A stretch of DNA of 64,000 bases from Aquimarina sp. AU474 (GTDB taxonomy: Bacteria; Bacteroidota; Bacteroidia; Flavobacteriales; Flavobacteriaceae), in NCBI RefSeq assembly GCF_900312815.1, contig NZ_OMPE01000008.1:434001-498000 (forward strand). The letters run 5' to 3'. The notes below the pieces were generated by a model that saw only the letters and a list, made by a program, of their open reading frames with translations, was not told the origin of the DNA and made no database searches. The position numbers and the translations under genes were made by a program. How positions within the stretch are numbered: position 1 is the first letter of the stretch; every line of letters starts with the position of its first letter. Shown here in pieces: positions 1-64,000 of this stretch.

Positions 1-1
1 T

Positions 2-1066
2 GGAGTAGTAACCAATAAAGAACATCGAGAATTTGCTGCCAAAATATGGGATGTTCCTGTAGAAAATATTCCTTCTAAGCCTACCTATCATACTGTAGAA
101 ATGTTTAGAGCTTTGGATAGAGGAGATATACGTTTTATGTGGATACAAGTGACCAATCCAATGGTCTCAATGCCAAAACTAAAGCGATATCGAGATGGTG
201 CAAAAAAAGAAGGGCGCTTTATTGTTGTTTCTGATATTTATCCTACCCCCACAACAGATATTGCAGATGTTATTTTACCCTCGGCAATGTGGATTGAACG
301 AGAAGGAATGTATGGCAATTCTGAAAGACGTACTCAGTATTTTGAACAAATGTTAGAACCGCCAGGTGAAGCAATGAGTGATACCATGCAATTAATTGAA
401 GTGGCAAAACGCATGGGGTATGAGAAACAATTCTATTATAAAGAAGAGACTCATATTGAAGAAGTTTATAACGAATATAGAAAACACCATGTTGGTAAAA
501 AACACAATATGGCTCCATTAGAGGTTTTAAAATCTCAACCTGGCGCACTGTGGCCTTACGTAGATGGTAAATCTACCAAATGGCGATTTAACTCCAAATA
601 TGATCCTGCGTGCTCTAACGGTAAAGATTTCCACTTTTACGGAAAACCTGATGGTAAAGCAATTATTTGGCAAAGGCCATATGAGCCTGCAGCCGAAGAA
701 CCGGATGCAGAATATCCTTTTTGGCTGGGCACTGGCCGTGTTGTAGAGCACTGGCACACAGGATCTATGACTCGTAGGATTCCTGTTTTGCATAAAGCAA
801 TGCCACATGGTTATGTTGAGCTACATCCTGAAGATGCAAAACGCATGCAGATTAGAAATGGTGATAGTGTAAAGCTGACTACACGTCGTGGAGAAATTAT
901 ATTGCCTGCATCTGTAGATCAACGAGGTATTCCAGCTCCAATGCAAGTATTTGTTCCATTTTTTGATGAAAATATGCTAATTAATGATATTACATTAGAT
1001 TCTTTTTGTCCAATTTCTAAAGAACCTGATTACAAGAAATGTGCTGTAAAAGTTGAAAAAGTATAA
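2..1066 (+). CDS. napA: Periplasmic nitrate reductase catalytic subunit NapA, C-terminal part (5' end outside window)
   Basis: This is the open frame running in from the left edge; the first in-window ATG (101) is internal. NapA is the Mo-bisMGD and [4Fe-4S] subunit that reduces nitrate to nitrite in the periplasm. The visible third of the protein follows E. coli NapA closely from memory: the YPT-x-ADVILP-AMW-E-EG-YGN-ERR stretch, the KFYGKPDGKA-like segment, EHWHTGSMTRR, and the C-terminal KCAVKVEKV. The last 110 residues form the molybdopterin dinucleotide-binding beta-barrel. The stop is followed three bases later by napB, so the two are cotranscribed. The Tat signal, FeS cysteines and Mo-ligand cysteine lie upstream of the window and cannot be checked. 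Identification is firm. Confidence 0.96.
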   Translation, partial: GVVTNKEHREFAAKIWDVPVENIPSKPTYHTVEMFRALDRGDIRFMWIQVTNPMVSMPKLKRYRDGAKKEGRFIVVSDIYPTPTTDIADVILPSAMWIEREGMYGNSERRTQYFEQMLEPPGEAMSDTMQLIEVAKRMGYEKQFYYKEETHIEEVYNEYRKHHVGKKHNMAPLEVLKSQPGALWPYVDGKSTKWRFNSKYDPACSNGKDFHFYGKPDGKAIIWQRPYEPAAEEPDAEYPFWLGTGRVVEHWHTGSMTRRIPVLHKAMPHGYVELHPEDAKRMQIRNGDSVKLTTRRGEIILPASVDQRGIPAPMQVFVPFFDENMLINDITLDSFCPISKEPDYKKCAVKVEKV

Positions 1067-1069
1067 CTC

Positions 1070-1768
1070 ATGAAGAAACGTTTGGGGATCATATTATTAT
1101 TCACACTTTTATTCATTGGTTTTATTGTGAACTGGGGGTATAGCTATAAGAAAGGTTTAGAAGAGGCTTACATTCCGATTAAAAAAGAGTCTTCAGGCCC
1201 TGTCATATATTCAGAAAAGAAAGTATTCGAAAGGTCCCAGTTTGCTTTAGAGTATCTTAATATGCCTGTTGATGAAGCACATCAACGATCATTAAACTCT
1301 TATTACGACAATAGAGCTTATCCGGGAGCACCACCTAGTATACCTCATTTTTTATTAGAAGGAGAAAGAGGAATGGGAGGAAAGGCTTGTTTACAATGCC
1401 ATCAAAATGGTGGCTTTGTTGAAAAATTTAATGCCTACGCTCCAGTAACACCACATCCCGAAATGATTAATTGTAAACAATGCCATGTTGCTCAAAATTC
1501 GTCATCTAATTTTAGAGAAACTACATTTTATAAAAGTATAACAGCATCGGTTGGTAGTAATAGTGCTCTGCCGGGTAGTCCACCGATGATACCACATCAA
1601 ATTCAGATGAGAGAAAATTGCTTGTCTTGTCATGCTGGCCCAGCCGCGCCAAAAGAAATAAGAGTTACACATCCCGAAAGAGTAAACTGTCTTCAATGTC
1701 ATGTAGCAGATACGCGTGATTTTGTAGAAATACAAACTTTTGTAAGAACTAAAAGTCTGAAAAAATGA
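1070..1768 (+). CDS. napB: NapB-like nitrate reductase cytochrome c, internally duplicated with four haem motifs
   Basis: This is the electron-transfer partner of NapA in the periplasm. A hydrophobic N-terminal segment (residues 4-24) without a clear cleavage site suggests an uncleaved anchor. Canonical NapB carries two CXXCH motifs; this 232-residue protein has four (C107, C135, C184, C207). Two repeats are visible, about residues 84-140 and 167-213. Each has the order PGxPPxIPH, CXXCH, TPHP or THPE, then NC-x-QCHV. The distal-ligand histidines (H93, H129, H176, H201) are kept in both copies. The gene lies 3 nt after napA and overlaps the next gene by 4 nt (ATGA), so translation is coupled. 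Family assignment is firm; four haems is inferred from motifs. Confidence 0.9.
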   Translation: MKKRLGIILLFTLLFIGFIVNWGYSYKKGLEEAYIPIKKESSGPVIYSEKKVFERSQFALEYLNMPVDEAHQRSLNSYYDNRAYPGAPPSIPHFLLEGERGMGGKACLQCHQNGGFVEKFNAYAPVTPHPEMINCKQCHVAQNSSSNFRETTFYKSITASVGSNSALPGSPPMIPHQIQMRENCLSCHAGPAAPKEIRVTHPERVNCLQCHVADTRDFVEIQTFVRTKSLKK

Positions 1769-2385
1769 ACACAATAAACTATACATATTTCTTGGGTTGT
1801 ATTTTTTTAATAATATTTTCTTCTTGTAAGCATAACGAAAATGAATATCACCATCTGACTGATAAAATCGAAGCGAAAAGCAAGAAATATAATGGTGTGT
1901 CCATTTCTTCAGAAGCGTATATAGGGGATATTAAAACTGTAGAAATAACTGAAGGTCATCATACGTTTTTGATTCCTGATCGTAAAAGTCAAATTACATC
2001 CTATACGTGCACTGATTGTCATTCTAAACCATTAACAGAGTTAAAAGAAGTATCCTTAAAAAAAGCACATTGGGATATTATGTTGGAGCATGCCAATCAA
2101 GAAGTAATGAATTGCGCTACTTGTCATAACGGAAATAATATGGATCATCTGTTAACTTTGACAGGTAAGACTATTGATTTTAATAAAAGTTATCGACTAT
2201 GCGCTCAATGCCATAGTAATCAATTTGAAGATTGGAAGGGTGGAGCTCACGGAAAAAATATAGGAGGATGGGCAAATCCTAGAGCAGTAATGACCTGTGT
2301 GAATTGTCATAACCCACACAAGCCTAAGATTGAGTCCAGATGGCCTTCAAGATTTAACACCCAGAAAGTAAAAGAACGAGAATAA
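1765..2385 (+). CDS. Tetrahaem cytochrome c lipoprotein of the nap operon
   Basis: A secreted 206-residue protein with a lipobox (IIFSSC, Cys21), so probably anchored to a membrane by lipid. Four CXXCH motifs at C82, C117, C146 and C178, with additional histidines (H65, H66, H102, H109, H127, H162) available as distal ligands. It starts inside the napB stop (ATGA overlap). By position it should carry electrons between the NrfC/NrfD quinol dehydrogenase and NapB. It resembles the small multihaem cytochromes (cytochrome c3/NapM-like) found in nap operons that lack NapC, but I cannot name the exact family. Confidence 0.85.
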   Translation: MNTINYTYFLGCIFLIIFSSCKHNENEYHHLTDKIEAKSKKYNGVSISSEAYIGDIKTVEITEGHHTFLIPDRKSQITSYTCTDCHSKPLTELKEVSLKKAHWDIMLEHANQEVMNCATCHNGNNMDHLLTLTGKTIDFNKSYRLCAQCHSNQFEDWKGGAHGKNIGGWANPRAVMTCVNCHNPHKPKIESRWPSRFNTQKVKERE

Positions 2386-2428
2386 TCTAATAATATCTTA
2401 TTATGATTTTTAATAAAAAGACAAAGAT

Positions 2429-3547
2429 ATGAGTGGGATTGGTAAATATTTTAAGTTGAATATGAATAGTGCTACCAAACAAACTTCGGGGTCTTGTAGT
2501 TGTGGTAATTCTTCAGGAGGATGCGGATCGAATAATCAAGATCAAATGAGTGATAAGGATTTTGATGCTGCCGTGGATGCTGCTATCGGTGATGAAAGAA
2601 CAAAAGATGGTTTTGAGCAAGTTTTTGATGTAAAAATGGATCGTCGTACAGCATTCCGAAAATTAACAGCAAGCTTAGTGATAGGAGCTGGTGCAGTAAG
2701 TTCTTCGTGTAGCCTTACTACAGGAGAAAATAGTAAAGAAAAGGCGCAAATCGATTGGGAAGAACAGTTTAAAGGAAATTACAAATTAATGACAGATGAG
2801 GAGAAAAAAGGAACTGTTGATCGTTTGGTACGTTCTTATCAACTAAGAAAAGGAGAAAATATAAAAATGTCATCAACCAATGCGGTTAAGGATGTACTTT
2901 TTGGGTATGCTTTTAATATCTCAAAATGTCAGGGATATATGGATTGTGTAAATGCTTGCGTAAAAGAAAACAACCAAGATCGTAATTCTGAAATGCAATA
3001 TATCCGTATTCACGAAATGAAAGACGGAGAAGGACTTAAGTTTAATGAAGCAGATGATAATTATTACCATGAAGTACCGGCTGAAGGTCATTTTTATATG
3101 GGTACACAGTGTTTTCATTGTGATAACCCTCCTTGTGTAGATGTATGCCCGGTACAAGCTACCTGGCGTGAAGAAGATGGTTTAGTTGTGATTGATTACG
3201 ATTGGTGTGTGGGGTGTCGATATTGCATGGCAGCTTGCCCGTATGATGGACGCCGATTTAACTGGAGTACCCCCGAAGTACCAGAAGAAGAAATTAATAA
3301 AAATCAACACTATTTAGGAAATCGAATGCGTAAAAAAGGGGTGATGGAAAAATGTACTTTTTGTGTACAACGTTCTAGATCAGGTAAAGACCCTGCATGC
3401 GTAGAAGCTTGCCCAACAGGAGCAAGGATTTTTGGAAACTTATTAGACCCAAAGAGTACTATACGTTGGGTTTTAGAAAACAAAAAAGTATTTAGACTTA
3501 AAGAGGATTTAGGCACAGAACCTAAGTTCTGGTATTTTATGGATTAA
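2429..3547 (+). CDS. NrfC/PsrB-like 4Fe-4S ferredoxin subunit with extended Tat signal
   Basis: A 372-residue iron-sulfur protein with four cysteine clusters typical of NrfC/PsrB/DmsB: CQGYMDCVNAC, CFHCDNPPCVDVCP, CVGCRYCMAACP and CTFC followed by CVEACP. These would bind four [4Fe-4S] clusters passing electrons from the quinol-oxidising NrfD subunit to the periplasmic cytochromes. The twin-arginine segment MDRRTAFRKL and the hydrophobic stretch ending VSSSC start only at residue 70. They are preceded by a Ser/Gly/Cys-rich head and an acidic stretch. Bacteroidota Mo/FeS proteins with an extended Tat leader are known, so I keep the upstream start; the alternative is ATG at 2636. It lies 43 nt after the cytochrome gene and is followed by the NrfD-like gene. 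Confidence 0.9.
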   Translation: MSGIGKYFKLNMNSATKQTSGSCSCGNSSGGCGSNNQDQMSDKDFDAAVDAAIGDERTKDGFEQVFDVKMDRRTAFRKLTASLVIGAGAVSSSCSLTTGENSKEKAQIDWEEQFKGNYKLMTDEEKKGTVDRLVRSYQLRKGENIKMSSTNAVKDVLFGYAFNISKCQGYMDCVNACVKENNQDRNSEMQYIRIHEMKDGEGLKFNEADDNYYHEVPAEGHFYMGTQCFHCDNPPCVDVCPVQATWREEDGLVVIDYDWCVGCRYCMAACPYDGRRFNWSTPEVPEEEINKNQHYLGNRMRKKGVMEKCTFCVQRSRSGKDPACVEACPTGARIFGNLLDPKSTIRWVLENKKVFRLKEDLGTEPKFWYFMD

Positions 3548-3621
3548 TGATTACAATATTAAAAAGAATTGTATTAAAGGGTATACTACTGGTAAGCATT
3601 AGCCTTACTCATTCAAAATAA
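3547..3621 (+). CDS. Possible 24-residue hydrophobic peptide between the FeS and NrfD-like genes
   Basis: The ATG overlaps the stop of the FeS subunit (TAATG), and the frame ends nine bases before the next start. The product has a basic N-terminus and a hydrophobic core (ILLVSISLTH), so it could be a single-span mini-subunit. Nothing else supports it; it could equally be a spacer with a chance frame. Confidence 0.25.
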   Translation: MITILKRIVLKGILLVSISLTHSK

Positions 3622-3629
3622 TAGTTAAT

Positions 3630-4856
3630 ATGAGTACACTAAAAGTTTTTAAAAGTTTAGTTAAAGATAGTCTGGATATCATTACTAGGGGCTCTATTAA
3701 ATATCTTATCTGGATGGGTTTTCTAACATTTGTAATGTTAGCAGGGATGTATTGTTATTCAATACAGCTCGAAGAAGGACTTATAGTAACAGGAATGACA
3801 GATCGTGTAAGTTGGGGATTATATATTTCTAATTTTACATTTTTGGTGGGTGTTGCAGCAGCAGCAGTTATGCTGGTGATGCCGACTTATGTGTTAAAAG
3901 ATATTGATTTTAAACAAGCTGTCTTGATCGGCGAAGGCTTAGCGGTTGCTGCATTAGTAATGTGTTTGGCTTTTGTTGTTGCTGATATGGGAGGACCATC
4001 GGTATTATGGCATATGATTCCGGGTATTGGAGTATTTAATTTCCCGGACTCGATGCTTGCCTGGGATGTAATTGTACTTAATGGGTATTTGTTTATAAAT
4101 ATAAGTATACCGTTTTATATTCTATTTAAACATTATCAGGGTAAAGAGGCTAATGCCAAAGTATATGTGCCTGGAGCCATTCTTTCTGTATTTTGGGCAG
4201 TGGGTATTCATTTGGTTACTGCTTTTTTATATCAGGGGTTACAGGCGCGACCATTTTGGAATAATGCTTTATTAGGCCCTAGATTCTTGGCATCAGCATT
4301 TGCGGCAGGACCAGCATTGATTATCTTGGTATTGGCCATTATAAGAACGTTCACATCCTTTAAAATCGAGGATAAAACGATCAAAAAGATTGCTCTTATT
4401 GTTACTGTTGCCGCGCAAATCAACCTCATTATGTTAGTTTCTGAACTATTCAAGGAGTTTTATTCACCAACACATCATAGCGAAAGTGCAATTTATTTAT
4501 TTTTTGGACTTGAAGGCAAAACAGCACTATTACCTTGGATCTGGACAGCTATTTCACTTAATGTATTGGCTACGGTGTTACTAACGGTTAGTACATTACG
4601 TAACAATTTTAAAGTATTATACTTTTGTTGTTTTATGCTTTTTGTAGCTATTTGGATCGAAAAAGGATTTGGATTGATAGTACCTGGTTTTATTCCAGGA
4701 CCGTACGGTAAAATTTCAGAATATATGCCAACAGGTATTGAGATAGGTGTTACCTTGGGTATTTGGGCACTGGGTGCATTTGTATTTACTATTCTTGCCA
4801 AAACTGCTATTGGTATTGAAACGGGAGAATTACGATTTAAAGCCAAAAATGATTGA
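3630..4856 (+). CDS. NrfD/PsrC-family membrane quinol dehydrogenase subunit
   Basis: A 408-residue polytopic membrane protein with about ten hydrophobic segments. NrfD/PsrC proteins oxidise menaquinol and hand electrons to an NrfC-type FeS partner, here the gene just upstream. Family-like features are the early SWGLYISNF segment, the GGPSVLWHMIPGIGVFNFPDSMLAWD loop, and a late glutamate in IWIEKGFGLIVPGFIPGPYG. The order napA-napB-tetrahaem cytochrome-nrfC-nrfD implies quinol oxidation without NapC or NapGH. The operon probably ends here; the next gene is convergent and 44 nt away, with no obvious terminator hairpin between them. Confidence 0.9.
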   Translation: MSTLKVFKSLVKDSLDIITRGSIKYLIWMGFLTFVMLAGMYCYSIQLEEGLIVTGMTDRVSWGLYISNFTFLVGVAAAAVMLVMPTYVLKDIDFKQAVLIGEGLAVAALVMCLAFVVADMGGPSVLWHMIPGIGVFNFPDSMLAWDVIVLNGYLFINISIPFYILFKHYQGKEANAKVYVPGAILSVFWAVGIHLVTAFLYQGLQARPFWNNALLGPRFLASAFAAGPALIILVLAIIRTFTSFKIEDKTIKKIALIVTVAAQINLIMLVSELFKEFYSPTHHSESAIYLFFGLEGKTALLPWIWTAISLNVLATVLLTVSTLRNNFKVLYFCCFMLFVAIWIEKGFGLIVPGFIPGPYGKISEYMPTGIEIGVTLGIWALGAFVFTILAKTAIGIETGELRFKAKND

Positions 4857-4900
4857 TTTTAATATCAATACTTTTTATTGTAGTATATACCAGATAACAA

Positions 4901-5641
4901 TTATTCCTTAACTGTAACCGTTTTCAATCTAATAAAACCAAAAGTATTAAGTAGTTTTATAATCAAATATGTGATATCAATCTCGTACCATTTCACGCCA
5001 AAATTTGCCCTGCTAGCGTGTTTGTGATGATTATTATGATAACCTTCGCCCATCATTAAAAAATCAAAACGAAAAAGATTCTTACTCGTATTTTTCATTT
5101 TATAATTTGCATAGCCATAAATATGACCAAACCAATTAATGATTACGCCATGTATAGGGGCCATTAAAAAAGTTATGGGTAATAATAACCACTGCCATAA
5201 TGAAGTGGTAAAGTATGCAAAAAATATAATGTAAAGCGTAATCCAAAGTACTCTAGAAAAGCGAGAACTTGCAAACATATCAAATCCTCTCCATTGCGGA
5301 ACATTTTTGGTAAAACGTTGCTCAATTACGATACGTTGTTTGTTAATATCTTGATAAATTGTTTTTGTTCTCCACATCATTGCAAATAAATTAGGATCAT
5401 GTGATGGAGAATGTGGATCCATATCAGTATCTGTGTATGCATGATGCATGCGATGCATAATACCATAACCATATGCACTTAAATAACTTGAACCTTGAAA
5501 AACCCAGGTTAAAATAAAGGTAATCCGTTCCATAGTTTTAGACATGGTAAATACTTGGTGTGCAGCGTATCGATGCAAAAAGAAAGATTGAAAAAACAGG
5601 CTTCCATACCAAAGTACCAAAACGAAAATAACAATCGTCAT
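4901..5641 (-). CDS. Membrane fatty acid desaturase (acyl-CoA delta-9 desaturase type)
   Basis: A 246-residue integral membrane di-iron desaturase that introduces a double bond into acyl chains. All three histidine boxes are present: HRYAAH (residues 23-28), HRMHH in the middle, and YHNNHH near the C-terminus, between four hydrophobic segments. It is short compared with eukaryotic stearoyl-CoA desaturases but normal for bacterial ones. A strong promoter match lies directly upstream, leaving a very short leader. It is monocistronic, convergent with the nrfD-like gene and followed upstream by a Crp-family regulator on the same strand, which may or may not control it. Confidence 0.93.
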   Translation of the reverse strand: MTIVIFVLVLWYGSLFFQSFFLHRYAAHQVFTMSKTMERITFILTWVFQGSSYLSAYGYGIMHRMHHAYTDTDMDPHSPSHDPNLFAMMWRTKTIYQDINKQRIVIEQRFTKNVPQWRGFDMFASSRFSRVLWITLYIIFFAYFTTSLWQWLLLPITFLMAPIHGVIINWFGHIYGYANYKMKNTSKNLFRFDFLMMGEGYHNNHHKHASRANFGVKWYEIDITYLIIKLLNTFGFIRLKTVTVKE

Positions 5642-5653
5642 AACTTTTTTTTA

Positions 5654-5684
5654 CAAAGATAATTTGATGTTATGAGTCAAACAA
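5654..5684 (-). promoter_or_regulatory. Flavobacterial promoter of the desaturase gene
   Basis: Read on the minus strand: TTG at 5684-5682, 20 nt spacer, then TATCTTTG at 5661-5654, a perfect TAnnTTTG -7 element. Transcription would start about six bases before the ATG at 5641. Confidence 0.6.
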
Positions 5685-5710
5685 TGAACCTAGATCAATT
5701 AAATTACACC

Positions 5711-6280
5711 TTATAAGCGTTTTCTAATTCTGCTTAACGCTTGGGCAGTAACACCAATATAAGAACTGATGTATTTTAAAGGAATCACTTTTAAGAGTTC
5801 TGGACGTTCTTTAAATAATTTTAAATATCGCTCCTCTGCTGTAAGATTTAATAAATTTTGTTCGCGCTTAGATTTTATCAAAAACAAACGCTCTGCTGTT
5901 AATCTACCAATGAGATTTCCTATTTGTGTGGTTTTATAAACCGCTTGTAAATCAGCATAACTAATACTTAAAATAGTAGTTTTTGTAAGTGCTTGTAATT
6001 GATATGCAGATGGTTTTTGAGTTAAAAAAGAATCATACGCGCTAATAAACTGATCTTTAAAACTAAAGCCAAACGTAATTTCTTTATCTGGGTTTTCTTT
6101 AGGAATATATAAGCGTACAACACCTGATTCAATAAAGGATATTGTATTTTCTATATCATTAAGTTTTAAAAACACTTCTTTTTTCTCTATCACCCTGCGA
6201 TGCAATTTTGAAGTAAAAAAATCCCAATCTACTGTAGATATGGTGGCTATTTGATCTAGGTAGGCTTTTATTTGCTGCAA
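5711..6280 (-). CDS. Crp/Fnr-family transcriptional regulator
   Basis: A cyclic-nucleotide-binding-fold sensor domain (residues about 20-120) is followed by a short helix-turn-helix region ending in ISSYIGVTAQALSRIRKRL, the usual end of flavobacterial Crp-like regulators. There are no Fnr-type cysteine clusters in the sensor domain, so the signal is unknown. The open frame extends to 6340. However, a TACCTTTG promoter element (6313-6306) lies inside that extension, and the extension is Tyr/Cys-rich and unlike the family. I therefore prefer the TTG start at 6280 (reads Met-Gln-Gln-Ile-Lys-Ala-Tyr-Leu). It is divergent from the helicase genes. Confidence 0.85.
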   Translation of the reverse strand: MQQIKAYLDQIATISTVDWDFFTSKLHRRVIEKKEVFLKLNDIENTISFIESGVVRLYIPKENPDKEITFGFSFKDQFISAYDSFLTQKPSAYQLQALTKTTILSISYADLQAVYKTTQIGNLIGRLTAERLFLIKSKREQNLLNLTAEERYLKLFKERPELLKVIPLKYISSYIGVTAQALSRIRKRL

Positions 6281-6305
6281 ATCTTCTAATAATAGTGTGA
6301 ACGTG

Positions 6306-6313
6306 CAAAGGTA
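6306..6313 (-). promoter_or_regulatory. -7 element for the Crp-family gene
   Basis: CAAAGGTA on the plus strand, i.e. TACCTTTG on the minus strand, matches TAnnTTTG. It falls within the longest open frame and argues for a start downstream of 6300. I see no clear -33 TTG. Confidence 0.4.
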
Positions 6314-6382
6314 ACAATTCATATAGGTATAATAAAACATCTAAAAAATTACTATTGCGGCTATTATACTAGAAGTAGTAGC

Positions 6383-6390
6383 TATCTTTG
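6383..6390 (+). promoter_or_regulatory. -7 element for the helicase operon
   Basis: TATCTTTG fits TAnnTTTG perfectly. It lies 15 nt before the ATG at 6406, which makes that ATG, not the upstream TTG at 6388, the likely start. A TTG at 6355 is slightly too far away for an ideal -33 element. Confidence 0.5.
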
Positions 6391-6405
6391 CACAAAAATA
6401 TTTCT

Positions 6406-7731
6406 ATGTCAAAACAATTTTCTGAGATTGGTATTAATGCGCAATTACAACAAAGCTTATCCGCTTTGCAAATAACTGTACCTACAGATATTCAAAAGAA
6501 AGTAATCCCTGTTATATTAAATCAAAAAGATGATGTAGTAGCTTTAGCAAAAACAGGAACAGGTAAAACTGCCGCTTTTGGCTTGCCTTTATTACAACTT
6601 ATTAACGTAGAAAAAACTAATATACAGGCTGTAATTTTAGCTCCAACTAGAGAATTGGGTAATCAAATTTATTCCAATTTAATTTCTTTTTCAGATAATA
6701 TTCCTGAAATTTCTATTGCTTCTATTTGTGGAGGTGTACCTATAAAACCTCAAATAGAGCGTTTAAAAAGAGATACACATATTATTGTAGCCACACCAGG
6801 CCGTTTGGTAGATTTGGTAAAACGAGAAGCGATTGACATTAAAAATATCTCTTATTTTGTTTTGGATGAAGCCGATGAAATGGTCAGTGCTTTAAAAGAG
6901 GGCTTAGACAGCATAATAAAAGAGGTGCCAAAATCTAGAAGAACTTTATTATTTACGGCTACAATGCCGGGTACTATAAAACAATTGGTTCAAAATTATA
7001 TGTCTAAACATGTGGTACATGTTGAGGCAGATATGACTACATTAGGACATCAAGGTATAGATCATCAATATGTAGTTGTAGAGCCTATTGAAAAATTGGA
7101 TGTATTACTTCATTTTTTAAATTCTAGAAAAGGTGAAAGGGGAATTATTTTTTGTAAAACTAAGGCCGCAGTTAATAAGTTGGCAAAAAACTTAGCAATC
7201 AATAAATTTTCTTCTGGTTCAATACACGGTAGTTATGCTCAGAGTATTCGTGACCGTACTATGGAACAATTTAGAAACGGATCAATTCATATTTTGGTGG
7301 CTACGGATTTAGCCGCTCGTGGTATTGATGTTAAAGAGATTTCTTATGTTGTAAATTATCATTTGCCCGATACTTACGAAGCTTATGTACATAGAAGTGG
7401 TCGTACTGCTAGAGCAGGAGCAAAGGGACTATCGTTAACAATAATACAACAAGAAGAAGTAGAAGATATTGCAGATTTTGAAGATGTATTGAGAATTGTT
7501 TTCAATAAATTTAAAAAAGCAGATAGTCAAAGTATTGAAGAAAATAATGGGCTTTTGTGGGCAAGAAAAATATTTAAAACAAAGCCCAATCATAATGTAT
7601 CTGAAGATTTTAAAACAGAGGTAAAAACAATATTTCATCATTTAACAAAAGATGAATTAATAGAAAAGGTATTGGCAAATTATTTGGCGCAAACAAGTAG
7701 TTCTAGTTCAAAATCAAAACCCACAAAGTAG
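6406..7731 (+). CDS. DEAD-box ATP-dependent RNA helicase
   Basis: A 441-residue helicase with all core motifs: Q-motif region ITVPTDIQ, motif I AKTGTGKT, Ia PTRELG, Ib TPGR, II DEAD, III as FTAT in place of SAT, then IIFCKT, ARGIDV and HRSGRTARAG. The roughly 80-residue C-terminal tail is Ser/Lys-rich at the end and has no recognised RNA-binding domain. Such proteins unwind short RNA duplexes in ribosome assembly or mRNA decay, often on cold shock. The start is chosen from the promoter at 6383. A second helicase gene follows 21 nt downstream. Confidence 0.95.
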   Translation: MSKQFSEIGINAQLQQSLSALQITVPTDIQKKVIPVILNQKDDVVALAKTGTGKTAAFGLPLLQLINVEKTNIQAVILAPTRELGNQIYSNLISFSDNIPEISIASICGGVPIKPQIERLKRDTHIIVATPGRLVDLVKREAIDIKNISYFVLDEADEMVSALKEGLDSIIKEVPKSRRTLLFTATMPGTIKQLVQNYMSKHVVHVEADMTTLGHQGIDHQYVVVEPIEKLDVLLHFLNSRKGERGIIFCKTKAAVNKLAKNLAINKFSSGSIHGSYAQSIRDRTMEQFRNGSIHILVATDLAARGIDVKEISYVVNYHLPDTYEAYVHRSGRTARAGAKGLSLTIIQQEEVEDIADFEDVLRIVFNKFKKADSQSIEENNGLLWARKIFKTKPNHNVSEDFKTEVKTIFHHLTKDELIEKVLANYLAQTSSSSSKSKPTK

Positions 7732-7752
7732 AAATAGAATAAGTAATTCGAT

Positions 7753-9063
7753 ATGGCGAATAGTATTAAATCGCAAAAGGATATTTTATCAAAATTAAAT
7801 ATCCAAACGTTAAATCCTATGCAGGAGGAAGCTCTTTTAACAATATCATCCGCTGCAAACACGGTTTTATTGTCTCCAACAGGAACAGGTAAAACAGTTG
7901 CTTTTTTATTACCCACAATCAATGATTTAAGTATTGATTGCGACAATGTACAATTACTTATTTTGGTGCCTTCACGTGAGTTGGCTATTCAAATAGAGCA
8001 GGTGATTCGTCAGATGGCATCAGGTTTTAAGGCTAATGTGGTTTATGGTGGTAGGCCGTTTGCCAAAGATAAAATAGAGCTTAATCATACTCCGGCTATA
8101 CTTATAGGAACACCGGGTCGTGTTGGGGATCATTTAAGGCGTGAAACATTTTTAGTCGAGGATATAAAGACTTTGGTGTTAGACGAATTTGACAAATCGT
8201 TGGAAATCGGTTTTGAAAAGGAAATGAGTGAAATATTAGCTAATCTTACACATTTAGAAAAACGTATTTTAACCTCTGCAACTCAGGACATAGAGATTCC
8301 TGATTTTGTAGGTTTAAAGAACGAGATAATTATTGATTATTTAGATACTCAAATTTCTAATTTAGAGATAAAAAAAGTAGTATCTCCAGATAAAAATAAA
8401 CTACAAACCCTAGTTGATTTATTGTGTCATATTGGAAATAAACCAGGAATTATATTCTGTAATTTTAAAGATACTATTCGATTTGTTAGTGAGTTTTTAG
8501 ATGAGAATAATATTGCTCATGGCTGTTTTTATGGCGGAATGGAGCAAATTGAACGAGAACGAGCACTTATTAAGTTTAGAAATGGAACACATCAAATCAT
8601 GATTGCTACTGATTTGGCAGCACGAGGATTAGATGTTCCTGAGTTAAATTATATTATTCATTATCAATTACCACTAAAAGCTGAAGAATTTACTCATAGA
8701 AATGGTAGAACAGCAAGAATGAATGCAGAAGGAACTGCCTATGTATTACAATGGACAGATGAGTATTTACCAGAATTTATAAAGACATCACAAATCGTAA
8801 AACTTAATGATGGATTCACCAAAATAACCCCGCAATGGGCTACTATATTCATTTCTGGAGGAAGAAAAGATAAAATTTCTAAAGGAGATATTGCTGGATT
8901 ATTCTTTAAACAAGGAAGTTTAGAGAAGAATGAATTGGGTATTATAGAATTAAAACATGATTGTGCTTTTGTGGCTGTACCGAAAACAAAAGCTGAAACA
9001 ATTGTCGGAAAAATAAACAATACTCGCTTAAAAAAGAAAAAAGTACGAGTAAGAATCATATAG
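7753..9063 (+). CDS. DbpA-like DEAD-box helicase with DEFD motif II
   Basis: A 436-residue helicase: motif I SPTGTGKT, PSRELA, TPGR, motif II DEFD (Ala replaced by Phe), TSAT, ARGLDV, HRNGRTAR. The last 70 residues (GGRKDKISKGDIAGLF to KKKVRVRII) look like the DbpA RNA-binding domain, which in DbpA recognises 23S rRNA hairpin 92. Role is therefore probably late 50S ribosome assembly. It is the second gene of a tandem helicase operon; the upstream helicase lacks this C-terminal domain, so the two are diverged paralogues with different targets. The DEFD change keeps both acidic residues, so ATPase activity is expected. Confidence 0.92.
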   Translation: MANSIKSQKDILSKLNIQTLNPMQEEALLTISSAANTVLLSPTGTGKTVAFLLPTINDLSIDCDNVQLLILVPSRELAIQIEQVIRQMASGFKANVVYGGRPFAKDKIELNHTPAILIGTPGRVGDHLRRETFLVEDIKTLVLDEFDKSLEIGFEKEMSEILANLTHLEKRILTSATQDIEIPDFVGLKNEIIIDYLDTQISNLEIKKVVSPDKNKLQTLVDLLCHIGNKPGIIFCNFKDTIRFVSEFLDENNIAHGCFYGGMEQIERERALIKFRNGTHQIMIATDLAARGLDVPELNYIIHYQLPLKAEEFTHRNGRTARMNAEGTAYVLQWTDEYLPEFIKTSQIVKLNDGFTKITPQWATIFISGGRKDKISKGDIAGLFFKQGSLEKNELGIIELKHDCAFVAVPKTKAETIVGKINNTRLKKKKVRVRII

Positions 9064-9083
9064 TCTATCAAGAGCATCAGAAA

Positions 9084-10142
9084 ATGAATTTCGAGGATCA
9101 ACTTTTATTTTTCTTTAGTGCATTAGGAGCTTTTAATGGTCTTTTTTTAAGCTTATACTTTGCCTTTTTTATTAAAAATAAAAACAAAGCAACCTATTTT
9201 CTTGCAGCTTTACTATTTGTGATCAGTGTACGAGTTACCAAATCTGTTTTTTTAACATTCTACCCTGGTACATCTTCTGCATTTGTAAGTGTAGGATTAA
9301 CAGCTTGTTTTCTTATTGGTCCTTTTTTGTACTTATATATCAAAATAGCTATCAAACCAGATAGTATTGGTAAATGGGCTTGGTTGATTCATGTAGTTCC
9401 GGTTGTTATTTTTATGATTGTTATCGGTATTTTATACCCATACAGGGCATATTCAGGATTATGGCGACGAATACCTCCTGGGATATTTGGTATCCTATTA
9501 TTATCACAATGGACCATTTATGTCATGCTAGCGATATATCAAGCAAAAGGTTCGTTTAAAAAACTTTTTTCCAGAACAGAAAAAATTACAACACTAGATT
9601 TTTGGATTATTAATATTGTAGTTGGTGGATTTCTAATTTGGTTAGCCTATAATACCACTACCTATACATCCTACATTGTAGGAGCATTATCTTTTTCGTT
9701 TACATTTTATATTACGGTCATAATTTGGTTTTTTAAACGTAGAAAAAGTGCATTATCTTTTCTTACACCTTCTGTTAAATATGCTAACAAAAAAATTGAT
9801 ACTGGTAAAGCAACATCTATAGATAGTAAGTTGAAAACTCTTTTTCAAGAAAAAGAAATCCATTGTAACCCAGGTTTAAAGCTTTCGGATGTAGCGAGCT
9901 TATTAAACATAAAACCCCATGAACTTTCTCAATATTTTAATGACAATTTAGGAATTAGCTTTTCTAATTATGTGAATACATATAGGATAGCTTCTGCCGA
10001 AAATATGCTTCAATCTAATGATAAACTCACTTTAGAAGCTATAGGAAATGAATGTGGTTTTAAATCTAATTCTTCTTTTTACACAGCCTTTAAGAAAATT
10101 AAAGGAATAACACCGGCACAATTTAAAAAGTCCTTGAAATAA
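9084..10142 (+). CDS. Membrane-embedded AraC-family transcriptional regulator
   Basis: A 352-residue protein with about seven hydrophobic segments in residues 1-215 and an AraC-type double helix-turn-helix in residues about 255-350 (KLSDVASLLNIKPHELSQYF and IGNECGFKSNSSFYTAFKK). This 7TM-AraC architecture is common in Bacteroidota. It presumably senses a membrane or periplasmic signal and controls nearby genes. It starts 20 nt after the helicase gene, and the NTF2-like secreted protein follows after a hairpin; that pair may be regulator and target (inference). Confidence 0.92.
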   Translation: MNFEDQLLFFFSALGAFNGLFLSLYFAFFIKNKNKATYFLAALLFVISVRVTKSVFLTFYPGTSSAFVSVGLTACFLIGPFLYLYIKIAIKPDSIGKWAWLIHVVPVVIFMIVIGILYPYRAYSGLWRRIPPGIFGILLLSQWTIYVMLAIYQAKGSFKKLFSRTEKITTLDFWIINIVVGGFLIWLAYNTTTYTSYIVGALSFSFTFYITVIIWFFKRRKSALSFLTPSVKYANKKIDTGKATSIDSKLKTLFQEKEIHCNPGLKLSDVASLLNIKPHELSQYFNDNLGISFSNYVNTYRIASAENMLQSNDKLTLEAIGNECGFKSNSSFYTAFKKIKGITPAQFKKSLK

Positions 10143-10152
10143 GAATGTTTTT

Positions 10153-10176
10153 TCTTCGGAATTATAAATCCGAAGA
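10153..10176 (+). terminator. Possible terminator hairpin after the AraC-type gene
   Basis: Perfect 8-bp inverted repeat TCTTCGGA / TCCGAAGA with an 8-nt loop, followed by CCATTTTAC. The T-tract is weak, so it may be an mRNA 3' stem rather than an efficient terminator. Confidence 0.5.
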
Positions 10177-10265
10177 CCATTTTACTTAAATGCTGCCTAT
10201 TTTTCATTTCTTTCAAATAGTTTCGTAAAAAGAATAACATTCATCAATCTTAAAAAATCGAACAA

Positions 10266-10679
10266 ATGAAAAGAATAATCGTAATCATTCTAATAGTAAC
10301 AGGCATTCAAAAAAGTGTAGCTCAATCCGACAAGGTTTTAGTAACAAATACGCTTATGGATTATATAGAAGGAACATCAAATGGTGAACCAGATAGAATA
10401 AAAAGAGCTTTCCATAAAGACTTACATCTATATTCTATTGCCAATGATTCGTTAAGATCACTTTCTGGTCAAAAATACATTGGCTATTTTAAAAAAGGAC
10501 AAAAACACGATCGTATTGGTAAGATTGTATCTATAGATATTGTAAATGATGCCGCTATGGCCAAGGTAGAAATTGATTTTCCTAGCAAAAAACGATTGTA
10601 CACAGATTTTATGATGTTACTAAAAGTAAACGGAAAATGGAAAATCATCCACAAATCATATACATTTATAAAGTACTAA
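10266..10679 (+). CDS. Secreted NTF2-like (putative lumazine-binding type) protein
   Basis: A 137-residue protein with an N-terminal signal peptide (MKRIIVIILIVTGIQKSVAQ). The rest reads as a SnoaL/DUF4440/'putative lumazine-binding' NTF2-like cone fold: an N-terminal helix (VTNTLMDYIEGTSNGEPDRIKRAF), then HKDLHLYSI, and a C-terminal LLKVNGKWKIIHKSYTF strand pair. These proteins are common, mostly of unknown ligand. It lies downstream of the membrane AraC regulator. No catalytic residues can be assigned. Confidence 0.85.
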   Translation: MKRIIVIILIVTGIQKSVAQSDKVLVTNTLMDYIEGTSNGEPDRIKRAFHKDLHLYSIANDSLRSLSGQKYIGYFKKGQKHDRIGKIVSIDIVNDAAMAKVEIDFPSKKRLYTDFMMLLKVNGKWKIIHKSYTFIKY

Positions 10680-10801
10680 GCAATGGATTGTATATAGAAT
10701 TAAAACAATCATGTTAACCTTTTGAGGGTATACTCATAAAGTAATAAAATATTAACTAATATTTTTTTGACATCAATTATTAACTCTTAAAAATATTAAA
10801 A

Positions 10802-11848
10802 ATGAGTACAGTTTATACACCCGAAGAACTTAGAGTATCACTTGAAACTCCAGCGGATATTAATTCATCTTTTCAAGGAAGAAAATTAATTAAATTAGCT
10901 CCAAATACAACTTTCGAATTAGATAAACCTATTTGGATTAGAAAGAAAATTATTTTAGATGGGCAAGGATCTAGAATTGTAATGAAAAGTAGTGGTTCTT
11001 GTTTAATAATAGGAGAAGATTACTCTAAACCTGATGCCTTTCGAAACCCTAGATATGATTCAACTTTTAGTACGATTCGGAACCTTGATTTAGTGCGTGA
11101 GGATAATTTAACTCAGTCGGGTATGACTGGTATCCTTTGCAGATGCCATGGGCTTAGGTTAGAAAATATTAGATTTCTGCATTGGGAAACAGGAGTACAA
11201 GTCGAGGGCCATGCAAATATAAGTAACTCAAATAATACAAGTCTTAGGGATTTATACTTTTTTGACTGCCATACAGCATTAAGATTTACTGGTGTTGATG
11301 CGAGTGTAGCAACGGTTGATCATTGTGAAATTATTAGTTGTAACACCGGAATAGAGCTATTGAATATATCATATAGTGTTATTTCAAATCTTTATACAGA
11401 GGGGACAAAAATACCTATTAAATCTGGTCATAATTATGCTACTTGGGTAGGCTGTGGTTCCGAAAATGCTCATCTTACTAAAGAATTTATTGGTGGTACC
11501 GTACTAGGAGGCAACTTAGTATCGGGTGCTAGAAAAATAAATGCGTTAGGAGACAGAATAGGTAGAGGGGACAGTAGAATACAATTTACCATGACAAAAC
11601 CTAATAACTCTAAAGAAGGAGTTAGAGTATTTATTCCAGGAAATTTTGAAGGTACTCCAAGTCCACTTCAGTTTATACAAATAGAGAATGAGTTTCCAAA
11701 TGATCCTGATCGAAGAAACAATGTGAGACATGGAATAGTATATGTTGAGAACGAGAACTCAAATCCGCAAGATGTTCAAAGGAAATATATATTGGGAACA
11801 CAATCTTGGAAAATAGAACCAAATGGTTGTGAATGGGATGTGGTTTAG
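10802..11848 (+). CDS. Right-handed parallel beta-helix protein without signal peptide
   Basis: A 348-residue protein. The segment from about residue 90 to 210 has repeated ~22-25-residue turns with the alternating pattern of right-handed beta-helices (TIRNLDLVRE; LRLENIRFLHWETGVQV; LRDLYFFDCHTALRF; VDHCEIISCNTGIEL; SVISNLYTEG). The region before it (KLIKLAPNTTFELDKPIWIRKKIILDGQG) is typical of pectate-lyase/tail-spike N-caps. The C-terminal ~110 residues form a separate domain. There is no signal peptide, which is unusual for this fold outside phage tail spikes. No active-site residues can be assigned. It is isolated, and a hairpin follows. Confidence 0.75.
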   Translation: MSTVYTPEELRVSLETPADINSSFQGRKLIKLAPNTTFELDKPIWIRKKIILDGQGSRIVMKSSGSCLIIGEDYSKPDAFRNPRYDSTFSTIRNLDLVREDNLTQSGMTGILCRCHGLRLENIRFLHWETGVQVEGHANISNSNNTSLRDLYFFDCHTALRFTGVDASVATVDHCEIISCNTGIELLNISYSVISNLYTEGTKIPIKSGHNYATWVGCGSENAHLTKEFIGGTVLGGNLVSGARKINALGDRIGRGDSRIQFTMTKPNNSKEGVRVFIPGNFEGTPSPLQFIQIENEFPNDPDRRNNVRHGIVYVENENSNPQDVQRKYILGTQSWKIEPNGCEWDVV

Positions 11849-11930
11849 TAATAATTAATAAAAGGATTCAATTTAGTAGAGTTACATTTGGTGTAATTAT
11901 ATATATATAGACTCAATAAATGATACGAAT

Positions 11931-11968
11931 CTCTACTTCACCTGTATTAAGATATAAGTGAAGTAGAG
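11931..11968. terminator. Shared hairpin between convergent beta-helix and transporter genes
   Basis: Perfect 11-bp inverted repeat CTCTACTTCAC / GTGAAGTAGAG with a 16-nt loop, between two convergent genes. It lacks a strong T-tract but is well placed as a bidirectional terminator or 3' stabilising stem. Confidence 0.55.
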
Positions 11969-12004
11969 GTGGATATTATGAAATGATAATGTATCTTGAA
12001 TAAT

Positions 12005-12904
12005 CTACGAATACAAAATCAAAAATACTCCAAGCATAATACCTAGTAGTGGGACTAATTTTTTACGTTTATTTTTTTCTTTGAAGACAAGACCTCCTAT
12101 AACCACGGCAATTAGTATTTGACTTCTTTTTATAGCAGATAGCAACATGATTAATGCATCAGGATCTTGCAAGGCTCTGAAATAAAAATAATCTGCCGCT
12201 TGTAATAAAATACCAACAGCTATAATAGTCCACCGCCATTTAAACTCTTTACGTTTTTGGGCATTGGGAAACCATGTTACTGATAAAATACCCAATAATA
12301 TTAATACAGTATATGAACAAAACCAGAATTGCAAGGTTTGTGGATTTAACTCTAGGCTCTGGATTAAAAACTTATCATATAAACCACTAGAAGCTCCTAA
12401 AAATGTCGCTCCGATAATAGCAAAGATCCATTTATTTCTCTTAAAATTAATTCCCTCTTTTTTTCCAATTTTGGAATATAATAGTACCGAGAAAATAATT
12501 AGAAAAAAACCAATCCATTGCAAGAAATTAGGTTTCTCTTGATAAATTAAGATAGCACCAATAAAAGTGAAAAATGGACCAGCAGAGCGTATAGGAGTAA
12601 CAATTGTTATTGGTAAATGCTTTAAAGCTTGATACGCCAATACCCAGGATGTTGTCATGATCATTGATTTTATAAAAATAAAACCGTGAGTCTCCCATGA
12701 TATAGGTGTAATATGGAATCCTATTTTTTGGGTATATTCAGGAAAGTAAAGTGAGCCTATAAAAAAGGGTAGGAGTACTAAAAAACCTGAACCAATTGTT
12801 CCCAAAAGCACGGGGAATACTTCGTTTCCTTGTACCGCATGTTTTTTACATAGATTATGTAATCCTAAAAAAAGAGCTGCCAAAAGACCTAAATACATCC
12901 ACAT
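12005..12904 (-). CDS. EamA/DMT-superfamily transporter
   Basis: A 299-residue membrane protein with about ten hydrophobic segments in two five-helix halves, the EamA drug/metabolite transporter layout. Typical elements are LGLHNLCKKHAV near the N-terminus, the half-end ITPIRSAGPFFTFIGAILIYQEKP, and in the second half SAIKRSQILIAVVIGGLVFKEK. Substrate cannot be told. It is a single gene between two terminator hairpins. Confidence 0.88.
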   Translation of the reverse strand: MWMYLGLLAALFLGLHNLCKKHAVQGNEVFPVLLGTIGSGFLVLLPFFIGSLYFPEYTQKIGFHITPISWETHGFIFIKSMIMTTSWVLAYQALKHLPITIVTPIRSAGPFFTFIGAILIYQEKPNFLQWIGFFLIIFSVLLYSKIGKKEGINFKRNKWIFAIIGATFLGASSGLYDKFLIQSLELNPQTLQFWFCSYTVLILLGILSVTWFPNAQKRKEFKWRWTIIAVGILLQAADYFYFRALQDPDALIMLLSAIKRSQILIAVVIGGLVFKEKNKRKKLVPLLGIMLGVFLILYS

Positions 12905-13016
12905 GGCGCGAATATAGGTTTTTAGCCCATTTTGTAATTAAAAAAACCGCTACTATTTATGCCCCTCATTTCTTAACTTTAATTAAAAAAACTATACATT
13001 GAATATCGGATAACCC

Positions 13017-13050
13017 AAAAAGCTTCAACACTAATGTATTGAAGCTTTTT
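13017..13050. terminator. Intrinsic terminator downstream of the serine hydrolase gene
   Basis: Perfect 12-bp inverted repeat AAAAAGCTTCAA / TTGAAGCTTTTT with a 10-nt loop. A and T runs on both sides make it work in either direction; it serves the minus-strand gene ending at 13072. Confidence 0.85.
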
Positions 13051-13071
13051 AATTATTGATGTTAAGTAGAA

Positions 13072-14238
13072 TTACTGTTTTAAAAGAAAATCTATTAAGT
13101 TTTTATTGAATTTGTTTCTATTTTCTGAATTGGTAAAAAACACATACCCAACTTTATTCTCTTGATTGAACATGTATAATGCTGTATTACTTAAATTATC
13201 ACCACCATGAGAATAATTGAGTCCATACGTAGATTCTTCAATAACAATTCCCAATCCATAATTACGTTTTTTTGATTTTTTCGTTGCTAATGAAATTGAT
13301 TGTATTTTTAGTAACTCGTTAAAGCTCTTTTTTGATAAAATCTTAGAGTTCATTATTCCTATTAGAAAATTAGCATATGCTTTTGATTCCGTTTGTAAAC
13401 TGGCAGAAGCTTTGAAATTGGGGTCTTTAGCACTGTTACTATACCCTTTATTTACTTTCCCATTAAAATGACCATCAACACGATGTTTTTGGATGTAATC
13501 ATTCCAAACAAAACTACTGTTATTCATATGTAGAGGTTCGAAAATCTCATTTTTAATAATGTCTTGTAGTTCATTCTTTTTTACACCTTTTAGGTGCGCT
13601 ATTACATTAGCCAAATATTCGTAACCTTCTCCTGAATATTGAAATTTAGTTCCAGGCTCAAATAGGATAGTTAGCTTATTATTTGGATTGTAATTTCCTT
13701 GTTGATCGAGAAACCTCCAGTTAGGAAAGCCACTGGTATGTGATAATACCATTCTAGCAGTGATTAATTTGTAACGTGGATCATATGCGATATCAGGATA
13801 CTCCATATAATTGTATAAAGGCGTATCGAGATTAAGAAGTCCGTCGTCTATCATTTTCAGGGTAAAAAAACTAAATACTGTTTTGGACATAGAAGCAGCA
13901 TCAAATATGGATTTGGAATCTACTTTTTGTTTAGAGTCTATATTTGTAACACCTAGAGCATTGTGATATGCTATTTTACCATCATTAACAAATGCAATAG
14001 ATAAACCTGGCATATGCAATGAATCCATTTGATGTTGTATAAAAGCATCCATTTTTGATTTAGAAATGTAATGGTTATTAAAGGAGCGTATAGAATCTTC
14101 ATTTTCAAGCCTGATTTGTTTTGTTTGAATATCTATACAAATATTTGAGGTAGTTGCATAAAACGATGTAGAAGTTAGTACTGTTAATAAACAGGCATAC
14201 AACAAATGCCTTGATTTTGTCTTTTGGTAATGAAACAT
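13072..14238 (-). CDS. Secreted serine hydrolase of the beta-lactamase/PBP4* family
   Basis: A 388-residue protein with an N-terminal hydrophobic export segment (residues 11-30) and a class C beta-lactamase/D-aminopeptidase fold. The nucleophile motif is SMSK (Ser116 to Lys119). The second motif is probably YSG in GTKFQYSGEGYEYL, where class C enzymes have YxN. The third is HGG in NYSHGGDN near the C-terminus. Members are mostly peptidases or esterases on cell-wall-like substrates; true beta-lactam hydrolysis is unlikely to be the main role. It is a single gene with its own terminator. Confidence 0.9.
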   Translation of the reverse strand: MFHYQKTKSRHLLYACLLTVLTSTSFYATTSNICIDIQTKQIRLENEDSIRSFNNHYISKSKMDAFIQHQMDSLHMPGLSIAFVNDGKIAYHNALGVTNIDSKQKVDSKSIFDAASMSKTVFSFFTLKMIDDGLLNLDTPLYNYMEYPDIAYDPRYKLITARMVLSHTSGFPNWRFLDQQGNYNPNNKLTILFEPGTKFQYSGEGYEYLANVIAHLKGVKKNELQDIIKNEIFEPLHMNNSSFVWNDYIQKHRVDGHFNGKVNKGYSNSAKDPNFKASASLQTESKAYANFLIGIMNSKILSKKSFNELLKIQSISLATKKSKKRNYGLGIVIEESTYGLNYSHGGDNLSNTALYMFNQENKVGYVFFTNSENRNKFNKNLIDFLLKQ

Positions 14239-14418
14239 TTTTGATTTTTTTGATTGATTTATATGGTACAGACATGATAGTGAACATTTTGTTACACTAT
14301 GGTATATTAAACAAATAAAGCCTATTCATTTGGGAGCATTTAAATTAGCAATGCATACATTGGTGGAGCCTATATGATTAACCATTTTTCATAAAAACAT
14401 ACTAATCTTGTAAATAAA
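14239..14418. other. Intergenic stretch, nothing recognised
   Basis: About 180 bases upstream of the serine hydrolase and before the first mini-transcript. I see no gene, clear promoter or repeat here. Confidence 0.5.
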
Positions 14419-14451
14419 TTTGGAAATTAAGCCATAAATTATCCATATTTG
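14419..14451 (+). promoter_or_regulatory. Promoter candidate of first mini-transcript
   Basis: TTTG (14419-14422), 21 nt, then CATATTTG (14444-14451), one mismatch from TAnnTTTG. A start site would fall at or just before the ATG at 14460, giving a leaderless or near-leaderless message. Confidence 0.45.
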
Positions 14452-14459
14452 TATAATAA

Positions 14460-14570
14460 ATGACATTAAATAGAATATATACCGAACCGAAAGTACTGTT
14501 GAGTCAGTGCGATTATCGAAGGATTAATAAATTATCCAATCGAAACGGGACGTTGTATAGCTATTTTTGA
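14460..14570 (+). CDS. Possible 36-residue peptide in a short transcription unit
   Basis: An ATG-started frame lying between a promoter candidate and a strong terminator. The product is short and basic, contains LNRIYTE near its N-terminus and ends LYSYF. I recognise no family. The unit as a whole (about 180 nt) could instead be a small RNA with a chance frame. Confidence 0.35.
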   Translation: MTLNRIYTEPKVLLSQCDYRRINKLSNRNGTLYSYF

Positions 14571-14613
14571 ACATTTTATGAAGTGATTTAAAACAAAAAC
14601 TAGATATAACAAT

Positions 14614-14641
14614 AAGCGTCCAAGAAATTGGACGCTTTTTT
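14614..14641 (+). terminator. Strong intrinsic terminator of first mini-transcript
   Basis: Perfect 10-bp stem AAGCGTCCAA / TTGGACGCTT with a GAAA tetraloop, followed by TTTTT. It is oriented to end plus-strand transcription, yet no long gene lies upstream on that strand, which is the main evidence for a short transcript here. Confidence 0.9.
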
Positions 14642-14727
14642 TATGAATTATTTTGTCAAACATGAATAGAAGTTAGTTAGCACATAAAGAATAGTATTTG
14701 GAAAGTAAGCATCAGGGAGACAGACGA

Positions 14728-14790
14728 TTGCCAAAATATCCAAAATCCGTTGGAAAACGGACAGGGATTCCTATATCTATTTTTAAATGT
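14728..14790 (+). repeat. Possible degenerate copy of the first unit's 3' part, with GGAA-loop hairpin
   Basis: Elements TATCCAA, GAAAACGG and ATATCTATTTTT occur in the same order as in 14533-14568. One frame ends Tyr-Ile-Tyr-Phe-stop, like Tyr-Ser-Tyr-Phe-stop in the 36-codon ORF. A 6-bp hairpin TCCGTT-GGAA-AACGGA lies at 14746-14761. The similarity is short and could be chance in AT-rich DNA. Confidence 0.3.
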
Positions 14791-14827
14791 AACTATCTGG
14801 TTATCAATAAAATAAATTAAAAAAATG

Positions 14828-14858
14828 TTTGCGAATTAAAAAAAAGTTTTCATCTTTG
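14828..14858 (+). promoter_or_regulatory. Promoter of second mini-transcript
   Basis: TTTG (14828-14831), exactly 19 nt, then CATCTTTG (14851-14858) followed by CA: near-consensus flavobacterial -33/-7 spacing. Confidence 0.6.
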
Positions 14859-14925
14859 CATCGCAATCATAACAAAAAATAATAATCAATATTGCATTAC
14901 TATAATTAATATAAAACGTATAAAA

Positions 14926-15045
14926 ATGACACCGAATAGTTCTCTACATATTTTAAATCGCCTCTTTACTGAGCAAAGAGAATATTGTTCTGATAAGAAT
15001 ATAAAAGGTGTCTGTTTTATAGAAAAGATGATGATAAGAACATAG
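14926..15045 (+). CDS. Possible 39-residue peptide in second short transcription unit
   Basis: An ATG-started frame about 65 nt after the promoter at 14828-14858 and ending 26 nt before a terminator. The product is short and basic with two cysteines and contains LNRLFTE, similar to LNRIYTE in the neighbouring 36-codon ORF. No family is recognised. A small RNA is the alternative. Confidence 0.35.
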   Translation: MTPNSSLHILNRLFTEQREYCSDKNIKGVCFIEKMMIRT

Positions 15046-15071
15046 CTTATACATACATCAAAATATATAAG

Positions 15072-15099
15072 AAGACGCCCGAATAAGGCGTCTTTTTTT
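15072..15099 (+). terminator. Strong intrinsic terminator of second mini-transcript
   Basis: Perfect 8-bp GC-rich stem AAGACGCC / GGCGTCTT with a 7-nt loop, followed by TTTTT, plus-strand orientation. Confidence 0.88.
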
Positions 15100-15134
15100 A
15101 TTGTCATATTTCATATAGACATATTAATAATCGA

Positions 15135-15173
15135 GTATTGGAGGTATTGAGTTTTCGAATCCTACTACTTCCA
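15135..15173 (+). pseudogene. Possible tRNA remnant (acceptor and T-loop only)
   Basis: TGGAGGTA can pair with TACTTCCA around a TTCGAATCC T-loop-like core, but there is no D arm or anticodon arm and the T stem does not pair well. It reads as a decayed tRNA or chance. Confidence 0.25.
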
Positions 15174-15178
15174 CAATG

Positions 15179-15251
15179 AGTACCGTAGCACAATGGTTAG
15201 TGCACCCGACTGTCTCTCGGAAGGTTGCAGGTTCGAATCCTGCCGGTACTA
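15179..15251 (+). tRNA. tRNA-like gene, anticodon GTC (Asp), with unusual U37
   Basis: A cloverleaf can be drawn with a perfect 7-bp acceptor stem (AGTACCG/CGGTACT), D stem GCAC/GTGC, T stem GCAGG/CCTGC and T loop TTCGAAT. The anticodon loop CTGTCTC places GTC at 34-36. Oddities: A1-U72, a C27-A43 mismatch in the anticodon stem, and a pyrimidine at position 37, where bacterial tRNAs have a purine. No CCA is encoded. It may be a working accessory tRNA, a decayed one, or a tRNA mimic. Confidence 0.6.
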
Positions 15252-15261
15252 TAATACTTAT

Positions 15262-15333
15262 CTGGGGGTATAACAATGGTAGTTTATCCGCCTTGGACAC
15301 GGGAGGGTATAGGTTCGAGTCCTGTTCCCCAGA
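15262..15333 (+). tRNA. tRNA-Pro-like gene, anticodon TGG
   Basis: Acceptor stem CTGGGGG/TCCCCAG (one G-U), C1-G72 and discriminator A73 as in bacterial tRNA-Pro. The anticodon loop CTTGGAC gives TGG with A37. T loop is TTCGAGT. The D stem TAAC/GTTT has a T-T mismatch and the anticodon stem TCCGC/ACGGG has a C-A mismatch at its loop end, so it is weak. No CCA is encoded. It is 11 nt after the first tRNA-like gene. Confidence 0.6.
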
Positions 15334-15339
15334 CAAATT

Positions 15340-15412
15340 GCTCCATTAGCATAGTGGTTTAGTGCATCCGGCTTTCTACCGGAAGACAAGGGTTCGATTC
15401 CCTTATGGAGTA
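15340..15412 (+). tRNA. tRNA-like gene, anticodon TTC (Glu), with unusual U37
   Basis: Acceptor stem GCTCCAT/ATGGAGT (G1-U72 wobble), D stem GCAT/GTGC, perfect anticodon stem TCCGG/CCGGA, T stem AAGGG/CCCTT and T loop TTCGATT. The anticodon loop CTTTCTA gives TTC at 34-36 but U at 37, as in the first gene of the cluster. No CCA is encoded. Confidence 0.6.
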
Positions 15413-15475
15413 CAAAATGAGGTATAAACTCAGTGGATTTTTTAAAATAATGTATAACCAATTCATCTAATTATT

Positions 15476-15652
15476 ATGGAAACTAATTTTACTATTACCA
15501 AAGGTAAAAAGAAAGGTTTGAAACTTTTGATTAATAGAGTATTATCAAAATGGGTTTCAAATTACATTGAAGCCATGAGTAAGGCTTTATACCCTCCAGA
15601 AACTAAAGGAGTACAAAGTAAAAATGATAGACATCGCATTTTTTACAAGTGA
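15476..15652 (+). CDS. Small basic protein (58 residues) downstream of the tRNA-like cluster
   Basis: An ATG-started frame 64 nt after the last tRNA-like gene, too short for most gene callers. The product is strongly basic (KGKKKG near the N-terminus) with one amphipathic helix (LINRVLSKWVSNYIEAMSKALY) and a basic tail ending DRHRIFYK. Codon use is ordinary for the window. I recognise no family; RNA binding is a guess from charge. It may be cotranscribed with the tRNA-like genes, since no terminator separates them. Confidence 0.5.
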   Translation: METNFTITKGKKKGLKLLINRVLSKWVSNYIEAMSKALYPPETKGVQSKNDRHRIFYK

Positions 15653-15895
15653 TTTTTTAATGAGCATAATTATACTTTGTTGTATTAATTAATTTCTATG
15701 TTATCATTAAAACAAACTTTCGAATTTAATAGAAAATAATTTGGAGTTTGAAATAGTTGCCTTGCTATCATTGGGGTAGGTGGCAAGGCTTCAATAATGA
15801 ATCTCTATGTTATAGACCTAAGTAATGATGTATATCTTTTGAATTTTTATACAATTTGAAGAAAGATATATCCTCTATGAATAGGTAGGTGTGAT
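15653..15895. other. Intergenic stretch with one inverted repeat
   Basis: No gene is supported. GCCTTGC (15751-15757) and GCAAGGC (15782-15788 region) form a 7-bp inverted repeat with a loop of about 17 nt. Only 13- and 20-codon frames occur. It is probably 3' untranslated RNA of the small unit before the terminator at 15896. Confidence 0.4.
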
Positions 15896-15930
15896 AAAAA
15901 AGCACCAGTTTTTATAACTGGTGCTTTTTT
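15896..15930. terminator. Bidirectional intrinsic terminator
   Basis: Perfect 15-bp inverted repeat AAAAAAGCACCAGTT / AACTGGTGCTTTTTT with a 5-nt loop, between the plus-strand small-RNA island and the minus-strand oxidoreductase gene ending at 15956. Confidence 0.92.
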
Positions 15931-15955
15931 ATTTTGAAAACATACTTACGTGATA

Positions 15956-18193
15956 TTATTTTAACTGCACTCCAGAAAATATTTCTGTTTCACTCGGTAA
16001 TTTAAGTTTATCCCTAATTACTTGACCAGCCTGAAGGCCTGCAATAATAGCCCCTTCATAATATCCCACATTAACACCAAAATTGATCCAATCCCCAGTG
16101 ATTATAAGATTATCAAAACCAGATTCATTGGCCTTAAGGCGATATTTGTTGGATCCAGGAAGCGATAATGTATATCTATCCGTTGGGTTTACATTAGCTC
16201 TAAAAAATTGTGTTTTTAATCTTTCATAATCTGTTTTTGCTTGTTTAGAAAAATCATGAATTACATCGAGTTTCATTCCTTCAGGATACTCTAATGTAGT
16301 GGCATTCGGGAAGAACCAACCCATTTTATCTTTCAACCATTGTTCTGAAACACGCATGATCCGTTCTAATTGCTCATGAGGGTAATTATGATCTGAATAT
16401 GGAGGGATCACTTCTGGATCTAGAAATGATCCGGTATAGTAGATCAATACTCCTGGTTCATCATCTTTCCAATCTTCATATGGCATAACCTGCGACATAT
16501 CAATGAACGAATATTGGGGATTGGCATACGTTACCAAGTTTGGTAATGCCCCCTCAGGAAAGCCCCAATCGGGTAAATTCATGCCTAACTCTTTTAATGT
16601 AGGCTTGATCCATAACTGCATAGACATGGTTGGGATACTCTTTACATGATTATACATGTCTCGCCAAGCTTGGTTATTGTCAATAATCTCTTTACAAATA
16701 CCTTCGTTCCCGCCTAAAACATCAATAGGAATACCCAAAACCACATAATCAAAATCTTTACCTTTTTCTAAAGATACTTTGCCTACATTCTCCCAATTAC
16801 ACCATGCTTCTTCAAGATCATAATTACCTTCCTTAAGTGCTTTAGCTTGTTGATCATCTATTTGATCATACAACGGTTCTCCTGGCCATACATCTAGATC
16901 TTTGAACTTATAAGTAGGATTGTAAGTACCATTCTTTAAGGTTACTTGCTCTACCATAGATACCTTTTCTATTGCGCCAGAATCAGAGTGATGTACCTGT
17001 TCTACCTTATGAAAGAACTTAAATTTTACTCCTCTGTTTTTAAGCACCAAGTAAATAGGGGTGATCATTGTATCTGCAGTTCCAGCTTTAAATTTCCATA
17101 CGAAAGACCCTTTATATCCTGCAGAATTAGTTAGGAAATGAAGCCCAACTCCAGCAGCTAAATATCCTTGTTGATCAGATCCCGTTAGGTTGTGAAACGT
17201 TCCTGTGTATAGAAACCTCACCATGGCAGAACTTAACAATCGTTCACTCGCTCCATGATTTTTGAGCCATTCTCTATAATCCAAATCATTGATGCGTTCA
17301 TAATCTAACTCATGAGTTTCTGGATTATATACATCCTCAAATGTTCCCTTCATATTTACAAGCCCAAATTCTACGAATACAGCTAGCCAATAGAAGTATT
17401 CGTTGTGATCGGCTATAGAATCAATAAGCTTAGTCACCCATTTTGAAAGTAAGTCGAGTAGCTCTTTGATCATAGAATGATGATCTTTTCGTTGTGCATC
17501 ATCGTGATTCTCATTAGTTAATTTTTGAACCAATTCGGAGATATAATTCAATAGTTTCTCACCTTCATGCTTAAAGATTTTATCTTTTACAAACTCCTCA
17601 AATTTAGATTTAAAACTTGCCCAAAGCGTATGGTGTTCTGGCGGTTTAATTTCTTTTACAGATGCGGATGCCATACTTACCAGATTATCCTTGTTTGGAT
17701 CTGTACCAAACAAAATTTCGGCAATTAGACCTATGGCCTTGTGAATAATGGCTGAAAAAGGAAGTGGTCCACCTTGACCAGGTATATATTCGTTAGATGG
17801 AAAAACAATGTTCTTTTTGATCCATTTATTAGTCTTAGGATCAAAGTGGGTGAGTAGGGTAGTATCTTCTCGATCAAAACCATCATCCCAAGATTTAAAA
17901 GGACTATTAGGCATTAAATTATACTGTTCGCATTCTTTGTATGAGTCTTGTATTAATCTGAAAGCATTTTCATACCACCCTTGTGCAATGTGAATACCAT
18001 GCTCTTGAATTCTTTCATTTGGACCTCTACCGGTAGCCGTTTTACCACCAAGTCTCCATCCCATTTGATAAATAGTGATGTCATAATGATCTTGCCAGTT
18101 TTCGTATGAGCTTAGTTCATAGGCAGTTGTTAGAGATGACATACCACTACCTAGTATGGCTATTTTCTTTTTGTTCTTTTCTGTGTTTTGCAT
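15956..18193 (-). CDS. FAD-dependent oxidoreductase (amine oxidase/phytoene desaturase-like)
   Basis: A 745-residue protein with an N-terminal dinucleotide-binding fold (KKIAILGSGMSSLTTAYEL, residues 9-27), followed by YQMGWRLGGKTATGRG, the GG motif of the amine oxidase/phytoene desaturase superfamily. The C-terminal FAD-closing segment is also present (IITGDWINFGVNVGYYEGAIIAGLQAG). It is longer than typical desaturases because of an acidic helical insertion around residues 190-270. There is no signal peptide, so it is cytoplasmic. Substrate unknown; carotenoid, lipid or polyene-like substrates fit the superfamily. It follows the 286-residue gene by 13 nt, so the two form an operon and probably act together. 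Confidence 0.85.
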   Translation of the reverse strand: MQNTEKNKKKIAILGSGMSSLTTAYELSSYENWQDHYDITIYQMGWRLGGKTATGRGPNERIQEHGIHIAQGWYENAFRLIQDSYKECEQYNLMPNSPFKSWDDGFDREDTTLLTHFDPKTNKWIKKNIVFPSNEYIPGQGGPLPFSAIIHKAIGLIAEILFGTDPNKDNLVSMASASVKEIKPPEHHTLWASFKSKFEEFVKDKIFKHEGEKLLNYISELVQKLTNENHDDAQRKDHHSMIKELLDLLSKWVTKLIDSIADHNEYFYWLAVFVEFGLVNMKGTFEDVYNPETHELDYERINDLDYREWLKNHGASERLLSSAMVRFLYTGTFHNLTGSDQQGYLAAGVGLHFLTNSAGYKGSFVWKFKAGTADTMITPIYLVLKNRGVKFKFFHKVEQVHHSDSGAIEKVSMVEQVTLKNGTYNPTYKFKDLDVWPGEPLYDQIDDQQAKALKEGNYDLEEAWCNWENVGKVSLEKGKDFDYVVLGIPIDVLGGNEGICKEIIDNNQAWRDMYNHVKSIPTMSMQLWIKPTLKELGMNLPDWGFPEGALPNLVTYANPQYSFIDMSQVMPYEDWKDDEPGVLIYYTGSFLDPEVIPPYSDHNYPHEQLERIMRVSEQWLKDKMGWFFPNATTLEYPEGMKLDVIHDFSKQAKTDYERLKTQFFRANVNPTDRYTLSLPGSNKYRLKANESGFDNLIITGDWINFGVNVGYYEGAIIAGLQAGQVIRDKLKLPSETEIFSGVQLK

Positions 18194-18206
18194 CAGTTTA
18201 TTAATT

Positions 18207-19067
18207 TTAAGGAGTATGGATTTTTTTAGCTATTAATGTATTATTGAAATGTGTTGAATTTAATTCACTTCTGTCAATGGGGTAAAGAGGTTTATTGTTT
18301 TTGATATATTTTAATAGTATAGGGGAGTTGTTCCATTTGGCAGCTTCTGCATATAACTCATCTAAATGTGGTAAAATAAACAGCTTGTCAAAAACATCTT
18401 CGATTAGCCCTATTAAATTATGAGCACGATGCGTAACGTATTGAATATCTTTTTTTGATAAAGGGTAATGACTAGGGTAAAAAGCTTCGATATCGGTTAT
18501 AATGGAAACAGCGCACCCACGAGGATTACCAAATATTTTACCTAACACTCCAAAGTTTACCCCTTCAACCATTGATTGGGCATACAATACACGATAGAGC
18601 ACAATATTCATAAAATATTGCTCGTAAATATTTTCTTTAAATGCTAACGTATCTGCTTCTTGATACCCTGCAATAATACTCGAGTTATGAGCACGATACC
18701 AAGAACATTCATTGGGTGTATTGATAAACTCCAACCAAAAGTTAACTGCGACAGGAAGTCCTATAAATGTCTCGCCAGATTCTTTGATCAATTGAGCAAG
18801 GGTTGCCATATATAGAAAATGACTATTTACGGCTCTCCACCAAGGACTACCAGGATGTTGTGCATGTATAGGGTTGAGTGTACCTCTTTTAATTTCCCAG
18901 TTTATAAATGCTAATTCAGAATTTCCTAAACCTTCTTTTCTTTTAATAAAAGGATCTCCGTATTTTTGATAGAATTCGTACCTTAATTTATAGCGACCTT
19001 GTGGGTTATCAGAGACATTAAGTACAATTCCTTTGGCTTTTTCCTTAAGTATTTCAAGTTTGTTCAT
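18207..19067 (-). CDS. Unrecognised soluble protein, operon partner of the FAD oxidoreductase
   Basis: A 286-residue protein, mostly helical by composition, rich in aromatic residues and histidines (HAQHPGSPWWRAVNSHFLYMATLAQ; CSWYRAHNSSIIAGY; YVTHRAHNLIGLIEDVFDK). No signal peptide or membrane segment. I do not recognise a family. The WWRAVNSHF and WYRAHNSSI segments look alike (WxRA-N/H-S) and may be an internal repeat or paired active-site elements. It is the first gene of a two-gene operon with the FAD oxidoreductase, so it could supply or receive its substrate. Confidence 0.75.
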   Translation of the reverse strand: MNKLEILKEKAKGIVLNVSDNPQGRYKLRYEFYQKYGDPFIKRKEGLGNSELAFINWEIKRGTLNPIHAQHPGSPWWRAVNSHFLYMATLAQLIKESGETFIGLPVAVNFWLEFINTPNECSWYRAHNSSIIAGYQEADTLAFKENIYEQYFMNIVLYRVLYAQSMVEGVNFGVLGKIFGNPRGCAVSIITDIEAFYPSHYPLSKKDIQYVTHRAHNLIGLIEDVFDKLFILPHLDELYAEAAKWNNSPILLKYIKNNKPLYPIDRSELNSTHFNNTLIAKKIHTP

Positions 19068-19191
19068 ATATTAGTGAAAAGGTTTATAAACTTACAAGTA
19101 AAATTTAGATATTTTAGAAAATTCAAGGAGTATAATTTATAAAATTTCCTAGTTGAGTAAAAATGATTTCTCAAAATATTAAACATTAAGA

Positions 19192-21225
19192 ATGACAACT
19201 TATTTCAAATACTATTTAGGGATCTTATCCATTTTATTATTGTCTTCTCTTAATTCAATTAGTCAAACCACTGTTCTTTTACATGAATCTACAGAGCTGC
19301 AGGATATTGGAATGCAAACTCATTATCTAGAAGATGTATCTCTCAAATTATCGATTGAAGAAATCATCAATAACAATCTTGATTCTGATTTTAAAGCATT
19401 TACACAGGAAACTTTAAATTTTTCTAGTACAGCATCGGCCTATTGGGTAAAATTTAATGTAACAAAAACAGTCCCTGGTAATTTTTACCTCAATGTTGGC
19501 TCGGCCTATATTGATTCGATATCTCTTTATGAATTTAATGAGGCAAATCAATTAATTTCTACTAGACATACAGGTGATGATTTACCTTTTAATAGTCGTG
19601 AAATAGAAGTAGGTAATTATCTATTTGCTCTTGATTTTGAAGTTAACAATACTCGAACTTTTTATTTAAGGGTAAAGAGTGATCAGCCCTTGTTTTTTCC
19701 TCTTCGAGTAGGAACATTACCTCAATTTTTAAGCTACGAGCATGATTTAGATTTTTTACAAGGTATGTATTTTGGGTTCATGCTGATGATATTTTTATAT
19801 AACCTCTTTCTGTATTTTTCGACCCGAGAAAGGATATATCTTTATTATATAGCTTATGTATTTAGTATTACCTGGTTTATGGCTTCGGTATTTGGGTATT
19901 ACTTTGAATACTTCTGGCCTAATATCCCTTTTATAAATCAAATTGTGGTCGTTAGTTCTGGACTCACGATGATTACCGCTACTTTATTTACACAAAAGTT
20001 TTTAAACACTAAAGAATCAGGTTCTATTATGCATAAGGGATCCATGGTGTTTCTTGTAATAGGTATTTTGGTATGTGCACTTGTGTTGTTAGGTTTTAAA
20101 ATAGAAGGTTTAAAGTTAGCACAAGGTGGACTACTTATTATGGCAGCATACTTCCTTATTCTAGGTATTCGGTTTAAATTAAAAGGGTACAGGCCAGCCA
20201 AATACTACTTATTGGCATGGGGTGCTCTTATCGTTGGTATTTGTTTTGCTATTCTTGAATCTTTAAATCTCACTTTTGTAATGTCGTACCTCAATGCCAT
20301 GCAAATTGGTTCTGCTCTCGAAGTATTATTACTTTCATTTGCTCTAGGAGATCGTATTAATATGTATAAAAAGCAAAAAGAAGATGCGCAATTAGAGGCA
20401 TTATTAACTGCAAAGGAAAATGAACGATTAATTCAAGAACAAAATGTTATATTAGAGAAAAAGGTTCAAGAAAGAACCGCAGAGGTTGCCTCTCAGAACG
20501 AGGAACTGGTTAATCTTAATAAGGAAAAGGATATGTTGGTTAACGTAGTTGCTCATGACCTTAGAACTCCTCTGAGTCATATCCGATTATTAATACAATT
20601 AATTGATGTTACCTCGTTACACTTAACTAATGATCAGAAATCGTATTTGACAGAAATTGATAACTCGGCAGATCGCCTTAAGCAAATGATTGGGCGTATC
20701 TTAAATATACATGCTTTAGAGACCAATAGGGTTAAATTAATGAGTCAAGTTATTGATTTGGTAGAATTGGTAAATTATGTAGTGCGCTGTTTCCGTCTTA
20801 CAGCAGAGGAAAAAGAAATTGAAATGATTATCACATCGGAATCAGGGAATCATTTTGTAGAAGTGGATAAAAATTATATGATCCAAGTGCTAGAAAATTT
20901 GGTTTCTAATGCGATCAAATTCTCCGAAAGAGGAAGCAAAGTAATACTTCATGTAAAATCTTATGAAGACAGAACATATGTTGTGGTCGAAGATCAGGGG
21001 CCTGGTATTAGCGAAGAAGATCAAAAGAAACTATTTGGTAGGTTTCAAAAACTTAGTGCGCAGCCTACAGAAGGTGAAGCATCAATTGGCCTAGGGTTAT
21101 CGATCGTTAAAAAATATATAGAATCGATGAATGGTGAAATTCACTGTGAAAGCGAATTAGATGTTGGCACTAAATTTATTATCTCTTTCGAATCTAAAGA
21201 TCATTTGGAAAAAATTGAGGATTAA
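19192..21225 (+). CDS. 7TM-DISM sensor histidine kinase
   Basis: A 677-residue kinase. Signal peptide (residues 1-25); a periplasmic beta-sandwich of the 7TMR-DISMED2 type (about 30-175); seven hydrophobic segments (about 185-390); a coiled coil (395-445); HisKA with phospho-acceptor His455 in VVAHDLRTPLSH; and a HATPase domain with N box ENLVSNAIKFSERG, G1 DQGPGISEED, F box LFGRFQKLS and G2 GLGLSIVKKY. It has no partner response regulator next to it, so its target is elsewhere. DISMED2 domains are thought to bind carbohydrates, so a sugar signal is plausible but unproven. Confidence 0.93.
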   Translation: MTTYFKYYLGILSILLLSSLNSISQTTVLLHESTELQDIGMQTHYLEDVSLKLSIEEIINNNLDSDFKAFTQETLNFSSTASAYWVKFNVTKTVPGNFYLNVGSAYIDSISLYEFNEANQLISTRHTGDDLPFNSREIEVGNYLFALDFEVNNTRTFYLRVKSDQPLFFPLRVGTLPQFLSYEHDLDFLQGMYFGFMLMIFLYNLFLYFSTRERIYLYYIAYVFSITWFMASVFGYYFEYFWPNIPFINQIVVVSSGLTMITATLFTQKFLNTKESGSIMHKGSMVFLVIGILVCALVLLGFKIEGLKLAQGGLLIMAAYFLILGIRFKLKGYRPAKYYLLAWGALIVGICFAILESLNLTFVMSYLNAMQIGSALEVLLLSFALGDRINMYKKQKEDAQLEALLTAKENERLIQEQNVILEKKVQERTAEVASQNEELVNLNKEKDMLVNVVAHDLRTPLSHIRLLIQLIDVTSLHLTNDQKSYLTEIDNSADRLKQMIGRILNIHALETNRVKLMSQVIDLVELVNYVVRCFRLTAEEKEIEMIITSESGNHFVEVDKNYMIQVLENLVSNAIKFSERGSKVILHVKSYEDRTYVVVEDQGPGISEEDQKKLFGRFQKLSAQPTEGEASIGLGLSIVKKYIESMNGEIHCESELDVGTKFIISFESKDHLEKIED

Positions 21226-21360
21226 TGTTCTTATAAAAATAATGAAACATAAGTTCCAATTAGATAGGATACTATATAAAATATATTGACTGTAGCGTAT
21301 TCGAAAAACAGGCTAGCATTTGATTTAAAAAGTTTTATATTTTTTTTGCTAATAAATTTT

Positions 21361-21384
21361 GCGTCTTTTTTTATTCTTTGCGTC
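21361..21384 (+). promoter_or_regulatory. Paired GCGTC boxes upstream of sigZ
   Basis: GCGTC at 21361-21365 and again at 21380-21384, each preceded by TTT, separated by a 14-nt T-rich spacer. The start codon lies 32 nt downstream. The same arrangement occurs before arsM. CGTC is a common -10 core of ECF sigma promoters. Confidence 0.55.
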
Positions 21385-21416
21385 TTTAAATAAATCAAAG
21401 ATTTATTTTTACTACT

Positions 21417-21962
21417 ATGAGTAATGAGATTATACACGTTTGGAACGATATGAATGGTCGATTAACAAATTTTGTTAACACAAAAGTAAAGGATCCCGAA
21501 CTTTCTAAAGATATTGTGCAAGATGTTTTTTTAAAAGTGTTTACGAAATTTGATACTTTAAAAAATAAAGAAAAATTAGTATCATGGATTTATCAAATTA
21601 CTAGAAATGAAATCATATCGCATTTCAGGAAAATTAAATTTAATAGCACTTCAAAAGAAGTAGAAGCAGAGGAATTTTCAGAAGAAATACTTACATCAGA
21701 GCTTATACATTGTATAAACCCACTAATTAATTCACTTCCCGAAAAATATAAACAGGCAATTGTATTGGCAGACTTAGAGAATGTATCGCAAAAAGAAATT
21801 GCTAATCAATTAAATATTTCATATTCGGGAGTAAAATCACGAGTACAACGAGGGCGGGAGATGCTTAAATCTGCTTACGAAGAGTGTTGTGTTATCTCTG
21901 CAGATGTTTATGGTGATGTAATAGATTACAAGGTTAAAAACTGTAGTAAAACTTGTGATTAA
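21417..21962 (+). CDS. sigZ: ECF RNA polymerase sigma factor, SigZ type
   Basis: A 181-residue sigma factor with region 2 (residues 7-72, DIVQDVFLKVFTKFDTLKN and WIYQITRNEIISHFRK) and region 4 (108-152, LPEKYKQAIVLADLENVSQKEIANQL...YSGVKSRVQRGREML). The tail is short and cysteine-rich: C157, C158, C176 and C180, with DxxGDVIDY between. A CC...VIDY...C tail is, from memory, typical of the SigZ family. No anti-sigma gene is adjacent. It stands directly upstream of arsM and shares the paired GCGTC promoter motif, so it probably controls itself and the arsenic genes. The cysteines could bind a metal or arsenite. Confidence 0.88.
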   Translation: MSNEIIHVWNDMNGRLTNFVNTKVKDPELSKDIVQDVFLKVFTKFDTLKNKEKLVSWIYQITRNEIISHFRKIKFNSTSKEVEAEEFSEEILTSELIHCINPLINSLPEKYKQAIVLADLENVSQKEIANQLNISYSGVKSRVQRGREMLKSAYEECCVISADVYGDVIDYKVKNCSKTCD

Positions 21963-21972
21963 AACTTTTTTT

Positions 21973-21996
21973 GCGTCTTTTATTTCATGTGACGTC
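21973..21996 (+). promoter_or_regulatory. Paired (G/A)CGTC boxes upstream of arsM
   Basis: TTTTTTTGCGTC ending 21977, a 14-nt spacer, then ACGTC at 21992-21996, 43 nt before the arsM ATG. CGTC cores are 19 nt apart, exactly as in the copy upstream of sigZ. Confidence 0.55.
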
Positions 21997-22039
21997 TATA
22001 GAGTGAAAATCAATAAAACACTTTGTAAATAGATATATT

Positions 22040-22831
22040 ATGTCACAAGAAATTAAAGAACAAGTAAAAGAAGCGTATGCAAGAGTTGCAAATTCTGGAG
22101 AAGGATGTGGTTGTGGACCAACATCATGCGGATCACCGGCTCAAGATTGGACGCTTAGTGAAAGTTATGCCTCTGTAGAAGGTTATGAAGCTGAAGCTGA
22201 TTATGCTTTAGGTTGCGGAATTCCAACAGAGCATGCCAAAATTAAAAAAGGACAAACCGTTCTTGATTTAGGTTCAGGAGCCGGAAATGATGTTTTCATT
22301 GCCAGGCAAATTGTTGGAGAAAAAGGTCATGTTATTGGTATCGATATGACCGAAGCAATGATTGAAAAAGCCAATAAAAACAAACAAAAATTAGGGTATA
22401 CCAATGTAGATTTTGTTTTAGGTGAAATTGAAAACTTACCATTAAAAGAAAATAGTATTGATGTTGCTGTGAGTAATTGTGTTTTGAATTTAGTTCCTGA
22501 TAAAAAGAAGGCCTATCAAGAAGTATATCGCGTCTTAAAAGCAGGCGGTAATTTTAATATGTCTGATATTGTTCTTAAAGGTGATTTACCTAAAGGTATC
22601 AAAGAAGCTGCCGACATGTATGCAGGTTGTATATCTGGGGCACTACAACAGGAGGATTATATTGAAGCCATAAGGGATGCTGGTTTTAAAAACATTACAA
22701 TTACTAAAGAACGAGAAATTGAAATGCCAGATGATATATTACTACAATATGTTTGTTGTCCCGAGGAATTAGAGAAATATAAAGCAAGTAATAATGCTGT
22801 TATTAGTCTTGGTGTTTATGCGGAGAAATAA
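22040..22831 (+). CDS. arsM: Arsenite S-adenosylmethionine methyltransferase ArsM
   Basis: A 263-residue cytoplasmic methyltransferase converting As(III) to methylated arsenicals. SAM motif I is DLGSGAGND (residues 76-84). The three cysteines that bind As(III) in characterised ArsM enzymes have likely counterparts in C59 (ALGCGIP), C147 (SNCVLN) and C197 (AGCISG). An N-terminal GCGCGPTSCG cluster and a CC pair near the C-terminus are further cysteines. It is the first structural gene after sigZ, followed 23 nt later by the C-S lyase gene. Confidence 0.95.
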   Translation: MSQEIKEQVKEAYARVANSGEGCGCGPTSCGSPAQDWTLSESYASVEGYEAEADYALGCGIPTEHAKIKKGQTVLDLGSGAGNDVFIARQIVGEKGHVIGIDMTEAMIEKANKNKQKLGYTNVDFVLGEIENLPLKENSIDVAVSNCVLNLVPDKKKAYQEVYRVLKAGGNFNMSDIVLKGDLPKGIKEAADMYAGCISGALQQEDYIEAIRDAGFKNITITKEREIEMPDDILLQYVCCPEELEKYKASNNAVISLGVYAEK

Positions 22832-22854
22832 TAATTGTAAAAGTATAGAAGGAT

Positions 22855-24078
22855 ATGAGTCAATTTGATAAAATACATACAGTCGAAAACAATTTCGCAA
22901 AGAGTAATCCAAATTATTTAAAAGGCATGTTTGGCACTACAGATGTAATGCCATTATGGATCGCTGATATGGATTTTGAAATAGCAAAGCCAATACAAGA
23001 AAGTCTACAAAAATTGGTTGCAAGAAATATCTATGCGTATGAATTTGATACTGAAAATGTTTTTAAAGCAATTACAGATTGGAACGTAAAACGACATCAA
23101 TTACAATTAGACTCTAAAAGGTTTATACAAGTAACAGGAGTACTCACAGGAATTTCAGTGTTGATTAAAGAACTGTCAGACCAAGGTGATGGTATTATGG
23201 TACAAACACCTGTTTATCATCAATTTTTTAAACTTATTGAATCTGCCGGTAGAACGGTAGTTAGTAATCCATTAAAGGTTGAAGATGGTCATTACCAAAT
23301 GGATTTTGAAGATATAGAACGTAAGCTTAAAACATTGAATGTAAAAGTTATATTATTATGCAATCCTCATAACCCTGTTGGTCGTGTATGGACAAAAGAA
23401 GAGTTGCAAAAACTGGTAACTATTGCAAATACGTATGATGTAACCATTATTAGTGACGAGATACATGCTGATATTGTTTACTCTTATGCCAAATTTAATA
23501 GTATTGCCTCTATAGTTAATGGTAAAAATCATATTGCCGTTCTAGGATCACCTGCAAAAACATTTGGCATGCAAAGTATTTCTAATGGATATATGTATAT
23601 ACCAAATCAAGAAACGCAGCAACTTGTAAAAAAGACAGTAACTTCGATGTATTTGGATCATGGTAGTATTCTTACCGCTAATGCCACAATTGCTGCGTAC
23701 ACTCAAGGAGAAGAATGGCTAGATGATTTATTAATTTATCTTGAGAAAACACTTAATTGGATTCAAGATTTTGCACATAATGAATTACCAGAGGTTACTT
23801 TATTAAAACCAGAAGGAACCTATCAGGTTTGGTTAGATTTTAGTAAATTAAGTTTGTCAGATGATGCTTTAGAGCATTTAATTATTAAACAGGCAAAATT
23901 GGCTTTAACGCCGGGAAGTTGGTTTGAAAGTTCGCACACACAATTTATGCGAATGAACATAGCTTCGCCTTTAGAAAAAATTCAGCAAGCCTTTTATCAA
24001 TTAAAAAATGCTATTGATACGGGTCTAGATATTTCTTTTAATGAAGCAGGTAAAACTGAAAATGATTGTTCATGTTAG
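22855..24078 (+). CDS. MalY/PatB-type PLP-dependent C-S lyase (aminotransferase fold I)
   Basis: A 407-residue fold-type I PLP enzyme. The PLP lysine is K235 in GSPAKTFGMQS. The MPLWIADMDFEI start, CNPHNPVGRVWT, SDEIHADIVY and the C-terminal FMRMNIASP segment (substrate carboxylate Arg) are hallmarks of MalY/PatB cystathionine beta-lyases. They split C-S bonds in cysteine derivatives, giving pyruvate, ammonia and a thiol. Its position inside an arsenic operon is unusual; released thiol or sulfide might act on arsenic species (inference). The C-terminus ends NDCSC. Confidence 0.9.
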   Translation: MSQFDKIHTVENNFAKSNPNYLKGMFGTTDVMPLWIADMDFEIAKPIQESLQKLVARNIYAYEFDTENVFKAITDWNVKRHQLQLDSKRFIQVTGVLTGISVLIKELSDQGDGIMVQTPVYHQFFKLIESAGRTVVSNPLKVEDGHYQMDFEDIERKLKTLNVKVILLCNPHNPVGRVWTKEELQKLVTIANTYDVTIISDEIHADIVYSYAKFNSIASIVNGKNHIAVLGSPAKTFGMQSISNGYMYIPNQETQQLVKKTVTSMYLDHGSILTANATIAAYTQGEEWLDDLLIYLEKTLNWIQDFAHNELPEVTLLKPEGTYQVWLDFSKLSLSDDALEHLIIKQAKLALTPGSWFESSHTQFMRMNIASPLEKIQQAFYQLKNAIDTGLDISFNEAGKTENDCSC

Positions 24079-24130
24079 AATGTAAAGAGATACCATAATC
24101 TTATCTAGTCTTATTTTTTGAAAATGGAGT

Positions 24131-25174
24131 ATGAAAGTATACGATACACTTATTATTGGCGGCGGGCAGGCAGGACTTTCTGTGGCCTATTTTCTAAGGC
24201 GCAAAAATCATGATTATTTGATTTTGGATGATCAGAGTAAGGCGGGAGGGGCGTGGTTACAAACCTGGGATAGTCTTGCTTTGTTTTCACCAACAGAATA
24301 TAGTTCTCTTTCGGGATGGGCAATGCCAAAAAGTGAAAACGAATATCCCAAAAAGAATGAATTTATAGATTATCTAGAACAATACGAAGTTAGATATAAT
24401 ATGGCTATACAAAGAAATACAAATGTTATTTCTGTAAATAAAGAAGCGGATTTGTTTAAAGTTGAAACCGATAGAGGTATGTTTTACAGTAAAACATTAG
24501 TAAGTGCTACAGGTACTGCAAAACAACCTTTTATTCCTAATTATCCCAATCAAGATATTTTTGAAGGGAAACAATTACATTCAATAACCTACAAAAATGC
24601 CAATGAGTTTGCCAGAAAGAAAATATTGATTGTAGGCGGAGGAAATTCAGGCGCTCAGATTCTAGCTGAAGTTTCTAAAGTAACTCAAACGCAATGGATA
24701 ACATTAGAGACCCCATATTTTTTACCAGATGATATCGATGGAAGATATTTGTTTCATGCTGCTACCCAAAAATTTTTAGGAAAGCCAATAGATAATTCTT
24801 CTGATATTAAAGCTTCATTAAGTAATATAGTGATGGTGTCTAGTGTTAAAGAAGCAAGGAACAGAAATGTATTGCATGCAAAACGCCCTTTTACATCGTT
24901 TTATAAAGAAGGTGTTATTTGGCAGGATGGCACAAAAGAACCTTTCGATGTAGTGATTTGGTGTACTGGTTTTAAAGCAAATTTAGAACACTTAAAACCT
25001 TTAGATATCATTGAGAATGATCGTATAAAGACTAATCATACACGCGCTGTAAAAGAGCCAAAACTTTGGCTGGTGGGTTATGGCAATTGGACAGGATTTG
25101 CATCTGCCACTATCTATGGTGTTGGAAAAACTGCTCGACAAACAGTTAAAGAGCTTTCTGAAGAATTATCATAA
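24131..25174 (+). CDS. arsO: ArsO-like NAD(P)H-dependent flavin monooxygenase
   Basis: A 347-residue flavoprotein with two dinucleotide-binding motifs: IIGGGQAGLS at the N-terminus for FAD and LIVGGGNSGAQI near residue 165 for NAD(P)H. The sequence LFSPTEYSSLSGWAMP and the FLPDDIDGRYLF segment resemble ArsO-family monooxygenases found in ars operons, to my recollection. The biochemical role of ArsO is not well settled; oxidation of arsenicals is the usual suggestion. It is 52 nt after the C-S lyase gene, and is the last gene of the cluster. Confidence 0.85.
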   Translation: MKVYDTLIIGGGQAGLSVAYFLRRKNHDYLILDDQSKAGGAWLQTWDSLALFSPTEYSSLSGWAMPKSENEYPKKNEFIDYLEQYEVRYNMAIQRNTNVISVNKEADLFKVETDRGMFYSKTLVSATGTAKQPFIPNYPNQDIFEGKQLHSITYKNANEFARKKILIVGGGNSGAQILAEVSKVTQTQWITLETPYFLPDDIDGRYLFHAATQKFLGKPIDNSSDIKASLSNIVMVSSVKEARNRNVLHAKRPFTSFYKEGVIWQDGTKEPFDVVIWCTGFKANLEHLKPLDIIENDRIKTNHTRAVKEPKLWLVGYGNWTGFASATIYGVGKTARQTVKELSEELS

Positions 25175-25217
25175 AATTCTTGGTGATGTAAATATCAAAT
25201 GAAGAACCATTTAAAAA

Positions 25218-25913
25218 TTACTCAAAGTATATCATATTATGCTTGTAGCTATTACCAATAGGGATTTCAATTTTATGTATTTCTAAGTCGTGTTTTGTAA
25301 ATGCAGTTATTTTCGTTTTATTAACGATGTACGAACGATGAATTCTGATAAAACGATTATCTATTCGTTTTTCAAAACTTGAAATACTCTCTTTTATCGT
25401 TAGTGTTTCATTGGTAAAATGAATCTTGATATAATCTTTTAAACTTTCAATATATAGCACATCATCAAAAAACACACGAATTTGTTTTTTGGCCTTGTTT
25501 ACAAATATACTTTCCTTGTCTTCATAGGTATCAGTAGTATCCCTAGATGTAGTATTTTCCTGTAACTTCAAAAACTTTTGGATAGCAGAGAAGAAACGTT
25601 CAAAAAAAATAGGTTTCAATAAATAGTCCACAGCATTTAATTCAAAGCCATCCAGAGCATAATCACGATATGCTGTGGTAAAAATCACTTCGGGCTTGTA
25701 CATGAGGTTTTTAAAAAAGTCGATGCCCTTTAATTGAGGCATTTCAATATCCAAAAACAATAAGTCAATTTTAGTTTCTGCTAATATAGTACTGGCTTCT
25801 AGAGCACTCTTACAAGAAGACACTAACTCAAAGTTAGGAAGTTTTTCCAAATACGTTTCGATTAATTCTCTAGCCAAAGGCTCGTCATCTATTATTAAAC
25901 AACTATAGGTCAT
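25218..25913 (-). CDS. LytTR-family response regulator
   Basis: A 231-residue regulator: receiver domain (residues 3-120, phospho-acceptor Asp in LLFLDIEMP, conserved Thr in FTTAY, Lys in LLKPI) and a LytTR DNA-binding domain (about 135-231, VLYIESLKDYIKIHF and FIRIHRSYIVN). It overlaps the kinase gene by 4 nt, so the pair is translated together. The genes divergent from the pair (YceI, TonB receptor) are the likely targets. Confidence 0.94.
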   Translation of the reverse strand: MTYSCLIIDDEPLARELIETYLEKLPNFELVSSCKSALEASTILAETKIDLLFLDIEMPQLKGIDFFKNLMYKPEVIFTTAYRDYALDGFELNAVDYLLKPIFFERFFSAIQKFLKLQENTTSRDTTDTYEDKESIFVNKAKKQIRVFFDDVLYIESLKDYIKIHFTNETLTIKESISSFEKRIDNRFIRIHRSYIVNKTKITAFTKHDLEIHKIEIPIGNSYKHNMIYFE

Positions 25914-26971
25914 ATTAGATCTAATTTTAAACGTGCAGAAAAAGAATTTGAACCGTTGTTGATAATCAAATCATGTGTTTTAGGATAAAGTAATTCTAAT
26001 TGTTCTTTTATATTCTTTAATCCTATAGATGTTGTTTTTTCTTTTTCTTTTATCACTTGAGGCACACTATTTTTTATTGAAAAGACTAATTGGTCATTTT
26101 CTTTTGAAATTTGGATTTCGATATTTGCTTGATTAATCTCTTGAGCTACACCATGTTTGAAAGCATTTTCGATAAAAGTTAGCAACAACAACGGTGCAAT
26201 TTTTTCATCCCCACTTACGTGTTGCGTAAAGGTTATTTTTACTCTATCACCATATCGTATTTTCTCTAAAGATAGATAATTGTTAATGAGTTCTATTTCT
26301 TTATGAAGTGTAACATAGTCATCATTACACCGGTATAAAATATAGTCTAAAATGTGAGATAATTTTTCAATGACCTTTGATGTATCATCAGATTTTTTAA
26401 GTGTTAAGGCATGGAGATTATTAAGAGTGTTAAATAAAAAATGTGGATTTAGTTGATGTTTTAATGCTGCTAATTCGGCTGTTTTTTTTTGCTCATTTAG
26501 CTTTAACAAGTGTTGTTTTTCTAAGTACAGTTTTAATACTAATAACAAAAATGTTGGATATAATAAATACAGGGATTTTGATATAAACTCACTAATGTTG
26601 GTCAGTCTTCCCGAAAATGAAGTATCATGAAAACGCTTTATATAATTAGTATATGTAGAAGGAAAAGCAATTTCAAAATAATGTATATAAATTAAGGTGC
26701 AAATACAATAAAAGATAAGTAGTGTAGTAATTATTGATATGGTAAAAATGGTAGTTTTTCTCTTATTTAAAAAATAGGGAATTAAAAACTCTATAATAAT
26801 AAAGGCCATTGCTATTTGCAAAGTCGTGCGAATGCAGTATGTAATAAGCAATTCATGAGTTGTATTGTAATACCAGCTCGAAGACGATACAGAAAACACA
26901 AAAATCAATACTCCAAACACTAGGTATTTTAATCTTGAAGTCTCTATAAGTTTTTGAAGTCTTTGTAGCAT
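25910..26971 (-). CDS. LytS-type membrane sensor histidine kinase
   Basis: A 353-residue kinase with four hydrophobic segments in residues 15-165, a short coiled coil, the His_kinase motif LKHQLNPHFLFNTLNN and a HATPase domain (LLLLTFIENAFKHGV and SIGLKNIKEQLELLYP). It phosphorylates the LytTR regulator encoded by the overlapping downstream gene. There is no recognisable extracytoplasmic sensor domain, so the signal is probably in or near the membrane. Confidence 0.94.
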   Translation of the reverse strand: MLQRLQKLIETSRLKYLVFGVLIFVFSVSSSSWYYNTTHELLITYCIRTTLQIAMAFIIIEFLIPYFLNKRKTTIFTISIITTLLIFYCICTLIYIHYFEIAFPSTYTNYIKRFHDTSFSGRLTNISEFISKSLYLLYPTFLLLVLKLYLEKQHLLKLNEQKKTAELAALKHQLNPHFLFNTLNNLHALTLKKSDDTSKVIEKLSHILDYILYRCNDDYVTLHKEIELINNYLSLEKIRYGDRVKITFTQHVSGDEKIAPLLLLTFIENAFKHGVAQEINQANIEIQISKENDQLVFSIKNSVPQVIKEKEKTTSIGLKNIKEQLELLYPKTHDLIINNGSNSFSARLKLDLI

Positions 26972-27046
26972 TAGTCATTTGTTTGTTGTAAAAATACAAA
27001 TCTTACTCGTTTGATTACTTAGAGATCTATCAATACTAATTTCACG

Positions 27047-27196
27047 ATGTCCAAAATGCAGTTGATGTCGACGAAATTATTTAAGACTATCAATCCACTA
27101 TTCGACATCATTAGAGGCTTATCTATTGGCTTCATAAATAATGAGCAGCTTCTTCAATTAATTTGCCCAAGAATTAAAAAAGTAAACAAAATTTAA
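27047..27196 (+). CDS. Possible 49-residue ORF ahead of the YceI gene
   Basis: An ATG-started basic frame filling most of the gap between the divergent kinase gene and the YceI gene, ending 12 nt before the latter's ATG. No family recognised. The same stretch contains a motif pair also seen at 42345-42401, so it may be regulatory DNA rather than a gene. Confidence 0.2.
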   Translation: MSKMQLMSTKLFKTINPLFDIIRGLSIGFINNEQLLQLICPRIKKVNKI

Positions 27197-27208
27197 ACGT
27201 ATTTAAAA

Positions 27209-27820
27209 ATGAAAAGTATTCAAAATGCATTGGTATCAACTGGTAAAATGAGTTTTGTGTTTTTAACACTTCTACTAACTTCATTACCTATAGTCGCTCA
27301 AGAAAACTCATGGAAGATAGATCCTAATCACTCTACCATAGATTTTGAAATCTCTTATTTTAAAATTGGTGAAATCAAAGGTTCATTTGAAAATTATTCG
27401 GGTTCCTTCATTGAAAAAGATGGTGTAATTTCTGAAGTAAGTATAACAATAAATACCGCTTCAATCAATACCAATCAAGCAGACAGAGATAAACATTTAA
27501 AATCAAAAGATTTTTTTAATACAGATGAGTATTCAGAAATACAATTTAAGAGTACCAACATTACTAAAACTAGTACCAATGTATATGAAGCAAAAGGGCA
27601 ATTTACAATGGGAGGTATTACGAAAACAATTTCGTTAAAACTTTTGGATAAAGGGAGTTACGTGCATCCAAGATTTAAAACTACAAATAAATTTATCAGC
27701 GTTATCGGTATTATACTTCGTGAAGATTTCGAAATAGGAACAAATTATGCTCCTGCAAAATTTGCGCTGGGTAAAGAGGTTGATCTCATTTCAGAAATCC
27801 ATATTGTAAAAGAAAAATAA
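27209..27820 (+). CDS. YceI-family periplasmic protein
   Basis: A 203-residue exported protein with a signal peptide (residues about 12-31, ending VAQ). It then follows the YceI lipocalin-like pattern: WKIDPNHSTIDFEISYF, a middle DKHLKSKDFFNTDEYSEIQFKST and FTMGGITKTISL. YceI proteins bind polyisoprenoids such as ubiquinone-8 in characterised cases. Start is chosen at 27209 because an alternative Met at residue 14 would still leave a signal sequence. It lies 2 nt before the TonB receptor gene, so they form an operon. Confidence 0.92.
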   Translation: MKSIQNALVSTGKMSFVFLTLLLTSLPIVAQENSWKIDPNHSTIDFEISYFKIGEIKGSFENYSGSFIEKDGVISEVSITINTASINTNQADRDKHLKSKDFFNTDEYSEIQFKSTNITKTSTNVYEAKGQFTMGGITKTISLKLLDKGSYVHPRFKTTNKFISVIGIILREDFEIGTNYAPAKFALGKEVDLISEIHIVKEK

Positions 27821-27822
27821 GC

Positions 27823-30174
27823 ATGAAAAATGTTACATTGATTTTATGGAGCTTCTTTTGTGTATTACAGTTAAGTGCTCAAACAGGAGCTGTAAAAGGA
27901 AAAATAATAGATGGAAATACGAAACAAACATTACCTTATGTAAATGTGATCATCAAATCTGGAGAAAATATCACTACAGGGGGCATTACAAATGATAACG
28001 GTGGTTTTTCAATCAAAAAAATCCCCTATGGAAATTATACAGTTAATATCCAGTACATTGGATATGAAACCAAAGAAATGGCAGTTGTATTATCTGCTAA
28101 TAACAAAGCCATAAACATAGGTAATATTGCTATTGTAGAAGATGTTTTATCGCTCGATACCGTAGAAATTACTGCAGAACGCTCAACCATTGAACAAAAA
28201 ATTGACAGAAAAGTAATTAACGTAGGTAAGGATTTGACCACAACTGGCGCATCGGCTAGTGATATTATGGGTAATATTCCCTCTGTTACTATTAATCAAG
28301 ATGGTGATATATCCTTACGAGGAAATGATAATGTTCGCATTCTTGTTGATGGAAAACCCACTAGTCTTACGCCAAGAGATTTATTACAGCAAATACCAAG
28401 TACTTCCATTAAAACCATAGAGTTAGTCACTAATCCTTCGGCAAAATATAATCCAGAAGGAATGAGCGGTATTATTAATATTACTTTAAAAAAGAATACC
28501 AATCTAGGTTTTAATGGAGCTGTAAATCTTGGTTTTACCTATGGTGAACGAGATCGTTATAATAATTCGCTAAATCTAAATTATGGCAATAAGAAACTTA
28601 ATCTTTATGGGAGTTATGGTAATCGTTTCGGAGATCAAATATCCCGAGGTACAGTAACTCGTACAGTCGAGCAAACCAATCAGTTAACCAAAAATATTAA
28701 TAATCAAACATCACATCTAATTAAAATGGGTTTTGATTATTTTATTAATAGCAGAAATACCTTTTCTGTATATACTAATCAAAATATATCCAAGCGTTTA
28801 TCTGATGGTAAAAAAACAATCAGTTTTTTTACAAATCCAGGATTCAATTTTGAACAGTTAGATGATTTACAAACGGATAATCTTAATTCTACCTATAATT
28901 TTGACTATAAGCATACCTTTTCTGAAAATCATGCTATCGAATTAGAAGTTGACCTTAACCGATTAACAAACAAAACTAATAACGACTTTACATTTCTTGC
29001 AAATGCACCTACGGATGATTACGAAGAATTTATAGATGATGATCGAACGAATACGATTCTAAATTTGGATTATGAAAATCCCATTTCTAAAAATTCTACC
29101 TTAGAATTAGGCATAGAAGCCCGTATGAACAAAGTGGATAACACTTATACAACAAGCCGAATAGATTTTAGAAATTCTAATTTCTCTTTTGACAGAGATA
29201 TTTATTCATTCTACACCACTTTTAGTCAAAAATGGAATAAATGGCAGTATAATATAGGAATCAGGTTAGAAAATTATGAAACTGATAATCAGTTTACAGA
29301 AATAGGGGGTGAGCGCAACACTTTTGATGATCAACAATTTAATATATATCCGTCCGGGTTCTTAAAATATACTCCAGATGAAAGTGCCAAAAACAGCTAT
29401 ATCCTAAGTTTTAGTAGACGGGTAGATAGACCTTCGTTAAACCAAATAAATCCTATTCGAAGAATTAGTACACCTCAAATTATCATTACTGGAAATACTA
29501 ATTTATTACCACAGTTTACTAACTCTATTGAGTTAAATTATAATAGAACACTTGATAAAGGAAATATAACCTTTGGGGGTTTTTATAGAAGAATTAATGA
29601 TGAGATTAATAGAAGAGGCTTTTTTGATGATGAAAATCCAACAGTATTAATCCTTGATTACGACAATTTTGATACTACCAATGCTTTGGGTCTCGAGTTA
29701 TCGCTTAACTATAAAATCAATGATTGGTGGCGTTTTAACGGAAGCATTGATGCGTATTCAAGAAATCAAGAAGGGATTATCGAAAACAATAGAGTACAGG
29801 TAGATAATACTCTTTTTAATGTGAAACTAAGTAATAATTTTAAGGCTACAAAAGCACTTACATTTCAATTATTCACACTGTATACCGGTAAGCAACGTGT
29901 ATTACAGTATGAATTGAAAGAAAACTTTTTTATGAATATTGGTGCTCGCTATAGTTTTGCAAAAGGAAAAGGAAGTATTAACCTCAATTTCAATGATATC
30001 TTTAAAACTCAACGTTTCGCTTTTAATGCGTTTAGAACTATTATACAGGAAGGAGAGTATAAAAGGGATAGTCAGTCGGTATTTTTGGGATTATCCTATC
30101 GATTTGGAATAAAAAACAAAAAAGCAAAACGTAAAAAACGGGATGCTAATGAAAAAGCTGATAAATTTTTATAA
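27823..30174 (+). CDS. TonB-dependent receptor-like outer membrane protein
   Basis: A 783-residue protein: signal peptide (1-20), CarboxypepD_reg-like domain (about 22-105, GKIIDGNTKQTLPYVNVII), plug domain (about 110-230, with SDIMGNIPSVTINQDGDISLRGNDNVRILVDGKP) and a beta-barrel of the outer membrane protein beta-barrel family to the C-terminus. No substrate can be named. It is not accompanied by a SusD gene, so it is not a classic SusCD pair. It sits in an operon with YceI and the next secreted protein, next to a divergent LytS/LytTR pair. Confidence 0.92.
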   Translation: MKNVTLILWSFFCVLQLSAQTGAVKGKIIDGNTKQTLPYVNVIIKSGENITTGGITNDNGGFSIKKIPYGNYTVNIQYIGYETKEMAVVLSANNKAINIGNIAIVEDVLSLDTVEITAERSTIEQKIDRKVINVGKDLTTTGASASDIMGNIPSVTINQDGDISLRGNDNVRILVDGKPTSLTPRDLLQQIPSTSIKTIELVTNPSAKYNPEGMSGIINITLKKNTNLGFNGAVNLGFTYGERDRYNNSLNLNYGNKKLNLYGSYGNRFGDQISRGTVTRTVEQTNQLTKNINNQTSHLIKMGFDYFINSRNTFSVYTNQNISKRLSDGKKTISFFTNPGFNFEQLDDLQTDNLNSTYNFDYKHTFSENHAIELEVDLNRLTNKTNNDFTFLANAPTDDYEEFIDDDRTNTILNLDYENPISKNSTLELGIEARMNKVDNTYTTSRIDFRNSNFSFDRDIYSFYTTFSQKWNKWQYNIGIRLENYETDNQFTEIGGERNTFDDQQFNIYPSGFLKYTPDESAKNSYILSFSRRVDRPSLNQINPIRRISTPQIIITGNTNLLPQFTNSIELNYNRTLDKGNITFGGFYRRINDEINRRGFFDDENPTVLILDYDNFDTTNALGLELSLNYKINDWWRFNGSIDAYSRNQEGIIENNRVQVDNTLFNVKLSNNFKATKALTFQLFTLYTGKQRVLQYELKENFFMNIGARYSFAKGKGSINLNFNDIFKTQRFAFNAFRTIIQEGEYKRDSQSVFLGLSYRFGIKNKKAKRKKRDANEKADKFL

Positions 30175-30193
30175 TAATACAATGTTAGAAATA

Positions 30194-30997
30194 ATGAAAA
30201 AAATAACTTTTTATATTACTATAGTCTTGGGTATAAACTCAGTGATAGCACAACAAATAGACACAAAAAATAGCCCCGTAGCAAAAGGATTAATCCATAA
30301 AGTAGTTGCAAAAACTGGAAATTATGATTTGCTTAAAAAACTAAAAGATGTAGCATTCGAATATACTTTTTATAGTACAAAAACCAATAAAAAAGATGTA
30401 TCTACCGAACGTTATATTTTCGACGGAGAAGTATCTTGGGGGAATTATAAAACCCACCAATATTTTGTATTTCCGAATACAACCGAAACTGTAACTCAAT
30501 TTTATGATGGTAGTACGCAAACCAATGTTACACTTGGAGATAAAAATATAACAGATCTAAAGGTATTAAAAAGTGCTAATTTTTTACGTAAAGCTAATTT
30601 TTATTGGTTTACGATGATGCCTAAATTATTGGATCAAGGAATTGTATACGAGTTATTACCCAATAGAACGCACAACCGAATAAACTATAAAATTGTAAAA
30701 ATAGGATTTAACAAAGGAGTAGGCGAGGTTCAGGATGAATTTATCCTATACATTAATCCAAAAACCTTTCTTATAGATAGATTTCTATTTACAGTAAAAG
30801 GGTTTATTCCCGGAGTATTACTTATGGAGGCAGAGTACAAAACTGTTAACGGCTATACATTTATGGCCAAGCGTAAAGTAATTTCTGGCGCCCAATGGGA
30901 TGGTAGTATTACGGGCGATGTGTTGTTTGAGCAAACTTCAACAAATGTGAAATTCACTAATGGTTTCACAAAAGAAATACTAAGTAATATACAATAG
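30194..30997 (+). CDS. Secreted protein of unknown function (LolA/outer-membrane-sorting-like fold possible)
   Basis: The open frame starts at 30143, inside the TonB receptor gene, but the ATG at 30194 begins a clean signal peptide (MKKITFYITIVLGINSVIAQ) and is preferred (267 residues). The rest alternates beta-strands (WGNYKTHQYFVFPN; FYDGSTQTNVTLGDKN; DEFILYINPKTFLIDRFLFTVKG). This resembles LolA/LppX-like lipoprotein-binding folds, a weak impression. It is the third gene of the YceI-TonB operon. Confidence 0.75.
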   Translation: MKKITFYITIVLGINSVIAQQIDTKNSPVAKGLIHKVVAKTGNYDLLKKLKDVAFEYTFYSTKTNKKDVSTERYIFDGEVSWGNYKTHQYFVFPNTTETVTQFYDGSTQTNVTLGDKNITDLKVLKSANFLRKANFYWFTMMPKLLDQGIVYELLPNRTHNRINYKIVKIGFNKGVGEVQDEFILYINPKTFLIDRFLFTVKGFIPGVLLMEAEYKTVNGYTFMAKRKVISGAQWDGSITGDVLFEQTSTNVKFTNGFTKEILSNIQ

Positions 30998-31029
30998 TTT
31001 AGAGAATATTTAATACCCAAAAACGGTGC

Positions 31030-32148
31030 TTATGTATGATCTTTCTTTTTCATCCCAAATAAGAATCTGGGGATTTTAAAAGGGTAAATTACCAATTTAT
31101 AAATGATTATAATTAACGGAAAAGAAGTTAAAATTAATAGTACAATTTTTGATGAGATACTCATATCTAATTGAATAATATAATACCCAAGTATAATAAT
31201 AACAGTTTGGTGTAAAATATAAAAAGGGTATATGGCTTCATTACATTTTTGAAGTATTATACTCTTTTTGTTAAACCAAACCTGTCCATACCCAAGTAAA
31301 GTAGTTACAAGTGTCCAACTCACTAATGCACATACCAAATACCATATATCCCATCTATTACCCAAAGAAAGATATGGCGAAATGTACTCCCCAGGTAAAA
31401 GATAATAACTATAAAACAGGATGAAACTTATAACAAAATAGATGAAATTAAATTTTCTATACCGCTGTAAATAATTCCAAATGTTCTTTGATGAAGTAAA
31501 TAACATACCCGAAATAAAAAAATAGCTATAATAAAAGGTTGAAGAGAGGTTTGTAATATCTTTTGAGTCGCTTGGATATATTTTTTTCAAAAATATAGTT
31601 ATAGTAACTAAAGGAATTAACCATAATAATATTCCATATTTTTTAGAAGTAATATGATCAAGAAGATGTATTAGTTTTTCAGACTTAGATGATTTCAAAT
31701 ATAAAATTAATGGAATCAATATAACCGACATAATGAATAAGTTTTCTATAAACCACAAATGATTTGTTTTGAAAAAAGAACCATTAATATATATATCGAG
31801 ATAAGAAGCATATTTATCTATATGCTCATAATAAGTTTGCGGAGGAATGATAAAAAGAATTCCGAAAATTAGTGGGATGACTAAACGTATACTTCGTTCT
31901 TTGAAAAATTGTTGCCAAGTTCTTTTTGAAAATGCAAACATGGTTCCTGTACCGGATATTAAAAATAATAGGGGTAATCTAAATTGTTCAAAAAACACCA
32001 TTATATCATCAAGTGTTTTGCTGGATGTTGAATTCATTATATGAAAACCATCACCATTAAATGGCATTCCTATATGATGTAGGTACACAGCCAGAATAGC
32101 AATTACACGTAACCAATCCAAATCGTATCGTCTTTTTTTTACTGTCAA
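31030..32148 (-). CDS. Membrane acyltransferase of the acyltransferase 3 family
   Basis: A 372-residue protein with about ten hydrophobic segments and the N-terminal acyltransferase 3 signature (LDWLRVIAILAVYLHHIGMPF, with the family's catalytic-type His) and LPLLFLISGTGTMF. The family O-acylates sugars, peptidoglycan or lipids. The acceptor is not apparent. It lies upstream (same strand) of nothing obvious, with the LytTR membrane protein gene behind it; the two may be functionally linked. Confidence 0.92.
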   Translation of the reverse strand: MTVKKRRYDLDWLRVIAILAVYLHHIGMPFNGDGFHIMNSTSSKTLDDIMVFFEQFRLPLLFLISGTGTMFAFSKRTWQQFFKERSIRLVIPLIFGILFIIPPQTYYEHIDKYASYLDIYINGSFFKTNHLWFIENLFIMSVILIPLILYLKSSKSEKLIHLLDHITSKKYGILLWLIPLVTITIFLKKIYPSDSKDITNLSSTFYYSYFFISGMLFTSSKNIWNYLQRYRKFNFIYFVISFILFYSYYLLPGEYISPYLSLGNRWDIWYLVCALVSWTLVTTLLGYGQVWFNKKSIILQKCNEAIYPFYILHQTVIIILGYYIIQLDMSISSKIVLLILTSFPLIIIIYKLVIYPFKIPRFLFGMKKKDHT

Positions 32149-32254
32149 AATATTTGTTTTTTTGTTTCGTTGGTAAACCTAAAAACAAATTAGTTTGAGA
32201 ATATATTTTTGTGATCAATGACAAGCAGAAGTGACCAAATACAAAGTATTTTAC

Positions 32255-33133
32255 TTACATACTGGAATAGGTACTATTAAAACTAGTAATATTTGATCTA
32301 GAAACGGGAATAGTAATAGCACAGTTCGTTAATGATAATTGATATCCTTGAGCATTCCCCGAAATAGATTCTATAGAATGTAGGTTTACCAAATAGGAGC
32401 GATGTACTTTAAATATTTGTGCAAAAGATTTTAATTGTTCTTCGAGCTCCTTAAGGGTAATACGAATTATGATTTTATTAATTCCAGTAGATGAAGACAT
32501 GAATACTTCTGTATAATTACTTTCTACTTTAGCAAAAAGAAAATCATTAATTTCAAAGTCAAAGTTTTCATTAGATATTGGACTTTTAATAGTGATGGAT
32601 AGGTTCTTTTTTTTGGATATACTTAGGGATGGTATTTCTTTTAAACGGGACCTATGTTTATTTATAAGCCTTTCTAGATTAAGAGGCAGTATAATGATTA
32701 ATAGAAGTGATCCTACCAAAAACGTATTGCGAATTTCTTCCCAAAAATATCTAAAAGACCAATTATTTGGATTTATATAAATTAAATCACGGATTAAAAA
32801 ACCCACTATTCCGATAATTAAAAGAATAATGGATAGATTCAAAATTTCCTTTCCTAATGTCCACATTACATTATTCGCAACATTCTTGTTGATCAGACTA
32901 AAATATAAGTAAGCTATAGGAAAAGGAATACAGGCATGAATTAACAAAATGTAGATAGAATTGATTCTATGCTCGGCTACATTAACCTCAAAAGGTTCAA
33001 AAAAGAAAGAAAACAAAAAACTAGAAATAGACAAACTCAATAATAACAAAATTAACTTTTGTTGATTATCGTAATAATAGGGGTAGGGTTCATTAAAATA
33101 CCTCCTGATTTCGGTCAATTTTAATTTCATCAT
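32255..33133 (-). CDS. Membrane-anchored LytTR DNA-binding regulator
   Basis: A 292-residue one-component regulator: four hydrophobic segments (about residues 28-165), a linker, and a C-terminal LytTR domain (FLFAKVESNYTEVFM; FKVHRSYLVNLHSIESI; ITIPVSRSN). There is no receiver domain. It would sense at the membrane and bind DNA directly. It is divergent from the protease cassette at 33421, and shares the intergenic palindrome at 33312, so it is the obvious candidate regulator of that cassette. Confidence 0.9.
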   Translation of the reverse strand: MMKLKLTEIRRYFNEPYPYYYDNQQKLILLLLSLSISSFLFSFFFEPFEVNVAEHRINSIYILLIHACIPFPIAYLYFSLINKNVANNVMWTLGKEILNLSIILLIIGIVGFLIRDLIYINPNNWSFRYFWEEIRNTFLVGSLLLIIILPLNLERLINKHRSRLKEIPSLSISKKKNLSITIKSPISNENFDFEINDFLFAKVESNYTEVFMSSSTGINKIIIRITLKELEEQLKSFAQIFKVHRSYLVNLHSIESISGNAQGYQLSLTNCAITIPVSRSNITSFNSTYSSM

Positions 33134-33311
33134 CTTAAAAAGCTAAATTAACTTTTTTAATAGAATTGATTAGGGGTTTTATCAAAGTCTTCTTTTACCA
33201 AAGTTGATCAAACACTTCTTAATAGATTTTATAGAAAGTTTTAATAAATCACAACTAGTTAATATTGAGTTAAATAAAACTGAACATTTTATACTTTTTG
33301 TAGTTTTAAGG

Positions 33312-33333
33312 TATACTATTTTTCTATAGTATA
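33312..33333. promoter_or_regulatory. Palindromic operator candidate before the protease cassette
   Basis: TATACTAT / ATAGTATA with a 6-nt spacer, between the divergent LytTR regulator gene and the four-gene cassette. It is AT-rich, so chance is possible. Confidence 0.35.
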
Positions 33334-33420
33334 TCACCCCGTATTATTATATAAAATAAAATGAATGTTGTTTGTTTTTACATCAACAAACAGTATTTAT
33401 GTGATGAAAATTTAAAAAAT

Positions 33421-34128
33421 ATGAGTAAGTATCTTGTAATTTTTATGTTGTGGTCGATTGTAATTCATGGCCAATCTATATTTAAAACTTTAGAACCAGA
33501 ATCATTACCTCCTAATTGGGAGAGTTGGATTGATAGTACACCTATTTCAGGGTTCAAGAAACAAGGAATACAGTTCGTTTCAAGTCAGAAAAAGATTAAT
33601 CCGTTAATGGCAAGTGTTTTTCTCCCTAAGAGTATCAGTAAACAGAAAATTTGTTTAAGAATTACTTCCATTGATGGCAGGTACCGAGCTAACTTAATCT
33701 ATAAAATAGATCAGGCAGAAAATGGGATGTTGAATTTAAGTATACCTACTAAATATCAAGAAAAATTGAAACACTACAAACCTGATGAAGTAGCTTTACT
33801 TGCTACTATGGATGTATTATGTGACTCCAATATCGGAAAAAATTTAATTGCCAGTTGGGAAAGAAAAAAGAATTTGAGTGAATTTCAAATAAATTTTAAT
33901 TCAAGAAAAGATGTTAACCTTCTTGTTGTTGAAAATGGTAGGGTACTTTTAGACAAGCCTTTTGAGGATTTAAATTTAAAAAAAGATAATCCTGTGAGTT
34001 TTAATAGAAGTTGTAAAGTGCCTATAAATATAGTTAGCAAGGATTCCAGCATTTTTGTACGTGAAACTTGGGTTAAAGAAAATGGAAAAATACAAATTAA
34101 AGAATATGAATTTCCAATCATTTTATAA
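33421..34128 (+). CDS. Secreted protein of unknown function, first gene of protease cassette
   Basis: A 235-residue product from the ATG at 33421, which begins a signal peptide ending HGQ; an ATG at 33361 would add 20 residues before it. The mature part is beta-rich, with two conserved-looking blocks (WESWIDSTPISGFKKQG and KICLRITSIDGRYRANLIYKI). No family recognised. It overlaps the next gene, and its product should act in the periplasm or at the surface with the other three. Confidence 0.75.
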   Translation: MSKYLVIFMLWSIVIHGQSIFKTLEPESLPPNWESWIDSTPISGFKKQGIQFVSSQKKINPLMASVFLPKSISKQKICLRITSIDGRYRANLIYKIDQAENGMLNLSIPTKYQEKLKHYKPDEVALLATMDVLCDSNIGKNLIASWERKKNLSEFQINFNSRKDVNLLVVENGRVLLDKPFEDLNLKKDNPVSFNRSCKVPINIVSKDSSIFVRETWVKENGKIQIKEYEFPIIL

Positions 34129-35002
34129 TTCAATACGATTTCCAAATTGGAAAAAAAAAATATTTCCATACGTATTCTTTTCCTTGGCATTACTTCTATT
34201 TGGTACTGTTATTTATTTATTCTCAAGATCTAGTTTAGAAACAAGTTATGAGCTAAATGCGATAACTGAAGGCGTTTCAATTAATACAGGTAATAATTCA
34301 GAATTGATTTGGTTTTTTGAAAATGCTAAACTTATTAGTAATCAAACCAAGGATTCTTATTTCTCAGGATCGTTGAAGTTTAACGATTCTACTACTATCA
34401 CAATCAAAAGAGTATCATTAGGTCTTTGTGCTATAAGTATACGAAATACAGTAAATACAAGTGTTGGGACATTGCATTATGATGCTTATAAAAAACGATT
34501 AGGTAAGTCAATCCATATTGTACTTGATAGTATTCAATATCGATCCCATCAAGGTTCAACAATTGTATTTCCACTCAACAAGATAAATGGTTTTATTTCT
34601 ACACCAAGTCCTGTGGCTCAAGAAACAGATATGAATGTTCCAATTTTACGAGAAGGAAAGGTTTCCTTGCTAAATACATCATTTAATAAAAAGACCGTTT
34701 ATCAGGCTGGAGAATATATTTTACATACTGGCGACCAGTTTAAACTTAAGGAACGAATTAGTCCGTATTATGGTTTTTTAACAATTAACGAAAATCCTTG
34801 TATGAATTTAAATTATAAGGTAGCGGGCTCAAAAGGATATATCCAGAGTCCTGGTGGGCTAATACATTCTGCTGAATCCACGTTATTGCATAAACTTCAA
34901 AACGATATTTTTTATCAATGGTTATCACTTGTTTTTGGTGTTTTGGTAGTAATTGCCTCTTTATTTGGTGCTGTTAATGATGTAAAGGATATGTTTAAAT
35001 GA
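34106..35002 (+). CDS. Two-TM envelope protein of unknown function, second gene of protease cassette
   Basis: A 298-residue product from the ATG at 34106, overlapping the previous gene by 23 nt; ATG 34082 or 34055 are alternatives. One transmembrane helix near the N-terminus (VFFSLALLLFGTVIYLF) and one at the C-terminus (WLSLVFGVLVVIASLFG), with a roughly 220-residue beta-rich domain between, presumably periplasmic. No family recognised. It overlaps the next gene by 4 nt (ATGA). A plausible role is the membrane anchor or signal relay of the cassette. Confidence 0.75.
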   Translation: MNFQSFYNSIRFPNWKKKIFPYVFFSLALLLFGTVIYLFSRSSLETSYELNAITEGVSINTGNNSELIWFFENAKLISNQTKDSYFSGSLKFNDSTTITIKRVSLGLCAISIRNTVNTSVGTLHYDAYKKRLGKSIHIVLDSIQYRSHQGSTIVFPLNKINGFISTPSPVAQETDMNVPILREGKVSLLNTSFNKKTVYQAGEYILHTGDQFKLKERISPYYGFLTINENPCMNLNYKVAGSKGYIQSPGGLIHSAESTLLHKLQNDIFYQWLSLVFGVLVVIASLFGAVNDVKDMFK

Positions 35003-36303
35003 ATAAAATTGTTTTAACATATCTATTTTCTCTTTGTACTTTAATGCAATTTATTGATGGACAGCAACAGGTATATACCAATACGTATCCACCTTCTCAA
35101 GGTTTTTTGATAGGTAATGATAATTTTTTCGAGTATGTGGTTATTCCTGTTGCTAATCGAAATTCAATTATCGGAAAGCAAAGGATAAACATGTCGGGGC
35201 CGAAACAGATCTTTGCGGAGATGGAAGAATTCGATGAACATAATAAGTTGGCAATACTTAAATTAAATAAAAAAATACGAGCTAGAAATTTGAATTATGA
35301 GGTAAATGACAGCAGTAAAGCAATAACGATAGTATATATTGATAAAAATGGAGAATATGTTTCGCAACATATGAAAGGAGAGGTTATAAATCTCAATCAA
35401 GTGCATTTGAAATTAAAAAATGATATAGAAATTGATAGTATTCCACTTGGTAGCGTAGTTTATAATCGAGGAAGTTTAATCGGGGTTATTAATGCAATAT
35501 ATCCAATAAAAAATGAATTAAACTTGATTGAGATATCTCAATTTAATAAAACTATTTCCGATTTTCTTGAAGAAAAAAAACCTAATGAACTAGTTATAAA
35601 TTATAATACAATAGATACTAGTTTAAAATTATCCTTAAAGACGAAACATAAAGGAGTAAGTATATATTTTGGTGGAATTAAAAAACACTTAGATGTAATA
35701 AAAACTATACGTTATGGGTTTGATCGAAATGATTTAGCAATTCGACTTAATCCAAATTTTATTAAAAACAAAACAAATTATTTCTTTCCAACACCGAAAA
35801 ATTCTAAGATCTATTTTCAAGTAGAAACGATTGATGGTCATAAAGGAAGTATAATAGGTATAAACACTATATCTTCGATTTCCAAAATAAGGGTAACAGA
35901 TTTAAATATAGCATATAACCTCTTATTTAAATGCACTAAGGTTAACTCTCAAATTCAAGCTCAGCGTATACGTAATAACATCATTAGGAGGGATATTATG
36001 TCTAAAGTACCGTGTGTTGTATGTCAGTCAGTAAATTCCTGGAACTCTAGAGAGCTCTCTAATACTGATTATACACCAATAGAACTACAAAACTTGTTAC
36101 GTCAGATAAAAAAAATAAAGTATAAACCGAATGACGCAGAAGAATACGTTGTTAGTGAGGTTTTTTTTCAAAACCATAAAAGCGATAATGCATTTTGGTA
36201 TACAAATTTAGATAAGAATACAAAAAAGGTATTGTTTGAACTTTTATTAGAGGACCTTACGAATACTCCGCTTTTTTTAGAATATGTCAACAATGGATAT
36301 TGA
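34999..36303 (+). CDS. Secreted trypsin-fold pseudoprotease, third gene of protease cassette
   Basis: A 434-residue protein with signal peptide (to about residue 21). Residues 30-170 follow the trypsin-like layout of the next gene: FEYVVIPVAN at the His site, KLAILKL at the Asp site, and PLGSVVYNRGSLIGVI at the Ser site. All three catalytic positions differ (by my alignment Ala52, Lys83 and Leu150), so it should be inactive. The C-terminal ~220 residues are beta-rich (IYFQVETIDGHKGSI), ending with a CVVC pair and helices. It overlaps the previous gene by 4 nt and the next by 20 nt. Confidence 0.7.
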   Translation: MNKIVLTYLFSLCTLMQFIDGQQQVYTNTYPPSQGFLIGNDNFFEYVVIPVANRNSIIGKQRINMSGPKQIFAEMEEFDEHNKLAILKLNKKIRARNLNYEVNDSSKAITIVYIDKNGEYVSQHMKGEVINLNQVHLKLKNDIEIDSIPLGSVVYNRGSLIGVINAIYPIKNELNLIEISQFNKTISDFLEEKKPNELVINYNTIDTSLKLSLKTKHKGVSIYFGGIKKHLDVIKTIRYGFDRNDLAIRLNPNFIKNKTNYFFPTPKNSKIYFQVETIDGHKGSIIGINTISSISKIRVTDLNIAYNLLFKCTKVNSQIQAQRIRNNIIRRDIMSKVPCVVCQSVNSWNSRELSNTDYTPIELQNLLRQIKKIKYKPNDAEEYVVSEVFFQNHKSDNAFWYTNLDKNTKKVLFELLLEDLTNTPLFLEYVNNGY

Positions 36304-38071
36304 AATTAAAAAATACACACCGTTTTTTAATCTTTTTGACAGGATTATTACAACAACTTTTATAATTGCTTTTTTACATAATACAAACTGCTATTCTCAA
36401 AAAACCGTATATGTAAATTCGATAGAAATAGGACAGGGTTTATTGCGAAAAAGAACATTTGATTCTTCAAAGTTTTATCACCTTTTAAATACCGAGAACT
36501 ATCTTATTTTGCCATATCATGTAATGGGTCAGAAGTCTGCTTCAAAAGCACAAGTTACAAGTCAAGAAGGTTTAGTTTCTGCGGGTAAGTTAATCAAGTC
36601 TTACCCACAGTATGATGTTGCAATATTAGCCCTACAAGGCGATGAAATCAAGGCAGCCTCCTGGAAGAGTTCTAGAGAAATTCAAGAACATTTAACAATT
36701 GATACTCATGGAACAATTGAAACTGTAAACGTTAGAGGCTCGGTAGATATTGTAGATGTTAGAATCACAAAGATTGTTGGGAGTGAGTATATATATATTC
36801 TTCCTGTAGATAGTGATGATTCTTTTACTAGCGGAATGAGTGGTTCCTTACTAAAAATTAATGGAATAAGTAGTGGAATGTTATTAGAGACCAATTCTAC
36901 TAGTGGAGAAGGTAAAGTAATACGATTAGACTTTATGGAAACTTTGGTTGCTCCTTTCTTTAGGTTTTATCAAAACAAGGAATTCCATCAGGAAGAACTA
37001 TCAAAGAAATTACGAGAGCTACAGGGTGATATTAGGTATGCATATACAGAGGGGTATATTATTCTAAGAGAACCCTTTCAAGAAAAACTTTTTTACCTAT
37101 CTAGGTACGTGAAAAGTATAAGTTTTGGTGAAAAATATAGTACTCCAGAGTTTAAAATTCAGATTACAGATTTAATAGATCATTATTTTAACAATATCGG
37201 TTCTGAATTAAAAATCCCTTACGGAAAAGGTTCTTCAAATTTTTCTGTATGGTTTGAATTAAAGGATAATACATATACAAGTCCGGTAGAAGTAAATCTA
37301 TTTTCATCCAGAAACAGCATTAATAAAGATTTAATAATAAGCTCAACAAGCGAAGATTTGAGTGCGCCAACGATCTATGTTGATTACAAATACAAGGCTC
37401 GTTTTAATACGATACCAGGAACTATCGAAACAATTGTTTTTTTTGATGATTTAGAAGGAAACAATTATTCTTTACCCACTAATAAAATTTTTGAGATTTT
37501 TAACGTAGAAGTACCCAAAGGATCGAATAAATTAACTTTGAAGTTTATAATGGAAGATAACTCTATAAAGCGGTACGATTACAAAATCATGGATTGGGAA
37601 TATTATAAATTATTGGATTCTAAAAATACCATAATCGATTATGTAGACAGAAAAAAAATGCCCCTAATTTTATGTCAATGCGCTCAAAACGAGGAATCTC
37701 TTGGGAATATGGGCAATCTAAAATATGTTTTACGAAAAAAAATTAAACATTTCCCAGTAACCTACTGTTATGATATTTTGTCTTACAAAAACAATCGCTT
37801 TACTAATACTACAATTAAATATACCAATTGGAATGCAATTAAGAGAATTCGTCTTAAAGGTAATAACCCTATATTCAATGTATTGATCGATATCAATACA
37901 GCCAAAGCGCAGGAAAATCTTTCATATAATAACCTTTATAAAGAAACCTTTAAAGCATTTCGTGTGTTTTTTAAAATTTTAGATAAAAATCCCAAAAACC
38001 TTATGATGACACTTGAGTTTTTTGATGGCACATATAGTAAGATCTTACCGATTGACATCAAAAAGCTGTAG
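36284..38071 (+). CDS. Secreted trypsin-like serine protease with C-terminal beta domain, fourth gene of protease cassette
   Basis: A 595-residue protein with an N-terminal hydrophobic export segment (about residues 20-38). The catalytic triad of a trypsin-like peptidase is visible: His79 in ILPYHVMG, Asp111 in YDVAILAL and Ser186 in SGMSGSLL. After residue 230 come a helical linker and two beta-rich modules to the C-terminus. It overlaps the pseudoprotease gene by 20 nt, so translation is coupled. Its last 14 nt overlap the convergent M23 gene. The substrate is unknown; the pseudoprotease may regulate it or present substrate. Confidence 0.82.
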   Translation: MSTMDIEIKKYTPFFNLFDRIITTTFIIAFLHNTNCYSQKTVYVNSIEIGQGLLRKRTFDSSKFYHLLNTENYLILPYHVMGQKSASKAQVTSQEGLVSAGKLIKSYPQYDVAILALQGDEIKAASWKSSREIQEHLTIDTHGTIETVNVRGSVDIVDVRITKIVGSEYIYILPVDSDDSFTSGMSGSLLKINGISSGMLLETNSTSGEGKVIRLDFMETLVAPFFRFYQNKEFHQEELSKKLRELQGDIRYAYTEGYIILREPFQEKLFYLSRYVKSISFGEKYSTPEFKIQITDLIDHYFNNIGSELKIPYGKGSSNFSVWFELKDNTYTSPVEVNLFSSRNSINKDLIISSTSEDLSAPTIYVDYKYKARFNTIPGTIETIVFFDDLEGNNYSLPTNKIFEIFNVEVPKGSNKLTLKFIMEDNSIKRYDYKIMDWEYYKLLDSKNTIIDYVDRKKMPLILCQCAQNEESLGNMGNLKYVLRKKIKHFPVTYCYDILSYKNNRFTNTTIKYTNWNAIKRIRLKGNNPIFNVLIDINTAKAQENLSYNNLYKETFKAFRVFFKILDKNPKNLMMTLEFFDGTYSKILPIDIKKL

Positions 38072-38774
38072 ATATAACCTTCTTCACTTTCTGATTTCTT
38101 ATAGGCTCACCTCTTTCTACAAATACATCGTCTTCATAATAATTCAAAAATTGAGCGGGAAGTCCCAACCCTTTATTTAAAGGTTCTGATGTTTCTTGTA
38201 AATGATAATGTAGATGTGGTTCGGTAGAAGCACCACTATTACCAGCTTGCCCAATTTCCTGACCTTTAATGACAGTATCTCCAACAGCAACGATTATTGA
38301 TCCTTTTTTTAAATGTGCTAGTATCGATGTTTCACCATTTAAGTGATCGATAATAATATAATTACCAACCTGAGTACGATTCACAATACCGGGTTGATTG
38401 TCTTCAACAGTATTTTCAATGGCTACTACTTTTCCATTACCTGGTGAGTTTAAACGTTTTCCAAAACAATAATAATCTTCATTTTTACTGCCATCTCCTG
38501 CATAGCTTTTTCGGTTTTGTACAATCAACATATCATAAGCATACCTTTCTCTACGAGAAACAAAATGATGAGCGCCTGCACTATGTGTTCTTCCTGCATT
38601 TACAGCATACCATTCTTCTTCAAAAGGTAATTCTAGATCCGTAATTGTTTGATAGTTTAGATAAATGTCTTCATCTAGTGTGCCTTCATCTCCAATTAAA
38701 GTATCCGTACAAGATATTAGTAATAAGATCAAAGTGATACATAAAGTATATAATAACAGCTTAATAGATTTCAT
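38058..38774 (-). CDS. M23-family peptidase lipoprotein
   Basis: A 238-residue lipoprotein (lipobox LLISC, Cys22) with a LytM/M23 zinc peptidase domain: HHFVSRRERYAYDM region with the H-x(n)-D metal motif, NGKVVAIENTVEDN, DHLNGETSILAHL, GQEIGQAGNSGASTEPHLHYHLQ carrying the HxH motif. Such enzymes cut peptidoglycan cross-links or activate amidases. It is probably anchored facing the periplasm. The last 14 nt overlap the protease gene on the other strand. Confidence 0.92.
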   Translation of the reverse strand: MKSIKLLLYTLCITLILLLISCTDTLIGDEGTLDEDIYLNYQTITDLELPFEEEWYAVNAGRTHSAGAHHFVSRRERYAYDMLIVQNRKSYAGDGSKNEDYYCFGKRLNSPGNGKVVAIENTVEDNQPGIVNRTQVGNYIIIDHLNGETSILAHLKKGSIIVAVGDTVIKGQEIGQAGNSGASTEPHLHYHLQETSEPLNKGLGLPAQFLNYYEDDVFVERGEPIRNQKVKKVISTAF

Positions 38775-38780
38775 AATGGA

Positions 38781-39494
38781 TTAAAATTTAAAGTTAATAC
38801 CAAGATTAATTTGATGTTGCAGCTCTCTGTATGCATTAAAAATTTGAAGCTTATCATAATTTAAATTATAGCTTACTTTTAGATCAAAGTGATTAGAGAG
38901 ATTGTATTTGTATTCTGTTGTCCATAAAACACTTTGGTACTTGCTTATGGAATAAAAGTTTTCTTCAAATGTGGAGGTTCTCCATAGTATAAATGGGATT
39001 GTTATTTTGGAAGAAAGTGATTGTTTGTTATTTATTTGATACACAAATCGCCCTGCAACGCCAAGTTTTTGTTGAAAATCGTATTGTTTCCAATCAAAAT
39101 AAGAAGAGACATTGGTTTGTGTCTGTAGACCCACATGTACTTTGACTTTATCATTTTTATAAACTTGTTTTAATGAGCTTATATTTAGAATTATTTTAGA
39201 ATATTGAGGGTTAGGCTCTGGAATTATATTGGTTTCTAATTCTGAATTTAGATAATCCAACTGTACCTCAAACAGCTTTTCTCTTTTGGTCATGCGAGTA
39301 TATCTAAATTGATAGTTGATTGCATTATAGTCATAGCGCCTTACCGGAGCAAAAGCTAAATTTTTAAGGTAACCAAAAGTGAAACCTGTAGAGAATTCTA
39401 AAGTATTCTTTTTGGGTTCGTTTTCTACCTGAGAAAAAACTGTTGTTATTGAAAATGTAAAGGCCGAAAACAAATAGAAGATTTTTTTGCACAT
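38781..39494 (-). CDS. Putative outer membrane beta-barrel protein
   Basis: A 237-residue protein with signal peptide (ending VFSQ) and alternating beta-strands with aromatic ends throughout (YNAINYQFRYTRMTKREKLFEVQLDYL; KVHVGLQTQTNVSSYFDWKQYDF; QINLGINFKF with a C-terminal Phe). This fits a small outer-membrane barrel. No family named. It lies 6 nt upstream of the M23 gene, in the same operon. Confidence 0.75.
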   Translation of the reverse strand: MCKKIFYLFSAFTFSITTVFSQVENEPKKNTLEFSTGFTFGYLKNLAFAPVRRYDYNAINYQFRYTRMTKREKLFEVQLDYLNSELETNIIPEPNPQYSKIILNISSLKQVYKNDKVKVHVGLQTQTNVSSYFDWKQYDFQQKLGVAGRFVYQINNKQSLSSKITIPFILWRTSTFEENFYSISKYQSVLWTTEYKYNLSNHFDLKVSYNLNYDKLQIFNAYRELQHQINLGINFKF

Positions 39495-39560
39495 AAATAT
39501 TTGAAATAATCGAATTAGAAATACGTGTTAGTTTTTCTAGTTATAGTTTATCAAAAGTGT

Positions 39561-40445
39561 TTATTCTATTCCGAATATATCTTTTAATAGACCTGCACCT
39601 AGCGATATTGCATCATCATGACTGCCGCCATCAGATAGGATTACATTTGCACCTTTATCATTTAAAAATTGAATTTCTTGAGTAGAAAGCGGTCCGGCTG
39701 CTTCATCTCTGTTGCCATGCACATAAGTTACTTTTGAAAGACTTAAAGCACTATCTAGTTTATCTGTATACCGATTGAACGCTAATCCGGCAATTAATCT
39801 ACCCATGTTTCTTTCTTCTACAGTATCAAAATCGGGGTTATTTTCTAACTCAACAGTGTAATTGCCATCATTGTCATAAATGTGAATTGGGAATTCCCCT
39901 TCGCTAAGGGCTTGCCAGGCGTCACTATCAGCATTAAGTCGATTACCTAGTATAAGATAACCATCAGCAATATCAATTCCATGAGTAGCAATCAATTCTT
40001 GTACAATTAAAGCACCAAATGATACTCCAAGTACGTAAATTGTTTTTCCTTGTTGATTTTTAAAATAATCAACAACACGTTTTATATTAGAGATACTTTG
40101 CAAATCGTATTCTTTTGCCTGTTCAAAAGTAATATCTGCACTTGTGAATAGCATTGGAGTTTTTGTTTGTACCTGATGCACCATTACATATAATGCTGAT
40201 TGTATACCCAGTTCAATTACCGTTTGATTAGAAGTAGTATCGTCATCCAGTTCAATACTGGGCCCAGCTTGTGCATGAATAACTACAATATCTCCCTCTA
40301 GATTCCCATAGAATTTGGCAATATCTGATATTTCATCAAATGAATTTGAAGGTTCTGTAACAGTAGTATCATCTTTACTACATGACAAAAGAACAACTAA
40401 CAGAATGGTGTAAGCGATTAAATGTAAGTGACTTATATTTTTCAT
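39561..40445 (-). CDS. Alpha/beta hydrolase-fold lipoprotein
   Basis: A 294-residue lipoprotein (lipobox VLLSCSKDD) with a hydrolase-like core: a VLGVSFGALIVQEL nucleophile elbow (GxSxG), an acidic region NLYVHGN-like strand (VTYVHGNRDEAAGP) and a late His in DGGSHDDAIS. The predicted Ser-Asp-His triad suggests an esterase or lipase on the outer side of a membrane. It is the first gene of the minus-strand trio with the barrel protein and M23 peptidase. Substrate unknown. Confidence 0.82.
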   Translation of the reverse strand: MKNISHLHLIAYTILLVVLLSCSKDDTTVTEPSNSFDEISDIAKFYGNLEGDIVVIHAQAGPSIELDDDTTSNQTVIELGIQSALYVMVHQVQTKTPMLFTSADITFEQAKEYDLQSISNIKRVVDYFKNQQGKTIYVLGVSFGALIVQELIATHGIDIADGYLILGNRLNADSDAWQALSEGEFPIHIYDNDGNYTVELENNPDFDTVEERNMGRLIAGLAFNRYTDKLDSALSLSKVTYVHGNRDEAAGPLSTQEIQFLNDKGANVILSDGGSHDDAISLGAGLLKDIFGIE

Positions 40446-40586
40446 GTGATTTTGTTTTAAGGCAAAAAAACAGAAATAGAGGCTTCAAAAAATAAATATT
40501 TGATAACCGTTACATATTTATTGATCATCGTTGAAGTAACTTATTAAACAAATAAATTATGCTTTCCTTTGTTTAAAATATTTAAA

Positions 40587-41609
40587 ATGAATACCTCTAA
40601 AATAGCATTAGTAGCAGTACATGTATTCATCTGGTTATTGAATTATTGGTTTATTGCGATTGTAAGTCAATTTAATTGGAATGGTTTTACCTATGATTCG
40701 GGTAGTTTAGCTTATGCCTATGCGTATGGCCTTTTTTTTAATGCCGTTTTATTTTATGTACAAGCCCTTTGGTTAGCACCTAAAATGTACATCCGAAATA
40801 AAAAGTTGAAATTTTATCTAATTTCTACAGTCATAATCACTACAATTTCTCTGATTGAGACCTATTTTGATTATATACTCTATAATATTTATAGTATAAA
40901 TACAGAAGAAGTATTAGGAAGTTTCATTACCAATACTATATTTCATGTACTATATAGTGTAGCTGGTTTTTACTATCTGTTTAAATTAGAGCACAAAAAA
41001 TCAGAAAAAGTAAAACAAAAACTTCTAGAAGAAACTTATAAAACCGAATTAAAATATCTGAAAGCTCAATTAAACCCTCATTTCTTATTTAACGGTATCA
41101 ATAGTGTGTATCATTTAATTGGTAAAGATGATGCTTTGGCCAAAGAGACCTTGCTACAATTTTCGGGTTTGTTACGCTATCAACTATATGAAAGCAATAC
41201 TCATATTTTACTAGAAAAAGAATTAGATTACTTATTAAAATATATCAAAATTGAAGAGACTCGTAGAGGTTCAGACATTCGATTAGATTATGATATCAAT
41301 TCAGAGAATCCTACAATGAAATTAGCACCTTTGCTGTTAATTCCTTTTATTGAGAATGCCTTTAAACACTGCAGTAATCATATAGATAGTAGTGCGAATA
41401 TAATCAAGATAAAAATTGAAGAAGCGGGAGGGAAGCTTCATCTAAATGTTACGAACAGTTATGATAAGTTAATTAATGAAAATATAGCAGGGGGAATAGG
41501 ATTAACCAATGTACGAAAAAGACTATCATTATTATATCCCGATCAACATGATCTAAATATCAAAAAAGACAACGTTAATCATATTGTAAACCTTTCTATT
41601 GATTTATAG
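40587..41609 (+). CDS. LytS-type membrane sensor histidine kinase
   Basis: A 340-residue product from the ATG at 40587 (the longer frame begins at a TTG that lies inside a -7-like element). Four hydrophobic segments (residues about 10-135), then LKAQLNPHFLFNGINSVYHL and a HATPase domain (LLLIPFIENAFKHC; GGIGLTNVRKRLSLLYP). The response regulator gene follows after 8 nt, so they form an operon. Probable target: the esterase gene downstream. Confidence 0.93.
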   Translation: MNTSKIALVAVHVFIWLLNYWFIAIVSQFNWNGFTYDSGSLAYAYAYGLFFNAVLFYVQALWLAPKMYIRNKKLKFYLISTVIITTISLIETYFDYILYNIYSINTEEVLGSFITNTIFHVLYSVAGFYYLFKLEHKKSEKVKQKLLEETYKTELKYLKAQLNPHFLFNGINSVYHLIGKDDALAKETLLQFSGLLRYQLYESNTHILLEKELDYLLKYIKIEETRRGSDIRLDYDINSENPTMKLAPLLLIPFIENAFKHCSNHIDSSANIIKIKIEEAGGKLHLNVTNSYDKLINENIAGGIGLTNVRKRLSLLYPDQHDLNIKKDNVNHIVNLSIDL

Positions 41610-41617
41610 CGTACAAA

Positions 41618-42292
41618 ATGAAACAACTAAACTGTTTAATTATCGATGACGAACCCATTGCCCGAGAAGGTATTGCAGAATATTGTAAAGAGGTTTCATT
41701 TTTACATGTTACTGCACTGTGTAAGAATGTATTGCAAGCCAATCATTATCTGGAAGAAAATCAAATTGATTTAATTTTTTTGGATATCAATATGCCCATT
41801 GTTTTAGGTATCGATTGGTTAAAGGAACTAAAAAATTCTCCTTCTGTTATTATGACTACCGCCTATGAAGAATATGCTCTCGAAAGTTTTTCATATAACG
41901 TCTTAGATTATTTAGTAAAGCCCATTTCATTTGAACGTTTTTTGCAGGCAGCAAATAAAGTGCATCAATATTACGATGATAACCCTAAGGATAGCGTTCT
42001 GTTTGTGAAAAGCGACAAACAGCTTAAAAAGATAACCCTAAAAGATATTCTATTTGTAGAGGCGATGCAAAATTATATCAAGGTAATAACCACAGAAGAG
42101 GCTATAATTACGAACATGCCATTAAAAAGTTTTAAAGAACTTTTACCCGAAGAGGATTTTATACAAACTCATAAATCGTATATCGTATCAAAATACAAAG
42201 TAGACAAAATTATAAAGAATCAAATTCTTATTAAAAATTATGAAATCCCAATTAGCGTACGCTTAAAAAAATCTGTTTTAAGTAGTCTCTAA
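41618..42292 (+). CDS. LytTR-family response regulator
   Basis: A 224-residue regulator with receiver domain (Asp in IFLDINMP, MTTAYEEYALE, LDYLVKPIS) and LytTR DNA-binding domain (ILFVEAMQNYIKVIT; FIQTHKSYIVSKYKVD). Partner of the kinase just upstream. The gap to the esterase gene holds candidate control sites. Confidence 0.94.
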   Translation: MKQLNCLIIDDEPIAREGIAEYCKEVSFLHVTALCKNVLQANHYLEENQIDLIFLDINMPIVLGIDWLKELKNSPSVIMTTAYEEYALESFSYNVLDYLVKPISFERFLQAANKVHQYYDDNPKDSVLFVKSDKQLKKITLKDILFVEAMQNYIKVITTEEAIITNMPLKSFKELLPEEDFIQTHKSYIVSKYKVDKIIKNQILIKNYEIPISVRLKKSVLSSL

Positions 42293-42344
42293 TAATGTTC
42301 TATAAACACCAAATTCTCTTTAAATTTTCTTTTCAAAACCTTCT

Positions 42345-42401
42345 TATGTCCAAATTGATTAATAACTTTTTATGCGGTTCAATTATGGCAAAGTCGACGA
42401 A
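42345..42401. promoter_or_regulatory. Motif pair shared with the 27047-27075 region
   Basis: ATGTCCAAA at 42346-42354 and GTCGACGAA at 42393-42401; the same two 9-mers occur at 27047-27055 and 27067-27075. Both regions lie between a LytTR regulator pair and its probable target. Spacing differs (20 versus 47 nt). Confidence 0.3.
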
Positions 42402-42491
42402 CATGTGTACCCGTCAAAAGTTATAATTATATCGATTTAATAAAATATTGTGTTTGAAATTAATATTAATTTAATAAATCTGTTAAATAAA

Positions 42492-42551
42492 TAAGATTAA
42501 TTATGTTTCTTTATTTTATTATGCTATCATAATAAAAACTAATTAATCTTA
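42492..42551. promoter_or_regulatory. Nested inverted repeat before the esterase gene
   Basis: Outer 12-bp arms TAAGATTAATTA / TAATTAATCTTA (42492-42503, 42540-42551) enclose inner 10-bp arms TTTTATTATG / CATAATAAAA (42514-42523, 42528-42537) with a CTAT loop. The structure ends 11 nt before the ATG. It could be an mRNA 5' hairpin or a double operator. Confidence 0.5.
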
Positions 42552-42562
42552 AAATCAACACA

Positions 42563-44770
42563 ATGAAAACTCGACTTAGGCTTACCAAAAGATCTATATG
42601 GCTTTTGGCAATTACATGTATTATTACAATTTCTACCTATGCCCAACAGGTCATTAATACAACTTTACAACACGACGGAAGAACAAGGCAATATCGTCTT
42701 TACATTCCCCAAAGTTATGATGCTAATAAACCTGCTCCTCTAATTTTAAATTACCATGGTTTTACAAATAACATTAATGTGCAGTATAACCAAAGTAATT
42801 TTCAGCAATTGGCAGAGGATAATCAATTTATATTTGTTACTCCTCAAGGTTTAGGTTTTCTTGCAGGATGGGCCATAAATAATAATTTTGGAGGTAACGA
42901 AGATGACTTAGGATTCTCTGATGCTTTAATTAATAAAATACAAGAGGATTATAATATTAATGAAAAACGAATTTATGCCACTGGTTTTTCAAACGGCGGT
43001 TTTTTTAGTTATAGACTTGCTTGTGAGTTAAGTTCACGAATAGCGGCAGTCGCTTCTGTAGCAGGTAGTATGACAAGAAGATGGATCGACAACAATCAAT
43101 GTCAACCGCAGCATCCAACGGCTGTATTACAAATAACAGGTACTAATGATAATGTTATTTCTATTAACGGAAACGGAACGAATGAACCCATAAATGATGT
43201 TATGGAGTACTGGTCTGCTGTTAATAATGCAGATGCTACACCAGATGTTATTCAATTAGGAGGAGGATCAACACGTTCTATTTGGGATAATGGTGATAAT
43301 GGTGTAACGGCAGAGTTTATTAGGGTGCAAGGAAAAGCACATAGTTGGGTTGGTGGTAATATCAACACTTCACAAGAAATTTGGGACTTCTTTTCTCGAT
43401 TTGATATTGATGGAGCAATAGATCCAACAACACCGCCACCACCGCCAGGTGAAATATGTACGGGAGATATAGCTTCTTTTCCGTATAGTCAGAGTTTTGA
43501 AAGTAATTTGGGGCAATGGTCACAGTCCACGCTTGATGATTTAAACTGGACAAGAGATTCCGGTGGTACGCCGTCTAATAGTACTGGGCCATCGACTGGA
43601 GCAGATGGTAGTTTTTACCTTTATGTAGAGGCTTCTGGTAATAATACTGGTTTTCCTAATAAAAGAGCTATACTTAATTCTCCTTGTGTAGATTTTAGTG
43701 CAGTAGACTCACCAAGATTAAATTTTGAGTATCATATGTTTGGTAGTGCAATTAATAGTTTAACCGTCGAGGCGAGAATCAATAATGAAGGTGATTGGAC
43801 AAGCATATTTATTCAAAATGGTAATCAAGGTAATAACTGGAATGCAGCAGATGTAGATCTAGTTACATATGCAGGTCAATCCAGTGTACAACTGCGATTT
43901 AATGTGGTTACAGGTTCTGGCACTAGTGGATGGCAAAGTGATATTGCTATCGATGCTATAACGATCCAAAACGGTACTGTTGATCCTGGTCCTGCATGTG
44001 ATAATATTAACTTTAATAATTTTACTGTAACCTCTTTCTCTAATCAAGATAATACAGGAGATTTCTCGATAGAAAATGGAGGGGAGGCATTATCCTTATC
44101 TAATAACACTTGGAAATATATTGGCCTTGATTACACTGTAACTGCTAATACAGTTATTGAATTTGATTTCAGTAGTACTTCACAAGGAGAAATTCATGCC
44201 ATAGGATTCGAGAATAATAATACGTTAACATCGTCACGTTATTTTAAAGTGCATGGTACTCAAAATTATGGAGTAACCAATTTTGATAATTATTCATCTG
44301 GTACAACTACCTATGTAATCCCTGTAGGGAATTTTTATACAGGAGTTATGGATAGATTGGTGTTTATTAATGATAATGATACAGGATCAGGAAATAATTC
44401 GTTATTCTCTAATGTTAGAATTTATGAGGGATCTTGTAATGGATCATTATCTGCCAAAGAAGTGATTGCTCAATTAGATCGTAAATCGGCTTTATTGGGT
44501 AATGAAGATGAACAAGGTTTGAATGCTGCTATTATCATGACACCCAATCCAACAGGAGACGAATTCTCTCTTCATATGGGTACAAAAACTACTAAAGCGG
44601 CTATCATGAGTATCTATTCATCTTTAGGACAGAAAAAATATGAAACTAGATTAAAATCGGGTATCAATAGTTTTTCTGCCAACAGCTTATCGCTTAGTTC
44701 AGGTATTTATATATTAAAAATACAAGTCGATGGTGATGAAGGCGTCATTAAAAAACTAATCGTGAATTAA
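42563..44770 (+). CDS. T9SS-exported PHB depolymerase/feruloyl esterase-like hydrolase
   Basis: A 735-residue secreted enzyme. Signal peptide (to about residue 27); LpqC/PHB depolymerase-type esterase domain (about 30-290) with oxyanion strand LILNYHGF, nucleophile Ser143 in TGFSNGGFFS, acid in ITGTNDNVI and a His in GKAHSWVGG. A proline-rich linker (PTTPPPPPGE) follows, then a MAM-like or jelly-roll domain (FPYSQSFESNLGQW onward), a second beta module, and a C-terminal type IX secretion sorting domain (MTPNPTGDEFSL to IYILKIQVDGD...KKLIVN). It probably deacylates plant or algal polysaccharide esters or polyesters outside the cell (inference). It follows a LytS/LytTR pair. Confidence 0.9.
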   Translation: MKTRLRLTKRSIWLLAITCIITISTYAQQVINTTLQHDGRTRQYRLYIPQSYDANKPAPLILNYHGFTNNINVQYNQSNFQQLAEDNQFIFVTPQGLGFLAGWAINNNFGGNEDDLGFSDALINKIQEDYNINEKRIYATGFSNGGFFSYRLACELSSRIAAVASVAGSMTRRWIDNNQCQPQHPTAVLQITGTNDNVISINGNGTNEPINDVMEYWSAVNNADATPDVIQLGGGSTRSIWDNGDNGVTAEFIRVQGKAHSWVGGNINTSQEIWDFFSRFDIDGAIDPTTPPPPPGEICTGDIASFPYSQSFESNLGQWSQSTLDDLNWTRDSGGTPSNSTGPSTGADGSFYLYVEASGNNTGFPNKRAILNSPCVDFSAVDSPRLNFEYHMFGSAINSLTVEARINNEGDWTSIFIQNGNQGNNWNAADVDLVTYAGQSSVQLRFNVVTGSGTSGWQSDIAIDAITIQNGTVDPGPACDNINFNNFTVTSFSNQDNTGDFSIENGGEALSLSNNTWKYIGLDYTVTANTVIEFDFSSTSQGEIHAIGFENNNTLTSSRYFKVHGTQNYGVTNFDNYSSGTTTYVIPVGNFYTGVMDRLVFINDNDTGSGNNSLFSNVRIYEGSCNGSLSAKEVIAQLDRKSALLGNEDEQGLNAAIIMTPNPTGDEFSLHMGTKTTKAAIMSIYSSLGQKKYETRLKSGINSFSANSLSLSSGIYILKIQVDGDEGVIKKLIVN

Positions 44771-44789
44771 GAATTATTCGGAATTTACC
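44771..44789. other. Short spacer before terminator; gap 44771-45453 described
   Basis: The 683-base gap after the esterase gene holds the terminator at 44790, a doubtful ORF at 44988-45290, and a small hairpin TTTACTT/AAGTAAA at 45427-45443 just before the amidohydrolase gene. I see nothing else in it. Confidence 0.4.
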
Positions 44790-44825
44790 AAAAGATGCTT
44801 CAACTCTAGAGTTAAAGCATCTTTT
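44790..44825 (+). terminator. Intrinsic terminator after the esterase gene
   Basis: Long hairpin: AAAAGATGCTT / AAGCATCTTTT (11 bp) around an inner AACTC/GAGTT (5 bp), followed by a T-rich tract. Confidence 0.85.
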
Positions 44826-44987
44826 ATTTTAGTTTATGCTATGTAGTACATATTTAACAATAGATGGAGTATGGTATTTCATGAGAAATGAGCATAAAAT
44901 CTAAACCATATAATTGAAAATTTTTCAACCATGGCTTGATTAACGCTCAATTTACTTTCTTTTAAAATAGTAATTCTCACTATAATT

Positions 44988-45290
44988 TTGACAAAAACAA
45001 TAGGGGTTTCGGTAGATTTTGAGAAAATAGAAAAACTTATATGTGTCAATGATTATGATGTAATCATTGACATTTTTGATACCGAAGACATTCATGTAAA
45101 TATAAAAACTATGGAAGCATGTAAAATAACATATACTTGTAATAAACAAGTAAGTCAAAAATCAAAATTAAATAGAATTCTTATACAAGTCTTTACTAAT
45201 TATGTAAATGCCATGAGTACATTGCTATTTATCGATAGTGCAAATTGTTGCTCTCGCGAAAGTATCAAAGGCATAATGATCCATAAATAA
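44988..45290 (+). CDS. Doubtful 100-residue ORF
   Basis: The frame opens with TTG and has no ATG until codon 43. Codon use looks like real flavobacterial coding sequence, and the product has five cysteines, but no family is recognised. It could be the remnant of a longer gene. A TAATTTTG promoter-like box overlaps the TTG start, which argues against that start. Confidence 0.3.
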   Translation: MTKTIGVSVDFEKIEKLICVNDYDVIIDIFDTEDIHVNIKTMEACKITYTCNKQVSQKSKLNRILIQVFTNYVNAMSTLLFIDSANCCSRESIKGIMIHK

Positions 45291-45453
45291 TTATTTGACA
45301 AGAGAGCCGTAGATTGGGAAAAAGTAATTTATCTATGAACTGGTTAATCTATGATATTTTACTTTTCACCTATTAGAGTTTTCCACATGGCGATTAATTT
45401 TTAGTATTAAACCTATCCATGATTACTTTACTTAAAAAGTAAATCTACTCACA

Positions 45454-46722
45454 ATGAAAAACTATTTTGTATTGATTATATGGTTATGTCTAACTTATTA
45501 TTGTCATGCTCAACAAAATGAAAGTTCTAAATATGCAAAGAAGAACTCTAATAGTCCAACTACAAAGTTTATACATGGTAATTGGTTTAATGGACAAATT
45601 TTTGAAAAGAAAACAGTTTGGATCATAAATGGCTTGATCAGTTTTAGTAACAAGAATAAGAAAACAGATACTATTATAGATTTATCGGGTAAATATGTTA
45701 TTCCACCATTTGGCGAAGCACATAACCATAATCTTGAAAGTAAATATAAGCTCAACGAGCGAATCAATTCGTATTTAAATCATGGTGTTTATTATGTAAA
45801 ATTGCTTTCTTCGATTAAAAAGAAAATTGGGCCTTTAATGCATCATTTTAATAAGCCAGATGGTTTAGATATTAGCCTAGCACATGCACCTTTAACAGGC
45901 ACTGGAGGTCATCCTATAGCACTTCGAAAAAAATTCCTAGAGTATGGTCGTTTTAAAGGCCTGTTTAATTCTGTAGAAGAAATAGAATATCATGGATATG
46001 TTATTATTGATGACATTAACGACTTAAACAAAAAATGGGATAAAATATTATCCTTTTCCCCAGATTTCATAAAAATCAACTTGCTTTATTCAGAGGAATA
46101 TGAACAACGTAAAAACGACACTGCATTTTTTGGAAAAAAGGGATTAAGCCCAAAATTAATTGCTACGATAGTCAAAAAAGCTCATGCGTCAAATTTGAGA
46201 GTTAGTGCTCATGTAGCAACGGCTTATGATTTTCATGTTGCGGTTGATGCAAATGTCGACGAGATAGCGCATTTGCCCGAAATACATAACGGTCAACCAA
46301 TCGCTATAGAAGATGCTCTATTGGCAAAAAAGAAGGATGTTACCGTTGTAACTACAATATCTTTGGTTAAGAAAAACAAGAACAAAGAAAATTATGATCA
46401 ATTGATCAAAAATGTAAAAAGAAATTTAGAGATGCTTAAAAGAGCAGGAGTAAAACTGGCTATTGGTTCTGATACGTATATAGATAACTCTACCACCGAA
46501 TTTAATTTTTTATATGAATTAGATATATTTACTAATCTTGAGTTGCTTAAAATGTGGACAGAGCATACCGCAGTGACTATTTTTCCTAATCGTAAGATCG
46601 GAAAACTAAAGGAAGGTTATGAAGGTAGTTTTTTGGTAGTTGATAAAGACCCAATTCTTGATATTTCTAATATCCATAAAGAAATACTTCTTAGAATGAA
46701 AGAAGGGGTACTGTTAAAATGA
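45454..46722 (+). CDS. Secreted amidohydrolase-family protein
   Basis: A 422-residue exported metal-dependent hydrolase. Signal peptide (to about residue 20); the first metal motif HNH at 90-92 in PPFGEAHNHN; further metal His candidates in RVSAHVATAYDFHVAVD and VDEIAHLPE; and the catalytic Asp in LAIGSDTY. It follows the D-aminoacylase/imidazolonepropionase-like pattern of cyclic amide hydrolases. Substrate unknown. A LytTR fusion regulator follows 77 nt later on the same strand and may be cotranscribed. Confidence 0.9.
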   Translation: MKNYFVLIIWLCLTYYCHAQQNESSKYAKKNSNSPTTKFIHGNWFNGQIFEKKTVWIINGLISFSNKNKKTDTIIDLSGKYVIPPFGEAHNHNLESKYKLNERINSYLNHGVYYVKLLSSIKKKIGPLMHHFNKPDGLDISLAHAPLTGTGGHPIALRKKFLEYGRFKGLFNSVEEIEYHGYVIIDDINDLNKKWDKILSFSPDFIKINLLYSEEYEQRKNDTAFFGKKGLSPKLIATIVKKAHASNLRVSAHVATAYDFHVAVDANVDEIAHLPEIHNGQPIAIEDALLAKKKDVTVVTTISLVKKNKNKENYDQLIKNVKRNLEMLKRAGVKLAIGSDTYIDNSTTEFNFLYELDIFTNLELLKMWTEHTAVTIFPNRKIGKLKEGYEGSFLVVDKDPILDISNIHKEILLRMKEGVLLK

Positions 46723-46799
46723 GGTTTTTTAAGGGATGTAAGGACAATAAATTTGAATGAAATGAATGATAAGTATTCATTTATATTTAACTTAAGCAA

Positions 46800-47687
46800 A
46801 TGAATTTTAACCCAAATAAAGTTTCTAAACATATTATATTTTGGCTTCTATTTCTTCTTTTATGGAGTGTACATGATCTTAATTATAATGTAGATATTTT
46901 CGAAAATTTAAGGACTAATATATTTCCTTTCTTTTCCTATGCAATTTTGGTTTACATAAATTTATATGTATTAATTCCAAGATTGTTATTAAAAAAAAGA
47001 ATTACTAGTTATATAGTGTTGCTAATCTTAGGTATCATAATAATTACCATGATTACATCGTTTTACCTTTCTTTTTATTTCGAAAACATAAATGTCTCCA
47101 CATCAAATTTTTTTAGTTCTACACGAGGAAAAATTGCCATCATTACCGAGGTTATAATATCCTTATGCCTATCAATGACATTATTTTTAATTGATGAATG
47201 GTATAAAAAAGATCAACTCATTAAAGATATGGAGCAGAAAGAAATAGTATCAGAATCTGTCGAATTAAACAATCAAATGAATCCACATTTTCTATTTAAT
47301 TCATTAAATAATATTTTTATAAAATTAGATAATGAGAAAGGTAATGAAGATAACCAAAGTCATATTTTTATTAAATCTAATGGCATGATTATTAAAGTTT
47401 TTATTGATGATATTACATTTTTGGAGACGGCGAATGATTATGTTTATATTAATACAATCCATAAAGACAGACATCTTACTTTGGTCTCCTTAAAACACAT
47501 GGAACAGGAGTTGCCAAAAGAAAAATTTATGAGAGTGCATAGATATTATCTAATTAGTATCAACCATGTGAGAAAACTCGAAGGAAATTTAATATACATA
47601 GGAAATACTAAAATCAAAATAAGCAGAACGCTACGTAATCAAGTGTATACATCCATAATTGGCAATAAACTAATAGAACGTAAGTAG
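46800..47687 (+). CDS. Fusion of truncated LytS kinase to LytTR DNA-binding domain
   Basis: A 295-residue protein. Residues 1-135 are four hydrophobic segments, as in LytS-type kinases. Residues 158-171 are the kinase phospho-acceptor motif NNQMNPHFLFNSLNN (His163). Where the HATPase domain should follow, there is a short linker (172-187) and then a LytTR DNA-binding domain (188-290: VFIDDITFLETANDYVYINT; FMRVHRYYLISINHVRKL). Both the HATPase and the receiver domain are missing, and the frame is open throughout. It reads like an in-frame deletion joining a kinase gene to its regulator gene. Kinase activity is not possible; it may act as a membrane-bound DNA-binding protein. Confidence 0.88.
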   Translation: MNFNPNKVSKHIIFWLLFLLLWSVHDLNYNVDIFENLRTNIFPFFSYAILVYINLYVLIPRLLLKKRITSYIVLLILGIIIITMITSFYLSFYFENINVSTSNFFSSTRGKIAIITEVIISLCLSMTLFLIDEWYKKDQLIKDMEQKEIVSESVELNNQMNPHFLFNSLNNIFIKLDNEKGNEDNQSHIFIKSNGMIIKVFIDDITFLETANDYVYINTIHKDRHLTLVSLKHMEQELPKEKFMRVHRYYLISINHVRKLEGNLIYIGNTKIKISRTLRNQVYTSIIGNKLIERK

Positions 47688-47746
47688 TTATCGCTTTTTA
47701 GTAACGTAACGAAGTAGGAACGAAACATAATTACGTGTAGAATGGA

Positions 47747-48637
47747 TTATGGTTCCAGAAAATATTCTTCAAAACTAGAAATGAAATCGTGTATATATTT
47801 TTTATTGCGATGTTTCTTTTTTACGACCAAGTAATGTTTTCGTTGTAATCCGTTCTTTCCTATACGTTTAAATAGTAACTCTTTGGATAATTTAAAAGGA
47901 GTTAATTGCCATTTTGGAGCGCACATAATCCCCATGTTGGCTTGGATCATTGATAATGTAATTTCGGTAAAGGGAATTGCAGAAATTTTAATGGGATGTA
48001 TTTTATGAGGCCTTAGAAAATGTTCATAAACAGCTACACCTTCTAGTGGAAAAGAATTGATTAACAAATGTACATTTTCAAAATGACTGGCTTCCAGATA
48101 CTCTAGATCACGTAATTGATGTTCTTTATGAATAATAGCAAAAATTTCATCTTTAAAAACAGGAATACTAGAAAGTTCATCAGATTCAGGTTTTGATGTC
48201 ACAATGGCAATGTCTATATCTTCAGATAACACTTGTGATATGGTTTGATGTGTTGCCCCTAGGGTTATATCTATATCAATTTCTGGATATAGAATTCCCA
48301 TTTTTTGAATAAACGATGGTATGGAATGAAAAAATGATTGACATTCGGCACTCAACCTAATAGCACCTTTAGAGCCCTCTGTAATATGTTTTATGGCACT
48401 AAAACCTTCATCTATAGAATCGAACAGTGTATTAGCCAATTTATATAGCTCTGTACCTTCTTGGGTTAATTCCCATTTATTTCTTGTTCTATGGAAGACT
48501 TTAAAACCCAACCGCTCTTCTAACTCTCGTAATTGATGACTTAAAGCCGACTGTGTTAAAAAGAGTTTTTCGGTAGCATTAGCGATACTGCCTTCTTCTG
48601 CTATCGTTTTTATTAATCTGAAATATTTCAGTTCCAT
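47747..48637 (-). CDS. LysR-family transcriptional regulator
   Basis: A 296-residue regulator with N-terminal winged helix-turn-helix (MELKYFRLIKTIAEEGSIANATEKLFLTQSALSHQLRELEERLGFKVFHR) and a substrate-binding-like effector domain (about 90-296). It is divergent from the racemase gene, with a palindrome between them, the standard LysR arrangement for a regulated neighbour. The effector is unknown; an amino acid is plausible given the target. Confidence 0.95.
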   Translation of the reverse strand: MELKYFRLIKTIAEEGSIANATEKLFLTQSALSHQLRELEERLGFKVFHRTRNKWELTQEGTELYKLANTLFDSIDEGFSAIKHITEGSKGAIRLSAECQSFFHSIPSFIQKMGILYPEIDIDITLGATHQTISQVLSEDIDIAIVTSKPESDELSSIPVFKDEIFAIIHKEHQLRDLEYLEASHFENVHLLINSFPLEGVAVYEHFLRPHKIHPIKISAIPFTEITLSMIQANMGIMCAPKWQLTPFKLSKELLFKRIGKNGLQRKHYLVVKKKHRNKKYIHDFISSFEEYFLEP

Positions 48638-48673
48638 AATTACAAAGATAAGTTACTTACAAATAGGTTGTAG

Positions 48674-48688
48674 TTGAAATAATTTCAA
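48674..48688. promoter_or_regulatory. LysR-type operator between regulator and racemase genes
   Basis: Perfect palindrome TTGAAAT-A-ATTTCAA containing the T-N11-A LysR core, in the divergent gap, 36 nt from the LysR start. Confidence 0.6.
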
Positions 48689-48741
48689 GTATAGTTTTAT
48701 TTATATCAATTTCGAAACTATTCAAGCATTGCTATTCATCA

Positions 48742-48749
48742 TAGATTTG
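48742..48749 (+). promoter_or_regulatory. -7 element for the racemase gene
   Basis: TAGATTTG fits TAnnTTTG. It lies inside the N-terminal extension of the longest frame and so supports the ATG at 48840 as the start. No clear -33 TTG at the right distance. Confidence 0.4.
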
Positions 48750-48839
48750 TCAAAACAAAAATTATATCGAACGTGGCCAAAATATTCAAATAACCTGTTA
48801 GGTGGACAACTAAGATATATAACTAAAAATACTGTGAAT

Positions 48840-49556
48840 ATGAAAACAATAGGGTTGATAGGAGGGATGAGTTGGGAATCATCAAAACTGTATTATGAGT
48901 TTTTAAATATTAAAGCAAAAGAAATATTAGGAGGTTCACATTCTGCTACATGTATTATGGTTTCGGTGGATTTTGCTGATATTGAACGATTAACTTTTAA
49001 AGGAGATTGGGATGGTATAGGAAAACTTATGAAACAAGCCGCACAACAGCTAGAAAGGGCAGGGGCAGATATCATTTTACTTTGCACAAATACGATACAT
49101 CTGGTAAGTCATTATATCTCTGAAAATGTAAATATTCCTTTTTTACATATTGCTACAACTACCGGTCAATCTATCCAAAAGTTAGGTTTGAAAAAAATAG
49201 CATTATTAGGAACCAAATTTACTATGGAAAAGGATTTTTACACCAAGACATTGGTGAATGATTTTGGGCTTGAAATTTTGACCCCCGATCTTAATCAAAG
49301 ACAGGTTATTCATGATATTATCTACGATGAATTGGTAAAAGGGCAATTTACAAATGCATCAAAGCAAAGAATTATTGAAATCATAAAAGAACTGCAAAGT
49401 CAAGGGGCACAAGGGGCTATTTTAGGATGTACAGAATTGCCTATTCTAATTTCAAAATCAGACGTAGATATCCCATTATTTGATACAGGAAAAATTCATG
49501 CACATGCAGCTCTTGAAATGAGTATGATAACTGAAACTATACATTTTAATCTTTAA
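48840..49556 (+). CDS. Aspartate/glutamate racemase-family protein
   Basis: A 238-residue PLP-independent racemase from the ATG at 48840 (MKTIGLIGGMSWESSKLYY); the open frame runs 37 codons further upstream but that part is unlike the family and contains a promoter element. The two catalytic cysteines are in LLCTNTIH and LGCTELPI. The family interconverts L- and D-aspartate or glutamate, or cleaves related compounds. It is divergent from a LysR regulator and followed 10 nt later by a LamG protein gene. Confidence 0.93.
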   Translation: MKTIGLIGGMSWESSKLYYEFLNIKAKEILGGSHSATCIMVSVDFADIERLTFKGDWDGIGKLMKQAAQQLERAGADIILLCTNTIHLVSHYISENVNIPFLHIATTTGQSIQKLGLKKIALLGTKFTMEKDFYTKTLVNDFGLEILTPDLNQRQVIHDIIYDELVKGQFTNASKQRIIEIIKELQSQGAQGAILGCTELPILISKSDVDIPLFDTGKIHAHAALEMSMITETIHFNL

Positions 49557-49566
49557 TCGAAACATC

Positions 49567-50421
49567 ATGAAAATAAATAAGTTTTTATCTATATCCAGAG
49601 TACTCTTTTTTCTCATTACATATATTTCTTTTTCGCAAAACACACAATTAAAAGATCATGTACTTTTTTATAGTTCATTCGATGGTAAACTAGCTGCCAA
49701 TGTCGCTACCGGTGATGCAATGATATATACAGCGGATAATTATAAAAAAGCAGATGATGCCAAACCAGGTATACACAACCCTGATGTGATTTTAGCAAAA
49801 AACAAAGGGATTATCGGCGACGCACTTCATTTTACGGATAAAAATACATCAGCTATTTTTTACAAAGCTTTTAAAAATATAGGATATAGTAGGGATTCAT
49901 GGAGTGGTACTGTTTCATTTTGGTTGCAATTAGATTCCAACAAAGACTTAGCTCCAGGGTATTGCGATCCAATATGTATTACAGATGTAAGATATAACGA
50001 TGCGGCTTTATGGGTAGACTTCACAGACGACAATCCAAGAGAGTTTAGGTTAGGCGCTATGGGGGACTTAAAAGTTTGGAATCCAGAAAACAAAAATGAT
50101 GAGACTAAGTGGAAAAAACGTACTGTTACTGTAACACGTCCTCCATTTAAGAAAGGAGAATGGACACACGTAGTCATTACGTTTTCAAAAGTAAATACCT
50201 CAAAATCTACATTTAAATTATATCTAAATGGGAAATTTACAGGTGTCATAAAAGATGTTAATGACCCTTTTACATGGGAAGCAGAAAATGGAAAAATCAT
50301 GTTAGGTTTAGGTTATATCGGATTGATGGATGAGCTTACTATTTTTGATAAACCACTGGACTCTAAAGAAGTTAAATCTGTTTTTGAACTAAAAAATAGT
50401 ATAAAAACATTATTTGAATAG
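49567..50421 (+). CDS. Secreted LamG/concanavalin A-like lectin-fold protein
   Basis: A 284-residue exported protein: signal peptide (to about residue 24), then a LamG-type jelly roll (VLFYSSFDGKLAANVATGD; SWSGTVSFWLQLDSNKDLAPG; EWTHVVITFSKVNTSKSTFKLYLNGKFTGVIKD; MDELTIFDKPLDSKEVKSVFEL). Such domains bind glycans or form part of surface enzymes. No catalytic domain is attached. Its position after the racemase gene suggests cotranscription, but no shared function is evident. Confidence 0.88.
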   Translation: MKINKFLSISRVLFFLITYISFSQNTQLKDHVLFYSSFDGKLAANVATGDAMIYTADNYKKADDAKPGIHNPDVILAKNKGIIGDALHFTDKNTSAIFYKAFKNIGYSRDSWSGTVSFWLQLDSNKDLAPGYCDPICITDVRYNDAALWVDFTDDNPREFRLGAMGDLKVWNPENKNDETKWKKRTVTVTRPPFKKGEWTHVVITFSKVNTSKSTFKLYLNGKFTGVIKDVNDPFTWEAENGKIMLGLGYIGLMDELTIFDKPLDSKEVKSVFELKNSIKTLFE

Positions 50422-50576
50422 AAATTAAGAACTAATTGATAAATACCATGATTAGTTAAATCTGCGGATATGATTGATTGGGAAACATTATAACTTATAT
50501 GTTCAACTTTCTAGGACACGAAGGACTGATACTAACCGCTTTTTAATAGTTATTCTGGTTTCGTTCATTATTGATA

Positions 50577-51020
50577 TTATTTTAATACCATATGTAAAAT
50601 AGGATATGGTTTCTCAGAAGCATCCAATTCAGAACGGCTAATTATTTCAAAACCAAAATGTTTGTAGAATCCAACGGCTTGTTCGTTTTGTTCATTAACA
50701 TCAACTTTAGAGACACTTAATTCTTTAATTGAATAATTAAGTAATTCTTTTCCAATGCTTTGGCCTCTATTTTCAGGATGTATAAATAGCATCTCAAGAT
50801 TCTGGTTGGCAACTCCTAAAAACCCTAAAATCCTATTATCACCGTCTTTGGCGCTTCGTAATTCAACAGCATCTAAGTAGGTGTTTAAAATCAAAGGTTT
50901 GTAGTACGTAATATCTTCCTCTTTTAAAAAATCATGAGTAGCTCTAACTGAAGCTTCCCAAACTTTTAACACCTCTAAGTATTCATCTTTATGTATTGTA
51001 TCTATAAAAATATTCTTCAT
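50577..51020 (-). CDS. GNAT-family N-acetyltransferase
   Basis: A 147-residue GNAT protein. The acetyl-CoA-binding motif A is LEMLFIHPENRGQSIGKELLNYSI (R/QxxGxG/A type) followed by VDVNEQNEQAVGFYKHFGFEIISRSE. Acceptor unknown. It abuts the TPR lipoprotein gene with no spacer, so the two are one transcription unit with translation coupling likely. Confidence 0.92.
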   Translation of the reverse strand: MKNIFIDTIHKDEYLEVLKVWEASVRATHDFLKEEDITYYKPLILNTYLDAVELRSAKDGDNRILGFLGVANQNLEMLFIHPENRGQSIGKELLNYSIKELSVSKVDVNEQNEQAVGFYKHFGFEIISRSELDASEKPYPILHMVLK

Positions 51021-51803
51021 TTATTTACTTTTAAGTGAATCTATTTTAGTTTTAATGCTAATTATTTCTTCAGGAATCCAATCAAAAGACTTATCCAATT
51101 CATAAGCTTTTTGCTTTAGTTCTAATGCTTCATTATATTTCCCTAGCTGTAGCATTAAATCCGCTTTAGAATCATAAGGGTTTCCATTGTCTGGCTCACA
51201 TCTTATAAAATTATCAAAAGCGTCTAATGCATTACCCCATTCATTATTGTTGATATATGCATATCCAAGAATATTATACCCCGAACCGTAATTTTTATCT
51301 AGTTCCACAGATTTTTTTCCTGCTTTAATTGCTAAGCTAGGATTCTTTTTAAAGAGTAAAAAACTAATAGTATGATGAAGAAATTTATCACCAGAACATA
51401 TTTTGGCCAATTCAAATAACTTCTTTTCATTTGCATCATTTGAATTATTTAATCTAAATTCTGTAGCATCAACTAACATTTGTTCTTCTTTAGAAACTAA
51501 GTGTTTATGTTTCTTAGCAAGCTCATGATTCAACCTTTTTATAGAATCATTAGTAGAATATATAGATATATAATTATACATTCTAACAAAGGAGCTATCT
51601 AATTCAATAGCCTTTTTATAATATTTTTCGGGATTATTATTTAGTCCATTTTGAACTAAAAATCGTGCTTTTTTAAAATTTTCCTTTGCTTCTAGAGAGA
51701 ATGTAGTAATCGGAATAGTATTTAAGGGAGTCTCTTTTTTTGTTATTTGATTCCTTTTACAAGATGTTATTAGTGTTAAAAATAATAAGACAGTTAATTT
51801 CAT
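51021..51803 (-). CDS. TPR-repeat lipoprotein
   Basis: A 260-residue lipoprotein (lipobox LITSC, Cys15) with tetratricopeptide repeats, visible in FKKARFLVQNGLNNNPEKYYKKAIELDSSF, KAGKKSVELDKNYGSGYNILGYAYINN and ADLMLQLGKYNEALELKQKAYELDKSF. It probably scaffolds protein-protein contacts in the envelope. It lies 64 nt downstream of the LytTR regulator gene on the same strand and may belong to its transcript. Confidence 0.85.
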   Translation of the reverse strand: MKLTVLLFLTLITSCKRNQITKKETPLNTIPITTFSLEAKENFKKARFLVQNGLNNNPEKYYKKAIELDSSFVRMYNYISIYSTNDSIKRLNHELAKKHKHLVSKEEQMLVDATEFRLNNSNDANEKKLFELAKICSGDKFLHHTISFLLFKKNPSLAIKAGKKSVELDKNYGSGYNILGYAYINNNEWGNALDAFDNFIRCEPDNGNPYDSKADLMLQLGKYNEALELKQKAYELDKSFDWIPEEIISIKTKIDSLKSK

Positions 51804-51867
51804 AAGTATAGTAATGGCTCGTTAAGTTACCCATCTTATTTAGTGTTATATTTTTGAAACAAAATTA

Positions 51868-52554
51868 TCAAAACAGTTTATTAATATTAGTTTTATAAAC
51901 TTTACCAATAGGAATAATATATTTTTGAATTGAAATTCTATTTCCTTCAATTTCGTTAATGTGTTTTTTGGCAACTATAAACGATTTATGAACTTGAAAA
52001 AACTCATTTTGAGGAAGCAAGTTGATTATATCTGATATTTTTTCTCGAACTTGAATTTCACTATCCTTTAAAATTATTTTGATATAGTTTCCAGTTGCTT
52101 CAACAAACAAAACATCGTTAGTTTTTATTTGAATAAGTTTTTTATTAGAGCGTAAAAACAAACTCCCTTCTTCTTTTTTGACATTGGATATCTCTTTAAC
52201 TCCTTCATTAATCTGGATTTTATTTATGGCCTTAACAAAACGTTCAAAACTAAAAGGTTTTAGTAAATAATCTATAATATTAAGTTCATAACCTTCTAAA
52301 GCATATTCTTGATACGCCGTAGTAACAATTACTTTTGGAGGGTTTTGCAAGGTTTTCAAAAACTCAAACCCTTTGAGTTTTGGCATATTTATATCTAAAA
52401 AAATCAAATCGATTTTATCGGTGCGTAAACATTCCATCGCTTCAATAGCATCATAACAATGGTGTGCAAAAGTAAGATTCGGTATAGTGTCACAATATCC
52501 TTTTATAATATCGTGTGCAATATGTTCGTCGTCAACAATTATATATTTGATCAT
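51868..52554 (-). CDS. LytTR-family response regulator
   Basis: A 228-residue regulator with receiver (LIFLDINMP, VTTAYQEYALEGYE, IDYLLKPFSFERF) and LytTR domain (VLFVEATGNYIKIIL; FFQVHKSFIVAKKHINEIEG). It overlaps the kinase gene by 4 nt. The ABC transporter/aminopeptidase genes are divergent and probably regulated. Confidence 0.94.
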   Translation of the reverse strand: MIKYIIVDDEHIAHDIIKGYCDTIPNLTFAHHCYDAIEAMECLRTDKIDLIFLDINMPKLKGFEFLKTLQNPPKVIVTTAYQEYALEGYELNIIDYLLKPFSFERFVKAINKIQINEGVKEISNVKKEEGSLFLRSNKKLIQIKTNDVLFVEATGNYIKIILKDSEIQVREKISDIINLLPQNEFFQVHKSFIVAKKHINEIEGNRISIQKYIIPIGKVYKTNINKLF

Positions 52555-53339
52555 ACCTTTAGCGTTAATTCTGCTGTATAAATTTCGTTATTTATTGACT
52601 TTATTAATTGGTGCTTTTTAGGATATATCAATTCTAATCTTCTCGTTAAATTTTGTAATCCGATACCTTTTTCACTTTTTTCATCGTTATCAAAATTGTT
52701 TTCAATTTTTAGAGAGATTTCATTTTCTTTTGATGTAATTAATAGATTTATAAAAGCATTACTTCTTAAGACTTCGACTCCATGTTTAAAAGCATTTTCA
52801 ACCAAAATAATGAACAGTAATGGCATGATTTTTTGATTTTTATTCTCAACTTCTACTTCGAAGTTAATGGCAATTTTTTTATGATAACGCATTTTATGAA
52901 GCTCTATATATGTGCTAATAAAATCTATTTCTTCTTGCAAAGTCACATATTCCTTTTGCCCTTCATAAATACTGTAACGCATCATATCAGACAATTTTAA
53001 AATTAGTTTTTTTGCTTTTTCGCTATCCTTGTCAACTAATCCATATAAATTATTAAGCATATTAAAGAAAAAATGTGGATTTACCTGGGACTGTAAATGC
53101 ATTAATTCTGTTTTAGCTTTTTCGTTTTTTAGGTTGATAATAAATTTGATGTTTACAAATAGCCAATGAAATATGGTTATACAGACGATTATAAAATAGA
53201 ATAAAATAAATTCTGGAAAACCCTCCAGTTTACCAAAAGTATCATTGAATATGATAATAATTAGACCAATAATAGCAAGCGTTATTCGATAAACACGCAT
53301 TGTAATTATCTTTTTTCTATTTAGAATTTTAAAATTCAT
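52551..53339 (-). CDS. LytS-type sensor histidine kinase, short form
   Basis: A 262-residue kinase with only two hydrophobic segments (about residues 17-35 and 45-65) instead of four or more, then LMHLQSQVNPHFFFNMLNNLYGL and a HATPase domain (LLFIILVENAFKHGVE; GIGLQNLTRRLELIYP). Signal probably senses membrane state or is provided by a partner, e.g. the divergent ABC permease as in bacteriocin-stress systems (speculative). It overlaps its regulator gene by 4 nt. Confidence 0.92.
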   Translation of the reverse strand: MNFKILNRKKIITMRVYRITLAIIGLIIIIFNDTFGKLEGFPEFILFYFIIVCITIFHWLFVNIKFIINLKNEKAKTELMHLQSQVNPHFFFNMLNNLYGLVDKDSEKAKKLILKLSDMMRYSIYEGQKEYVTLQEEIDFISTYIELHKMRYHKKIAINFEVEVENKNQKIMPLLFIILVENAFKHGVEVLRSNAFINLLITSKENEISLKIENNFDNDEKSEKGIGLQNLTRRLELIYPKKHQLIKSINNEIYTAELTLKV

Positions 53340-53547
53340 ATGTCAATTATACTTAAATAAAGTTTGTGGTACAAATTAGTTGATAAACGACTTAAAACCT
53401 CATATAAACATTTGGATAACTATAACAAACATACTTAATAACTTGAAAAAGTATGTGTGTCACAGATTTACTTCTATACATCCCACTTTCTTTTCAGTAC
53501 TTGAAGTCGTTAGTACGTTTGCCAATATCAATCTTAAAACGAACAGC

Positions 53548-54420
53548 ATGAAACTTATCATTAATGACTTAAGTAAAACGTATGATAATGGTGTTAAAGC
53601 ATTGCAAAATGTTTCTCTTGAAATTTCTAAAGGAATGTTTGGCTTATTAGGCCCTAACGGTGCGGGAAAATCTACCTTAATGCGAACTATTGCAACATTA
53701 CAAGATGCAGATAAGGGTATTGTGATGTTAGATGACTTAAATGTACAAAACGATAAACAGTCTATAAGAAAACTTCTTGGTTATTTACCGCAACAATTTG
53801 GTGTGTACCCAAAAATGTCAGCCGAAATTTTATTAAATCACCTTGCCGTTTTAAAAGGGATTACTTCTTCAGGAAATCGACAGGAAATCGTTAAAGCCTT
53901 ACTTCATAAAACAAATTTATATGATGTTAGAAAACAGAACTTAGGTGGATTTTCTGGTGGAATGAAACAACGTTTTGGCATTGCTCAAGCCTTACTTAAT
54001 AATCCTAAGCTGTTAATTGTAGACGAACCCACAGCCGGTTTAGATCCCAAAGAGCGTAATCGTTTTTATAATTTATTAAGTGAAATTGCTGAAAATACTA
54101 TCGTGATTTTATCTACACACATCGTAGATGATGTTAAAGAGTTATGCAGTAATATGGCAATTATCAATAGAGGTCAAGTAGTTTTAAAAGGAAAGCCCTT
54201 GCAACTTATAGAAGAACTAAAAGGGAAGGTCTATCAAAAAACAATTAAGAGAACAGAATTAGATTTATATAAGAAGAAATATAATGTTATAAATGACAAA
54301 CTATTTCTTGGTGAACCTATAATTCATATTACTAGCGATGTACCTCCAAATGATGGATTTACCCTCATTGACACGAGTTTAGAAGATGTTTATTTCTCTC
54401 AAATTAACAATTTAAATTAG
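53548..54420 (+). CDS. ABC transporter ATP-binding protein
   Basis: A 290-residue ATPase from the ATG at 53548 (MKLIINDLSKTYDNGVKALQNVSLEISKG). The open frame extends 56 codons upstream, but that part is unrelated to ABC ATPases. Walker A GPNGAGKST, Q-loop region LPQQFGVYPKMS, signature FSGGMKQR, Walker B LLIVDEPTAGLDP, H-loop STHIV. It pairs with the following 1091-residue permease fusion, 5 nt away. It belongs to the ABC-2 (multidrug/bacitracin-like) class. Confidence 0.95.
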   Translation: MKLIINDLSKTYDNGVKALQNVSLEISKGMFGLLGPNGAGKSTLMRTIATLQDADKGIVMLDDLNVQNDKQSIRKLLGYLPQQFGVYPKMSAEILLNHLAVLKGITSSGNRQEIVKALLHKTNLYDVRKQNLGGFSGGMKQRFGIAQALLNNPKLLIVDEPTAGLDPKERNRFYNLLSEIAENTIVILSTHIVDDVKELCSNMAIINRGQVVLKGKPLQLIEELKGKVYQKTIKRTELDLYKKKYNVINDKLFLGEPIIHITSDVPPNDGFTLIDTSLEDVYFSQINNLN

Positions 54421-54425
54421 AAATT

Positions 54426-57400
54426 ATGTGGTACGAAATATTCAAATTTGAACTTAAATATAGAGTTAATCGCCCTGAAACGTATGTGTTTTTTGGTTTT
54501 CTTTTTCTGTTTTCTATTATTGGAATTGATTTTATTTTTCAAGGAGTAGAATTAGGCTTAATGAAAAAAAATGCGCCTTTGGTCATAGCAAAAACAATGG
54601 CCGCGATTACAGGGATTTTTATGATCATGACATCTATGATTATGGGTGTTCCTATTTTACGAGATTTTCAATATGACACAGAAGCATTATTGTTTATAAA
54701 TCCAATTACAAAATTTGATTATTTGTTAGGCAGATTTTTAGGATCTTTTATCACTTTATTATTCATTTTTAGTGGATTGTTATTTGGTATGATGCTAGGT
54801 TCACAAATGCCGTGGCATAAAGAGCAAGAAATGTTGGCATTTAGTGCATTTACTTATATTCAATCATTTACAGTTGTTGTAGTGCCAACATTGTTTTTTG
54901 GAGCTTGTGTGTTTTTCGTATCGGGAATGTTAAGCAAAAAATTATTAGTAGTGTACACCCAAGGTATTGTATTGTTTGTAATGTTTTTATTAACCAAAGC
55001 CATTACAAATGAATATGTACAAGGCATATTTGACCCTTTTTCATTAACAACTCTAACACAGGTAGCTAAAGATTGGTCGGTAGGTGAGCGTAACACATTA
55101 GGGATTTCATTAAATGGGATTCTATTGCATAATAAACTCTTTTGGGTTGTATTAGGAGTAATCGTTCTACTATTTGGGTATCGCAAATTTTCTTTTAGTA
55201 CACTTGCTAAAAAATCAAAAAGAAGATGGAATAAAAAAACAAATGTTATTGAGAATAGTTCAAATAAAAACTATCCTATTCCAAAAGCTTTGCTACACCA
55301 TAATTTTAAAGCCCAATGTCTCCAGTTATTTAAACTTTCTAAATTTTATTCCCTTTCATTATTAAAAGAAACTTCATTTTGGGCAATTATTATTTGTGGA
55401 ATTATCATTATTGTGATCAATTCTGTGAATTTAGGAACTGTCTATGGTGTAGATAGTTATCCAGCGACACATTTTATAATTGCAGAACTCCAAGAAATGT
55501 CTATGTACTTTTTCATTATCATATTACTTTTCTATTCGGGTGAACTTATTTGGAAAGAGCGAGCCATTAAGCAATATGTATTAAATGACACCACATCTAT
55601 AAATAACATTATCACATTAACAGGTAAATTTTTAGCACTTATTAATATCTATATTGTTTTAATGTTGAGCTTAATTGTTACCGGAATACTGTTCCAAGTT
55701 GCAAGTGGTTATTATAGATTTGATTTGGACGTTTATTTTTCAGGGTTCTTTGTTGAAATACTTCCATACTTAATATTATATACTTTTATTGCATTTTTCT
55801 TTCAAGTAATAAGCAAGAATAAGTTCATAGGTATCTTTTTGGTACTTGTTTTTTTTATTATCAATATTAGTTCAGAATTTTTCGGATTTCAACATAGTTT
55901 ATACAAATTTGGAGGTAAAACTCTAGGGACATATTCAGAAATGAATGGTTACGGACACTTTTTAAAACCATATCTCTGGATTAAAGCCTATTGGCTAATA
56001 TTTGGGATTATACTTTTAATCACAAGCGCTTTGATTATGGTTAGAGGAACAGAAACGAGTTTATGGAAGCGTGTAAAGACCATAAAAAACCAAATTACAA
56101 ACCCTATTTTATATTTCGGAATTTCGTCAATTACTATATTTCTGGTTATTGGTATCTATATATTTTATAACACCAATATTTTAAATACGTATTGGACCAA
56201 TTCACAGGAACAAAATTTTAGAGTTAATTATGAAAAAACACTAAAGCCTTTGGAATATATACCACAACCACAGATAACTAATGTGAGTTTAGCCGTTGAA
56301 TTATATCCCAAAACTAGAAGTTATGAAATTAAAGGAATGTACACGCTAAAAAATACAACTAATGAACAGATAAGTGAAATTCATATTCAGAAATTGATAG
56401 CATCACATGTTATACTTAAAGATGTTATTTTTGAAGGCGGTGCAACTGCAAATACACAATATAATGAGTTCGATTATACAATTTACAACTTGTCCAAACC
56501 ATTACAACCCAAAAGTTCTATACAAATGAACTTTAAACAGTCTTTCAGTCCTAAAGGGTTTGAAGACGATAACTCTAGCACACAAATTGTACATAACGGA
56601 ACTTTTTTCAATAATAGTATACTTCCATCTATTGGTTATAATAGCAAATATGAACTTGACCATGAAGATGATCGTATCACAAACGGGTTAAAACCAAGAC
56701 CTCATAAAGCGAAAATTGACGATGGTAGAGAACTTATTAATTCTCGTTCTGGAGGTGATTCAGATGGAATTAATTTAGAAATTACAATCGGTACAAGCAA
56801 AAATCAAACGGCTATAGTGCCAGGTAAATTACAAAAACAATGGATGAAAAATAATCGCAACTACTTTCATTATAAAATGGACCAACCGATAATTAATTTT
56901 TATTCTATTGTTTCTGCAAATTATGAAATTAAAAAAGATAATTGGATATCTAACGACACATTGACAAAACCAGTAGATCTAGAAATATATTATCACAAAG
57001 ATCATATCTACAATCTAGATAGAATGATGGCAGGAATGAAAGCATCATTAACTTACTTGAGCACAAACTTTAGTCCTTATCAATATCAGCAATTGCGTAT
57101 TATGGAATTTCCACGTTATGCTGAATTTGCACAGTCGTTTCCTAGTACAATTCCATTTTCAGAAGCTATGGGGTTTGTTTTAAACATTAACAATACATCC
57201 GATGTGGATATGCCATTTTATATAACCGCTCACGAAGTTGCACATCAATGGTTCGGAATGCAAGTAGAAGCGGCCAATGTACAAGGGCGTAATTTTATTT
57301 TAGAAACGTTGGCGCAATATTCGGCAATAATGGTATTAAAAGAGAACTACCCCGAAGAAAAAGTGCAGCAATTTTTAGAATTACAAAAAGAAATTTATGA

Positions 57401-57701
57401 TACAAAAAGAAAAAAAGCAGCTGTAGAACCATCACTAGCACTAGTAGAAAATCAAGATTTTGTGTACTACAACAAAGGAGCAATAGCTATGTACAATTTA
57501 CAACAGCTTATAGGAGAGGACAAGGTTAATCTTGCGTTACAGAGGTTTATTAAAGATTGGAGAAGTTATAGAGGAAAACTAAAAATGGAAACCAATCGTT
57601 ATGCTACTTCAAAAGATTTGCTTAAATATTTTAGAGCGGTGGCACCTAGAGATTTACATCAGGCTATTCATGATTTGTTTGAAACAATTAAAGAAATATA
57701 A
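54426..57701 (+). CDS. ABC-2 permease fused to M1 aminopeptidase domain
   Basis: A 1091-residue fusion. Residues 1-560 contain about twelve hydrophobic segments in two ABC-2 permease halves. Residues about 600-1090 form an M1 (aminopeptidase N-like) domain. The zinc motif is HEVAH at 936-940, with the third ligand Glu 20 residues after the second His in NFILETLAQYS, and the exopeptidase-loop counterpart is SEAMGFV. The peptidase is predicted on the outer side of the membrane. This ABC-2/M1 architecture is known in Bacteroidota, but its substrate is not. It is the partner of the ATPase upstream and divergent from a LytS/LytTR pair. Confidence 0.93.
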   Translation: MWYEIFKFELKYRVNRPETYVFFGFLFLFSIIGIDFIFQGVELGLMKKNAPLVIAKTMAAITGIFMIMTSMIMGVPILRDFQYDTEALLFINPITKFDYLLGRFLGSFITLLFIFSGLLFGMMLGSQMPWHKEQEMLAFSAFTYIQSFTVVVVPTLFFGACVFFVSGMLSKKLLVVYTQGIVLFVMFLLTKAITNEYVQGIFDPFSLTTLTQVAKDWSVGERNTLGISLNGILLHNKLFWVVLGVIVLLFGYRKFSFSTLAKKSKRRWNKKTNVIENSSNKNYPIPKALLHHNFKAQCLQLFKLSKFYSLSLLKETSFWAIIICGIIIIVINSVNLGTVYGVDSYPATHFIIAELQEMSMYFFIIILLFYSGELIWKERAIKQYVLNDTTSINNIITLTGKFLALINIYIVLMLSLIVTGILFQVASGYYRFDLDVYFSGFFVEILPYLILYTFIAFFFQVISKNKFIGIFLVLVFFIINISSEFFGFQHSLYKFGGKTLGTYSEMNGYGHFLKPYLWIKAYWLIFGIILLITSALIMVRGTETSLWKRVKTIKNQITNPILYFGISSITIFLVIGIYIFYNTNILNTYWTNSQEQNFRVNYEKTLKPLEYIPQPQITNVSLAVELYPKTRSYEIKGMYTLKNTTNEQISEIHIQKLIASHVILKDVIFEGGATANTQYNEFDYTIYNLSKPLQPKSSIQMNFKQSFSPKGFEDDNSSTQIVHNGTFFNNSILPSIGYNSKYELDHEDDRITNGLKPRPHKAKIDDGRELINSRSGGDSDGINLEITIGTSKNQTAIVPGKLQKQWMKNNRNYFHYKMDQPIINFYSIVSANYEIKKDNWISNDTLTKPVDLEIYYHKDHIYNLDRMMAGMKASLTYLSTNFSPYQYQQLRIMEFPRYAEFAQSFPSTIPFSEAMGFVLNINNTSDVDMPFYITAHEVAHQWFGMQVEAANVQGRNFILETLAQYSAIMVLKENYPEEKVQQFLELQKEIYDTKRKKAAVEPSLALVENQDFVYYNKGAIAMYNLQQLIGEDKVNLALQRFIKDWRSYRGKLKMETNRYATSKDLLKYFRAVAPRDLHQAIHDLFETIKEI

Positions 57702-57873
57702 ATGCATAGAAGTATGACGAAGATTTTATGAACGGTATACTAATCTCAAAAACTTTGATTAAAAAAAGCCAGAAGTTTCAGGTTAGTTTAATAACTGAAG
57801 GGTATCAACAATATAGTAATTAACTTAATCATTTTTTTATAAGAAACACCAATAGGAATTTCTACATCCTACA

Positions 57874-58572
57874 TCAAAGCCACTTCATTTTTATGTCTTT
57901 GTATTTGGTTCTCCCTATAGGAATACGCTCTCCATTTTTAAGTTCGGCTATGTATTTGCTTCCTGATTCTACAATAATTTCATTTATCTCAGACATTTTT
58001 ACCATGTATGATTTGTGGATGCGTTCAAAAGAATATGATAATAATTGTTCTAACTTTTCGAGGGATTTGTCATGTAGTTCTTTTCTTCCTTCGGCTAGAA
58101 AGAGTTCTGTATACGCTCCAGCACCTTTTATGTACAATACATCTGCAATAGGTATCAGTTGTATTCGTTGTCTTTTTTTTACTGCTAAAAACTTTATCTC
58201 CTTTGCCGCTGTTTTTTCCTTGCTGATAATTTTGTGTAAGGCTTTCTCCAACCGATCCCTTTTAAAAGGTTTGGGTACAAAATCTAAAACCCCATATTCA
58301 AAAGCATTAATAGCCTGATCTTTATAGGCAGAAACAATTATAGTATGAAATGATCCAGAAACCGCTGTGGTAAGCAAGTCAAAACCACTATCGCCATTAA
58401 GGTTCAAATCCAGAAGAACAAGATCCAATGTGTTATTTTCAATAAACTGTAATGCCTCATATAGTGTATTAATATGTGTTAGCGATTGTAGGGTATCCCT
58501 AAAAATATCACGAGTCATTCGTTCAATTCTTTTGGCGATTCTTGATTCGTCTTCAACAATTAAAATATGCAT
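57874..58572 (-). CDS. LytTR-family response regulator
   Basis: A 232-residue regulator with receiver (VLLDLNLNGDSGFDLL, with a hydrophobic Leu before the Asp site; SAYKDQAINAFEYGVLDFVPKPFKRD) and LytTR domain (VLYIKGAGAYTELFLAEGRKELHDKSLEKL; FERIHKSYMVKMSEINEI). Partner of the kinase encoded 4 nt upstream. Confidence 0.93.
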   Translation of the reverse strand: MHILIVEDESRIAKRIERMTRDIFRDTLQSLTHINTLYEALQFIENNTLDLVLLDLNLNGDSGFDLLTTAVSGSFHTIIVSAYKDQAINAFEYGVLDFVPKPFKRDRLEKALHKIISKEKTAAKEIKFLAVKKRQRIQLIPIADVLYIKGAGAYTELFLAEGRKELHDKSLEKLEQLLSYSFERIHKSYMVKMSEINEIIVESGSKYIAELKNGERIPIGRTKYKDIKMKWL

Positions 58573-58576
58573 CTCT

Positions 58577-60259
58577 TTAGGAATATATTTTTATGGTGTT
58601 TTTCCAACCATGGCGTATTGGTTCTGAGGTAAAATCCCATTGTTTGTGATAACTCTCTGTAAGTCTAGCTTTTATATATTTAAGCCCTGTACCTTCTTCT
58701 ATTTTATTCGTTTTTCTTTTAACAGGAACAGCGAAGGTTAAAAATGTATAACATATATAATTACTATTCGACTCAAAAACAAGTTTAAATTTAATACTAT
58801 TATCTTCTAAAGGTAAGCTATGTGTAATTCCATTTTCTAATAGCGTATGAAGAATTCCAGGTGGTATTTTTTGTTTGAAATCTATTCCTTCTTCTTCCCA
58901 ATAATAGTTGATTTCTCTCCGATACTCCATAATCTCAAGATGTGTACGGCAAAGTGTTATTTCTTGAGAAATAGGTATTAATGTTTGATTTTCTATCTGA
59001 TTAAAAAGATCAAATTCTTTTGCTAATGCATCTATAAACAAAACTCCTTTCTGCGGTGCTTCTTCTACCCAATCCATTAATGAAGTTAAGGTGTTCATTA
59101 AAAAATGAGGTTGAATATTTTTTTTGAGTAATTCGAGGCGTAGGCGCGTAGATTGAACCAAAGAAATTTCATAAGCAAGTCGTTGTTCTTTAATTCTAAG
59201 GGAAAGTAAATAAAACATTCCAAGAAGAATAATACTAAAACTGATGAAAATACCGATACTAAAACGAGTAACAAAATTAATACCCAAAGATAAAAGAAGT
59301 GTCAACAGTACGAGACGAGCACCTTTCATTTTTTTATAGACCCCAAACGCCACAATCCCAAATGAAAACAACCACATGCTTAAAGTCATATTATTGGCTG
59401 TTAATTCGAAAACATGTTTTGATAGGAAAAATAATAATAGAAAGCCTAGATAAATAGTGAATAGTAATTTTCGATACGGAAAAGGAAATTGCATCGAAAA
59501 ATAGAACGGAATCAAAAAAGAAATACCAAGCATTAGAGTACCTATGATCTGCAAACGTACGATATGCATACTATAATGGATAGGTATATAGGCTTTACTG
59601 TATTCTGCTAATATCAATGTAAAAAAGAGAAAACAACTAATACTAAAAATTAGTGTTGCATATTCCTTTTTGTTACTTAAAAAGAGAAATAGAAAATAGA
59701 AAGAAGCGATAAGAAAAGCTCCCGCAAAAAGATGCATATAGGACGATTCGGTGAGTCGATCATTTAATAGATCATCATAATAGTCCATTTCTAACCCCCA
59801 TATTCCAGAATGATCAGGAAAATAATAAAGACTTGAACGTATAGCCAATAGATGTTTGCCCTTTGCTGTTAGATGACTAGGAATGCTAAAAGTGGCCCAC
59901 ATTTTCCCTTCAGGGGATAGTATCGTTTCCTGACCAGGATTCCCGTTTCTTCCAATCAAAACCCCATCCCAAAAAACTTCATATTCTCCATAAACATCCA
60001 GTTGGATTCCGTAAGGATGTAATGACTCAGAGGTTTTCAAAATATCAATTGGAGTCCGTAACCAGTAAATCTTACCATCAAACACTATTGGTTTTTCTTT
60101 TTCCCAGTACTGATCATTCAGGTTCTTGGCCGCCCATTCTTGTTGATCTCCAACCTTGAATACGGTCTTATGTTTCTTAAAAACTGGGGTTTGCGAACAG
60201 GAAGTAACAAGCAATATCAAACATATTAAAAGGAAATGGAGCAAGGATTTCAAGTTCAT
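58577..60259 (-). CDS. 7TM sensor histidine kinase with N-terminal lipobox-like sequence
   Basis: A 560-residue kinase. The N-terminus is a lipoprotein-like signal (LLVTSCSQ, Cys21), followed by a beta-rich extracytoplasmic domain (about 25-175; LDVYGEYEVFWDGVLIGRNGN). Then come seven hydrophobic segments (about 180-370), a coiled coil and LLKKNIQPHFLMNTLTSLMDW. The HATPase region is LHTLLENGITHSLPLED, with EGTGLKYIKARLTESY for the G2 box, and is poorly conserved. It pairs with the LytTR regulator downstream. It combines a 7TM-DISM-like front with a LytS-type transmitter. Confidence 0.88.
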   Translation of the reverse strand: MNLKSLLHFLLICLILLVTSCSQTPVFKKHKTVFKVGDQQEWAAKNLNDQYWEKEKPIVFDGKIYWLRTPIDILKTSESLHPYGIQLDVYGEYEVFWDGVLIGRNGNPGQETILSPEGKMWATFSIPSHLTAKGKHLLAIRSSLYYFPDHSGIWGLEMDYYDDLLNDRLTESSYMHLFAGAFLIASFYFLFLFLSNKKEYATLIFSISCFLFFTLILAEYSKAYIPIHYSMHIVRLQIIGTLMLGISFLIPFYFSMQFPFPYRKLLFTIYLGFLLLFFLSKHVFELTANNMTLSMWLFSFGIVAFGVYKKMKGARLVLLTLLLSLGINFVTRFSIGIFISFSIILLGMFYLLSLRIKEQRLAYEISLVQSTRLRLELLKKNIQPHFLMNTLTSLMDWVEEAPQKGVLFIDALAKEFDLFNQIENQTLIPISQEITLCRTHLEIMEYRREINYYWEEEGIDFKQKIPPGILHTLLENGITHSLPLEDNSIKFKLVFESNSNYICYTFLTFAVPVKRKTNKIEEGTGLKYIKARLTESYHKQWDFTSEPIRHGWKNTIKIYS

Positions 60260-60512
60260 TTTTGATGCAGTATTACAGATGCAAGCTAACCATTATGCAA
60301 TTGCTTTTAGAGTCGTTCATTAGGATATAGAGCAGTTGGTGAAATTTACATTGGATACTCGAGAGAAAAAAACATCTTTTGCAAGGTACAAAATATCAAA
60401 AAAACATAACTGCTAACAGAAGCATCGATTATACATCACTTGGAACATTCATAGGCATAAAAAAAATGATTTAACCAGAGGAAACCTGTTAAATATTCAA
60501 AAGGAAGAAAAC
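60260..60512. other. Divergent intergenic region between kinase and PD40 protein genes
   Basis: About 250 bases between divergent genes; probably contains the promoters of both. I see no clear consensus promoter. An AAAGGAAG stretch lies just upstream of the PD40 gene's ATG. Confidence 0.4.
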
Positions 60513-61403
60513 ATGAAAACTAAAAATTTGAAACCCGTAAACCTCTTATTGCTTTTAACTTTCCTACTTGGTTTTTTTGCTTTTTGCCAGGAGAGTGATA
60601 AATCAAAACCCTATACAATTGGGTATACATCATTACCATCGGGCATTATAGAAATTTATCAAAAGAATACTGAAGGTAAATCAACTATAAAAAGTACAAA
60701 TGAAAATGGTGGTTATGTAGCTTGGTCTCCTGATGGAAAACGCATTGCTTTTTATGCAAAATATGATGACAAAAAGACTTGGTCTATTCATACCATGAAT
60801 AGTGATGGTACGAATAGAAAACGATTAACTCATGCAAAAAACAAATGGGATAATGCTCCTGATTGGTCTCCAGATGGAACAAAAATTGTTTTTGCAAGAG
60901 AGTATAAAGATGCTGAGGGGCTTTGGCATCCCGAAATTTGGATCATGAATTCTAATGGTAGTGAGAAGACTCAAATAAAGTCACTAAAAGGGAGTAACCC
61001 TTATTTTACTCCTGATGGTAGAATTGTATTTTCTTGGGAATTCGAAGATAAGACTAGTGCTATAAGTATAGCAGATATTGATGGAAAAAATATCATTCAG
61101 CTAACACATAATGGTGCTAAAGAATGGCATCCAGATGTTTCAGCTGATGGCAAACAAATAGCTTTTATGTCTGATAGAGATGGAAACTTTGAAATTTATG
61201 TCATGGATATAAACGGCTATAATCAAAAGCGATTAACATATAATGATGTTCGTGATTCTATGCCATCCTGGTCACCAGATGGTTCTCAACTAATCTTTAT
61301 TTCAAAAACGGATGGCATACCTACGATTTATAGTATGAATAAGGATGGCTCATCAGTAAAAAAAATAATATCCAATGGGGGACAGGCCGCCTGGTTTAAA
61401 TAA
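60513..61403 (+). CDS. Secreted TolB-like PD40 beta-propeller protein
   Basis: A 296-residue exported protein (signal peptide ending AFCQ) consisting of about six PD40/WD40-like propeller blades, each with a WSPDGxxIAF-type core (for example AWSPDGKRIAFYA, DWSPDGTKIVFAR, DVSADGKQIAFMSDRDGNFEIYVMD and SWSPDGSQLIFIS). TolB-like propellers usually bind proteins or peptidoglycan-linked partners. It heads an operon with the serine hydrolase-PD40 fusion and is divergent from a LytTR/kinase pair that likely regulates it. Confidence 0.92.
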   Translation: MKTKNLKPVNLLLLLTFLLGFFAFCQESDKSKPYTIGYTSLPSGIIEIYQKNTEGKSTIKSTNENGGYVAWSPDGKRIAFYAKYDDKKTWSIHTMNSDGTNRKRLTHAKNKWDNAPDWSPDGTKIVFAREYKDAEGLWHPEIWIMNSNGSEKTQIKSLKGSNPYFTPDGRIVFSWEFEDKTSAISIADIDGKNIIQLTHNGAKEWHPDVSADGKQIAFMSDRDGNFEIYVMDINGYNQKRLTYNDVRDSMPSWSPDGSQLIFISKTDGIPTIYSMNKDGSSVKKIISNGGQAAWFK

Positions 61404-61465
61404 CTAAACAAAATAAGAAAATGAGAACTAGCAATCTTTCTCTCACTATCAAACACTTATAAATT

Positions 61466-63514
61466 ATGAAAAACAAAAAAGGACTTGTGTTTCTAATGCT
61501 TCTTATACTTACACATAGTAGTTTTGCCCAACAAAGTGATTATCTGGCACCAGAAGCTACAGCCGCGGAAACAAAACTTTCATATAGGGATATTCCCAAT
61601 CTCAAAAAAGTCTTTATCGATGCAGCGCCAAAGAATAGAAAAGACGGTATCCAAATGGGTGAATTAGGCGTGGATGGTGGTAATAAAGCGATGATTCTAA
61701 AGCTTGCTCAGGAGATCGCAGACAATAAATATGGTAAATACGATAGCTTTCTTATTGCCCACAAGGGTAAACTCCTTTTTGAATCGTATTATTTACGTGG
61801 TCGCATTAATCTACCACATTACCAAGCGTCGACTACTAAGACTTATACTAGTTTGGCTCTAGGTCGTGTTATCCAGATGGGATATTTGACCATGGCCGAT
61901 TTAGACAAGCCACTGGTAAGCTTTCTCAAAGACCTGGATCCAACAAAATTTGTTGAAGGTGTAGAAAAGATCACGCTAAACCAAGCCCTAACGATGCGTA
62001 CTGGTATCCGAATTAGTAAAGAAAAGGAAGAAGAATTTAAGAAAAACCCTAGAGCGCTAAAAGGACAAGGGAGGATTCAAGTTTTACTTGAGAATAGCGC
62101 ACCTATCACTACAGAATCTCAGAGTTTTAAATATGGTTATGGCCCTGGCATGGTGATGCAAGTTATCGATGCGGTAGTACCCGGTACGGCCAAAGATTTT
62201 ATTGAAAACGAACTTCTCGACAAAATGAACATCACGAATTATGGTTGGCGAACAGCCATAAGTGGATTACCAGAATCTGGTTGGCGTACAAGATTCACTT
62301 CACGAGATATGATTAAGTGGGGAACCTTGGCTATGAACAAAGGGAAATGGAATGGAGAACAGTTGGTTCCTGAAACATATATTGCCAAAGCAACTAGTAG
62401 AATCCTCTATACAGGTGATGATGACGTCTACGGTGGTGGCAAAGATGTTTCTAATCAAGGGTATGGTTATTTCTGGTGGAATGGAGATTTGAAAGTTGGC
62501 AATAAAAGTTATTTCAGTACATCTGCTCAGGGCGGTAACGGCCAGTATATCATTCTAATCGAGGAGTTGGACTTAATGGTTGTGATTACTGCTCATGATA
62601 ATGATAACAGTACCTTGCAAATAACGGCAGAAAGGATCATACCCGCTTTTACTCAAAATTCTACTTCAATGATGCGTGATAATGATGATAACCAAAATGA
62701 TTACCCAGCTTTAGAAGAGCGATATCTTGGTCAAAAACCACCAGGTTTAATTCCAGAACCTTTTGCTCACGGTAGGGTGACCACAAAAAATTGGGAGTAT
62801 GGTGGTGTTTTTACGCCCAATCTGAAAGAATTTTATTTTATCAGAGAAGTTATCGACATTGATGGAAATAAAAAACAAGAATTTGTTGTTATTGAAAATA
62901 AGTTTAATGAATGGAAGGAGTCTGTTATTTCTCCTAGAGTGGGGCAACCCTTCATTTCACCAGATGGTATGACCATGCATTTGGGAAAAAGATATAAGAA
63001 GCGCAACCAAGGTGGAGATTGGTTAGAGATCAAAAAATTAGGTTCTCCTTTTGAAGAGATACAGATCATGCGTCTTACAGCATCGTTACAAGGAACTTAT
63101 GTTTTTGATGAGATTGGTATGCCAGATGGAGATGGTGTTATTCGATATTCTCGATTAATAAACGGGAAACGTGAGGAACCTAGACCTTTTGGTAAAGAAA
63201 TCAATACCGGAAAAATGAACGCTCATCCTTTTATCTCCCCAGATGAATCCTATTTGATATGGGATGGTGAACGAGATAGTGGATATGGAGATTCTGATAT
63301 CTATATAAGCTTTAAACAGCAAGATGGTTCGTGGGGTGCTGCAATTAATTTGGGAGATAAGATAAATACAGAAGCTTGGGAAGCCGCAGCAACCGTGACT
63401 CCGGATGGCAAATATCTTTTCTTTAATAGAAACATGGACTCAGGCGATTATGAAAATGTAGATATATTTTGGGTAGATGCAAAGATTATTGAGGACCTAA
63501 GACCCAAACAATAA
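61466..63514 (+). CDS. Serine hydrolase (beta-lactamase fold) fused to PD40 propeller
   Basis: A 682-residue exported protein. Signal peptide (to about residue 22); beta-lactamase-family hydrolase domain (about 60-400) with nucleophile motif STTK (Ser122 to Lys125), a tyrosine-containing second motif in FKYGYGPGM and QGGNGQ as third-motif equivalent. This is followed by a C-terminal PD40 propeller (about 430-680: RVTTKNWEYGGVFTPNLKEFYFIR; PFISPDGMTMHL; HPFISPDESYLIWDGERDSGYGDSDIY; VTPDGKYLFFNRNMDS). The upstream gene carries a free propeller; together they may act on the same surface substrate. Substrate unknown. Confidence 0.9.
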   Translation: MKNKKGLVFLMLLILTHSSFAQQSDYLAPEATAAETKLSYRDIPNLKKVFIDAAPKNRKDGIQMGELGVDGGNKAMILKLAQEIADNKYGKYDSFLIAHKGKLLFESYYLRGRINLPHYQASTTKTYTSLALGRVIQMGYLTMADLDKPLVSFLKDLDPTKFVEGVEKITLNQALTMRTGIRISKEKEEEFKKNPRALKGQGRIQVLLENSAPITTESQSFKYGYGPGMVMQVIDAVVPGTAKDFIENELLDKMNITNYGWRTAISGLPESGWRTRFTSRDMIKWGTLAMNKGKWNGEQLVPETYIAKATSRILYTGDDDVYGGGKDVSNQGYGYFWWNGDLKVGNKSYFSTSAQGGNGQYIILIEELDLMVVITAHDNDNSTLQITAERIIPAFTQNSTSMMRDNDDNQNDYPALEERYLGQKPPGLIPEPFAHGRVTTKNWEYGGVFTPNLKEFYFIREVIDIDGNKKQEFVVIENKFNEWKESVISPRVGQPFISPDGMTMHLGKRYKKRNQGGDWLEIKKLGSPFEEIQIMRLTASLQGTYVFDEIGMPDGDGVIRYSRLINGKREEPRPFGKEINTGKMNAHPFISPDESYLIWDGERDSGYGDSDIYISFKQQDGSWGAAINLGDKINTEAWEAAATVTPDGKYLFFNRNMDSGDYENVDIFWVDAKIIEDLRPKQ

Positions 63515-63605
63515 TTCATAAAACAAATTGATGTTATTACCAGATAGTGTTTGAGTGTAAAATGGTTGTATATAAGAAGTCTGTGATGTTTCAAGTAACA
63601 ATACC

Positions 63606-63619
63606 TACGTTTCAACGTA
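63606..63619. promoter_or_regulatory. Small palindrome before the S41-like gene
   Basis: TACGTT-TC-AACGTA, a 6-bp inverted repeat 75 nt before the ATG at 63694. Short, so weak. Confidence 0.25.
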
Positions 63620-63693
63620 AAGTACTACTATTAAGAAGGGACTAAAGCAATATTTGTGATATAATTAATAATAACTACATCAATTATTATATC

Positions 63694-64000
63694 ATGAAAA
63701 AAATACTTTTTATATTAAATCTGTTGTTGTTTTTGCAATTGCCGGCCCAAACAAAAACAAGTTCAGCACAATGGCAAGAAGATCTTCGTTTTATTCAAAA
63801 CACGATACATAAAGACTATTCGTTTCTTTTTGTAAAAACGACAAAACAAGATTTTGACACTCAGGTAGAAACACTATATAATGATATTCCTAACTTACAA
63901 GAACACGAAATCCGTGTGGGATTGGCACGTATGATATCTCTGTTTAAATATGGTCATACACAAATTACTTATGGTACAACTGCCAAGAGCGGAATTTTAC
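63694..64000 (+). CDS. S41-family peptidase-like secreted protein, N-terminal part (3' end outside window)
   Basis: The frame starts at the ATG at 63694 and runs off the right edge. A signal peptide (MKKILFILNLLLFLQLPAQ) is followed by a helical domain in the pattern of bacterial S41 C-terminal processing-like peptidases (WQEDLRFIQNTIHKDYSFLF; IPNLQEHEIRVGLARMISLFKYGHTQITYG). The catalytic Ser-Lys lies beyond the window, so activity cannot be judged. It may belong to the same operon as the PD40 genes, 180 nt upstream. Confidence 0.7.
   Translation, partial: MKKILFILNLLLFLQLPAQTKTSSAQWQEDLRFIQNTIHKDYSFLFVKTTKQDFDTQVETLYNDIPNLQEHEIRVGLARMISLFKYGHTQITYGTTAKSGIL

What the first reader, a model, noticed from the sequence alone, without database searches (positions are those of the whole stretch)
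33421..38071. Four-gene envelope cassette with an active trypsin-like protease and its dead paralogue
Seen: four overlapping genes (overlaps 23, 4 and 20 nt) encode a secreted protein, a protein with one TM helix at each end, a trypsin-fold protein whose triad positions are Ala, Lys and Leu, and a second trypsin-like protein with an intact His79/Asp111/Ser186. Both protease-like genes share the same layout and beta-rich C-terminal parts, so the pair looks like a duplication in which one copy lost catalysis. Known: pseudoproteases often regulate active paralogues. Inference: a regulated periplasmic proteolysis unit, perhaps anchored by the two-TM protein and controlled by the divergent LytTR membrane protein. 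I recognise no described system with this order.
Basis: partly seen in the sequence, partly recalled or inferred. Interest (0 to 1): 0.72.

Follow-up and report, generated by a model that had tools for sequence, protein, structure and literature searches.

The report
Mobile envelope protease module, dead paralogue
This is one copy of an apparently undescribed gene module, scattered across distant bacteria, that seems to export a trypsin-like protease together with two conserved partner proteins; this copy also carries a second, catalytically dead protease-like protein not seen in the other copies found.

Summary
In detail: four overlapping same-strand genes (overlaps 23, 4, 20 nt); the fourth product keeps His79/Asp111/Ser186, the third has no triad residue. 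But the four-gene set is not the conserved unit. The core is A (secreted), B (one helix at each end) and C (triad-bearing trypsin-like protease): all three in 22 of 23 non-redundant loci, plus a 24th, in alpha- and gammaproteobacteria and this genome, in changing order with A-B always adjacent. A further gene D is in 18 of 23 and missing here. C keeps the triad in 22 of 22. The dead protease was found only here (347 ORFs around 23 other loci tested). Its trypsin fold is supported, though homology is remote and the model was given an alignment with active relatives. The cassette is accessory: in the genus the B profile matched only this genome of 66, and the closest relative at this site lacks it. 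The LytTR gene also occurs without it. Best reading: a horizontally scattered envelope-proteolysis module whose protease is aimed by a variable C-terminal part; here a dead relative probably modulates it. Trigger and substrate are unknown.

The parts
33421..34128 (+). Gene A: ~235-aa protein with a signal-like N-terminus (by eye); core module component
   Evidence: ORF; 20 members aligned, Cys78, Gly86, Tyr88, Cys183, Cys198 and neighbours conserved in at least 90%; next to B in 24 of 24 loci, profile-match gap -79 to +90 nt; no Pfam family
34106..35002 (+). Gene B: membrane protein, helix at each end, ~200-residue all-beta middle presumed periplasmic; core component
   Evidence: ORF; AlphaFold mean pLDDT 71.7, helices 15-41 and 268-289; no PDB fold match (best Foldseek E 0.03; VIA Z at most 5.4); homologues in 22 other loci and L115
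34999..36303 (+). Gene C': trypsin-fold pseudoprotease, residues about 20-194, triad lost; C-terminal part remotely like that of C
   Evidence: no counterpart near 23 other loci
36284..38071 (+). Gene C: trypsin-like protease with H79/D111/S186, signal-like N-terminus (by eye) and a long C-terminal part; core component
   Evidence: Trypsin_2 13.5 bits, below the 27.6 cut-off; triad in 22 of 22
32255..33133 (-). LytTR membrane protein, divergent neighbour; probably not part of the module
   Evidence: LytTR E 8.6e-16; 14 of 57 genus genomes incl. own match at E<=1e-20
38058..38774 (-). M23-family peptidase gene, convergent, overlaps the end of C by 14 nt; a genus gene, not part of the module
   Evidence: Peptidase_M23 E 7.8e-18; 12 congeners with near-full-length matches at 55-90% identity

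Best explanation
An accessory, horizontally scattered envelope-proteolysis module. Shown from sequence: A and B always sit together and nearly always with C; C keeps the catalytic triad; B has a helix at each end; modules sit on plasmids and in chromosomes of distant lineages; C's C-terminal part differs between lineages; this copy has a dead trypsin-fold protein between B and C, and no D was found. Inferred: all act outside the inner membrane; B anchors a complex with A that senses an envelope signal or holds C; C is a secreted serine protease directed to its target by its variable C-terminal part; D, where present, restrains or assists C. In this copy the dead protease most likely modulates C (activator, decoy or target-binding subunit), perhaps doing the job that D does elsewhere.
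For: Linkage with changing gene order: 23 loci, A>B> in 23, C in 22, D in 18, six arrangements that include C. Independence: 13 loci were found by the B profile alone; with profiles built from earlier loci A was found beside B in 13 of 13, C in 12, D in 11 (L053 repeats the Cereibacter sequence, so 12, 11 and 10 of 12 without it). A 24th locus on a Paracoccus plasmid has D-D, C, A, B, found with profiles that did not contain it. Tight packing. Triad 22 of 22. C tails: ankyrin repeats in L062 (Ank E 1.1e-10, over cut-off) and a weak bacterial SH3 in L040 (E 6.5e-5, below cut-off), DUF7258 repeats in L010 (over cut-off) and Filamin-like in L009 (just below cut-off). Scattered distribution and absence at the syntenic site of the closest relative. 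Pseudoprotease fold. Precedent for a dead trypsin-family protein activating an active one: MamO/MamE (PMC4794232, abstract and passages).
Against: No activity, localisation or interaction is shown. Signal peptides are by eye. C' was found in one genome only, so its role cannot be read from conservation; it may be drifting. The link C'-C is remote (negative HMM and pairwise N-domain tests; hhalign probability 10.7%). The C' model was built with an alignment containing active relatives, which favours that fold; C itself was not folded. D's replacement by C' is guesswork: the Vibrio copies (L009, L010) show neither. B has no recognisable fold. In D's absence test the own-genome search had no positive control.
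Confidence: 0.5

Rival explanations
1. Envelope-side anti-phage or anti-element defence module: A/B sense an intruder at the envelope and C cleaves a target to block entry or kill the cell.
For: Scattered on plasmids and in variable regions; some neighbours are defence-like: type IV restriction enzyme beside L008, Upx beside L028, HNH nuclease in L010, caspase-like protein in L027, PbeA/restriction-like helicase in L040. 45 PADLOC families matched among 94 flank ORFs against 7 among 94 control ORFs from other parts of the same contigs.
Against: The family count is a poor measure: one L057 protein, which looks like an ordinary RecQ-type helicase (my reading), matches 25 families and one L008 protein 13, while single control families matched up to 6 ORFs. 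Plasmid flanks are in the test set only; the 94 of 136 flank ORFs were picked by hand, the 94 of 120 controls at random. Of 20 flank ORFs traced one by one, 7 matched PADLOC at E<=1e-5 besides the restriction enzyme of L008. Many loci lie among metabolic genes (by eye). No PADLOC match in A, B, C', C. No copies found in viral contigs or phages by the searches made.
Confidence: 0.17
2. A secreted weapon or nutrient-acquisition protease: C is released and aimed at other cells or polymers by its variable C-terminal domain, with A, B and D as helpers or self-protection.
For: C-terminal parts vary between copies; D is tail-to-tail with C in 16 of the 18 loci that have it. Umbrella toxins also join trypsin-fold domains to variable lectins (PMC11062931, passages).
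Against: B is a two-helix membrane protein without known export function; no secretion gene was noticed beside the loci (by eye); UmbA lacks the complete triad whereas C keeps it.
Confidence: 0.15
3. C' is a decaying duplicate without function; the working unit is just A-B-C.
For: C' found in one genome only; catalytic residues gone; sequence far diverged from C.
Against: An intact 434-codon frame with signal-like start, a predicted beta-barrel core, and overlaps of 4 and 20 nt with both neighbours, which suggests coupled expression.
Confidence: 0.2

Closest known systems
MamE/MamO of magnetotactic bacteria
   Same: Active trypsin/HtrA-type protease with a trypsin-fold pseudoprotease in one envelope system; the dead one activates the active one without catalysis (PMC4794232, abstract and passages).
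   Different: That pair serves magnetosome formation and MamO has a transporter domain; here the partners are A and B, and the wider family has no pseudoprotease in the loci examined.
HtrA/DegP/DegS periplasmic proteases
   Same: Trypsin fold; the Foldseek matches of the C' model begin with DegQ, HtrA, DegS.
   Different: No PDZ match in C or C' (Pfam); Trypsin_2 score of C below the curated cut-off; fixed partners A, B and often D.
Umbrella (Umb) toxin particles of Streptomyces
   Same: Secreted trypsin-fold domains (UmbA, no complete triad) with variable lectin domains (PMC11062931, passages; 8w20_E is row 39).
   Different: C keeps the triad; a membrane protein is a core part; no polymorphic toxin was seen beside the window copy.
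Trypsin-containing conflict systems of Kaur et al. 2020 (Trypco, vWA-MoxR, NucA)
   Same: Trypsin-like peptidase with co-occurring dedicated genes (PMC7159879, passages).
   Different: Those have NTPase, vWA or nuclease components; none matched in the window's A, B, C', C or seven flanking genes.

Membership tests
Trypsin_2 (Pfam PF13365) | Profile match above curated cut-off | tested here: not met
   C 13.5 bits against 27.6; C' no match
Trypsin-fold (chymotrypsin-like) proteins | Double beta-barrel fold | tested here: met
   C' range 20-194, Foldseek probability 1.00, VIA Z to 11.5; caveat: predictor was given C-family rows. C itself not folded
Trypsin-type active proteases | His-Asp-Ser triad | tested here: met
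   C 22 of 22; for C' not met
HtrA/Deg proteases | C-terminal PDZ domain | tested here: inconclusive
   No PDZ match in C or C' by Pfam at E<=10; a remote PDZ is not excluded
MamE/MamO-type active/dead pair | Dead protein stimulates the active protease | not testable with these tools
   needs biochemistry
Umbrella toxins | UmbC-type polymorphic toxin beside UmbA/UmbB | tested here: inconclusive
   Nine flanking window genes scanned with Pfam show none; other loci only read by eye
Trypco/VMAP conflict systems | vWA, MoxR or STAND NTPase components | tested here: inconclusive
   None in A, B, C', C, LytTR, M23 gene or seven further flanking window genes by Pfam; other loci not scanned one by one
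Known anti-phage defence systems (PADLOC 2.0.0) | Match of a component to a PADLOC model | tested here: not met
   A, B, C', C: 0 families at E<=10; D not scanned

The most novel reading that the evidence does not exclude
A previously undescribed, mobile, phylum-crossing periplasmic effector system: membrane-anchored sensor A-B, a triad-bearing protease C with exchangeable targeting part, and a regulator slot (D elsewhere, a repurposed dead protease here), used against invaders or competitors at the cell envelope.
Probability: 0.2. Interest if true: 0.85.

Novelty: new variant of a known kind. Interest (0 to 1): 0.6.

Why it matters
Three of its four protein families (A, B, D) had no Pfam match above cut-off in the members scanned (A five, B three, D four), and the linkage makes a testable system: a small module with an intact-triad protease, clear partners and an existing copy on a plasmid of the laboratory strain Cereibacter sphaeroides 2.4.1. 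If envelope defence or antagonism is its role, it would extend proteolytic effectors, better known from the cytoplasm (general knowledge), to the periplasm. The window's dead protease is a natural case of a pseudoprotease joining an otherwise single-protease system.

Tried and rejected
Tried without result: P0004 against viral contigs and phages; C of L010 and L008 against viral contigs; A of L009 against phages; D and C of the alphaproteobacterial group against viral contigs; C of L060 against plasmids. The viral-contig scans work through short peptide patterns and can miss remote copies. Weak B-profile hits in 12 of 395 genomes of the phylum were rejected: partial, E 0.0015 to 0.092, and no A or C profile match in those loci, which reach only about 1.5 kb each side. 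The G350 fragment (31% over 92 residues, stop inside) was rejected: other genes around it. B fold search: rows are spike proteins, toxins, NAD kinases and the like at E>=0.029 or Z<=5.4, read as chance. D sought in the own genome: none at E<=1, without positive control. GC of the cassette 0.301 against 0.314 +- 0.017 in the window, and no exact repeat of 11-20 bp shared by 30991-33430 and 37991-38150, so no mark of recent insertion by these tests. A second protease-like gene in other copies: 347 ORFs of 200 or more codons within 3 kb of 23 loci compared with the C-domain profile gave the 22 C proteins and then nothing above score 22.5 (15 columns) against 26.8 (137 columns) for C'. Literature: eight searches; their listings show no paper on this gene set; the locus names were partly guessed. 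Two strong single-member PADLOC matches (PD-T4-3, REase_II) were not traced to their loci. Dropped rows: L027, L031 and L053 as duplicates of L026, L025 and L026.
Full report
What was claimed and whether it is there. Four overlapping genes at 33421-38071 are real, with overlaps of 23, 4 and 20 nt. I name them A, B, C' and C. C carries His79, Asp111, Ser186; C' has no triad residue in the matching columns. B has a helix at each end of an all-beta middle in its model. The neighbours are a divergent LytTR membrane protein (LytTR E 8.6e-16) and a convergent M23 peptidase gene that overlaps C by 14 nt; further out lie a TonB-type outer-membrane protein, a DUF6503 protein, an acyltransferase, and a histidine kinase with a LytTR response regulator.

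Fold of C'. The AlphaFold model is confident only in parts of the N-terminal domain (mean pLDDT 49.5; ten-residue blocks from 21 to 90 lie between 63 and 87, 91-140 between 33 and 59, 141-190 between 70 and 84). The listed matches are trypsin-fold proteins: Foldseek best E 2.3e-5, probability 1.00 (50 of 779 rows shown); VIA Z up to 11.5 over 157 residues, range 20-194 (50 rows shown). Since the predictor was given C-family rows, this is not independent. The sequence tests are mixed: profile comparison of the C-family domain with C' gives E 0.003 over 137 columns, score 26.8 against a best of 20.2 in 200 shuffles; the C-terminal parts of C' and C are alike above all 300 shuffles; but HMM search with the C family and pairwise comparison of the two N-domains are negative. 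I accept a trypsin-fold pseudoprotease related to C, with the age and route of duplication open.

The conserved unit. A plasmid search with C found relatives in Vibrio and Pseudoalteromonas at 24.5-29.5% identity, and beside each lay homologues of A and B. Further plasmid searches gave Rhizobium, Tistrella and Cereibacter sphaeroides and Bosea. One genome scan added Roseovarius, Pseudorhizobium and Sulfitobacter (4 loci, one of them Tistrella again). All 13 new loci were fetched. With profiles built before these loci were known, A lay beside B in 13 of 13, C in 12 and D in 11. L053 repeats the C. sphaeroides sequence and was dropped from later counts, as were the duplicates L027 and L031.

Over 23 non-redundant loci: A before B in 23; C in 22 (missing in L058); D in 18 (missing in the window, L009, L010, L058, L062). 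Arrangements: A B C with D convergent, 6; D and C convergent, C divergent from A B, 10; A B C, 3; C A B, 1; C D A B, 1; C divergent from A B with D after B on the other strand, 1; A B alone, 1 (those profiles include the members). A 24th locus, on a Paracoccus plasmid, has two tandem D genes. The profile matches of A and B lie -79 to +90 nt apart in all 24, and the only larger gaps inside a module are the window's B-C (C' lies there), L009 C-A (1265 nt, the long tail of C itself), and 191 and 226 nt in L040 and L054. Linkage kept through this reshuffling argues for a functional unit. Of 22 C proteins compared, 22 keep His, Asp and Ser; the Paracoccus one keeps them by eye. No second protease-like ORF with a score like that of C' was found within 3 kb of the 23 other loci (347 ORFs).

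Distribution. Near the window it is rare: P0004 in no other of 91 relatives, in 397 family genomes only a rejected fragment besides itself; B profile only own genome of 395 in the phylum apart from 12 rejected weak hits and only own genome of 66 in the genus. In the closest relative at this site (G016, M23 gene 90% identical) both flanks match, window 29164-30992 and 38115-42276, but acyltransferase, A, B, C' and C have no tblastn match in the 18 kb taken; the region is otherwise rearranged, so I do not claim a clean insertion site. D was not found in the own genome (no positive control). The LytTR gene has homologues of 48-64% identity in five congeners without B match.

How it may work. Inferred: A, C, C' and D have signal-like N-termini (by eye) and B is anchored by two helices, so the module acts in the envelope. 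C's C-terminal part varies: ankyrin repeats in L062 (over cut-off) and a weak SH3 match in L040, DUF7258 repeats in L010 (over cut-off), a Filamin-like match in L009 just below cut-off, and a very weak galactose-binding match in the Pseudoalteromonas protein (E 0.16). That suggests exchangeable targeting. D, tail-to-tail with C in 16 of 18 loci, could be a restraint on C. C' could activate C as MamO does MamE (PMC4794232, abstract and passages), compete for substrate, or bind a partner in its cleft without cleaving, as UmbA is proposed to do (PMC11062931, passages). None of this is shown here.

Defence? Flanking ORFs (94 picked by hand of 136 of at least 150 aa) gave 45 PADLOC families against 7 for 94 random of 120 control ORFs from the same contigs. 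The count is inflated by two helicases (13 and 25 families) and the control ORFs also matched often (two families in 6 ORFs each). Traced hits: type IV restriction enzyme beside L008 with a weak HNH match next to it, HNH in L010, caspase-like in L027, Upx in L028, PbeA-like helicase in L040, a weak viperin-like match in L058, and a DpdF/RecQ-like helicase in L057; 13 of the 20 ORFs traced singly had none. Plasmids are only in the test set. I treat defence as possible, not shown.

Novelty. A, B, C' and C match no family above cut-off in Pfam or NCBIfam and none reliably in PADLOC or PHROGs; four D members had no Pfam match above cut-off and two of them none in PHROGs. Eight searches of the held library listed no description of this gene set; most subscription papers are not covered. 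The component type (envelope trypsin-fold protease, pseudoprotease partner) is known; this composition is not known to me.

Noticed in passing
L115:6372-7603: Paracoccus plasmid copy of the module has two tandem, diverged D genes overlapping by 4 nt.
   Followed up: partly
L062:5383-6966: C protein with ankyrin repeats in its C-terminal part (Pfam Ank E 1.1e-10); no D found at this locus.
   Followed up: partly
L058:6608-8435: A and B without C or D in the 14.5 kb examined; a neighbour at 5526-6503 has a weak viperin (pVip) match.
   Followed up: partly
window 29164-49505 versus L095: Both flanks of the cassette match the closest congener, but blocks 42448-44830 and 47759-49505 lie on the other side of the M23 block there: a rearranged region.
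   Followed up: partly
L009:10219-11499: Protein with a weak metallo-beta-lactamase match (E 0.0015, below cut-off) just downstream of the Vibrio tubiashii copy.
   Followed up: partly
L116: C. sphaeroides MBTLJ-13 plasmid record carries shorter or split annotations of the same genes than strain 2.4.1.
   Followed up: no
window 39561-40445: Alpha/beta-hydrolase-like protein (by eye) with a weak AbiH match below cut-off (E 0.0005).
   Followed up: no
window 15179-15413: Three adjacent tRNA genes (Asp, Pro, Glu).
   Followed up: no
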